DNA from: Selaginella tamariscina
Taxonomy: Eukaryota > Streptophyta > Lycopodiopsida > Selaginellales > Selaginellaceae
Assembly: GCA_003024785.1 (NCBI GenBank)
Contig: PUQB01000068.1
Location: forward strand, 1 to 64,000
Direction: 5' to 3'
Length of the DNA: 64,000 bases
Below, one piece after another: positions 1-64,000 of the stretch. Made by a program: the position numbers and the translations under genes. The notes under the pieces were generated by a model. It was not told the DNA's origin and searched no databases. It worked only from the letters and a program-made list of their open reading frames with translations. How positions within the stretch are numbered: the first letter of the stretch is position 1; every line of letters starts with the position of its first letter.

Positions 1-1854
1 CTAGATCCCTCCACTGAACCTGAACTCTCAACAGGGCCATCTGTTTTTTGTGCAGGTTGCTGACAATGCCTCTCATATTCCCAAGTAGCCTCAAGTGCAA
101 ATGTGTTCATGAGAGCATTATGTAAAGGTTGAAGGTGTTGTTTCTTCACTTTGAGATCACTGATAGGACTTGTCTGTGAGTGGGCTTCAAGGTTTCTGAA
201 ACACATGGCTAACGACCCAATAGTGAAATTGGAGTCGCTAGACCAATGTGGAAGTGAAAAGTGTCCATATGACTCACAACCGTGTCCATGTGTTAGCACA
301 CCTGTCAATGAAATCGGAAGTTTCATGACATTTCCAAGGCACTTTGGTGTTGCAAAGAGCTTTGGAATGCTGGTCTTTGAATGATCCATCTTGTCATGGA
401 TCAAGCACAGGTACTCTGATGGGCATGACACAGAAAGCATGCGTGTGCATAGTACTGAGACCGGCAAGTTTGTTGTGCAATCATGTGGGCCTCCATCTTC
501 CTTTGAACGGTAGTGATCTCCACCAAGGTTTTTGCACAAGCCTCTGCAGCCTTCAATGATGTACAAGTGTCACACTTAGAAAAGCTAGAGTGTTTTGCAA
601 TCTCCACATCCTTAAAATGAGTATTCCATATGTTGTTGAAGGTACCAGTGCAGATTGCTTGGAGCCCCATCAAACTGAGGCACTTGTTCACATGTTCACA
701 CAGTTTCAATTGAGTGTAGATTGAAGGTAAAACCTTGAGATTTTCCCTGACCCCTGCATTTGTGGTTCGGCATTTGTGAGGCATCCTGTCTGCATTTGCT
801 TCCACAAAAGCCTTGAGTATCTCTATGGCTGCCATGATGTGAGAGCGGGTTTTGACCAAGCCAGTGTTCCCATGAACTGAGGTTCGCGCTCCATCTAGCC
901 ACTCATCCCTCCGACGGTAGAACGTGGTCTTTGGGATCCCGTATATACTGTACCAAGCTTTGAAGCAGATGGCCACCTTATTAAATACCATGGATGTACT
1001 CTGATAACCTGTGTCCGAGGCCATTCCATCAATACACCCAGTTAGTGCAGCATATACAAACTCATGCCTTTGCTTTTGGGTGAGCATACGAAAGACATGT
1101 CTACATTGGGTAATTTCATTCCGGTCTGCCATCTGACAACACTTCTTCTTGCAACAGTCAATCGTGGAAATGCTCGTAACACTTTCGGAAGATGTAGGAT
1201 CCATCTTTACCCTCTTGCTGAAACTTGCAGGGGAAGATCTACAACCCATGAATCGCCTTTTTCTTACAATAGGACCAATGCAAGGAACCTCTTCAAATAT
1301 GAGTTGTTCTTCCGGGTTGTTATTATTGAAATCCAACCCAGAATATGTTGAACCATCTTGCCGTCTTAATTCAGATGTTCGCCACCTCACGAGGGATCCA
1401 GGATACAATGTGCCATTAGGTGAAACCTTGTCACAACTACACCCACGAAGTCGGACCCTAGTTTCTCTTCTGACACTGCTTCCATTGGATTTATAGCTGT
1501 GATGATGCCTCTTCCGACTTCAATCTCACGAAGAAAGAGAATCACCTCATCCATTACAGCAGGCAAGCCATCATCTGGTAAACTCGTGCTACTATTTGTT
1601 TATGACTCTGCATATTCTGTGTCAGCCTTGACTTCATCCAAATTCCACAATACAGGAGAACCCTCCTCAAATTCCATTCCCAGAACCTCAACATACTTGT
1701 AAATGGTGTTCACCCATACGTACACACAAGATCCTTGGGCAATATTGTGACATGATGCATTATTATCTCGAACTTCCACAGTTCCAGTGCCAACTATCTC
1801 GTTGTTCCGAAGAAGACATACTTTATCTCCAGTATTAAACATATTGTCCTGCAC
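1..1854 (-). pseudogene. DUF7869-type transposon protein, N-terminal part (copy A, cut by window edge)
   Basis: The leftward gene begins near 1854 (MQDNMFNTGDKVCLL) and continues beyond position 1. The first about 100 residues carry a small domain beginning KVCLLRNNEIVGTG, like the N-terminal module of some plant transposon proteins. A basic linker and a Cys-rich, probably DNA-binding segment follow (CCKKKCCQM, later KCDTCTSLKAAEACAKTL). The right-hand copy (51948-55078) includes the C-terminal domain with VGHTHEDIDAFF, the signature of the DUF7869 family, which is common in transposon-borne genes of non-seed plants and invertebrates. The frame breaks near 1425, where copy B has two extra bases, and again near 500-730. 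It is therefore probably non-coding as it stands. The N-terminal 84 codons are open here but broken in copy B. Confidence 0.7.
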
Positions 1855-1992
1855 ATAAATAATTGTATTATTTATGATATCTGTTTATGCAATATTTTAA
1901 GAAATCTGAATTACGGTTACTTAATAATATGCATATGCAATAATACATAATTATGTTTAGAGATAATATCTCATGTTTGATTAATACAACTG

Positions 1993-2556
1993 ATGGGCGG
2001 GATTAATCCCGCCCACGAATCCCTCCGACGAGGAACGGTCGGCGGGATTAATCCCGCCGCCGACTCAACCCTTCGGAGAGAGTCGGCGGGATTAATCCCG
2101 CCTTGGACTCCCTCCGACAGGAAGAGCCGGCGGGATTAATCCCGCCGCCTCTTCCCGGGGGAGTCCGGCGGGATTAATCCCGCCCACAATTCTTACGACG
2201 GGAATGGGTGGCGGATTAAACCCGCACATAACTCTCTCCAAAACTATGATTTCAAAGAGATCTCGGGATAAATCCTGTCCCCAAATCTTTAAAACAGGGA
2301 AGTGGTGGCGAGATTAATCCCGCCACCCCTTCCCTGCCTCCTAAAATGGTTGGCGGGATTAATCCCGCCGACAACTCTTTTAATAAATTCTGGTAACTCT
2401 TCATCAGTTGAGAAGGTTATCGACGGGATTAATCCCGCCACTCTTTTTCAGTGGCGGAGAAGCATTGCCCGGGAGATGGTGGCGGGATTAATCCCGCCAC
2501 CTCTTCGAAGAGGCCAAAAAGAAATGGCCGGATTAATCCCGCCGGCCCGGTTAACC
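1993..2556. repeat. Palindrome array 1A (GGCGGGATTAATCCCGCC units)
   Basis: About 12 units of the perfect 18-bp palindrome GGCGGGATTAATCCCGCC or close variants, spaced roughly 40-60 bp apart. The array begins about 140 bp upstream of the leftward transposase-like start. Spacers are not identical to each other, but short flanks (for example CTCCCTCCGAC) recur. The side nearest the transposase is almost perfect and the far side carries more substitutions (GGCGAGATT, GACGGGATT, GGATAAATCC). Because each unit is self-complementary, it creates the same short peptide (GGINPAA or GLIPP) on both strands, so open frames here are artefacts. Confidence 0.93.
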
Positions 2557-2736
2557 TAGAATATTAAGTTAAAAGGATATTTAAACGGGATAAATCCCTA
2601 ACGGAATATATTATAATCCTAATGCATTCCTAAACCCCTAAATTGTAATTTTAAGAGAGAATGTAAGAGAGTGAATCTTTATAAGTATTTTTAAATTTGT
2701 TTATAATACTTACTTGTAAACAGCACTGAAGGCGCC

Positions 2737-2970
2737 GTGCTTTCCTATAAAAATAGCACCCAATTTAATCTCGCCCCTGAGATGATCACTATGAAGAAAA
2801 AAGAAGATCTAAAGAGTGAAAAATACAGAAATGAAGAAACCCTTGCCGGAGAAAGAACCAGATCTGAATTTGAGTGGGAAATTAAATGCATTTTCAAATT
2901 TACATGTCAGACCGACAATACATATGTCAGAAATTCAAATTTTTTAAAAAGAACAGAAAATAAAATTTAA
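2737..2970 (+). CDS. Small conserved open frame, 77 aa, unknown
   Basis: I do not recognise this protein. It is charged (KKKEDLKSEKYRNEE, then GERTRSEFEWEIK) with a single Cys near the end and no signal peptide or membrane segment. The same frame is kept open in copy B at 56090-56323, where the main change is KNSTQFNLA to KEYTQFNLA. The copies have several indels elsewhere, so preservation of this frame is mildly suggestive. Both copies may simply be recent, however. It could equally be the remains of a larger exon. Confidence 0.25.
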   Translation: MLSYKNSTQFNLAPEMITMKKKEDLKSEKYRNEETLAGERTRSEFEWEIKCIFKFTCQTDNTYVRNSNFLKRTENKI

Positions 2971-4137
2971 GATGAGTTGACACAAATATCCGACACTCTG
3001 ACATATATACTCTCCAGTTCCAATGAGTATTTTAAAATTGCATTTAATGTTATTCAAGTGATTCAAGCTGTTTAATATTACGAAATTTTAGACTATATTC
3101 TACATTCTTAGTATTCAAGTATATTTATATTATATATATATATATAAATATACTTATACAATAAATAAATTGATATATTATTATGTATCATTTAAAATAT
3201 ATTCATAGTCTGTTTATTATTATTATTTTCTTAATTACTCGAGTATTTAGTTTTCATTTCCTAGTATCAATGGGATATTCTTTAATATTTTATTAATATT
3301 TGAAGAATATTCTAATATTAAACCTGATTATCATAATTAAATTAGTCTTGTTCTTAATTATTGCAGTAATTATTCTACATTTGTATATATTAATGGGATT
3401 TTCTCAATTAATTTGTTATTATTTCAAGAATATTCATGTGTTAAACCTTATTATCAATATTAAATTAATACACACTATGAACATATTTTAAATTATACAT
3501 AATAATACATCATTTTATCTAATATATAGTCATATATAGTTTTAATAATATATATATTAATATCATTTCCTTAACTTGAGTAATTAATCTTCTTTATATT
3601 AATGGGATATTCTTTATTATTTCTTATTATTCCAAGAATATTCCAATATTAAACATGATTATGATAATTAATTTAGTTAATTATTTGAGTACTTAATTTA
3701 CATTTGTATATATAATGGGATTTTCTCAATTAATTTCTTATTATTTCAAGAATATTTCAATGTTAAACCTTTTTATCAATATTAAATTAATATATATTAT
3801 TAAAACTATATATGGCTATATATTAGATAAAATCATATATTATTATGTATAATTTAAAATATGTTCCTAGTGTGTTTATTAATATTATTTTTTAATTATT
3901 CGATGTTTGTTTTGCACACATATATAAACACAATCATAAATTTACACACGCATTACAAGAACTTACAAAAACACATATGCACACACATGCACAACCCTAA
4001 ACCAAACTGAAGAAATAGGTTGCTTCTTTATTGAAAACATCATGTTCAACGCATGTATGATATATGTACTCAATCTGTGTGACTGTATGTAACACATTGA
4101 ATTTACATGTGTAATATTTATATTAAGCTTGTTGGGA

Positions 4138-4168
4138 GCAAACCCTAAACCTAAACCCTAAACCCTAA
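4138..4168. repeat. Interstitial telomere-type repeat
   Basis: AAACCCTAAACCTAAACCCT followed by AAACCCTAATA: about four plant telomere units (TTTAGGG on the other strand), one with a missing C. The matching place in copy B (57494-57525) has a longer and cleaner run plus additional runs downstream. Confidence 0.9.
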
Positions 4169-4759
4169 TATGTAACACAATGAATTTACTCATGTAATAT
4201 GTATGTATGTCTGTGTGTATACACGTGTGCATGTATATATGTGTACTCTGTATGTATATATGTGTACTTTCTGTCTTCTCTCATACATACACACCATGCA
4301 TGATCCATGTTAAATGTACTGTCTCTCTTCTCTCAAACATATACACCATGCATGATCTATAATATGTACTCGGTCTCTCTAATATTATGTACTAATATGT
4401 GTGTATGTCTGTGTGTATACACGTGTGTATGTATATATTATGTGTATTAATATATGCAATGTGTATGTATGTATTGATACACATGAAACTTTAACACTCT
4501 CATGGACACACACATGTTAAATCCCTGCATGATTTATATTTTTGAGGTGTATGTGATACACCCACGCACACGCACGCGCTAATAATATAATGAAAGAATA
4601 TTCGTTTAGGGCGAATCTATATTTTATTCTTTTTAGGGTTTAAGTATATTCTCAGAAGGAATATTCTATTAGGGTTAATATATATATTTAATTCCTTTAG
4701 GGTTTAGGTATATTCTTAGGGTTTCAAGAGGCGGCGGCTGTGAAATCGGCGGGCGGCTG

Positions 4760-5071
4760 TGCACACAGGTGAGATCTGTGTGTGTGTGTGTGTGTATGTA
4801 TGTATATATGTATAGGAGTGTGCGTATAAATTTATTTATTAGTTTTATCTCTCGCACACACACGCACACTCCTGTGTATGTATATGTGTGTGTGGGTGTG
4901 TGTTTGTTTATCTGTATGATTTTATTTGTTTCGCTCACACACGCATACACACGATATACATATACACATATATATATATACCTATATACATATATACATA
5001 CATATATTATGTGTACCAGTATCTGTAAATTTTTTTTATTGATCTATCTCTCCCACACACACGCACACTGC

Positions 5072-5134
<63 letters not shown>

Positions 5135-5199
5135 TATGTGTACCAGTATCTGTAAATTTTTTTTATTGATCTATCTCTCCCACACACGCGCACTGCTTT

Positions 5200-5237
<38 letters not shown>

Positions 5238-5935
5238 CAATGCATATTAACAAATAGTATACAACACTAGTTTATATATATGCTTATATATTCATATGGG
5301 TTATATATCTATATACACACATATATATATGTGTGTGTTTATCTGTATAATTTTATTTATTTATTAGTTTTATCTCTCGCACACACACGCACACTCCTGT
5401 GTATGTATATGTGTGTGTGTGTGTTTGTTTATCTGTATGATTTTATTTGTTTCGCTCACACACGCATACACACAATATACATATACACATATATATATAC
5501 CTATATACATATATACATACATACAACACTAGTTTATATATATGCTTATATATTCACAGACTCTCTCTCTTTCTCTATAGATTATATATCTATATACACA
5601 CATATATATGTGTGTGTTTATCTGTATAATTTTATTTATTTATTAGTTTTATCTTTCGCACACACACGCACACTCCTGTGTATATATATGTGTGTGTGTG
5701 TGTTTGTTTATCTGTATGATTTTATTTGTTTCGCTCACACGCATACACACGATATACATATACACACATATATATACCTATGTACACACATATATTAGGT
5801 GTACCAGTACTGTATAATTTTATTTATTTATCTATCTCTTGCACACACACGTACACTCCTATACATACATACATACATACATATATATATATATACAACA
5901 CACATATATATGTGTGTGTTTTTCTCGCTAAGCCC
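4760..5935. repeat. CA/TG/TA compound microsatellite block
   Basis: Long (CA)n, (TG)n and (TA)n tracts are embedded in a higher-order tandem repeat of roughly 190-330 bp. Each unit contains ATCTCTCGCACACACACG, CACTCCTGTGTATG, GTTTGTTTATCTGTATGAT, and TTTCGCTCACACACGCATAC, repeated at about 4850, 5040, 5165, 5380, 5650 and 5840. Open frames through it (for example 4769-5155 and 5280-5798) encode only HTHTH/YIYIY low-complexity peptide and are not genes. Confidence 0.9.
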
Positions 5936-6020
5936 TCGAGCGGCGGGATTAATCCCGCCGCTATAGGTTTATAGCCTCGGCGGCGGGATTAATCCCGCCG
6001 CTATATGGTTGGGGCCATGG

Positions 6021-6172
6021 CGGCGGGATTAATCCCGCCGCCGAGGCCCTTCACGCAGGCTATGGGCGGCGGGATTAATCCCGCCGCTCTACGACAAACC
6101 GAAGAGCGGCGGGATTCATCCCCCGCCCATAACCTGCGTGAGGGGCCTCGGCGGCGGGATTAATCCCGCCGC
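6021..6172. repeat. Large inverted repeat inside palindrome array 2
   Basis: The arm at 6021-6090 runs unit, GAGGCCCTTCACGCAGG spacer, unit. It is complementary to the arm at 6103-6172, where the spacer reads as CCTGCGTGAGGGGCCTC. The loop is about 12 bases around ACGACAAACCGA. The right arm carries small changes (GGATTCATCCCC). It could extrude as a hairpin of about 70 bp whose arms themselves contain palindromes. Confidence 0.8.
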
Positions 6173-6949
6173 TCACCCATGCCCTGCGCGGAATGCGGCG
6201 GGATTTATCTCGCCGGCAATGGCCTGTGTGAAGGTTCTAATGGGCGGGATTAATCCCGCCGGATTCCGCGCAGGGCATTTACAGGGGATGGGCGGCGGGA
6301 TTAATCCCGCCGCCGAGGCCCTCACGCAGGCCATGGGCGGCGGGATTAATCCCGCCGCTCTTCGTTGTCGCGGCGGCGGGATTAATCCCGCCGCCCAGGG
6401 AATTCACGCAGGACATGAACGGCGGGATTAACCCGCCGCCAGGCACTTCCGCAGGATAATAAGCGGCGGGATTAATCGGCCGCTCATCCGGCTATTACCG
6501 GGTTGCTCCCCGCCCGCCCCCACCCATCCCTGTTCAAAATGCCGCAGCCAATATATATGTGTGAGCGCATGATTTACGAGAGGGCGGCGGGATTAGTCTC
6601 TCCGAACCTTCATTACCCGGTGGCGGGATTAATCCCCACCTTCTTTTCCTCCATTGGTATGTTGAATCAATCCCGACTAACTCTGTCTGAGACGGAGAAG
6701 GTTTACAAAATACCAATGGAGGGAACTGAGAAGGGTGGTGGGATTAATTTCACCATCCCTTACATGGTGGGCGGGATTAATCCCGCGCGTACGCATGCCC
6801 TGCGCGGAATCGGGCGGGATTTATCCCGCCGCCATTGGCCTGCCTGAAGGGCCTAGGCGGCGGGATTAATCCCGCAAGATTTCGCACAGGGCATTGGCGT
6901 TCGGCGGGATTAATCCCGCCGACTAAGGCCCGAGTGAAGGGCCTGGGAG

Positions 6950-7095
6950 GCGGGATTAATCCCGCCGGACGCCAATTCCCTGCCGGAATCGGGCGGGATT
7001 ATCCCGCCGCCATTGGCCTGCTGAAGTGCCTAGGCGGCGGGATTAATCCCGCCCGATTCCGCAGGGAATTGGCGTCCGGCGGGATTAATCCCGCC
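6950..7095. repeat. Second large inverted repeat inside array 2
   Basis: The arm at about 6950-7012 (unit, GGACGCCAATTCCCTG, unit) is complementary to the arm at about 7033-7095, where the spacer reads CAGGGAATTGGCGTCC. The loop is about 20 bases. One unit in the left arm has lost a single A from its centre (GGGCGGGATTATCCCGCC). The outer spacers on each side (CGAGTGAAGG) are in direct, not inverted, orientation. Confidence 0.8.
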
Positions 7096-7570
7096 GCATA
7101 GGGACCGAGTGAAGGCCTGGCGCGGGATTAATCCCGAGTCTTCAATGCCTGTTGGAGAATGAGTCGGACCAATCCCAAACGTTTCTGTCTGAGACGTAGA
7201 AGGTTTACAACATACCAATGGAGAGAATGGGAAGGGTGGGGAAATTCATTTAACCATCCCTTACATGGTGGGCGAGATTAATCCCGCCTCCTTTCTGGAG
7301 TCACTGAAGGGGTGAGAAATAAATCCTGCCCAGTTCTCTCTGAGACCGAGAAGGGTGGCAAGATTAATTCCGCACTCCCGTTCAAGGCCTCCAGAAAGGT
7401 GGCGAGATTAATCCCGCCCACTCTTTCAGGAGGCATTGAAGGGGTGGCGAGATTAATTTCCATGTGAATATATATGTGTATTAGTATATATAAGTTGCAT
7501 ATCTCATTTTATTTACTTTTATCATCTTATCATAATATTTCGAGTAAAAGCTAGGAATCTATGTAAAACT

Positions 7571-7649
7571 GTCCAGAGCTCACATTTGTGGTGGTTCTAA
7601 AACGAAATGTTATCTTTCTTTTGCACTAACACAAATGTGAGCTTCGGAC
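7571..7649. repeat. 20-bp inverted repeat upstream of the ParB-like gene
   Basis: GTCCAGAGCTCACATTTGTG at 7571-7590 is complementary to CACAAATGTGAGCTTCGGAC at 7630-7649, with two mismatches and a 39-base AT-rich loop. It is the only strong hairpin between the palindrome array and the ParB-like start at 7795. It may be an element end, a promoter hairpin or a small inserted element. There is no flanking duplication that I can see. Confidence 0.7.
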
Positions 7650-7794
7650 AGTTAATTACGTCTACTTCTCTCTGTGTATTATTTTTGTATATTCGGGTTT
7701 ATACAAGTGTGTGTGCGTTTTTATATAATTTATTTATAGTGTATTATTTTGCAGAAGGACGATTTGATCAAACAAGGAGATCGAGTCATTAGTA

Positions 7795-10700
7795 TGGAGT
7801 CGTCGTCAAATTCTGGGTAAGAATTAAAATAAAATCTGTTATACTCGGATACTTGAACTAATCATTTTTGTATTCAGATGTGGAATTGAGGTGACATTAA
7901 AGACAAGAGCAGGAGAAGAGATGGGCAGGGGGATTCTGGAATCAACTTGGCCATATTTTAAGATAAATGGGAAGCGCATTGGAGCAACCATGGTTGCTGT
8001 CAAATTAACCTCTGTCACATCTCATGGACAAGCAAAACAATGGAAAGTAGATTCGCTAGTCAAGCACCCGAAAGCAGGCTGCGAACCCAGATTGGACGAT
8101 GCTCGACAGATATGCCTTGTTCCATCCAATGTCACGTTCTCGGATCCAGAGGTCGTCAGTTACAACATTAATTCGGGTGGTTTTGTCGACTTGTGGATAA
8201 TGACGTTCACGTGTTCACTAATGATGTTGACCTTGGAGTTCTTCTTCAACTCAACGAAAGCCCATCTATGGAGGGGATCCATCTGGATGTCTACTTCGAA
8301 GATCTTCAGACTCATCGAGTAGGTGTATTGTCAGGAGATATTGCTTCACAATACAGAAAATCAGCAAGTGGAGCAATCTTCCCTCTTCACATTGAAGAAG
8401 AACACAGCGACATCATAAGGAGATTGAGAGGGTGGCTCGGTCTCAGGTTCTCTACAGATCACGTTCAATTTGCTTAGGAAGCTTCGGGAGCTGGAAGAGT
8501 GTGCCGAGAACACTAGAACAGCTGCAGTCGGGGATCACACATGTTGATTCGGATCGCAAAAGAAAATCATCAATCGTTTTGTCAGCTGCACCTGTGGCAT
8601 CTCATGCTGCAATAAGTCACAAGGAAATGATGTTGGATGATAAGATTTATCCTTGTAGGGTTAAATATTGCAGCGTCAACCCAAACTTCAATTACAGGCC
8701 ACTCAACCAGGAACGTGTAGCTGAGCTCATGGAGAAGATGAAGGACGACAATTCTTATACCGTTCCACATAATGCTGTTTTGTGTCCATACTATGAAAGA
8801 AGGAAGGGTGCTGACAAAGTCTGGATCACAACACCAGAACAACTCATGAAGATTCAGACGGAGAATAAATCTATCAAGTACTACATCATTAGTGGCCAGC
8901 ACACAATAACGGCAGCCCAACGACTTCTCGATGAACACAACAAAGGAACGATGGCAACAAAACTTTCCGAGCATACCCGTGAGAAGCTGACAAAAAGATC
9001 GGCGTTTTTAGCTAAGCCGAATCTCACAATCGAGCAGTACCATAAGTTATCGGCGGAATGGGACGCTGCCGACACCAACCACTACAACAGCAAAATATGG
9101 GAGAAGTTTAAACACACGCGAGCCGTGTGGGAATCTCTTCAGCGACCACAAAGAGCTACCGCAGGGAATACACAATCTGCGGAATACCGGGTAAGCAAAT
9201 TGTTTGGGCGGGATTTATCTCGCCGGTATATTAATCTGTCTTTTTCCTCAGAGAGTTGAAGAAATTGCAGCAGTTGATTTTGCCCAGGTGGGCGGGAAGG
9301 AAACATCATTTCTGATGATGTTGATTTCTTGCCCCGAAGATAGGATCTTTGCCAAATGGTTGGGGATTATGGAATCCTTTTCAAAAGGAACACTGAAGAA
9401 GAAGCAGACAAGTGAAGGGGAGCCCTCAGAAAAGTCTGCAAAGAAACCCAGTAAGACGCCGAAGGCTAAGTCTGTTCAATCTACAAAGGATGTAGACAAC
9501 GATTTCAAGCTCACATGGTTGAAGCCTTTAAATGGAACAACGATGGAGGAGATGGAAGTCTTGGCTGATTTGGTGATCGATGGCAAACTACAAATTAATA
9601 ACAGCAGCCCAACCTCTCCTTTTCATCTCAAGGCAATGGAGTTGAAGACGGTCAGGCATTTCAAGGAGTGGTTGGGAATACACTGCCACAAACTGGGTTG
9701 GACCTCGACTTCAACATATGAAGAGGTTAGCAAATATTTGCATGTGACGAACGATGATATGCTTGTCGAATGGGTGAACCAATCGGAAGATCTAGGCAAG
9801 AATCTATTGCACGCCAACGCCAAAAAGGAGAACATTGGGATGACGCCTTCTCTTATGGCAGTCCTTCAGCAGCGGAGAACCGAATTGAACCTTATAAAGG
9901 AGGATGCTACGAATCACGACAAGCCCTACAGATGTTTGTTGTTAGATTCGGAGACTTTATGGGGTAACATCACTGCTTGTAGGAAACCGTTTCAATTGTT
10001 CGTGATGGATCGGCGGGTGTCAAAAAATCTTTCGACAGATAGGGCACTAGAGGATCTGGTGGAGAAACTTAGCCGTGCAAGCATATACATAGAAGGTATT
10101 TATTATTGAATTCATGCTTGCGCTCTTCACTGATACCTACTTTTTCAGGTATTTATTTCTTGATTCTTGCTCATGTCACCGATACTTTTGCCTTCGCCTT
10201 CGCCAAGAAGAATAGACATCGTTGGACAGGATTTTATATGAACGATGCTAATCCCAAGTGCATTGATACTGTTGTTCACTTGGTTGTTAGGAATGCGCCA
10301 AACAATTTCAAGCTTCCAAATGACTGGCCAGGCATCTGTTTGCACTCCAACGGCCCTGAACCTCCATCCGATACACCGATAGGTATGAGTGACGTATTCG
10401 GCAATGTACGTTATCCAAACATTACAAGTCAAGCGGCACGGAGCATCGTCAACTTGATCAGGGGTCCTCACAGTGATGCGTGGGTTTTTGACTACTGCAC
10501 TAGGGGGTCCGTCTTGAAGGAGTGTTACCTTCGGCATACATGTGTGTTTGCCGTTGAAAGGATAAGACCATGGTTGAGGACCTGAACAAGTGGATAGATT
10601 GGGTCTCAACTGAGTACCCCAACGAATCCATAAAGGCGTATTTGAGAAAGTTCCCTCCAGATAAGTGCGATAGCTCTGAAGGTGAATCTGGTTCAATCTC

Positions 10701-10797
10701 GGAGTCTGAGAACGAACTCAATCAGATATTAGACCGGAAGTTATCTCGAGGAGTACAGAACATTCGCACACTCCAGGACCCATGGAAACATCAATAG
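7795..10797 (+). pseudogene. ParB-like / methyltransferase-like protein of the accessory unit (frameshifted)
   Basis: Exon 1 begins at 7795 (MESSSNSG) and splices at GTAAG to 7879 (CGIEVTLKTRAGEEMGRG). The N-terminal part loosely resembles the start of the DUF7869-type gene. A middle segment (about 8640-9000) reads NYRPLNQERVAELMEKMKDD, then YYIISGQHTITAAQRLL. This is the arrangement of a ParB-like N-terminal domain, where a GQHR-type motif binds nucleotide; here it is GQHT. Canonical short introns follow at 9191-9251 (containing a diverged array palindrome) and 10096-10148. The C-terminal part (10150-10560) ends with WVFDYCTRGSVLKECYLRH then CVFAVE. Its shape resembles methyltransferase motif I and the following strand of N6/N4 amino-methyltransferases (D-x-F-x-G-x-G, later igiE). 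No DPPY/NPPY catalytic motif is evident. Frame shifts occur near 8185, 8440 and 10570. ParB-methyltransferase fusions are known from phages and bacteria. The reading here is an inference at moderate confidence for ParB and low for the methyltransferase. Confidence 0.5.
9191..9251 (+). other. 61-bp intron carrying one array palindrome
   Basis: The donor is CGG^GTAAGC and the acceptor TTCCTCAG^AGAGTTG. Splicing joins EYR to RVEEIAAVDF in frame. Positions 9207-9224 read GGCGGGATTTATCTCGCC, a diverged copy of the array palindrome (same variant as at about 6188-6215). It is the only copy I see outside the arrays. Confidence 0.75.
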
Positions 10798-11148
10798 AAG
10801 ATGCAGAAGATCTTGAACCATCTCACAAGCGGCTTAGACCTTCTTCGCCTCATCAGAAGGTAATAGCGAAGAAGAATTGATAATGAATTGATAGAGTGAT
10901 GAATAGTTGTAAATGAGTGTAACATAAGGCATTTTTGTATATTTCTTTTATATTTGTACAGAAAATAAATTCTCAAGGATTAATGAAGCTTTTAGTTCAA
11001 ACATGGGTCACACATTAACAAGGTAAATAATATACCTTGATAATTTTAAGGTCAGCTAATTATCATTTTGCAGATGTAATGAAATAATTGAGAACATGGA
11101 TTTTCAGCATTGCCATGAGGTAAGAGAGGGGTTTGGCGACAATTTCTT

Positions 11149-12335
11149 GTGCCACATGTCAGAATGACAGAGTTCATGCAGGAAATGGATAATAATGCAG
11201 CTCAAAACATCGTTACCATGGGGGCCACTTCAGTTTTTGCATCATCATTTTTATTGGCTTCAGTTCCGAAATCAATTTCTTCAGCGCATGCAATATCTGA
11301 ATCTTGTAAGGATGATGTACAATTAAATGATGAAGGGATAGGCAACGAAAGTGGCAACGGATAAATGTGAAAGGGAGCAAACAAGTGATTTGCAAAGTAT
11401 TCAAGAGGCAACGCTATCTCATGTTACTCATGGCCATATTGTGTTGTTGGATGTCAATGGTGTTCTGCTTCATCGACAAAGGCCCAGGATAGAAAAAAGA
11501 AATCAAACAAGGAGATTTCATTCCTTGTCATGGTAAATTTCGATATGATATTATTTTTCGTCCAGGGTTGGATCGTCTCTTTCAAAAGCTTAAGGAGATG
11601 GGTGCGCTTGTGGGGATTTGGTCATGCATGCAGATTCATAACTTAACACCGCTGTTGAGTTTACTTAAGAAACATTGTAGTGTTGCAGAAGAGGTGATTC
11701 GTAAAGATTGGATTTTTGACCAGCGAATGTGTCATAAACCTCTCGAATTTCACAATATAAGAAAGGAAAGCAAGCCATACTTCTTCAAGAATGAAAGAAT
11801 AATTGGGACTCATGGGGAGATCAGTCGCTTAAGGATAATGAAGAATGCACATATCTTAGTAGTAGACGACTCTCCTCAGAAGGCTATGCTCAACCAAAAC
11901 ATTGCTTGTATTCATCCAATCACTTTCGATCCATATTCTGATACCGATATCATGGATGAGCTAGTGAACTACTTGGATACGTGCCTCAGAAAGAAGAATC
12001 TCGAAAATTTTTGTGAGCAGTATCCACCGTATCATACATTTCCTGAAGCTTTTCTTTCTCGTGATATTGAATTTTATAAAATGAAGGATAGCAACCGGGC
12101 GCTTTATAATATTATTCTTAAGGAACGTCAGTTTTTAGATGAGCCTTTATGCAGACCTTCTCTTATCACATCTTATGTATTAACAAGGATGGCAACTCCC
12201 AATTGCATTCGTGAGAGTGTTAAGTGGTGGCAACAACATCAAGATATTGACCAAAATGATTTGATTAATCCGGAGAGTGATGATTTAGACAAAATGAAAA
12301 GATTTCTTTGTATGATAGAAAGAAAGTATTTATAA
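11149..12335 (+). pseudogene. FCP1/NIF-type HAD phosphatase-like protein (frameshifted)
   Basis: The reading frame around 11440 contains IVLLDVNGVLLHRQ, the plant-type HAD motif I (D-x-N-G; many plant FCP1-like members have LDLNG). The frame continuing from about 11500 has FRPGLDRLFQKLKEMGALVG, then IWSCMQ, and ILVVDDSPQKAMLN, the motif IV DDSP-K region. The gap between the two frames falls in AGAAAAAAGAAATC (six A at 11493-11498). One extra or missing A there would join them. The 5' part also changes frame near 11345-11360, so the true start is uncertain. The C-terminal 120 residues (to RKYL at 12335) carry no domain I recognise. FCP1-like proteins dephosphorylate phospho-Ser/Thr such as the RNA polymerase II CTD, but no substrate can be inferred here. 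It lies 350 bp beyond the ParB-like gene and could be cargo of the same unit or a host gene. Confidence 0.6.
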
Positions 12336-13530
12336 AAAATTAACATGTTGATAAGAAAATGATTTCATTTGTAATTATGTTTGATAGTATTTCTTCATTA
12401 TTGTAAACTATTTTTAGAATAATATGAATATTCTAAGATATTTTAGGAATATTCCTTACTAAGTAAGGTTATTGAAGGATTAATTAATTAATTAATTAAT
12501 ATTTAAGGCTTAATTACATATTAATTAAATGATTAATTAATAATTAAAACTTAAGTATTAATTAGTAATTTATTTTATATTCCCATTTTCACGTATCATG
12601 CCCACTTTAGTTACAACGTGCATATGATCATGCAATTATTTCATATATATAATCTCCAAACCTAAAAAGAGAAATTGTATTTTTTATTTGAAACTATATG
12701 TCACATAGTTTAATTTAAAATGATGTATTAAAATATTATATTTTATTAAAAATTATATTATTAATTTATAAAATTAATTAATAAAATAAATTAAAATTAA
12801 TTAGATTTATAAATTCATTATTAAAATATTTAATTACATTATTAATTTATAAAATTAATTACTAAATTATAAATTAAAATTTAATTAGATTTATAAATTA
12901 CATTATTAAAATATTTAGTTAGATTTATAATTACATTATTAATTTATAAAATTAATTTATATAAATTAAAATTTGATTAGATTTATAAATTATGAGTTAA
13001 AATATGTTAATTTAATTTTAAAAGATTGTTATGTTCAACTGTAAATTTCGCCACTAATTTAAACATAAAACTAAAATATATTCAAGTTATATATTTTATT
13101 TATTATTAATAATAGTAATGTTTTCTAGTTTCTTTAGGTGTTATATTTACAAAGATTCTTTAAAATTTATAAATATTTAGTTTTAGATCTTATAAAAATT
13201 TATGTTAAATTCAGCTTAAAACTTAACTTGAGAACTTTATTATAAAAAAGTGTACATTTACTTGTTAATGATCTAAAGTTGAAGAAGATTTTCTAGATTT
13301 ATCATTTTTCATATTTAATATTCTCATTAGCTTCCAACATTAAAACATGAACCTATTTAAACATAATATATTATTAGCATTATTCAAACCCTTATTATTA
13401 TGTATTTTCTTAAGAAATTATATATTATAAGAAATAACTTATTAAGTTTCTAGAATATATAGATTAATAATGTATTTTTATATATATATATTATAGTTGT
13501 TTTTACTTATTCAAATAACAACCTTGCAGC
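12336..13530. other. AT-rich intergenic stretch
   Basis: Dominated by TTAATTAATTAA at 12480-12500 and by two near-identical blocks of about 95 bp (TTATTAATTTATAAAATTAATTA at 12770 and 12840, again at 12940). No gene, RNA or clear element end is visible. Confidence 0.6.
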
Positions 13531-13539
13531 TCTTTTGCA

Positions 13540-14497
13540 TCTCCGGCATGTAAAACAGGATACAAACTATAGGGGCTCGTCCTATGAAGCTTCTACTAGG
13601 CTGCACCATATACAAGCTGCGAAATGGTTTCAAGTACATAAATTTATCGGAGGAGTTTGGAATAGGTGAAAGTTCAGCTTCCAGGATGTGCATGAAACAT
13701 GCAAAGCGATCATCGAGGTTTTGAAGGACTTTATCAAGTTTCCTGCGACTTTAGCTAAAGCAACAACAGTGATCGATGGTTTCAGTGAATGGACAAGTCT
13801 CCCTAATGTCATCGGGTGTATTGATTGCACTCACTTTCAGATAAGTAATCCACTCAACGATCCAGAGACTTACCACAAGAACAAACTATGTTGCAAGAGA
13901 TTGTGGATTCCAGAAAAGATTCACCGATGTTAACATTGGCTGTTCATGATGGAAGAATTTGGAGGAACAATGGGTTTTCAGCAATGTTCATGAGGTGATG
14001 TTCTGCGAGAGCCTTTGAAATGGATTAGATGACTTCCTCAGAATCAGTATGTCGACGTACCTTGTATCTGCTCGGTGACAAAGGTTATCCCTGCTCAAAA
14101 TCATCATGACTCCATTTTGTGACCCAGCAAACATCAACAGAATGACACAGATCTTCAACTATGAGCTTTCAACTGCAAGAGATTTGGTGGAGTGCTCGTT
14201 TGCTCTTCTAGAAAGTAAGGATTTCCAGATTTTCTTCTTTTTGATGATTTTTTCCGCTGTTTTCTTATAAATAAGTTTGGTCTCCTCAAGCAGGAGATGA
14301 AAATGTCATCAGAAATTGTTGCAAATATTGCATATGCAACTTGTTTGTTCCACAACTATTTAATAGATGTGGGAGATACGGATGTTGAAGAAGAGCTCCA
14401 AGCTATTCATGAAGCCGAGCAAGCTCAACAAGCTCAACCTCCACAAGCTGAAAATTCATGGGAATTGAAATGCATTAGAAACTTGTTCAATATCTAA
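13540..14497 (+). pseudogene. PIF/Harbinger transposase remnant (DDE_Tnp_4 type)
   Basis: In order: a helix-turn-helix-like stretch (INLSEEFGIGESSASRMC at about 13640-13690), the first catalytic Asp in NVIGCIDCTHFQI (about 13805-13842), the second-Asp region LLGDKGYPC (about 14070-14095) followed by MTPFCDPANINRM, ELSTARDLVECSF (third acidic residue; about 14160-14200), and the C-terminal YATCLFHNYLIDV at about 14330. This is the order of the plant PIF/Harbinger transposase. The open frame is broken by stops and shifts near 13680, 13930, 14010 and 14215. An intron may account for the 14215 break. Family members normally have CIDGTH; here it is CIDCTH. No flanking TTA target duplications or terminal inverted repeats were identified. 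Confidence 0.82.
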
Positions 14498-14499
14498 CT

Positions 14500-15790
14500 T
14501 TTATAATAAGTCTTTTGCTTTTCTTTTATACTTTCTTTGTTTCACTAACTTCTTTGAGTTTTCAAGCTCCAAACAATTCCCAAGTTTGTTTTGTTTAATT
14601 TAATTCAATGTATGGGAATGCAATTTGATTAAATTTCTTAAATTTAATTAATGCTTCTTTATGTGAATGCAAATTAACAACATTAACCTTTAAATTAAAT
14701 ATGTGCCAATTTGATATTAAATTAAATTGGTATGGATGTGACATAAATAGTCACAAATGTGGTAAAATAAATAAATAATTATTAAGTCAGCTAACTCTAA
14801 CTTAAATTAAATTAAATAATAAAAAATAAAAAATAAATAAATTAATTAAGGTTCCAGAATGGCAGTATTAATTTAAACATGGAATTTAGTTTTGAAGATG
14901 TGATTCTTACCCAAAAGAAAATTAAATAGGCCGAAAAAATTAGTAATATAGGAGAAAATTATAAAATCAAATTAAAATGTTTTTACTAACTTTGTATTTA
15001 ATTATTGAATATATGTCAAATACAAAATATATTCAGTAGTCAAATAAAAGTAAGTAAAAACATTTATATTTAGTTATGTGAGAGTGAGAAATATAGAAAT
15101 GTGTATACCCATTAGTTTAAAAATTCTAATTTATATATAAGCGAGTGATTTAAATTGAAACCAATTTAACGGTTATCAAAACCAACTATGCTAATAATAA
15201 TGTGTACACATGTAGTTATATTTATTCATCTCCTCCTTTTAGAAGAATATAAGTTAGTTGGAATTCTCTCAACCCAAATATGGAAGAATGGATTTGTAAG
15301 TAGCACAACTTGTTCTTATTGTACACAATGTTTCAACTGTTACACATGTACAGTCTCTAAATGTGAATAAGGACATCAATTTGAGAGTTCAAAATAAGAA
15401 ATGTGTATATTTCATTAATCCAAACACCCTAACTTATATACAATAGTGAAGTGGTCCATAATTATTAAAATTCACTGCCCTAACAATAGTATATACACAT
15501 GCCCTAGTACACATGGATCTTACAGTTCCATAATTTTCTAAAACTCAAAATGAATTAATTTATAATTTTGTTTATTTATCTTCGTACACATGGATCTTAC
15601 ACTTCCATAATTTTTTAAAACTCAAAAAATGAATTAATTTAATTTAGTTCCACCAGTTGAATTGGATGACAAATTATTATTTTTTAAAATCCAAATAAAC
15701 CAAATAGAATAGGTATGAATGTGCAATTAAATTAAATTATCCCGTATACTTTTCGAAACGAGAAAAAAGCGGCACTACGTAGAGAATTCA
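14500..15790. other. AT-rich non-coding DNA with a local tandem duplication
   Basis: No gene is supported. A block of about 80 bp beginning ACACATGGATCTTACAGTTC and ending in AATGAATTAATTTA occurs twice, at about 15508-15560 and 15590-15642. The weak open frame at 15188-15370 is not supported by codon pattern or similarity. Confidence 0.55.
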
Positions 15791-15794
15791 AAAG

Positions 15795-16215
15795 TCACTC
15801 GAAAGCTCATGCGTTCTCACGCCTGACCTCCTCCTCCTTGGGGTTGAAATCGTTCTTGATATTGAATGTCTTGTGGATCTCCTCCGGAGTCTTGTCCTTG
15901 ATCATGTCCGCCACGGTCTGGCAAGCGAGATCGGGCAGACTCTTGATGTTGAGGTAGTTTGCCGCCAGGATTAGATCGAAAAGTGTTGCCTGATCCACCT
16001 TGACGAATTCGGCGCCCCAGTTCTCGATGTCTTCCTCACTCGGCACCGGCTCATTCTGCACTTCAACGTGATACTTACAGTACTCAATGACCTTGGCAAG
16101 AGTCTTGCAATCGGATCCAGTGTCCTCGATCATGTTCCTGATCATCTACGACTCCAACGCCACGGCCTCCGGGACCTCGAACATCTCATTGTCGCTACTC
16201 CACCTTCGATGCCAT
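15795..16215 (-). pseudogene. SKP1-like: SKP1-like SCF subunit, intronless pseudogene
   Basis: Read leftward from ATG at 16215: MASKV, then a small deletion and frame change, then SSDNEMFEVPEAVALES. A TAG follows at the position where SKP1 proteins have Gln (ALESQTI). The frame then continues open through [30 protein letters not shown] and [11 protein letters not shown] to EEEVRRENA. There a TGA replaces the conserved Trp of the C-terminal WAFE; AFE and the original TGA follow at 15795. SKP1 bridges cullin-1 and F-box proteins in SCF ubiquitin ligases. The POZ-like fold and the F-box-binding C-terminal helices are both recognisable. Two nonsense changes (CAG to TAG, TGG to TGA) and the 5' deletion argue for a decayed copy. 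There is no intron, so it may be retroposed or derived from an intronless paralogue. Confidence 0.9.
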
Positions 16216-16360
16216 AGCCGCTTACTCTACCCTAGTCTTTATTACGCCGAGTTTAATGAAGTTTAAGAAATTTCATAAAAAGAATTCAAAAGGATTAAAT
16301 TTAAATTTATGAAGAGAAATTCTCACCGATTTAATTCACTGAAAACTTGAAATTTATAAC

Positions 16361-16376
16361 TAAACCCTAAACCCTG
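16361..16376 (+). promoter_or_regulatory. Telo-box-like element upstream of the PPR gene
   Basis: TAAACCCTAAACCCTG ends 12 bases before the ATG at 16389. AAACCCTAA telo-boxes are a recognised element near plant transcription starts, common in genes for the translation and organelle machinery. Position supports a promoter or 5' UTR role, but function is inferred. Confidence 0.5.
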
Positions 16377-16388
16377 TTTTAAAGGTAA

Positions 16389-18128
16389 ATGGTCCAAATA
16401 GACAGGGCCACAGTTGAGAAGAGCCTGAGAGCCTGCGTGAGCTTAGCAGAGGGACAGCGCCTCCATGGTCGTATCCGTTCAGAGTTCCGGGATGACACAT
16501 TCCTCGCGAATCTGCTCGTTCAAATGTACGGTAGGTGCGGTAGTGTCAAAGGAGCACGCTTGGCATTCAAGCAGATCAGTCACAAGGATCAGTTCTCATA
16601 CAATCTTATGCTCTCTGCGTACACCCAGAATGGCTGCGTGGAAGAGGCAACTCACATGTTCGACCGTATAAAGAAACGGGACGTCGTCTCCTGGACTACA
16701 CTCTTATCCGCAAATGCCCAGAATGGGCATTTGCAGGTGGCCGAGAGACTCTTTCAGAAAATGCCCAAAAGAAACTCTGTCTCATGGAATTCCATGTTAA
16801 CTGGATACGCACAAAATGGAGCCGCGAGATCAGCAAAGGAAACATTCGATTCGATGCCGGAGACAGATGAATTCTCCTGGACCTCGCTGATTTCAGCACT
16901 TGCGCGGTCCGGGCAGTATGATGAAGCCAGGAAGTGGTTCTTTCAGATGCCAGACAAGAATGTGTTCTCATGGACGGTCATGGTCCAGGCATTTGCTGAT
17001 GAAGCACAAACGGAGGAAGCAAGGAAGTTGTTCGAAAGGATGCCGGAGCAGAACCTGGTGTCGTTCAATGCCATGTTGAGGATGTATGCACACAAGGAAG
17101 ATCTCAACTCTGCAACATGTATTTTCGAAGCAATGCCAGAGAGAAACGTAGTCTCCTGGACCTCCATGTTTCAGGCTCACGTCTGGACAGACCAGTTTGA
17201 AGACGCACACAAACTGTTCAAGAGAGCGCCAGGGAGTGACCTGGTGCTCTTCAACTCGATGCTGGGGGCGTATGCCACTGTGTTTCGTTTGGGTGCACTG
17301 AGCGTCCTTTTTAAGAAAATGCCACAGAGGAATGTGGTTTCCTGGACGACTCTGATGACTGGGCATTTGAACGCTGGGAACGTGAAGAAGGCAACCAGTG
17401 TTTTTCAGAAGATGCCAATGCACGATACAGTTTCATTCAATGCCATGATTGCAGCATACGCAGCAAAAGGGGACGTCCCCAATGTGGAAACCACGTTCTT
17501 TGCTACTCCACAGTGGAACTCCGTCTCGTGGTATCTATTAATTGCCGCTTATACATACGGAGGACGTTATAACGATGCTACAGAGGCCTTTTACCTCATG
17601 TGCTTGGACGGAAACACACCCAGTGAATATGTATACATATGCTTGCTGCGTGCGTATGGTCACAAAGGTGTTATTGAGCGTGGGCAGTATATATTCAGAA
17701 TGATGATATCTGACTTTAGTCTTGCGCCGGCAAAGGAGCATTACTGCTGTTTAATAGACTTGCTTGGGCGGTCTGGGAGAGTGAAAGATGCCGAAGAGTT
17801 ACTGGAGAATATGCCTTTCCTGCCTGACGAGGCCGCATGGGGGACGCTGTTGTCTGTCTGTAAGATGCAGAATAATGTGGAGATTGCTAAGAGGGCTGCC
17901 ACGCATGTTATGGAGCTTAGTGAGGAGTCGTCTCCGTATGTTGCTTTGGCGGGTGTTTATCTTGGTACGGACGATGCTCAGGTACATTCTTTGGAAGATG
18001 CTCAGGTACATTCCTCAGAAAATGCTCAGTTACATTCCTCGGAAGATGCTTGCCAACAAGATGCGCGGATAGATTCTTTGGAATCTTTGGATATGGAGTC
18101 TCTAATTCGGAGTTTGAGTCGAGCATAG
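16389..18128 (+). CDS. Pentatricopeptide repeat protein, all S-type repeats with an E-like end
   Basis: An intact, intronless frame of 579 codons. After a first helical pair (VEKSLRACVSLAEGQRLHGR) come about 14 tandem repeats. Repeats 1-11 are almost all exactly 31 residues (pattern D/N-VVSWTTLLSANAQNG, LFQKMPKR), the short S form without alternating P and L repeats. An E-motif-like segment follows (AAWGTLLSVCKMQNNVEIAK, then SPYVALAGVYL). E+ and DYW domains are absent. Instead the protein ends in an acidic tail with three 24-nt repeats encoding DAQVHSLE, DAQVHSSE and NAQLHSSE (17973-18044). PPR proteins bind organelle RNA, one base per repeat, and direct editing, splicing or stability. No clear transit peptide is visible at the chosen start, so targeting is unproven. 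An editing factor of this class would need a separate DYW partner. Confidence 0.93.
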   Translation: MVQIDRATVEKSLRACVSLAEGQRLHGRIRSEFRDDTFLANLLVQMYGRCGSVKGARLAFKQISHKDQFSYNLMLSAYTQNGCVEEATHMFDRIKKRDVVSWTTLLSANAQNGHLQVAERLFQKMPKRNSVSWNSMLTGYAQNGAARSAKETFDSMPETDEFSWTSLISALARSGQYDEARKWFFQMPDKNVFSWTVMVQAFADEAQTEEARKLFERMPEQNLVSFNAMLRMYAHKEDLNSATCIFEAMPERNVVSWTSMFQAHVWTDQFEDAHKLFKRAPGSDLVLFNSMLGAYATVFRLGALSVLFKKMPQRNVVSWTTLMTGHLNAGNVKKATSVFQKMPMHDTVSFNAMIAAYAAKGDVPNVETTFFATPQWNSVSWYLLIAAYTYGGRYNDATEAFYLMCLDGNTPSEYVYICLLRAYGHKGVIERGQYIFRMMISDFSLAPAKEHYCCLIDLLGRSGRVKDAEELLENMPFLPDEAAWGTLLSVCKMQNNVEIAKRAATHVMELSEESSPYVALAGVYLGTDDAQVHSLEDAQVHSSENAQLHSSEDACQQDARIDSLESLDMESLIRSLSRA

Positions 18129-18134
18129 GAGTTT

Positions 18135-18620
18135 GATGTTTACATGCAGTTTTGCTAACATCGTTAAGCACTCACAGATAGTTTTAATAAAGTATACATG
18201 CAGTTTTGCTAACATCGTTAAGCACTCACAGATAGTTTTATTAAAGTATACATATGTCATATATAAATGAAAATGGAAGTATACATATGTCATATATAAA
18301 TGAAACATGGTAATCACCGAAGGTTATGTGGATGTTTACATGCAGTTTTGCTAACATCGTTAAGCACTCACAGATAGTTTTATTAAAGTATACATATGTC
18401 ATATATAAATGAAATATGGTAATCACTCAGTTTTAATAAAGTATACATATGAAGTATACATATGTCATATATAAATGTTATTAAAGTATACATATGTCAT
18501 ATATAAATGAAATATGGTAATCACTCAGTTTTAATAAAGTATACATATGAAGTATACATATGTCATATATAAATGAAATATGCAGTTTTAATAAAGTATA
18601 CATATGTCATATATAAATGG
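18135..18620. repeat. Minisatellite after the PPR gene
   Basis: Units combining CAGTTTTGCTAACATCGTTA, AGCACTCACAGATAGTTTTA, TTAAAGTATACATATGTCAT and ATATAAATGAAATATGGTAA recur in full or shortened form about ten times. The first three copies are about 50-170 bp long and later ones shrink to about 60 bp of the AAAGTATACATATGTCATATA part. It probably lies in the 3' UTR or intergenic region. Leftward open frames here encode only repeat peptide. Confidence 0.9.
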
Positions 18621-18635
18621 ATGTTTAAAATTTAA

Positions 18636-18709
18636 TGGCCCATGCAGGTCTCGAACCTGCGACCTTCGCGTTATTAGCACGACGCTCTAACCAGCTGAAC
18701 TAATAGGCC
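18636..18709 (-). tRNA. trnI-AAU: tRNA-Ile (AAT anticodon)
   Basis: 74 nt read leftward. The acceptor stem GGCCTAT pairs with ATGGGCC (one G-U pair), the discriminator base is A, and no CCA is encoded. The D arm contains AGTTCAGCTGGTTAGAGC, the anticodon loop is CTAATAA with AAT at 18673-18675, and the T arm is CAGGTTCGAGACCTG. No intron. Box A and box B matches are standard, so this is a nuclear-type gene. The 3' flank continues AAATTTTAAAC without an immediate long T run on the transcript strand. Confidence 0.97.
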
Positions 18710-18804
18710 ATCTTGTTTATATTTTCAAAGGAATCTCTATATGTACTCAATATTTTCCAGCTAAAGATTTGATTTTTCCCGCCTAGGGATCTATTGCTAC
18801 GGCT

Positions 18805-27507
<8,703 letters not shown>

Positions 27508-27509
27508 TG

Positions 27510-28118
27510 AGATTCGTATTATATCTTCTAATGGATATTAAATATTTGTTAATAGTATTACTTCTTGCTGTCTATCATTAATTATATAATTATGTAATTA
27601 TATAACAAAGTAACATTTCGTTCCGGAATATGTTTAACTATGGACGGTTTATACAAATACACGTGGCTGCGCATGAATACCCAGGTAGGAGTTGAAATAT
27701 TTCTTTTTTTTTATCAATTACCACCGTTTGTTCTTGTAAGGGCACCAGTGGACAATGGCACGAAACTCATCGTATTTGTGAATCAACTCAGTACCAGGAA
27801 AGTCAATTTCATTCTTTTTTTAGTTAATTAGCAAACCCAATTAGTAAGCTATTAGGTTTTTGAATAATCCATTGTGGGCATTTATTGGATAACTCACATT
27901 CAGTGGATATCTCTCTCTCTTCCTAATTTCTTTATAGGTAGGGCTTTTTTACTAAGCTGCATTTCGTATTGGGTAGTGACAGAAATAGAGATCGAACATT
28001 GTGTAATGGCCCCTGTCTTTCCTCATTTTCTAGGGCTTCTCTATGATCTAAGCTGCATTTGATTTTTCTAGGGCTTCCCTATGATCTAAGCTGCATTTCG
28101 TATTGGGTAGTGTTTAGA
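27510..28118. other. Intergenic region with triplicated 5' leader
   Basis: No gene. The leader of the following RRM gene occurs in tandem. CTAAGCTGCATTTCGTATTG with GGGTAGTG is at 27951-27978 and again at 28086-28113, and the CTAGGGCTTC/TCTATGATCTAAGCTG part is at about 28031 and 28069. The first copy even continues with a weak match to the start-codon region (GAAATAGAGATCGAACATTG against GAAGTAGAGATTGACAATG). It looks like a local tandem duplication of the promoter-proximal region. Confidence 0.7.
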
Positions 28119-31100
28119 ATGGCAGAAGTAGAGATTGACAATGAAGAGCTTCTAGATTTCGATGGATCGGATTACGAATTCGGATCTGTGGAGGAAGATC
28201 ATATAGATCGGAATGAAGAACAGGTGAAGAACAGGGAATTCCCCCTGGAAGAGAGTGGGAAATCCATGATTCAAGGACAGATCTGGAAGACGGCGAGTTT
28301 TTCGACACTTCTCCCACGGTGAACATAAATTCTTTCTTTTATTATTTATTTAAACTAACTGCTGCCTGCTAAACACTACCAGTTTTTCTTACATTCTTTT
28401 CTATTGGTATCGCATGTCTTCCCTTCTTTACATATCTTTTGTTATTTCTCGATTTTTATCGCTGATTTTTACGTTAGAGTGTTTTTACTTTTTTCTTTCC
28501 CCGTTTAGTTTTACGAGAGGTGGTTTAGGAAGTTGGAGTTATATTCTTAATTTTTTATATTTTTCAAGGTTAATAGCAACAAGAAACAGAGTGAACACGG
28601 AGCGGTGAAGGATGTTAAACGCAAGCACTCCAACGATATCACGGTACAGATTTGTTTTCTTTTCATTTCTGCATACTTGTTACCTTATATAGTTTAACTT
28701 TCGGTGATGGGATTGGTTTTATATTTTGCTTATTGACTGATTATTCGAACTCGTTACTAGACTACGGGATATCTAGTTAGAGGGGTGTGGAATTAGATAG
28801 AGTTTCAAAGCTATAGGACTTATATGATATATATGTGTGGGCTTGGGAAAGCAGCATGAGAACGGGCATGATAGAAAACGACGTGAATACGAGTATGACT
28901 ATGAAAGGCATCATTATAATGGTAGAGGCCGAAAGGAACCATATGATCGGCGTAATGAAAGATCTGATCGGTAAGTATCTAGATGTATACATATATATCA
29001 TATTATATAGATCTTTCATTATATAAGAGATACATATATACAAGCATAAGATCTTGTATGTCTTGTATAAGTGCTGTTACAACTATGAACATAAACGCTT
29101 ACCAGGATATGATTATATACATACATATACGTATTTGTTATCTATTTTATATTTATCATAGAATTTTTTTGTCTATCTGCTAACGGTCGCAGTGATAGAC
29201 GTCACAGTCGTTTCAGTGACATTTCGGATCGTCCTCGAGGTATTGCACTTTATAATTGCATAAAGCAACTTACAGCTACTGTATTCATCAGTATACATTC
29301 TAACCTTATCAGATGTTATCTTGCAGCTTAGTACACACATACACACACGCACTCACTCACACTCACTCTTGAATATAAGCACATTACACCAGTTAATCAA
29401 AATTTTGTATTAGAATATTTTTAATGGTTGCTGATCGTTAGATAGATTCCTGCAATATCTACCGTTCTAATGCATACAACTTGTAATATTAATATATATC
29501 ATGCACGTAAATTGTAACTACCATATCGTTTCTTATAGCTGCTTATTTTGCATATGCAGGGCCACGCAGCACTCACGCACACACTCGTCCGGGTGCTATT
29601 GGACCCGGAAGACCTCTTAGACCCAATATTCGACCCAGCACTGCAGGGCTCGAGATATTTTCTCCGGTATGGTATATAATTTGTATGCTTGTGTAATTTT
29701 ATTTTTACTAAATTGCGTTGCCACTTAATTATTTTATATCATTTGTTTGTATACTCTATGTCCGTTAAAACTTTATACTACATTTTTCAGGCTCAATTAC
29801 AAGAGTTACTTAATCAAGAACATATGTTAAGGTCTCAGCAAATGCTATTGAGACTTGGTGTTCGTCCGCAGCCTGTGTATCCCCTGGTTGGTGCTAATTT
29901 CCTTCGGCCTCCATTGCCAGGTAATTTTATCAAATATATAATTTATCCTTTCTATGTATATATATACTTAGTAATGGTCTGTTGTACCGACTCATATATA
30001 GCTTTTATATATAGAAGCTATATAGCGTGTAGTAGAACTTACGAGTGATATTGCTGAGACGTAGTGTGTATATGAGGGGGATATATATTTTGTCCGTATC
30101 TTCGTAAGTGTATATGCTGTACATACACTCAAAATATACCACATGTGAATATTTTGTTTGCATATAATTAATGCTAGAACCCCCCACCTCCCCGTCTCTT
30201 TCTCAATATACTTGTAAATACTTCTATGTTTGGATGTCTTGTAAGAACTTGTAAGTACTTGTATGTTTGGATGTCTTGTAAGAATTAAATCAGATCACAA
30301 AATAAATATGGTGTAATCTGAGATCATTATTTGCAGGCTCTGAGCTGCTTCCTCTCATAGATCCAAGAATTCCTGGACGGGGTCCGGGAATGTTCGGTGG
30401 TGTATGCGGCCTGAGACCTTCTAGCGTCAACATGTTATCGCGCCCTTTGTCAAGTGCAGCCGAATTTAGAAGTGATACTCGTGCCGCACGTGAGTTCTAA
30501 TATATATGTACACGCCCATACACGAACATATATATCCATACATGTAGATCATAGTTATATGTGTTTACTGTCTATGTATGTTTTCGGTGACACAAAACAC
30601 ACTTAAACACACACGCAGGCGCACGCGCACTTGTCATATAGATGCATGTATATCTAGATTATAGTATACAGGTAATTATCTTTTTTATGCTCAAACACAT
30701 CAAATTTTGTCTACATATATTTAAACACATCTCCTTTGTCAATTGTAGTAGAAGTGTTATTCCTGAGTCTCAACACACGTTTGAATACTGTTATATATGT
30801 ATGTATGTATGTGTATATTATCGAAATTTTATATGCTTGAGTTTGCCAACGCGTGAACTTCATTCCCTATATACATATAAATACAGATCTTACGATATAT
30901 ACTAAGTTTTATATGTACATTCTCCAGTATTTGTCATGCACATATTATACGACATGATGCATAGGCCCATACGACGTAAATATAAATGTATGTAGATCTT
31001 TTTGTCCTTGAATATAATGTATGTATATGTGTTCAGAACAAGTAAAAAACGAAGGTAAATCAGCTGGAAATGCTGGAAACAAATATGGTGGCAGACACAG

Positions 31101-31470
31101 GCAGGATAAGCCACAGTCCCGTCACAGAGATGATAGACAGGTTTGCTTCAAAGTCCCGTTGTGTTTCTCTGTGTCTGTACGCTCGCGCGTCTGGTTATAC
31201 ATGACTAATACCTATGAGTATGTATATGTGTAATTATATTTTATGTATATTTGTATCCCATGATATTTTACTAAGACGCCTTCTATTTCTTTGATTTCGT
31301 CTGCCCTTATATGATAGCTCAGAGCGTGTCCGCATGTGTGTGTGGACATATGGAAATGTGATACTGCTATGTATACTTATATAGATTCACACTTGGAACT
31401 CAAGTTTGTTCCTTGTTTGATCATATAAATGCTGTCTGATGCATTTACAGTCTTCACTGCATAGAATATC

Positions 31471-31522
<52 letters not shown>

Positions 31523-32592
31523 TGTTCAGTGTGTGTTGTGTGCTTGTGGTGTAACTTGTACCTGTATTATGAGCGATCGCATAAATTTGGTTGATCTTTA
31601 TCAATTTAAAGGGAGGAATTGTGCAGAGGCAGCCTGTGGAGAGCAGTAATGTGATTCAGCTAGGTGGACCCGTCCAAAAAAGCAGGTGACTTCAGTTGCA
31701 TGTGTTATGTTTAAATCAGATAGGTGTACTGGTTTTAAATATATATGTGCTGTAAATACATGATGTGTATTTCTCTATGCAAGTTACTACTGTATATGCA
31801 TTGTATATCACTTATGTTCTTTTAAATATTTTATAAGATTCAAATGTATGTCCAAGTTTGAGATAATGTATTTGTCTACGTATACACACGCATGCCCACA
31901 GATTTATCTCCTTGCTTTATCCAGGGTATTGACTGTTAGCGGATTTCTGGAAAACACTCCTGTCTCGGCCGTTGCTGATGCTTTTGAGAAGCAAGGAAAG
32001 ATCCTGGTATGTGCATATCACAAGTTTAAGTGTAAACTGTATAAAGTAATTAATTTGCAAATAGTATTTTAGCACCGGTAGTCTTAATATTGTACATAGA
32101 TAGCATGCATAGTCGTATCTATAACTTTCGTATGGTATGGTGTTTAAAGTATAGTTGAGATATGATATAAAATATATGTGCATAACATAAGACTGCATAC
32201 GATAGTTAGTTATATGTGTGTGTGTGTGTGTGTGTAGAGATACAGACGCATTAAATAATCTACTATTTTACGCTTTTATATATATACAGGACCTTCGAAA
32301 GAATGCAAGAAGTGATGTTTTCACGATAACATTCTCTAACCTGCAAGAAGCTCTGTCAGCGAAGAGGCATCTGCACAGGTACTTTGTATAGACACATCAA
32401 CTCTGTGTCTATGTACGACTGATGATTCAACTATATATACATCATTTATAGCAAGTATATGGCTAGACATGCCTGTTGTATATGGCCTTGTATGTGTATG
32501 TTCTTCTATATACAGCTGTTCGTTGATAAGGTTAATATGAATGCAGGTCGTTGATTGCTGGCCGGCAGATTTCTGTAGAGTATGCAGTGTGA
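28119..32592 (+). CDS. RNA-binding protein with C-terminal RRM and Arg-rich middle, 12 exons
   Basis: Exons: 28119-28318, 28569-28643, 28852-28970, 29193-29239, 29560-29666, 29791-29920, 30337-30489, 31037-31140, 31612-31685, 31925-32006, 32290-32378, 32547-32592. The N-terminus is acidic (MAEVEIDNEELLDFDGSDYE). The middle is rich in Arg, Asp, His and Tyr (DRKRREYEYDYERHHYNGRG, then DRRHSRFSDISDRPRG), like SR-type or splicing-associated proteins. A Pro/Gly-rich part follows, with a Gln/Leu helix (AQLQELLNQEHMLRSQQMLL). The last three exons form one RRM: RVLTVSGFLENTPVSAVADA, then DVFTITFSNLQEALSAKRHL, then GRQISVEYAV and stop. The beta-1 and beta-3 RNP motifs are only partly canonical (LTVSGF, DVFTITF). 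Exon 1 appears to lose one base near 28280, because the second half reads naturally as DLEDGEFFDTSPT in another frame. I do not recognise the specific orthologue. A nuclear RNA-processing role is inference. Confidence 0.75.
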
Positions 32593-32648
32593 ATTGTAAA
32601 GCTACGGTACCAAATTAATTAACTTTGCTGCTATTATTTTCTTATCTA

Positions 32649-32679
<31 letters not shown>

Positions 32680-32854
32680 ATATATATTAGTGGCAATTGT
32701 TAAAGAATATAGACTTACATACTATCAGTAACCTATAATAAGTATAACTATTTTACACGGGATGTCATGCCATGTTAAGACATATGAATAGTAAGTTCTG
32801 GAGTATGTATACGTGTACATATAAACACAGTATAATCTCTTTCTCCCGCCCCCT

Positions 32855-33153
32855 CTCTGTGCGAGCACGCGCATGTATTTATTTAACAAAAACTGTTAAC
32901 ACTGTTCTGCAGTTACTCCAGCGTTAAATGTAATGTATACAGGCATTTTCTCTCATTGTATGCATCAAATATGCATTATTATAATTGTGTATATATATTT
33001 GGATGTGTATCAATGACCACTAGAACTATATTAAAGCCCGTTATATTATGGATTATAAGGCTCGGCTATCATAAGAGCAGATTTAATTTCGGAAAACAAC
33101 TTCAAATGTATAATTATGCAACATACATACACAAACACAGGTGTGTGTGTGTG

Positions 33154-33200
<47 letters not shown>

Positions 33201-36195
33201 AGAGAGAATGAGAAGAAAGAAATAAATACATACCATGCCGCAGGAATATTCCTTTTCTTCATCGAACTCGTCAGATATTGCTCTAGAATGAGCTTTAGCA
33301 GACTGGTTGCAGTCTCTGTGGACTTCTCTTTAATGTCGTCATAAGGGCTGCTTCATATATCGTCTTCTCTTGAGAAAGTAGAGGTTGTGTGTGTGTGTGT
33401 GTGTCTGTGTGTTGTATGTATACATACATACATACATACATATAGATAGAGAGAGAGAGAGAGCTATCTGCATTATGTAGATCGTATTTATCTATGTTTA
33501 AATGACTTCCCATTATGTGTGTTTGCGTGTCTAAGCAGATCTAGATACAAAACAGTTAAACTGATATGAACTCTGCACGTGCACGTGCGTGTCTGATACA
33601 GTGGAACTTTCATTATTGTAGATAATTAATAATTAGTATCTCGTTTCCAAGGAATATATAAACAAACGTGTAGTGTGTGTGTGTGTGTGTTATACTTCAT
33701 ACCAGTGGCAGCATTTTACGCAGACACTCTTCACACCCATCAACACCGGACTTGTGGCACTTCGTAAGGAACTGAATACCGTCAAAAACAACAGGTGAAG
33801 AGAGGAGGCTAACAATAGTTGGTATAGTGGATGCAACTGTCTTTGTGAAACACAATGCAGACTCCAGCGAAGCCACCAATGCTCTTGTTAGCTCTATTCC
33901 TCCTATGTCGGATCTTCCCTGCGATTGTGATGCCTGTTCAACATAAAATATTAACCGAGATATAGATATGCATATTCAATGCACATAAATACGTACACAT
34001 TCACAGACACACTATACATGCACATGCACATACACAGCATCAGAACATGTATATGAACTCACACATTATCTATGCAAAACATACATATTTACAAATATGT
34101 TATTATTTGTTTGTCTCATTAAGAGTACCAGAGAGTGATAAAGCTATAGCTTGATCGAGCTCACCTTATACAAAATATACACACACATATAAGCACAATA
34201 TATACATACATATACATATACATATATAACACATACACACACACGAGCGCGTGCGCGGGTGCACGCACGCACACACACATATTAATAGAATATAAACGCG
34301 TTCCTTTGCATGTTATAAACGGCGGGGCACATATGTAATTGTTTATATGACAAAATGTCATAAAGAACATGTATATATGCCTTCCTCAATGTATTACAGA
34401 TTGCTGCTGGACGCTTACATGATAAATCTGTTGAAAGAAAGAGTGCTTTAGAGTTACTCTCCACGTTGTAGTATAATCCCTTTGGTCCCAAGCTGAAAAC
34501 AGGCGAGTTTATGGATATGTACAAAGAACAGCTGGAGAACATGGCCACAGATAATGGGAACTCCACAGCAGTTCAATCCAATAATGCCGGCAGAAATTCC
34601 TACACTTGATTCGCAACAGGGTTGTGTGTGTGCGCGCATAATATGCATACATTTCGTAAGTATATAAATAAGTGCCTAGTATATAGTAGTGCGCGCTACC
34701 TTCCATTTGCTTGCTCGCTTGTGTATGTGCGTGCGTGCGTGTGCGTTTGACTAATACTTCATACCAGAACTTACCTGGTTTCAAAGACCAATAGAAAGAG
34801 CATTCTGCTCGCAGAGGCAACTCCACGTTTGTGACACAGAACTGCATTTGTATCACGAGCACGCTCAACCAGAATACCTCACTCACATTGCTATCGGAGT
34901 ATCCTAAGCAAAAGTTCATGATATATAGAGACAGATCTTTGGCGATGAGCTTGCCAAATACAGTCACAAGAACATTTCGAACTTTGTATGACTCTCTCCC
35001 GAAATGCGCATCGGCATGCTCATTTTCTGTAATAATAAAAGTTAATTTTAGTAATTACATTAAGTAAGCGTGATACATACACATATGTCTGATAAGATAA
35101 GTACTATGTATGTACACAAGCAAAGTACATGACAGAGTACAACTAGCGCTGATAATATACAGTAATACAGAACTAACAGCCAACTGATTTGCTTAAGCTG
35201 GAAAATGACTAGTATATATCATCATAAACGAAAGGGAAGTTAAGGCAAAGCTTGTCTGAGCTGTTTAAATTTCAGCAGCTGGAATATACATACTGAAATA
35301 GATGCAAGTAGATGCACACGCATACTTCCTTCCTTTCAAGCTCACATTTCACGAGGAAAAGTTTGACGTCTCGGCTACCGTCGGTAAGCGGAAGTATTTG
35401 TGATGCCGATTTCTCTAATAAGTCCGACGGCTAGGGTTATCTCCATACATTTTTTTCGAGGTGGCCACCACTTCAAAGAGTGAACTGGGAGTTCGCATTT
35501 CTGTAGCAAGTCGATCATGAGTACACACGCATGTATTGTGTGTGTGTGTGTGAAATTATACGCGACAGAGCAAAGTGTGTATAACACAAAACATACATAC
35601 CTTTTTACAAAAACAAATCTGCACCGAAAGGGAAGATTTTGTTGCAAAAAGACGACGTCAATTTGAGAGCATTGCGCTGCGACTGAATCTGCTTAGCGGG
35701 ATCATTATCTGCGTCTTCTACAGGAGACCGTCTTAGCGACGAAATGCTCGCGATAAGAAGCGTGCAGTTCGAGCAAAGCAACTCAACGAGCCTTTCTTTT
35801 GATCGACGATCTGAAGTTCCTGTAGAGAACAAACCAGAGTGTGAAAAACATCGAAAATCTTCAAAAATCTGTATTTTCCATGAGGAAAACACGCCTTTTG
35901 TAGGAAATACAGTTTTTCACGCAGTTTTACACAGAAAATTCGTAAGTTCGCATGGAAAATCCGCACATTTACACAGAAAATACGGATTTCTGCGTGGAAA
36001 TGAACGCTTTCCATTTTACCAGAAAACAAGGGCAAGAAACTTACTTGATCACTTGATCGACAATGCAGGTGACTTCGTTGTTGCCGGACGAATCCGAGAT
36101 CGTAAACCCTAGGAAACGACCTCGTTCGTGGCATCCACTCGGCGGCATAGCCGATCTTCATAGATCTCTAGCGGGAAAAATCAACTTTAGCTGGG
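32855..36195 (-). pseudogene. CAP-D2 pseudogene: Inverted, rearranged partial copy of CAP-D2 (exons 1/2 to 12)
   Basis: Exons and introns of the upstream CAP-D2 gene recur on the other strand in colinear order. Exon 12 with flanking intron is at about 32870-32945, exon 11 at 33240-33375, exon 10 at 33705-33935, intron 9 at about 34290-34330, exon 7 at 34770-34910, exon 6 at 34915-35030, exon 5 remnants at 35340-35515, exon 3 at 35600-35820, and intron 1 with exon 2 at about 36045-36120. Introns are retained, so it arose by DNA duplication, not retroposition. Exon 4 and most of exons 1 and 5 are missing, and stops are frequent. Exons 8-9 (34397-34620) lie in the opposite orientation to the rest, so an internal inversion happened. 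It represents about 4.3 kb of the parent (18.8-23.1 kb) compressed to 3.3 kb. Confidence 0.92.
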
Positions 36196-36978
36196 AAATT
36201 CCTCCGCAAATGTGTCGTGCTAATAAAACTAAAAACCTAGTTAATTTTTCATGCATCGGAATGCGCTTAATGTAAACTCTAATGAATTGAATGCTTGACA
36301 TGTATTAGTATGGTATATAAATTATATACACTGAAAGTTTAAATTTGATTGTACGAATATTAAACACATGTATATAGATGCCGGACATGCTTACGCATAT
36401 ACGCGTGCATATGTGTACCTTGGAAGGATATTCACTCTCTTTATGTTAAACATTCAATGAACGTCAGATACACACACACGACTGTGTACAACTTAATGTT
36501 ACATGTAAACATTAGACGGTGGAAATTCGAAACTGTGTACACAGATTCTAAATCTACAACTTATTTAGACTCAGAACCCCACCCACTTGAAGCAGTCCCC
36601 ACGGAACGTGTCCACACTCGATTACCTGCATGCATCTTTGTACATACATATTATATTAGTACACCATTGAAATATGTACAAGGCACTACTGATACACACA
36701 CACACACACACAGTTATACTACATACGCAGGTTGTGTATAAACACATAGAGAGCACATTGAGAACTGAAGACACCGAGGAGAGAGACGGAGAGAGTTTGC
36801 TGTGTTGTAAACATGTTTAGTGGGCTCACCTTTAAGTTGCCGGACCAATTCAAGGGTTTTCTTTGTCCGAGCTTCTCCGGGCTAAGAGCACATGTCCTGG
36901 TCTTCTTTGCTCGGAGCTTTTCTGCTATAGGAGGGCTGAGAGAGCACCTCCTCCGAACGCGGGTCTTCTTTGCTATTC
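36196..36978. other. Region with no supported gene
   Basis: Contains CA-rich simple sequence near 36460 and 36695 and, from 36850 to 37020, a local repetition of the phrase TCTTCTTTGCTCGGA or TCTTCTTTGCTAT (four times, about 35-60 bp apart). A 142-codon rightward frame (36813-37241) runs through this repetition and overlaps a leftward frame. I do not accept it as a gene. Confidence 0.5.
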
Positions 36979-37581
36979 TCAGGCCTGTTCTTCGAACAGG
37001 CATCTTCTTTGCTCGAACTTATTCACTGTCGGCTTTCTTCTCGCTATGGGGTCGTAGGGCAACTCACCGTCCTCAGGTTCATAGGAAGGTACGAAGAAGT
37101 CCTTCCAGTCATTCCTGTACACCTTTAAGAAACCAGCCTTGTAGTCTCCCACCCATGCCAGTTGATATTTCCGCAGCTCGCTTCCATCACATGGGTCTCT
37201 ATGTACAAACAAGTGGCGCAGCATGCATCCGACTCGTATAAGGGTGCCAGGGAAGAATTCCGACCTGACGAGCTCCTTAGAGACGGGCACCATGAGTGCA
37301 GGTAACCAGCCTCTTGCTAACCACCTTGGAATAGTGGATGCGATACACCTCCTGGGCTGCATAAGCGTCTGTTTTTTGTCCCCGACAATCATGCATGATT
37401 TAGGCACCCTGACGCCAGCCTTATCTTCTTCATGGCCGCATCGTCCCTCTTCATTTTGCTCCGCGATGCGCTTTTGTAGACGCCTTAGCGCAGGAAGAGT
37501 CTTTCCAGAGCGCGTTGCTAACTCTTCCACGGGCTCGTAAGGAAGGCCGGGTATATATAGACGATGTACAGGTATCTTCAC
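36979..37581 (-). CDS. Hypothetical protein, 200 aa, single exon
   Basis: I do not recognise a family. The frame starts MKIPVHRLYIPGLPYEPVEE and has an Arg/Lys-rich helix (ALRRLQKRIAEQNEEGRCGH), then GTLIRVGCMLRHLFVHRDPC and GFLKVYRNDWKDFF, with many Trp, Arg and Pro. The composition looks protein-like and the region is GC-richer than its surroundings. A spliced or truncated transposon or host gene is possible. Upstream, 37600-37700 has weakly similar sequence (TCAACCGGACTCGTTC) that might be another exon. A rightward frame overlaps it but looks like its shadow. Confidence 0.4.
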   Translation of the reverse strand: MKIPVHRLYIPGLPYEPVEELATRSGKTLPALRRLQKRIAEQNEEGRCGHEEDKAGVRVPKSCMIVGDKKQTLMQPRRCIASTIPRWLARGWLPALMVPVSKELVRSEFFPGTLIRVGCMLRHLFVHRDPCDGSELRKYQLAWVGDYKAGFLKVYRNDWKDFFVPSYEPEDGELPYDPIARRKPTVNKFEQRRCLFEEQA

Positions 37582-37699
37582 GTCATTGCTGGAAACCCAA
37601 AAAAGAACTCACCCTTTAGTCCTCAACCGGACTCGTTCTTGGCCGTCTCAGTCCACACGAAGAAATGGCGAAGCATGGATGTACCATCTGCATTCACAG

Positions 37700-38234
37700 G
37701 GTAAAACTGCGACTTGATTAATTAAAATACGGCGAGTTTAATATATAGTTTGTTTAAAACTATTTTAATCTTAAATGCATTATCAGTTTTTAATTATAAT
37801 CTTTTAGAAAGAAACTATATTTTTTTTGTTATGCATACGTAAGTTATGATTTTATTAATTTGTTTATAGTTTGTCTAATAATTATAATTGTAGTTTATCA
37901 AAATATTTACATTTTTGCAATCATATTTAGAACTATACACAGTTTCAGTTTATAAATTTAATCATGTATATATCCGAAATGTATATTAATATGTATAGGA
38001 AATATTAAAAAACTCAACATATATCATTTGGAATACTCTAACCATTCCATCTTTGTAAAATAACTTGAATTATGATGTATATGAAATGTTAACCCTCTAG
38101 TTCATTGTATTGTGCTGTTAATGGGATATAAGCATAATACAAAATTTATTGAACATACCTAAGGAGATAGTTTCAAAAACCATCAATATATGTTTTTGAT
38201 AATATTAAATAGTTAAACAAGATTAATTAAGTAG
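37700..38234. other. AT-rich intergenic DNA
   Basis: Nothing recognisable; it is the likely 3' flank of the leftward DA1 gene. Confidence 0.5.
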
Positions 38235-41584
<3,350 letters not shown>

Positions 41585-41599
41585 TGTATGTGTTTTCCT

Positions 41600-42885
41600 G
41601 CAAATATTCTAAAAAATACAATGTTTACCTCACAATATTCAAAAATAGCAATTTTTACCTCAAATTTCAGCTGGATCCTGGCGCTATAGAATCCTGCTAA
41701 AGGGATTGTAAACTAGAAACAAAGACAAGGCTTAGAAGGCTTACCACGAACACGCCATTATAACACGGCTTCACTGTAGACTCGATCCCCACCGCTAGAT
41801 ACATCGACGGTGAGTATCAGATCAAGTGAATCTTCTGGACATTATGATTTGGAATTTCTTGAATCTATCCCGTTCGATTCTGTAATCATTTATGGACAGT
41901 CCCCATCCAATGTATTTTGTGTGCGATCAGAATTCTACAGGTTGACGTCGATGTAGAGATTTCTTAACCTGGTCCCATTTTGATGTTTTTATGATTGACT
42001 TTTAGAAATAATTATACGTAAAAAATAAAAATAATTAATTAAGCATATGCTTATGTAACGTAATTAATGTGAATAAACTATTATTATAAAATAAAAAGGA
42101 GATGCTTTTATACTCAGTGTATTCAGTGAAGAAGAATTGACAGTGTATATATTGGATAATGACTTGCAAACAGCTCTTTAAGTAGAAAACGCGTGTGTAT
42201 AACATATATATTTATAGGTATATGAACATGTACCCACGTGTGTATAGCGTAAGTATACGCATTTTTGATATTATATATCATTTACCGAAAATTAATTGAC
42301 TTAAAATATATTCTGGCATATTTAAATACATGTTAACGCTTTGGAGAATCTAGATCAGTGGCTCAGATTGAATCTATTTTTCAAACGTATATATATACTT
42401 AATAAATTCATGAGCTAACGTTTATATATTTATGTTATATATAAATTATTATTTAATAATACATAATATTTACATTGTAAGTAATTGAGAAGTAAGACAT
42501 GTGTTTATAAATCAATTATAAAAAATTAAATATTAATTGCTAAGTTTCTAAATACAATATACGTATACAAACTTTTTCATTACCCTTAAGCACCCTTAAT
42601 TCAAAAAGTGCCAAGTGCCGCCATGTAAAGTGTGCAGGTACTCTGCTCAGGATTAGGGTTCTTGCGAGCTCCACAATGGCGAATGCGCCTTTCTCACGGC
42701 CGCCAGGCGCCGTTGCAGGAAAACAACCCCGGCTATGGTGAGCTCGACATCCTGCATTTCTTCAAGGAGCGCGACTATGGCTTACCCGATAAGCTATCGG
42801 AGCGCCGGATTCTATACTTTTTCGAGGGGCGTCGATTGCTTCCCGGGTAAGCAATCAGTCTCTAGGGTGGCAGCGTAGAAGAGGA
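41600..42885. other. Intergenic region between DA1 and the DUF1997-like gene
   Basis: 41585-41830 is probably the DA1 leader. 42000-42600 is AT-rich without a gene. A 72-codon frame at 42632-42850 (LDILHFFKERDYGLPDKLSE, then RILYFFEGRRLLPG) lies just upstream of the next gene. It has two near-repeats of an ILxFF-E-R motif. It may be a 5' exon of that gene, ending at GGGTAAGC, but no acceptor in a sensible place confirms this. Confidence 0.45.
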
Positions 42886-44104
42886 ATGCTTGCGGCAATG
42901 ACATTCCCCGTCAGGAACCAGATGGTTACGTTCAAGGCGAAGAGGGTCGTGAGCATTCCGTACAGGGAGCTCGGTTGTTCTGGTGAGGATTATGTCAAGG
43001 AAATAGAGCGTGTTGTTCGTGTTTCATTTCCCGATTCGTCGAGGATAGAGTACTTGGGAGACGGTAGCTGGAGGTCTGAGCTCAAGCCCATCACCTTCTT
43101 CAATGTCTCTGCAACGCCAGTGTGTTATCTCAGGCAAGTCAAGTGTGGTGTGTGTGTGTGTGATTCTATATATACACTCGCATCATGTGTGTTTACACGC
43201 ATAGCTCTTTTGAAGTTAAACAGCATAATGAGACTCATATGCGTGAAACTGCACTCGCACGCACACATGATACTTGTATACATGTTATATACTTTGACAC
43301 ACAATCTCTCCCTCTCTCCTTCATACACACGTGTGTTGTGTGCACTTGGTAAACTTGTTCCCACACATATCTCACACGTATATGTTTTGTTGAATATATG
43401 TCTGTAGTGTTGAAAGTTGCCTGTTGGTTGTCACTTTGCGAGAATACATAACATCGTGTACAGTTCCACAGACGTGGCCTCCCCCACGCCCTTTTTTGAA
43501 ATACTTTAATAATATAACATTTTATAAACATAAGATATATCGTTACAAGTATACATGCTGTTATACACCTTGAACAAGTACGTGTGACATTTTCAAACTC
43601 TAGTTTGATAACGTCAGAATGTTAGCCTGTGCTTCTCTTTCTATATAACACACACATACAGAGCGTTATGAATTTTGATTGCAGGGTATATTATAAGCAA
43701 TCGGGGAAGGTGTTGCAGTTAGAGTCAGATAAGCTGGTACTGGAGTTCATAGGCTTCCCACCAGGTGTAGAAGACTTAAACTTCAATTCTCACTTTGCAG
43801 GAGACTTACGTAGCTCACAATCGAAACACAGTAAGCTATAACGTATATCCATCATAATACTACCGTATATACATAACGCATCCTCTCTCTCTCTCTCTCA
43901 TATAATACATATTGCAGAGGATGCGGTTAGTCGGTTTTATGGCTGGTTTACTGGGACTTGAGTGTGAGCTACCATTACCTTCTCACTGATGCCTGAGGGG
44001 ATTGTGGTGCCTGTTGGGGATGGGATTCTAGAGAGGATATTGGGGCAATGGAGAACGCCTTGCTCAAGGGGCTTGTTACAGATTACAAGGGTGGTGTGGC
44101 ATGA
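42886..44104 (+). CDS. Possible DUF1997-like (plastid/cyanobacterial-type) protein, 3 exons, frame-damaged
   Basis: Exons 42886-43133, 43685-43830 and 43918-44104. Exon 1 reads MTFPVRNQMVTFKAKRVVSI then VRVSFPDSSRIEYLGDGSWR, a lipid-binding-like beta pattern. Exon 2 has VYYKQSGKVLQLESDKLVLE. Exon 3 includes SLMPEGIVVPVGDGILERIL. In the next frame it has ALLKGLVTDYKGGVA and stop, resembling the C-terminal helix of DUF1997 proteins (LL-x-L-x-x-DY). Intron 1 uses a GC donor (CTCAG^GCAAGT). Exon 3 contains TGA codons at about 43961 and a one-base frame change near 44047, so it is either mis-sequenced or a pseudogene. DUF1997 proteins of plants are mostly predicted plastidial and of unknown function. 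The family call is tentative. Confidence 0.45.
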
Positions 44105-47100
44105 AGGCACAGGATAAAAGCAACAGCAGCTACAACAGGCAAGTGTAACAACTTTGTTATAACTTTCTGTCTTTCATATATATTATGCTTGTATATGTAC
44201 GAGGCTTGTATATAGCTATGTTCGATTAACAACCTTATTATTATACTTACTTCTTATGAAACCGACTCCTGTACTTCACTCTATCACATAGAGTATGGTT
44301 TTTACGTCATTCTTAGTATAGTTGTGTGATAGCACTAACGCGCGCACGCACGCACACATAAGGCGGTTAACTATATATTTGGTATACTTTGCCTTCAGTT
44401 GTAAGCAAGAAAAATAAGTTGATAACAATATAACTGAACAGCAAGTACTTAACTACCATTTAACGTAAAGTTAATAATAAGTTATCCTCTTAGATAAATA
44501 AACCTTGTAGTTTACATGAGCAGCACGTACGTATTATAAATACATTATTATTTATATATTTTTATAGCATCTTTTAACCCATTGTTTATTCAAACCACAG
44601 TCCATTGTATTGTATTAAAAATAAACTAAGTACAATGCACTTGTATTGTAAGACTGGAGGCTACATATATTTTAGATATTTTAAACCTTACTATTTTAAC
44701 ATAAAAAACAAATAAAAACGTGTTTCATGCTAATATAATTAGTAAAACGATTAAATTCTCTACTAAAATTTAAACTTAATTTATATTCGTGTAAAATTTA
44801 GATAAGATTAATAGGATATTCCCTACACATGCTCCCTTATTTATTTGCTTCATGCATGCATGTATGGCCATACATCCATGGCATACATACTTGCATACAT
44901 TTACATGGACCCGCCGGCCGATCCGGGGACCCGCTTTCAGTTGTCCGGTCGATCGGAATGTCACTTAATTATTCCGTAGAATATTCTTTTTACTTCAATA
45001 TTTTATACCGACTGTTTGTGTGAAAAGAATCTTATATCATTGCGATTGAAACAACCTCTTTAGCTAGACACTAGCATGTCAGTCAAGCATCCATATACAA
45101 ACAAAAGGAACCCCTTAAACTCCCTTAAACTCAACTAAACACCGTTATACCATCTGTACTTTATAAAATGTTAAATTTAGTGGCAATTTCTAACCCATAT
45201 ATATTATAATAAGTTCTCAGTGACGTCACCTTTATTATATATACCTTGTATTGCGTGTGTTACAGGTTGACTACTGAAGTCTTTTAGTTGACTGTTTGAA
45301 TTCAACGCATATACACCTTATATATTTGTATGTGCATGTATACATTTATGTATATGTACTGGGTGTTGAATATTGAATAGAATATTCAAAGCGGAAAGAA
45401 CCTGAAAAGCTGGCGAGTTTAACAACCTAAGTAACAAAGAATATTCTCATACATAGTTGACCTCCGCGGTTCTTTTAATGCTGGCCTACCGGGGAGAACA
45501 CGTGTAAGGTCCTGCGACGTCAGCAAAGCTGCTGAAGTGGGGCTTTCGCTGCTTTTTCTTTCACAATCCCTGCTGCCAGAAATGCGACAGTGACTCCACG
45601 TCCATTTTGCCGTGCCTAACTACGACACACCTTGTGTGTCATATATATATTTTATATACAGCCATACACACACGCGCATATTGTGTGTGTGTAGATATAT
45701 ATATATATATATGTGTCCTTGTTGAGGAGTAAAATCCCACATATCCCGAGTTTGATAGCATGTCACTTACGCACGTTTCGACAAGGGCAAAGGGCAAAAG
45801 ATGGGAAAAGGGCACCTAATATATTAAAGGGCAGACACTGTCCACGAATTCGTGGTGATCTATTTGCTTGCACTTCGGGAGTGAATTGGGATTCTGTCGT
45901 GTTCCATGTGTGTGTGAACATATACATATACACAAACTGTGTTTACGTCAGACATTGAATAATATCACACAGGCACAACTTCAGACTTGCCTTCTACAAT
46001 AGGGATGGGTTGTTAGATTGAATGTAACGTTAAAACATATTAAATATTATTCTTAGTAATTAATAATATAATATGTTAAAAATGTTAATTAAGAATTCTC
46101 ATGTTTTAAGTACGTGCTTTGTATGCCACCAAAATTCTATAATAATTGTTCAGATACATTAGAAACAAAAAATGTGTGTTATTAACAATGTTATTAATAA
46201 TTGGTTCTCAATATTTTACAAGGCACTGTGACACATACGTATTTCAAACTGCATATGTGTGTAGATATATCACGTCTAGGACCACGCTGAAAAGACGTAG
46301 AAGACGGTGTTAATTAATAAGAGCACGTAATGTATGTAAATCTTGGGTAGAATATATGGACATGAAGATTGCCATCTTATGTACGTAACTTATACCACCT
46401 CTAGATATTGTGTGTGTGTGTGTGTGTGCGTGTGTGATGCATATCCTTAATGTTTTCAATTTTGAATTAACTCTAAGACTCCTATACAACTGCATTACCA
46501 ACAACACACAACAGTATACACAATTGCACATGTATATCCTTGTAGAATACATATATGTATATACTGAAGTGTATAAAAACGTGTATGTGCACATGAATGT
46601 GTATATATAGGACCACGGCGAAAGACATTGATAGTTGGAGGACATTGACATTTCTATAATATCGACAAAAATTTGGAGAGCTTCAATTCATACGACAAAA
46701 AGGGGGGGAAGCATTTAAATTCAAAAAGATTCCACCGAATGTTCCACATATCCCTATCAGGTTTGGTGAAAGTAAATTCTGGGTAAATGTAAAAACTTTT
46801 CTTTTGGTGAATGAATGTAAACGGATTAGTGTGTCAGTTAGCATGTATCTGCAGAAAGTTCATGTTCGTACTTGCCCTAATTGCCACCTTTTCTAGGGTT
46901 AATAATTTATAAAATGTATATCATATATCACATTTATACGCGTCATTTTCAGTATACAAAAGAACAGTCTACATTTCCAGATCCATCATGACAGCGGCTT
47001 TGTTCCTTCCATACACATCCCCTAGCATGTCCGTACCGTTAATTTTACGGACACTTAAAATGTTTAATTAATTAACATTACTCTGTAACTTAAACGTTTA

Positions 47101-47939
47101 TACGTAAGAATATGCTGATGGAATATGCGGGATTTAAAACGGGATTAGCGGGCAAATCAAATAGGATTATGGCGGGCTAATGTATTGAGTGTATATAATG
47201 CGTAATAACCGAATTGATTAATTAAGGGGATGGTGGGCTAGTGGTGGTAGAAAGGCAAATTTGTCCGGTCCCAAAAATGCGGAATTATGTCGCTGCCTCA
47301 GAAGGGAATGTAGTATAAGACAGACCCATCATCATTGTCCAAATATGGCCAGTGTACGTACTTCATACCCTATGGGCCACATTCTGTACGAACATGTATA
47401 TGTATGCCCCAAAATCGTATGGGAGTCATCAGGTGGCATGGCCCATGATGATATGATCATGCATGTATCATCATCGTGAATGATGATACAAAGAAAGGCT
47501 GCGAAAGAAGAAGCTTCTTATTGCTTCTTGTTCTTCTTTGTGTTCTTCACAATGAAGCCCTAGGTGTCTGCTCTTGTTCTTACAATGTGCGCCTTCTTGC
47601 TCTTCGTTCCCGCCAGGGTGCCTTGATTTCCTCGATTGATTCTCATGAAGCGGAAGAAGAATGCAGGAGCTGGATTAGGCGCTGATTCAACCAAGGTAGA
47701 GTTCGATTTCTGAAGAAAAATCGCATTTTGTTCTGCAAGATCATCACCCGATTAACAAGCACTGCGCAATCTTCATGGAGGCGAAAATCCGGACAAGAAT
47801 CTGAAGAGGAGCATTCAAAATACCAGCTTCTTCAAAATATCTTCATCGGAGTATTCAACATTTCAGCGTCCTCTGGAAATCTGAAGCGCGACACTCAGGA
47901 GAGGAAGAACCTGCAAGATCGAAAATATCTAAGCGATTC
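44105..47939. other. Long intergenic region, no gene seen
   Basis: Contains scattered CA/TG runs (44340, 45665, 46410), AT-rich blocks, a GC-rich patch at 44908-44960 with an inverted GACCCGCCGG/CCGATCCGGGG arrangement, and a plausible regulatory and 5' UTR zone of the MYB gene from about 47500. The string TCATCATCGTGAATGATGAT at 47468-47487 is a short imperfect palindrome. Several open frames of 60-115 codons look random. Confidence 0.5.
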
Positions 47940-50900
47940 ATGGAAAGCAGTGAAGATCGTTCATCGGCTTCAGGTGGAGGTGGAGCAGCGGTAACCTCTT
48001 CGTCTTCACTGAGCACGACGACGCTCAAGAAGGGGCCGTGGACGTCCGCGGAGGATTCAATCCTTGTGGCGTATGTGCAGAAGCATGGCGAGGGTAACTG
48101 GAACAACGTGCAGAAGCAATCAGGGCTGTTCCGCTGCGGGAAGAGCTGCAGGCTCCGCTGGGCAAATCATCTCCGACCGAATCTCAAGAAAGGCGCCTTC
48201 ACTCCTGAAGAAGAACGCTTGATCATTGAGCTCCATGCCAAGCTCGGTAACAAATGGGCACGCATGGCTACGCAGGTGCATATAAAATTCTACCTTTCTT
48301 TCTTGTTCTTCCTGTTCTTGCTTGAAATTTCATTGCATTTCATAGATTTTTGCGTTTTTAGAGATCCTTTGTGAAGCTGTCTGGTTGCACGGATTTTCTA
48401 GCAGTTCAAATGTTATTATGTTATGTGTTTCCGATTTCTTGGGAGGCATGTCTTGTTTGCCAAGAACTCATTTTATAGAAACTTCCGGTCGCATTTCATG
48501 CTGACAGAATCTCTCAAATTGATTTTTTTTTAATCTGACACTGTTTGGTGGGCTTCTTGGGTTTTCATCCTCCTGCATATTTCTTACACATCTGTTCTTG
48601 GATAGCTTCCGGGACGTACGGACAACGAGATAAAGAACTACTGGAACACACGGATTAAGAGAAGACAGCGTGCCGGTCTTCCTGTGTATCCACCAGACAT
48701 CCAAGCCGCCATTTCAAGCTCGAACAACAATAACTCCCTGAGCACGAGCACAAATACAAATCCAACAGCAGCCGGATCCTTTTACGGAGGTTTCAACCTT
48801 CTGGGCAGCAAGTTCGGATCGAATTCCGAAAAACCAACTTCGGAATTTCATGGGTTTACACTTCAGTCACTGCAGCAGCAAGGAATGGGAACGAGTCTGG
48901 CCCTTTTACAAGCTTCTTCGACCGGAAGCTCGTCCGAATGCTGTGCAGCAGAGGAAACATGGAGCGCAAGCAGAGGATTCGAGCATCACCATCGTCAGCT
49001 CGGGCTCGTTCCTCATCTGGGTACCTCGCCACTTTTCTTGCAAGACGAGAACGAGCTGGCTTACGAGGTGCGTCCGAGTGACACCAACAGTTTCTTCCTC
49101 ACAGGTACTCCAAACAGTACTACCGAGATAGACCACCACCGTTCGGTAAACAATAATGGGTTCTTCCTCACCGCTACTAGTAGCAGTACCGAGATAGAAA
49201 ACCACCATGTTCCAAGTAACAATAATGGGTTCTTCATCACAGGTACTACTAAAACCCGTAGTGCAATAGAACACCACCATGGTTCGGGTATCCACAACAG
49301 GTTCTTCCTCACAGGTACTATTAGCAACAACGATGGTGGTGACGGTAATGGGTCGTTTGTCAACACAAGTTCAGGCACGAGGTCTTTGGTGATAGCTGAG
49401 CATCATCAGGATCTTAAGCTGGAGCTCCCTTCAAGCCAGTTGTCTACGGAGTCGAGTGATTCTGCAATCACTACCCCCGGCTCCGTGATCAACAGTCCAA
49501 ATCGTTTCAAGGAGAATGCAATCACCTCGGGCAAGAACCACAGAAGCAATGGTTTGACCCTGCTGGAGGCCTACAACAAGCTTAAGGCCGATCACGGCAG
49601 CGAGGAGACGTTCTCTCTGCAGTCTATGCATCTATTCAACTTGCAGCAGCATCAACTCCGTAAGTGTGTGTCGCGTGTACGTGTTTGTGTATGTGTGTTG
49701 TTTTACTAGATTAACTTCGTGCATTCTGCATACTCTACACATGTTTTAAAGCTTGTATTTCTGTTGTTTGTTCATTATATTTTCTTTGAGTTATTTAACT
49801 CTTGCCTGCCAAGTGAAAGCCGACAGTTCCAATTCTTTTGGCTCCTTGCATTGAGATGGTTACTCTTAATTGCCTTTCCTCTCAAACTCGTGCTGTCATG
49901 TGTTATTTTCTCTTCTTTGCAATTTCATTATCTCATTTAATAGTAGTTCTTAAACTTGTGTTCCCCTTTGTGGTTTGTTACAGTGTGTGTGTCTGGACAT
50001 GTGTACATGCATCCTTGCATACATATATATCCATGTAGACATAACATTATGCTGCCTTTGTTTGAGGGAACATTTGTGTATATACATATAGGTATATTTA
50101 TGTATGAAGACCATATATCTGTGTCATGGAGGATAAAACACTACGTAAGTAGATACGTATTTTCACGGTGTGCATTTATGCACGACACACATAATGCACC
50201 TGCCTAACAAGTATTGACATATGTATACATACATATAGCGCGACATAAATACACCAGACACGCGCACGCACTACTATGTGTTGTAACACGCACTACTATA
50301 TTCAAATGACGCACATATACAATCTGTGTGCATATATGCAGTCTCTCATACGCACGTCATATGTATAGATTGGTTCTTACACCATATGCGTATAACACTG
50401 TATACACACACAGACACGCTAGTCTGTGTGTGTGTGCTCGTGCGTGATGCGTGCAAGTGTGTGATATAATAAGCTGTGTGTTTCTACAGGGAATACGGTA
50501 AAGCACGAGGAGGCAATGCAGCAACAGGCAAGCCACTACACAAATGGAGAAGTGATGTCAGCGTTGCTACACGGGGATCACCATCCAACGGCTGGTAGCA
50601 ACACACACAGCACGAATCCCACCTTGCAAGACCCCGAATGGTACCCACACGAACCCATGTACATAATGGACTACCACATTGCACCAGAAACAGGTAAGAA
50701 TAGCAGGCTACACATTGAACATTATGGCGAGGCACCGGTTGGGGATTCTACGGGACTTGTGGGAATTGTTGGGGACAGCAGACAAGCCCAGTTCTTCCCG
50801 GCAGTCACACACAGGGGAATAACTGGGAACTCAGTTCATGCTGCTCGTGGAACAACATGCCCGGAGCTTGTCAGATTGGGGATTATAATCCCTCACTCGG

Positions 50901-51238
50901 GGATTGCCGGTCCATTAATTGTCTCCCGGAGCAGATTATCTATTAAACAACAAGATTCGTGGACACTAGATTTTTATTACTTATATAGTATACTTGTAAC
51001 TTGTTATTTTATTTTCAAGTTAACAATATGCTTACATAGTAATAATACTTCTCTCCTTTTTTTTCTGCATGTATGTAAGCCATTTATTTGCCACCTTTTC
51101 TTCTTATATTCTTTAGTACGTCGCCATTTCTCTGTACCCATACGGTTAATATATTTCTCATCCAAGAATGTTTCGACGTCGGATTTGAACTGCATCAGTT
51201 CTTGTGACGGATCAGATTGTTCTTTCGATTCAAAATAA
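47940..51238 (+). CDS. GAMYB: GAMYB-type R2R3-MYB transcription factor, 3 exons
   Basis: Exons 47940-48275, 48606-49659 and 50490 onward. R2 begins [20 protein letters not shown] with [20 protein letters not shown] and [17 protein letters not shown]3 continues [25 protein letters not shown], then after the intron [20 protein letters not shown] and [13 protein letters not shown], the GAMYB (Myb33/65) signature. The regulatory region has N/T/S-rich stretches with four repeated NGFFLTGT-like units (about 49090-49330), and [13 protein letters not shown] encoded by a miR159/319-like site. GAMYB activates GA-dependent genes in anther and tapetum of seed plants, and spore and male-organ development in non-seed plants. 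The last exon reads sensibly to about 50950 ([10 protein letters not shown]). The frame then continues 95 codons of hydrophobic, AT-rich sequence to 51238, antisense to a transposon-like frame. The natural end may therefore be displaced by an insertion. Confidence 0.93.
49420..49440 (+). promoter_or_regulatory. miR159/319-type target site in GAMYB
   Basis: The 20-base core TGGAGCTCCCTTCAAGCCAG (then T) matches the conserved plant miR159 target TGGAGCTCCCTTCATTCCAA (then T) at all but three positions. It lies in the codons for LELPSSQ, the same place as in angiosperm GAMYBs. Family knowledge: cleavage by miR159 (or the related miR319 in non-seed plants) limits GAMYB expression. Confidence 0.88.
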
Positions 51239-51396
51239 GTCTCCCATGCGTCGACTCTAGAGCTAGAAACAACATTTAGCTCTAGGGCCTGACCTTGAGT
51301 AGGAAGGTCATTCTTATCATCCGAATGTATGACATACATTGTACCTCCACAGCATCCCTGCACGCCCTCCGTCTCACTCGCATATGCAGCCTGCAT
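51004..51396 (-). CDS. Unknown Lys-rich frame next to the transposon
   Basis: 130 codons, leftward. I do not recognise a domain. The N-terminal half is acidic ([37 protein letters not shown]) and the C-terminal half strongly basic ([30 protein letters not shown]). The composition is more protein-like than the antisense MYB tail. It may be an exon of the transposon unit that begins to its right, separated from it by 550 bp of AT-rich DNA. Confidence 0.35.
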   Translation of the reverse strand: MQAAYASETEGVQGCCGGTMYVIHSDDKNDLPTQGQALELNVVSSSRVDAWETYFESKEQSDPSQELMQFKSDVETFLDEKYINRMGTEKWRRTKEYKKKRWQINGLHTCRKKRREVLLLCKHIVNLKIK

Positions 51397-51399
51397 CCC

Positions 51400-51947
51400 T
51401 CTTAGAACTGTCGTAGCTACTGTAGAAACATTGCGAAGTTTGCAGCGGACTTATTCATCTCTTTCAGTGATGCAAGTTGTAACTAAAATGGGCATTGCTA
51501 TAGTCCCATTTCTTAATAATTAGCAATTTTAGCTATTTAATTAGCATTTTCTAATATTAAAGGAATATTCTTTAGAATATATGTTTGAAAAAGAATATTC
51601 TTTAGAATATTCTATTTTGTATTCTACCCTTTAATACATTATAAAAAATATTAATTATTATAATATATTATATAATATATTGCCTAATATAACAATTAAG
51701 GAAGAGCATAAGAGGTACATTATATAAATATTGATGTTGTTATTAAAATATTAATATTTAAATATAACATTATTAATTAAAAATTTGTAGTAGTAATAAT
51801 ATATATATAAATCCTATAATAATATAGTCAATCTTCCATATCATTTTTTAAATTTATATAGTTAAGTATACAATTTGGTACTATTATTAAAGAGTTTATA
51901 ATAATTATGAATATTAAATATATGATATTTTTAATTTTGTAATTGCT
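51400..51947. other. AT-rich non-coding DNA
   Basis: Very AT-rich with TTCTTTAGAATAT repeats near 51570-51620. No gene is seen. It could be an intron or the 3' flank of the transposase gene. Confidence 0.5.
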
Positions 51948-54900
51948 TTAAGCTTCAGAAAACATACATTCCCTTGCAGTTTTGTTAATCGTGACTTTAT
52001 CAACGCTTCTTGACATCCACCCATATCGAATGGATTTAACATTTATAAAACATGCTGGGTCTTTTTGATTGGGAGACCATGTTTTCTCTAGGCATCCATT
52101 ATATCTTTCGCTCTCCTTCTCGTGTCGCCTTTTTTGTGGTTTGAACCATGCAACCTTAACAATACTATTTTTTGTGATTACTTCAGGTGTGTCGATAATT
52201 TGACCCATCCAAATAGGCTGATTATATGACGCATCTGGAGTAATGAGAACCATCATTAGTTTTTGAAGATCCTTGCAGCAATCAAAGTATGCTTTAGGTT
52301 TTTGGTTCCTTTGTCCAACAAAGTGTGGGGTTTGCACTTCCACATCACTACTGGCTTCTATGTCGTCTGTGCTCAGTGATGTCATTTCAATCTCCTCTCG
52401 CCACCTTGTTTTAGGCCAAAAGGGTGTTGCAATTCTGTACTTGTGACAGTAGGCCCTTCCAACTCTCGAACAACAGTCTCCCAATAGTTGACCACATGCT
52501 TATATAGTTCTGAGTAACCAGTTGCCTTATCAGAATTCTTTGGCATCGATTTTTGAACCCATGCCACATATTTTTTGATGCCATCAATAATAACCTCTTG
52601 TTCCTTGAGCTGGGCACTCAATGGAATAGGGTCTGGTTGTCCTTCTGGGAGAAGTGGCTTTCCATCCTCTCCACTTTTGAAGAGCATTAAGCCCTCTTTC
52701 GGTAACCACTCCTGCTCTGATGGCCGTAACTTGTACTGCATAATAGGTATACCATCTCGTATGGAGAAAAAGAATTGTAGCGGCACAAGGTGACCAACTA
52801 AAGAATCACTCCCTTCTTTTATATACTCCTTGAGAAATTTTTTGAAGTCTGGCACCTCAGTCACAAGCAAAGCACAACTTTTTTTGGAGATGCAATTTTC
52901 AAAAAGATTCATCATATGCGGTAAGGTAAGTGCACTTGTCCTTTTTGTAGAGTTGGAGACCTTGCTGAAGAACGCATCAATATCTTCATGAGTGTGACCA
53001 ACCATAAGGAAACTGAGCGTGATTGTTTCAAACACACCTTTGGCAACAAGCATTGACAAGTATGCTAGCACATATCTAGAAAATAAAAGTAAGTATGAGC
53101 TTGAGAAACCCTTAAGTAAAATGATTTACCTATTTTTGTTCTCGCCTGCACAATTATCCATCTGTAAAAGCAAATGACGAGGAAGCTTATTTGATGTTGA
53201 GGACACATGTACACTATTTGAGCTAGATCCCTCCACTGAACCTGAACTCTCAACAGGGCCATCTGTTTTTTGTGCAGGGTTTGACAATGCCTCTCATATT
53301 CCCAAGTAGCCTCAAGTGCAGACGTGTTCATGAGAGCATTATGTAAAGGTTGAAGGTGTTGTTTCTTCACTTTGAGATCACTGATAGGACTTGTCTGTGA
53401 GTGGGCTTCAAGGTTTCTGAAACACATGGCTAACGACCCAATAGTGAAATTGGAGTCGCTAGACCAATGTGGAAGTGAAAAGTGTCCATATGACTCACAA
53501 CCGTGTCCATGTGTTAGCACACCTGTCAATGAAATCGGAAGTTTCATGACATTTCCAAGGCACTTTGGTGTTGCAAAGAGCTTTGGAATGCTGGTCTTTG
53601 AATGATCCATCTTGTCATGGATCAAGCACAGGTACTCTGATGGGCGTGACACAGAAAGCATGCGGTGTGCATAGTACTGAGACCGGCAAGTTTGTTGTGC
53701 AATCATGTGGGCCTCCATCTTTTTGAATGGTAGTGATCTCCACCAAGGTTTTTGCACAAGCCTCTGCAGCCTTCAATGATGTACAAGTGTCACACTTAGA
53801 AAAGCTAGAGTGTTTTGCAATCTCCACATCCTTAAAATGAGTATTCCATATGTTGTTGAAGGTACCAGTGCAGATTGCTTGGAGCCCCATCAAACTGAGG
53901 CACTTGTTCACATGTTCACACAGTTTCAATTGAGTGTAGATTGAAGGAAAACCTTGAGATTTTCCCTGACCCCTGCATTTGTGGTTCGGCATTTGTGAGG
54001 CATCCTGTCTGCATTTGCTTCCACAAAAGCCTTGAGTATCTCTATGGCTGCCATGATGTGAGAGCGGGTTTTGACCAAGCAGTGTTCCCATGAACTGAGG
54101 TTCGCGCTCCATCTAGCCACTCATCCCTCCGACGGTAGAACGTGGTCTTTGGGATCCCGTATATACTGTACCAAGCTTTGAAGCAGATGGCCACCTTATT
54201 AAATACCATGGATGTACTCTGATAACCTGTGTCCGAGGCCATTCCATCAATACACCCAGTTAGTGCAGCATATACAAACTCATGCCTTTGCTTTTGGGTG
54301 AGCATACGAAAGACATGTCTACATTGGGTAATTTCATTCCGGTCTGCCATCTGACAACACTTCTTCTTGCAACAGTCAATCGTGGAAATGCTCGTAACAC
54401 TTTCGGAAGATGTAGGATCCATCTTTACCCTCTTGCTGAAACTTGCAGGGGAAGATCTACAACCCATGAATCGCCTTTTTCTTACAATAGGACCAATGCA
54501 AGGAACCTCTTCAAATATGAGTTGTTCTTCCGGGTTGTTATTATTGAAATCCAACCCAGAATATGTTGAACCATCTTGCCGTCTTAATTCAGATGTTCGC
54601 CACCTCACGAGGGATCCAGGATACAATGTGCCATTAGGTGAAACCTCTGTCACAACTACACCCACGAAGTCGGACCCTAGTTTCTCTTCTGACACTGCTT
54701 CCATTGGATTTATAGCTGTGATGATGCCTCTTCCGACTTCAATCTCACGAAGAAAGAGAATCACCTCATCCATCACAGCAGGCAAGCCATCATCTGGTAA
54801 ACTCGTGCTACTATTTGTTTGTGACTCTGCATATTCTGTGTCAGCCTTGACTTCATCCAAATTCCACAATACAGGAGAACCCTCCTCAAATTCCATTCCC

Positions 54901-55078
54901 AGAACCTCAACATGCTTGTAAATGGTGTTCACCCATACGTACACACAAGATCCTTGGGCAATATTGTGACATGATGCATATTATCTCGAACTTCCAAGTT
55001 CCAGTGCCAACTATCTCGTTGTTCCGAAGAAGACATACTTTATCTCCAGTATTAAACATATTGTCCTGCACATAAATA
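51948..55078 (-). pseudogene. DUF7869-type transposon protein (copy B, full span)
   Basis: This is the complete leftward gene. It starts near 55078 (DNMFNTGDKVCLL), runs through the Cys-rich middle (KCDTCTSLKAAEACAKTLVE at about 53790) to MDNCAGENKN (about 53130-53162), an intron with GTAAAT...CTAG ends, YVLAYLSMLVAKGVFETITL, and FLMVGHTHEDIDAFF (52970-53006). It ends with the basic C-terminus (FKPQKRRHEKES) and stop near 51950. DNC-ENKN plus VGHTHEDID is the core of DUF7869, presumed to be the nuclease-like part of a transposase; its acidic residues are intact. Frame breaks lie at about 54965 and 54995 (one- and two-base losses against copy A), near 54080, 53945, 53720 and 52430. Copy A is broken at different places, so a working ancestor existed. 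Introns indicate it was expressed as a eukaryotic gene. Confidence 0.8.
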
Positions 55079-55209
55079 ATTGTATTATTTATGATATTTT
55101 TATGCAATATTTCTAAGAAATCTGAATTACGGTTACTTAATAATATGCATATGCAATAATACATAATTTATGTTTAGAGATAATATCTCATGTTTGATTA
55201 ATACAACTG

Positions 55210-55903
55210 ATGGGCGGGATTAATCCCGCCCACGAATCCCTCCGACGAGGAACGGTCGCGGGATTAATCCCGCCGCCGACTCAACCCTTCGGAGAGAGTC
55301 GGCGGGATTAATCCCGCCTTGGACTCCCTCCGACAAGGAAGAGCCGGCGGGATTAATCCCGCCGCCTCTTCCTCCTCGGGGGGAGTCCGGCGGGATTAAT
55401 CCCGCCGACTCTCTCCGGCGAGGATGAGTCGGCGGATTAATCCCGCCGGACTCCCCCCGAGGAGGAAGAGGCGGCGGGATTAATCCCGCCGGCTCTTCCT
55501 TGTCGGAGGGAGTCCAAGGCGGGATTAATCCCGCCCACAATTCTTACGACGGGGAATGGGTGGCGGGATTAAACCCGCACATAACTCTCTCCAAAACTAT
55601 GATTTCAAAGAGATCTCGGGATAAATCCTGTCCCCAAATCCTTAAAACAGGGAAGTGGTGGCGAGATTAATCCCGCCACCCCTTCCCTGCCTCCTAAAAT
55701 GGTTGGCGGGATTAATCCCGCCGACAACTCTTTCTAATAAATTCTGGTAACTCTTCATCAGTTGAGAAGGTTATCGGCGGGATTAATCCGCCACTCTTTT
55801 TCAGTGGCGGAGAAGCATTGCCCGAGAGATGGTGGCGGGATTAATCCCGCCACCTCTTCGAAGAGGCGAAAAAGAAATGGCCGGATTAATCCCGCCGCCC
55901 CGG
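55210..55903. repeat. Palindrome array 1B
   Basis: About 15 units of GGCGGGATTAATCCCGCC or variants, starting about 135 bp upstream of the transposase start, as in copy A. Units near the transposase are almost perfect; distal ones carry the same substitutions as in copy A, so these predate the duplication. Confidence 0.93.
55301..55535. repeat. 110-bp-arm inverted repeat within array 1B
   Basis: The left arm 55301-55410 and right arm about 55426-55535 are near-perfect reverse complements. Each holds three palindrome units and two spacers: GGACTCCCTCCGACAAGG against CCTTGTCGGAGGGAGTCC, and CTCTTCCTCCTCGG against CCGAGGAGGAAGAG. The loop is about 15 bases. One G is missing from the first unit of the right arm. 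Copy A has only the left arm (about 2080-2186) and joins directly to the sequence after the right arm. Confidence 0.9.
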
Positions 55904-56089
55904 TTAACCTAGAATATTAAGTTAAAAGGATATTTAAACGGGATAAATCCCTAACGGAATATATTATAATCCTAATGCATTCCTAAACCCCTAAATTGTA
56001 ATTTTAAGAGAGAATGTAAGAGAGTGAATCTTTATAAGTATTTTTAAATTTGTTTATAATACTTACTTGTAAACAGCACTGAAGGCGCC

Positions 56090-56323
56090 GTGCTTTCCTA
56101 TAAAGAATACACCCAATTTAATCTCGCTCCTGAGATGATCACTATGAAGAAAAAAGAAGATCTAAAGAGTGAAAAATACAGAAATGAAGAAACCCTTGCC
56201 GGAGAAAGAACCAGATCTGAATTTGAGTGGGAAATTAAATGCATTTTCAAATTTACATGTCAGACCGACAATACATATGTCAGAAATTCAAATTTTTTAA
56301 AAAGAACAGAAAATAAAATTTAA
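56090..56323 (+). CDS. Small conserved open frame, 77 aa (copy B)
   Basis: Same frame as 2737-2970 with few amino-acid differences (KEYTQFNLA for KNSTQFNLA). It is Lys/Glu-rich with no known domain. It is listed only because both copies stay open. Confidence 0.25.
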   Translation: MLSYKEYTQFNLAPEMITMKKKEDLKSEKYRNEETLAGERTRSEFEWEIKCIFKFTCQTDNTYVRNSNFLKRTENKI

Positions 56324-57493
56324 GATGAGTTGACACAAATATCCGACACTCTGACATATATACTCTCCAGTTCCAATGAGTATTTTAAAATTGCATTTAA
56401 TGTTATTCAAGTGATTCAAGCTGTTTAATATTACGAAATTTTAGACTATATTCTACATTCTTAGTATTCAAGTATATTTATATTATATATATATATAAAT
56501 ATATACTTATACAATAAATAAATTGATATATTATTATGTATCATTTAAAATATATTCATAGTCTGTTTATTATTATTATTTTCTTAATTACTCGAGTATT
56601 TAGTTTTCATTTCCTAGTATCAATGGGATATTCTTTATTATTTTATTAATATTTGAAGAATATTCTAATATTAAACCTGATTATCATAATTAAATTAGTC
56701 TTGTTCTTAATTATTGCAGTAATTATTCTACATTTGTATATATTAATGGGATTTTCTCAATTAATTTGTTATTATTTCAAGAATATTCCTGTGTTAAACC
56801 TTATTATCAATATTAAATTAATATATATTATTAAAACTATATATGACTATATATTAGATAAAATGATGTATTATTATGTATAATTTAAAATATGTTCATA
56901 GTGTGTATATTAATATCATTTCCTTAATTACTTGAGTAATTAATCTTCTTTATATTAATGGGATATTCTTTATTATTTTCTTATTATTCCAAGAATATTC
57001 CAATATTAAACATGATTATGATAATTAATTTAGTTAATTATTTGAGTACTTAATTTACATTTGTATATATTAATGGGATTTTCTCAATTAATTTCTTATT
57101 ATTTCAAGAATATTTCAATGTTAAACCTTTTTATCAATATTAAATTAATATATATTATTAAAACTATATATGGCTATATATTAGATAAAATCATATATTA
57201 TTATGTATAATTTAAAATATGTTCATAGTGTGTTTATTAATATTATTTTCTTAATTATTCGATGTTTGTTTTGCACACATATATAAACACAATCATAAAT
57301 TTACACACGCATTACAAGAACTTACAAAAACACATATGCACACACATGCACAACCCTAAACCAAACTGAAGAAATATGTTGCTTCTTTATTGAAAACATC
57401 ATGTTCAACGCATGTATGATATATGTACTCAATCTGTGTGTATGTAACACATTGAATTTACATGTGTAATATTTATATTAAGCTTGTTGGGAG

Positions 57494-58077
57494 CAAACCC
57501 TAAACCCTAAACCCTAAACCCTGTGTATACATGTGTGTACAAAAATAATTTTTCAACACTCTCTCTTCACACCATGCATGATCCATCCTAAACCCTAAAC
57601 CCTAAACCCTAATATGTAACACAATGAATTTACTCATGTAATATGTATGTATGTCTGTGTGTATACACGTGTGTATGTATATATGTGTACTCTGTATGTA
57701 TATATGTGTACTTTCTCTCTTCTCTCATACATACACACCATGCATGATCCATGTTAATATGTATTGTCTCTCTTCTCTCAAACATACACACCATGCATGA
57801 TCTATAATATGTACTCGGTCTCTCTAATATTATGTACTAATATGTATGTATGTCTGTGTGTATAATACACACCATGCATGATCCATAATATGTACTGTCT
57901 CTCTTCTCTCATATACTATGTATGTATATCTGTGTATAATATGTGTAAGTATATATGTGTACTAATATATGCAATGTGTACAAAAATAATTTTTCAACAC
58001 TCTCTCTTCTCTCATACATACACACCATGCATGATCCATCCTAAATCCAAAACCCAAACCCTAAACCCTAAACCCAT
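57494..58077. repeat. Interstitial telomere-type runs
   Basis: Three separate AAACCCT runs: 57494-57523 (four units), 57587-57612 (about three and a half) and 58040-58077 (degenerate, with AAATCCAAAACCC). They are separated by TATGTATGTCTGTGTG and CATGCATGATCC tracts. Copy A has one run at the matching place. Confidence 0.88.
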
Positions 58078-58604
58078 GTAATATGTATGTATGTCTGTGT
58101 GTATACACGTGTGTATGTATATATGTGTATTAATATATGCAATGTGTATGAATTTAATACTTTAACACTCTCTCTCTTCTCTCATGCATACACACCATGC
58201 ATGATCCATGTTAATATGTACTGTCTCTCTTCTCTCAAACATACACAATATGATCCATAATATGTACTCTGTCTCTTTAATATTATGTACTAATATGTAT
58301 GTAATGTCTATGTGTATAAAACTATGTGTGTATGTATGTATTGATACACATGAAACTTTAACACTCTCATGGACACACACATGTTAAATCCCTGCATGAT
58401 TTATATTTTTGGGGTGTATGTGATACACCCACGCACACGCACGCGCTAATAATATAATGAAAGAATATTCGTTTAGGGCGAATCTATATTTTATTCTTAC
58501 TCTCAGAAGGAATATTCTCTTAGGGTTAATATATATATTTAATTCCTTTAGGGCTTAGGTATATTCTTAGGGTTTCAAGAGGCGGCGGCGGCTGTGCACA
58601 CAGG

Positions 58605-58611
58605 TGAGATC

Positions 58612-58642
<31 letters not shown>

Positions 58643-58905
58643 ATATGTATAGGAGTGTGCGTATAATTTTATTTATTGATCTATCTCTCGCACACACACG
58701 CACACTCCTGTGTATATATATGTGTGTGTGGGTGTGTGTTTGTTTATCTGTATGATTTTATTTGTTTCGCTCACACGCATACACACGATATACATATACA
58801 CACATATATATACCTATGTACATATATACACACATATATTATGTGTACCAGTACTGTATAATTTTATTTATTTATCTATCTCTTGCACACGCACGCACAC
58901 TGCTT

Positions 58906-58941
<36 letters not shown>

Positions 58942-59510
58942 CAATGCATATTAACAAATAGTATGCAACACTAGTTTATATATATGCTTATATATTCATA
59001 TGGGTTATATATCTATATACACACATATATATATGTGTGTGTTTATCTGTATAATTTTATTTATTTATTAGTTTTATCTCTCGCACACACACGCACACTC
59101 CTGTGTATATATGTGTGTGTGTGTGTGTTTGTTTATCTGTATGATTTTATTTGTTTCGCTCACACACGCATACACACAATATACATATACACATATATAT
59201 ATACCTATATACATATATACATACATATATTATGTGTACCAGTATCTATATAATTTTTTTTATTGATCTATCTCTCCCACACACACGCACATTGCTTTAC
59301 ATAATATATATATATATATATATAATCAATGCATATTAACAAATAGTATACAACACTAGTTTAAATATATGCTTATATATTCACAGACTCTCTCTCTTTC
59401 TCTATGGGTTATATATCTATATACACACATATATATGTGTGTGTTTATCTGTATAATTTTATTTATTTATTAGTTTTATCTTTCGCACACACACGCACAC
59501 TCCTGTGTAT
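58605..59510. repeat. CA/TG/TA compound microsatellite block (copy B)
   Basis: Same higher-order units as 4760-5683. Frames through it encode only low-complexity HTHT/YIYI peptide. Confidence 0.9.
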
Positions 59511-60002
59511 TGTCAAGCCACGATCCAGGAACCAGGAAGCAAGTAGGATTCCGAGAACAGGAAGGCTTGACTCAGGAACAGGACCGAGAGCAGGACAGGA
59601 ATTAGGAACAGGAACAGGACGGATCCAAGAACAAGACAGGATCCGGGAGCAAGACAGGAGCAGGAGGCAAAGAGTAAGACAAGAACAAGACAAGAACAAG
59701 GAACAAGAATAATCGTAGAATGACTGGTGTTGATTGTAACTGATTGTACAACAATTAGGTCGGAGCTTTTATGCTCACAACTCCAAACTAATCTGGTCAT
59801 GAGCCTAATCTAGTCACTAGCCAAAATTGGTCATCCTTATCCTATAGGAATATCCTGTAGGAAATATCCTGCGGGAATATCCTGTGGGAATATCCTGTGA
59901 GAATATCCTGCGGGAATATCCTGCGGGCTGAAATCCTGTATCGCATATCCTATAGGCTGAATCCTGTATGTCGTATCCTGTATCCTGTATCGGGTCGTGA
60001 CA
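59511..60002 (-). mobile_element. 3' LTR of a Ty3/gypsy chromovirus
   Basis: 492 bp with ends TGTCAAGCCACG and GGGTCGTGACA (TGTCA...TGACA). In element orientation it starts TGTCACGACCC, preceded by a polypurine tract (AGGGAGGAGGTGC at about 60003-60015), exactly where a 3' LTR should start. Internally it has GAACAGGAACAGGAC-like purine repeats (59535-59705) and a tandem 15-16 bp repeat ATATCCTGCGGGAAT (59842-59930). The insertion point is TCCTGTGTAT in copy B of the direct repeat. The opposite end of the element is not in the window, so the target duplication cannot be checked. Confidence 0.85.
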
Positions 60003-63000
60003 GCACCTCCTCCCTAAGGACGAGTTCCATGAGTCTTGGGACCTGGTTTAGCAGGATAACGCCGATGGAAAGCAGCAACTTTGGAAGAAGCATGGAGTAA
60101 GTTGGATGCAGGTTCCCAAGTGCGATCGGTAGGTGTTAACATACAAAACTTTCCTGTGTGTAGAAAACACTGTTCACAGCGCAGGAAAAGCTTTGTACGT
60201 TAAAGTGTAGGGATTTCGTCCAATAGAGAGCTCTTATATGTACTTATTTCGTCTCTAAGGTCAAGGATAGGATTTTGCTTTGGCCATTGCCATGTATAAG
60301 CATTCACAATACCCCATAAATATGCACTTGCATTATTATATGAATACAAAGAGATAGCAAGTGTGGAGACTTACTTCTCTCCCAAAGATACTCTCTCTCT
60401 CATGCATTGCTCTCCATAGCCTTCATAGTCTCTCTCTCTTCCTTGCCTTCCTTGCCCTCCTTGCCCTAACTGAATCCTGTCCTCCTCCAACCGTCATAAC
60501 TGTCTGCTTCCTACCACCGTAGGATCCTTCCTACCCTGTAGGATTTTTCCTACTGCTATAGGATTTTCCTGTACACAGGATATTTCCTACTACTACTTTC
60601 CTACAAGTTATTCCTCCACCTTAGGAAAGTCCTATGTATGCAGTTCCTACATGCTATATTTTTGGCCTCTAACAGTAGGCAAATAACCTTTCCAATCCAC
60701 CAAGTATTGAAGTTGACGACGATGAAGACGAGAATCAAGGATGGCTGCAACTTCGTACTCAGGTTCACCAGCAATGACCACAGGAGGGGGAGGAGAAGAA
60801 GCACGACCAGGAAGAGAAGAAGGATGATACGGCTCCAACAAGGAGGTGTGAAACACAGGATGAAGTTTCATCGTAAGTGGTAACTCGAGTCGGAAAGCTA
60901 CAGGATTTACCTCCGCCACGATCATGTAAGGGCCCAATCGTTGAAAATCCAACTTAGAAGAAGGCCTGTTGGTGTGAATGTGTCGACGAAGAAGCCACAC
61001 GAGATCACCAATCTTGTATGCAGGTGCTGGTTGACGGTGAGCATCAGCATGATGCTTGTACCGTTCCTGTGCCTGCTGAAGGTGAACCTGGAGATCATCA
61101 TGTACCTGCCGAAGATGCTGAAGACGATCCTGTACTGCAGGAGCGGAAGAAGGAGAAGCAGGAAGAGCAAAGTCAAAACATGGATGGTGACCGGTAAGAG
61201 CAAAGAAAGGTGTCTGGCCTGTAGATGCGTGAATGGAGTTGTTGTAGGCAAACTCCGCCATAGGAAGAAGGTCCAACCAATTATCCTGTTGGTAACTGAT
61301 GAAGCAACGAAGATATTGCTCCAAGGTCTGGATTGTGCGTTCTGACTGTCCATCAGTTTGCGGGTGATATCCTGAAGAAAGATCCGCTTTAACCTGTAGA
61401 CTCCGAAGAAGCTCTCGCCAAAACTTGGACATGAATTGTGGACCTCGATCGGAAACAATGCTCTCAGGAAGACCATGATGTCGGAACACCTCACGGATCA
61501 CCAATTCGGCAGTTGTCTGACCTGTAGCTGTCTTGTTGCAGGGTAGGAAATGAGCCTGCTTGGTGAAACGGTCAACCACCACAAGAACTGCATCGAATCC
61601 ACGAGAAGGAGGAAGATCTGTGAGGAAATTCATAGAAATGGATCTCCAAGGAGTAGAAGGAACAGGAAGAGGACGAAGAAGACCAGAAGGTGCATGACGA
61701 GGCATCTTCGACCTGTTGCAGGTGTCACAACTCCGTACAAACCTTTCCACAAAACCCTGCAACCCAGGCCACCAATAGTTGCGAGTCACCAACTCAACTG
61801 TCTTGGCCACACCAAAATGTCCTGTAGCCGGAGTATCATGACAATCCTGTACCACACGAGTCCTGCAAACACCAACAGGAACGTACAGGAGACCTTCCCG
61901 ATACAGGAGTCCATCCTGTATGGTGAACAGGTTGTAGTCTGGACGGGAACTGGAGGAAGAGGAACTTGCAACGTCAGGATGAATGTGTGAGAACACATTC
62001 TTTGCCAAGTCGTCTGTAGCCAACTGCGAACGAACGTCTTGTAGGAGAGTTGAATTTGTTGGAGCCTGATGGACCTGCAGTGCCGCAAGCCGGAATCGAT
62101 CAGGACCCAACAACACTTGCCTTTGACAGTCAAATGCAGGATCGCCCGGGCTTGGTGCAAGGTAGGAGCGCCTAGACAATGCGTCCGCCTTGCCATTCCG
62201 AAAACCGGGCCTGTAGACGATGACGAAGTCAAAACGTGATAGGAACTCCGCCCACCTAGCCTGTCGCCGACTGAGAACTCGAGCCGTTCGAAAGTACTCC
62301 AGGTTCTTGTGATCTGTAAGAACTTGTACAGGATGTGCAGCACCTTCCAAAAATGCCGCCACTCCTCAAACGAATCCACAATGGCCTTGAGTTCCTTGTC
62401 ATGAATCTCGTAATTGATCTCCGCCGACAGGAATTTACGAGAGTGAAAAGCTACAGGATGAAGCAACTTGTCCTCTCCAACTTGCGATAGGATGGATCCT
62501 ATTACAAAATCCGAGGCATCTGCTTCAACGAAGAAAGGACGAGAAGGATCAGGAGTGCTAAAATCGGAGCTGTCGTGAAGGTGTCCTTGAGTGTTGTGAA
62601 TGCATGTTCCGCCTTGTCGGACCAAGAGAAAACCTCTGTGCGCTTGGTGAGTTCCGTGAGTGAAAGTACACGCTTGGAGAAGTCCTGTATGAATCGCCTG
62701 TAGAAGTTTGCAAAGCCAAGGAAACATTGTACATCTCGTACAGACTTGGGCCTCTCCCACTCCACGATGGTCTTCACCTTGTGCATGTCCATGGAAACGC
62801 CAGCAGGAGAGACGATGTAGCCCAAGAACTCCACAGAATCCCTATCGAAAAAACACTTCTCCAACTTCGCATACAAGCCATGCTCACGAAGCCGCTGTAG
62901 AACCAACCGTACATGCTTGTCATGTGCCGCCTAGTCCTTGGAGAAAATCAAAATGTCGTCAAGGTAGATCACCACAAACTGGTCCAAGAAGTCACGAAAG

Positions 63001-63650
63001 ATGTCGTTCACCATATGTTGGAACACGGCTGGGGCATTGGTAAGGCCGAAAGGCATCACCGTGTACTCGAAGTGTCATATCTTGTACGAAAGGCAGTCTT
63101 CCACTCATCGCCGGGACGAATCCGTACAAGGTTGTAGGCCCCTCGTAAGTCGATCTTCTGAACACCTTTGCTCCTCGCAGCCGATCGAGAAGTTCCGGGA
63201 TCAATGGCAACGGGTACCGATTCCGAATGGTAGCTTGATTCAAAACCCTGTAGTCCACAACCAAACGTAAGCTCCCATCCTTCTTCTTGACAAAGAAGAT
63301 TGGCGCTCCTGCAGGGGACTTTGAGTGACGAATGAAGCCGGATGCCAAGTTGTCCTCGATGTATTGGCGAAGAACCTCCAACTCTATGGGTGACAATGCG
63401 TAAATCGGTCCGAACGGTGGGGTCTTTCCTTCTGCAAGATCAATAGGACAGTCGTAGGACCTGTGAACAGGAAGAACTGTAGCCTTGTGCTTGTCAAAAA
63501 CGTCCTTAAAGTCGTGGTACTTGGATGGTAGAGAAGGAGGAGAGGAGAAGGAGTAGGTGAAGGAGATTGAAAAACAGGAGAGTCAGACACAGGAAAGGTA
63601 GAAGAGGACGTAGGAGTTACACCGGAAAATGTAAATAAACAAAGCAAAAA
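60003..63650 (-). mobile_element. Ty3/gypsy chromovirus body: RT, RNase H, integrase, chromodomain (degenerate, 5' part missing)
   Basis: In element order: reverse transcriptase from about 63400 ([20 protein letters not shown]; active-site YLDD at 62955-62966), RNase H ([18 protein letters not shown] near 62510, TDHKNLEYF near 62300), integrase with the HHCC zinc module ([25 protein letters not shown] near 61700) and catalytic core, and a C-terminal chromodomain ([10 protein letters not shown] near 60690) whose remainder lies at about 60020-60130 beyond a later insertion. This domain order defines chromoviruses. The reading frame shifts near 63160, 63060, 62930, 62500 and 62350. The first integrase catalytic Asp is Asn (codon AAT at 61628-61630) while the later DRG and QTDGQSER residues remain. 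Gag and protease are absent; sequence beyond 63650 is AT-rich. Confidence 0.92.
60134..60674. mobile_element. Copia-type solo LTR with 5-bp target duplication, inserted in the gypsy chromodomain
   Basis: 541 bp from TGTTAACA (60134) to CTCTAACA (60674), flanked on both sides by GTAGG (60129-60133 and 60675-60679). Read from the other strand it starts TGTTAGAGGCC, a common start for Ty1/copia LTRs. Chromodomain coding sequence stops at one edge and resumes in the same frame at the other, which shows the exact insertion. No internal copia sequence is present, so it is a solo LTR from recombination. Tracts of TAGGATTTTTCCTAC and CCTTGCCTTCC lie inside. Confidence 0.9.
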
Positions 63651-64000
63651 ACTATGCCTAATTTTATAAATACTAGGGTAAAATTTTTTTGACTAACATA
63701 CTAGGGGAAGTACTAAGGGTCCAAGAACAAGGGTTGGTTTTTGGGTTTGTAACATGTATAAAATTATGTTATAATTAATTAAAATACAGTGAAAAAATAT
63801 TTTATTTACTTTCTTATTTAGATTATGTTTTTATTTCACCATGGCATATGTAGTTTGATAGTAAGTTATACTCTGTAACTAAATTAAAAATAATTTTGAC
63901 TTTGTAAATAAGGATAAAAAGAAAAGATTTATTTAGTTTAATATATCATAATAAAATTTATTTTAGTTTTGAATTATATCAAGAATGATATTATATACAC
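63651..64000. other. AT-rich DNA at right edge
   Basis: No gene or LTR seen. Its abrupt AT-rich composition directly after the Ser/Pro-rich linker of the gypsy polyprotein suggests a truncation or another insertion. Confidence 0.5.

What the first reader, a model, noticed from the sequence alone, without database searches (positions are those of the whole stretch)
1993..10797. Divergent gene pair with arrays of one 18-bp palindrome at both 5' ends: candidate new mobile system
Seen: a DUF7869-type transposase-like gene (leftward) and a ParB/methyltransferase-like gene (rightward) are separated by about 6 kb holding two arrays of GGCGGGATTAATCCCGCC (12 and about 30 units). Each array begins 140-330 bp from one gene start. 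Known: ParB proteins in bacteria act on clusters of palindromic parS sites, and transposases bind repeated subterminal sites. Inference: the palindromes are repeated binding or structural sites for one of these proteins, in a large element carrying its own segregation- or methylation-like factor. I know of no described plant system of this form.
Basis: partly seen in the sequence, partly recalled or inferred. Interest (0 to 1): 0.92.

Follow-up and report, generated by a model that had tools for sequence, protein, structure and literature searches.

The report
Giant plant transposon carrying palindrome arrays
The repeated 18-letter palindromes belong to a roughly 14-kb jumping DNA element that is repeated many times in this plant genome, and they sit in clusters in front of its two outward-facing genes, probably as docking sites for a protein that the element itself makes.

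Summary
GGCGGGATTAATCCCGCC forms arrays at 1996-2543 and 5942-7457, and a third at 55213-55896 in a second copy of the same element. The element is a TIR DNA transposon of about 14 kb: TIR, DUF7869 gene, array A, spacer, array B, ParB/methyltransferase-like gene, NIF/FCP1-like gene, TIR. In the window's 300.7-Mb assembly the 18-mer occurs 27,128 times and the 20-bp terminus 3,018 times. All 10 regions holding the 100 listed 18-mers also hold these genes, 9 of 10 in this order. TGCA stands one base outside 15 of 16 ends. One copy interrupts the ParB-like gene of an older relative. In array A the TTAA centre is kept at 126 of 126 anchored half-sites while spacers diverge, which favours a protein reading the whole palindrome over independent E2F-type half-sites. 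A ParB-like/methyltransferase gene opposite a Sola1 transposase was already reported in Ectocarpus; palindrome arrays at both gene starts I did not find in print. The ParB call is inconclusive here, the methyltransferase call not supported (DPPY motif missing).

The parts
1..12618 (.). Copy 1 of the element (left end lies outside the window)
   Evidence: 98% identical to copy 2 over 1-2225; right TIR at 12598-12617
1..1842 (-). DUF7869 transposase-like gene, 5' part, frameshifted in this copy
   Evidence: Pfam DUF7869 on copy-2 exons
1996..2543 (.). Array A: 10 units of the 18-bp palindrome, starting 154 bp from the DUF7869 ATG
2560..5930 (.). AT-rich, then TG/AC-rich spacer between the arrays, with short tandem repeats
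5942..7457 (.). Array B: 20 units with up to 2 mismatches (27 with up to 4), spacers differing from those of array A
7794..10880 (+). ParB/methyltransferase-like gene with introns, frameshifted in this copy
   Evidence: near-identical copies genome-wide
9207..9224 (.). Single palindrome unit (GGCGGGATTTATCTCGCC) in an intron of the ParB-like gene
11164..12335 (+). NIF/FCP1-like phosphatase gene (PF03031, 6.9e-09), inside the TIRs; start codon is my reading
12598..12617 (-). Right TIR of copy 1, GTTGTAACTAAAGTGGGCAT on the - strand, one base from TGCA
51476..51495 (+). Left TIR of copy 2, GTTGTAACTAAAATGGGCAT, one base from TGCA
51948..55059 (-). DUF7869 transposase-like gene of copy 2
55213..55896 (.). 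Array A of copy 2, 12 units with up to 2 mismatches; also a large imperfect inverted repeat
55911..59510 (.). Spacer of copy 2, ending at 59510/59511 where a Ty3-like retroelement seems to begin

Best explanation
This is a recently amplified TIR DNA transposon, 11.8-14.4 kb in the five two-ended copies seen, Sola-like in several traits. It encodes a DUF7869 transposase-like protein, a divergently transcribed ParB-like protein with a degenerate methyltransferase-like half, and a NIF/FCP1-like phosphatase. The element, its gene order and the array positions are shown; the ParB, methyltransferase and RNase H names are inferred. The arrays lie in front of both divergent genes and act as a multi-site docking platform for a dimeric DNA-binding protein that reads the whole 18-bp palindrome. 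The most likely binder is the element's own ParB-like protein (about 0.5), next the transposase (about 0.15). Occupancy would regulate both promoters and mark element copies as self, as multi-site accessory factors such as TnpA of En/Spm do (recalled). Binder and function are inferred.
For: 27,128 exact 18-mers, 0 of the reversed control. The 10 regions that hold all 100 listed places were fetched; 10 of 10 hold DUF7869- and/or ParB-like sequence, 7 of 10 all three genes, 9 of 10 in the same order. The terminus occurs 3,018 times exactly, control 0. TGCA stands one base outside 15 of 16 ends. One copy is nested in an older ParB-like gene, whose joined flanks align across the junction with the young gene. 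Array A starts 153-155 bp from the DUF7869 ATG in 9 of 10 copies measured; the tenth gives 137 with an estimated start. Arrays A and B share the 18-mer but not the spacers: TTAA is kept in 126 of 126 (A) and 123 of 151 (B) distinct anchored half-site contexts, while the commonest base in flank columns reaches only 0.29-0.79. In an alignment of the DUF7869 query with 19 of its 69 relatives, D484, D639, D679 and D681 are invariant. Precedent of a ParB-like protein opposite a Sola1 transposase: PMC12477816, passage.
Against: No binding data. No Pfam or NCBIfam match to ParB or methyltransferase; the best PHROG hit of the ParB part is ParB-like but at E = 0.22. Against phage profiles, 149 of 5000 shuffles reach the ParB score and 444 of 5000 the methyltransferase score. 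Array units arose by duplication, so part of the core conservation may be shared ancestry. In array B 10 of 102 intact half-site pairs lack TTAA. The sites of the older relative were tested with a motif chosen after looking at that region. One region (C1_2048501) is rearranged, DUF7869-like fragments outside the young element of C1_310001 have no 18-mer array in the fetched stretch, and one listed 18-mer (C1:2071485) lies about 1.3 kb outside the nearest element end.
Confidence: 0.55

Rival explanations
1. The palindromes are host transcription-factor sites, most plausibly E2F/DP: GGCGGGA-TTAA-TCCCGCC is an inverted pair of TCCCGCC elements that couple element transcription to S phase.
For: TCCCGCC is named as an element recognised in vivo by E2F factors in PMC5464667 (passage). 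Amplification of E2F sites by transposons in Brassica is the title of a cited paper (Henaff 2014; seen only in the reference list of PMC7385995). The arrays are promoter-proximal. In array B 10 of 102 intact half-site pairs have another centre.
Against: E2F needs no TTAA centre, yet TTAA is kept in 126 of 126 half-site contexts of array A, and per base the centre is at least as conserved as the facing half-site in array A (1.0 against 0.88-0.99) and similar in B (0.89-0.99 against 0.82-0.98). Genome-wide a TAAA centre with near-intact half-sites occurs 1,689 times against 27,128 exact for TTAA. The older decayed relative shows no exact TCCCGCC in the listed sites.
Confidence: 0.17
2. The arrays are binding sites for the DUF7869 transposase, used in synapsis rather than transcription.
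For: Repeated sites in a transposon next to the transposase gene.
Against: In the two-ended copies the arrays lie several kb from either TIR near the two gene starts, and the terminus pattern is not found in them.
Confidence: 0.15
3. The arrays are self-propagating inverted repeats without a dedicated binder; their hairpins (DNA or RNA) are inert or a source of small RNAs.
For: Array A of copy 2 matches its own reverse complement at 89% over 55258-55578 and folds with z = -30. Copy 1 lacks part of this repeat.
Against: The same 18-mer recurs in array B at similar median spacing but with other spacers, which a purely structural constraint would not require.
Confidence: 0.1

Closest known systems
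Sola1-1_Ec32 of Ectocarpus (PMC12477816, passages seen)
   Same: Giant DNA transposon (21.5 kb) with a 1,104-aa ParB-like + DNA methyltransferase protein on the strand opposite the transposase; the authors suggest that such proteins may bind and modify their own transposon.
   Different: No palindrome array appears in the passages I saw. Here the host is a plant, a NIF/FCP1-like gene is added, the methyltransferase catalytic motif is missing, and the protein is too divergent to be placed by profile.
Sola superfamily of DNA transposons (PMC10741241, passages)
   Same: DDD transposase, 4-bp target duplications, some elements over 15 kb, known in Physcomitrella; the highest-ranked relative of this DUF7869 protein that bears an organism name is from Physcomitrium patens.
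   Different: No Sola reference transposase could be compared here.
Mariner elements with methyltransferase genes in giant viruses (PMC3627910, passages)
   Same: Transposons that carry a DNA methyltransferase gene.
   Different: Other superfamily; the passages name no ParB-like domain and the term ParB does not occur in that text.
En/Spm (CACTA) with TnpA (recalled, no paper read)
   Same: Accessory protein thought to act on many repeated sites near the promoter.
   Different: CACTA termini and subterminal site position; here the sites are central and the transposase-like gene is DUF7869.
Bacterial ParB-parS (recalled)
   Same: Clusters of palindromic sites next to a ParB-like gene.
   Different: Eukaryotic transposon; a ParA-like gene was not searched for; the GERR-type motif position reads SGQH; no partition role shown.

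Membership tests
TIR DNA transposon | Matched terminal inverted repeats at both ends of several copies | tested here: met
   24 of 26 between the window copies; 3,018 exact termini; 5 of 10 fetched regions have both ends, 11.8-14.4 kb
Sola superfamily | 4-bp target site duplication | tested here: inconclusive
   TGCA at both ends in 4 of 5 two-ended copies, beside 15 of 16 ends; because the target is always TGCA, duplication cannot be told from target choice, and the one empty site is too decayed to decide
Sola superfamily | DDD transposase | tested here: inconclusive
   Invariant D484, D639, D679, D681 in 20 aligned DUF7869 sequences; no structure prediction was available
Sola superfamily | Transposase sequence similarity to reference Sola elements | not testable with these tools
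   No Sola reference sequence was at hand
DUF7869 (PF25273) | Pfam score above the curated cut-off | tested here: met
   95.4 bits against 26; 69 relatives at E <= 0.01
ParB N-terminal domain (PF02195) | Significant profile match | tested here: inconclusive
   No Pfam hit; PHROG ParB-like E = 0.22; 149 of 5000 shuffles reach the score against a phage profile
N6/N4 DNA methyltransferase (PF01555) | Significant profile match | tested here: not met
   No Pfam hit; 444 of 5000 shuffles reach the score against a phage profile
N6/N4 DNA methyltransferase (PF01555) | Catalytic DPPY-like motif | tested here: not met
   The corresponding stretch, placed by eye, reads VMDRRV in the majority reading of 9 copies and in a less damaged copy
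ParB-parS partition system | Specific binding of ParB to the palindrome; ParA partner | not testable with these tools
   No binding data; a ParA-like gene was not searched for
CACTA (En/Spm) | CACTA/CACTG termini (recalled) | tested here: not met
   Termini are GTTGTAACT...

The most novel reading that the evidence does not exclude
A eukaryotic transposon that carries its own parS-like system: its ParB-like protein recognises the whole 18-bp palindrome, loads at the arrays of every copy, and spreads or clusters over the element to keep its two promoters active against host silencing. The array sequence would diverge together with the protein between element families.
Probability: 0.15. Interest if true: 0.9.

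Novelty: new variant of a known kind. Interest (0 to 1): 0.62.

Why it matters
ParB-like/methyltransferase accessory genes have been noted in algal transposons, but the passages I saw give no target site. Here a plant element offers an explicit candidate target: one 18-mer, 27,128 copies in the assembly, placed in front of both divergent genes in the complete copies examined. The idea that a transposon binds its own DNA with a captured prokaryote-type protein becomes directly testable by gel shift or DAP-seq. If a host factor binds instead, the element has spread tens of thousands of its sites through the genome, which would matter for gene regulation.

Tried and rejected
Homologues of the ParB-like protein: none at E <= 0.001 by whole length (the 7,998 candidates sharing most words scored) or at E <= 0.1 by the ParB part (237 candidates) in a database of about 5.8 billion proteins; none confirmed in viral contigs; none by tblastn in phages. 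DUF7869 in viral contigs: 29 pattern matches, none confirmed. The 18-mer in prokaryote contigs (49 stretches) and viral contigs (1) was taken as unrelated short palindromes and not followed. No convincing PDB relative of the ParB part (2 hits, best E 0.81).

Considered and rejected: a bacterial contaminant (introns; PPR, condensin and MYB genes in the window); a plain tandem satellite (spacers differ between arrays); chance. The unit profile was biased toward perfect cores by its search and is replaced; only its spacings are used. One search found perfect arms of only 13-32 bp, so the large inverted repeat of array A is imperfect.
Full report
OBSERVATION. The palindrome GGCGGGATTAATCCCGCC is present as described. 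With up to 2 mismatches there are 43 matches and none in 100 shuffles: 10 at 1996-2543, 20 at 5942-7418, one at 9207 and 12 in a third array at 55213-55896. With up to 4 mismatches there are 52 units. The third lies in a second copy of the same element: window 1-2225 matches 53223-55446 at 98%, and similarity continues to about 5900/59510, where a retroelement seems to begin in copy 2 (by eye).

ELEMENT ENDS. A 26-bp inverted match (24 identities) links 51470-51495, left of copy 2, with 12598-12623, right of copy 1. The terminus GTTGTAACTAAA[A/G]TGGGCAT, with up to 3 mismatches, occurs only at these two places in the window. In the window's own assembly (G000, 300.7 Mb, 1,391 contigs) it occurs 3,018 times exactly, with 0 for the reversed control. 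If all these ends were paired this would be about 1,500 elements, and at about 13.5 kb each roughly 20 Mb or 7% of the assembly. That is an extrapolation, since many of the copies seen are incomplete.

The 18-mer occurs 27,128 times exactly, 0 for the control. That call listed only the first 100 places, all on contig C1. I fetched 10 regions (20 stretches) that hold all 100. In 10 of 10 regions DUF7869-like and/or ParB-like coding sequence lies beside the arrays. All three genes are found in 7 of 10, and the phosphatase-like gene in 8 of 10. In 9 of 10 the order is TIR, phosphatase, ParB-like, array B, array A, DUF7869, TIR, or its reverse, with parts missing in incomplete copies. The tenth, C1_2048501, is rearranged: a ParB-like fragment on the same strand as, and next to, a DUF7869 fragment. 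One listed 18-mer (C1:2071485) lies about 1.3 kb outside an element end. DUF7869-like fragments at 39-51% identity lie outside the young element of C1_310001 with no 18-mer array in the fetched stretch. Five regions have both ends: 13,776, 11,844, 13,544, 13,629 and 14,355 bp. TGCA stands one base outside the terminus at 15 of 16 ends, which fits a 4-bp TGCA target or duplication. The ParB-like segment of the window found 150 scored matches, all at 99-100% identity; 150 is the number scored of 5,049 candidates, so a lower bound. Of 9 copies of that gene aligned, 5 are 99% identical to the majority reading and 4, the window's among them, 93-97%. I take the family to be young.

AN OLDER RELATIVE AND AN EMPTY SITE. 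In region C1_1802001 a young element sits inside the ParB-like gene of a decayed relative (33-63% aa identity per match). With its flanks joined, the old gene aligns with the young gene across the junction; the exact duplication cannot be read from it. So the element inserts as a unit. The old copy also carries GGGATAAATCCC-type sites upstream of its ParB-like gene and within it: 12 strand-hits at 10 sites with up to 3 mismatches, against a mean of 2.44 and maximum of 9 in 200 mononucleotide shuffles. The motif was chosen after seeing repeats in this region, so this is suggestive only.

GENES. DUF7869 is well supported (95 bits; 69 relatives at E <= 0.01, mostly without an organism name, named ones including Physcomitrium patens, Riccia sorocarpa and marine animals). 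In an alignment of the query with 19 of the 69 relatives D484, D639, D679 and D681 are invariant, as expected for an RNase H-like transposase; the fold was not modelled because structure prediction was off. Among the copies whose frames I printed (both window copies, the DUF7869 gene of C1_2070701, the ParB-like gene of C529), none was free of frame breaks beyond introns; C1_2070701 comes near for DUF7869 and C529 for the ParB-like gene. A NIF/FCP1-like gene lies inside the right TIR (PF03031). The rightward gene has ParB-like and methyltransferase-like motifs in the expected order by eye, but statistics are weak. There is no Pfam hit, and the best PHROG hit of the ParB part is a ParB-like family at E = 0.22. 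Against profiles from 8 phage proteins, 149 and 444 of 5000 shuffles reach the scores. Two of those 8 were checked by Pfam for both domains; the other six were taken by similarity to one of them. The motif IV position reads DRRV, not DPPY. If it is a methyltransferase, it is probably inactive.

THE PALINDROME. Array A starts 153-155 bp from the DUF7869 ATG in 9 of 10 copies; the tenth, 137 bp, used an estimated start. Median spacing is 44.5 bp in A and 45 in B, with more scatter (31-51) in B. Spacers differ between A and B, while the 18-mer is shared. Anchoring on every exact GGCGGGA on either strand (371 anchors, 277 distinct contexts, a perfect palindrome giving two), the next four bases are TTAA in 126 of 126 (A) and 123 of 151 (B). 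The facing half-site is exact in 84 of 126 and 102 of 151; in B 10 of those 102 lack TTAA. The commonest base in flank columns reaches only 0.29-0.79. Per base the centre is at least as conserved as the facing half-site in A and about equally so in B. This argues for a protein that reads the whole palindrome and against two independent E2F sites, although TCCCGCC is an E2F element named in PMC5464667 (passage). A TAAA-centred form occurs 1,689 times against 27,128. Array A of copy 2 is also a large imperfect inverted repeat with a very stable predicted fold (z = -30).

MECHANISM. Shown: mobile element, gene order, array position, conservation of the 18-mer across differing spacers. Inferred: a dimeric element-encoded protein, most likely the ParB-like one, docks at the arrays to regulate both divergent promoters and to mark element copies.

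KNOWN WORK. PMC12477816 (passages) reports a 1,104-aa ParB-like + DNA methyltransferase protein opposite the transposase of a 21.5-kb Sola1 element of Ectocarpus. [quoted passage not shown] PMC10741241 (passages) gives Sola traits: DDD transposase, 4-bp TSD, some over 15 kb, known in Physcomitrella. PMC3627910 (passages) reports methyltransferase genes in Mariner elements of giant viruses. No paper in the held library contains the word DUF7869. In searches joining ParB with transposon terms (20 listed of 289, 64 and 77; 6 of 6) I saw by title and abstract start no other transposon of this form; of all papers I opened only those named here and in the rival explanations. The plant was not identified; a land plant is inferred from its genes.

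VERDICT. A new variant of a known kind: a Sola-like giant transposon with a ParB-like accessory gene, new in its palindrome arrays.

Noticed in passing
window 59511-63582 and beyond: A Ty3-like LTR retroelement (RT- and integrase-like ORFs recognised by eye, not by a tool) seems to interrupt copy 2 of the element.
   Followed up: no
window 19295-23105 and 32853-35808: Inverted partial duplication, pieces 80-89% identical, overlapping the condensin-like gene region.
   Followed up: no
window 55258-55578: Array A of copy 2 is a large imperfect inverted repeat with a very stable predicted fold; copy 1 lacks part of it.
   Followed up: partly
window 7560-7655: Inverted repeat (CACATTTGTG ... CACAAATGTG with further pairing) upstream of the ParB-like gene, seen by eye.
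   Followed up: no
window 57495-57522, 57587-57612, 58040-58075: Short telomere-like AAACCCT tracts inside the spacer of the element.
   Followed up: no
L107 and L108 (G000:C1:1802001-1821600): A young element nested in the ParB-like gene of an older, decayed relative with variant palindromes.
   Followed up: partly
L027, L033, L037, L039, L049: In these loci, each a whole contig of one of two bacterial assemblies, the same 18-mer lies within about 50 bases of a contig end, perhaps a bacterial repeat at assembly breaks.
   Followed up: no
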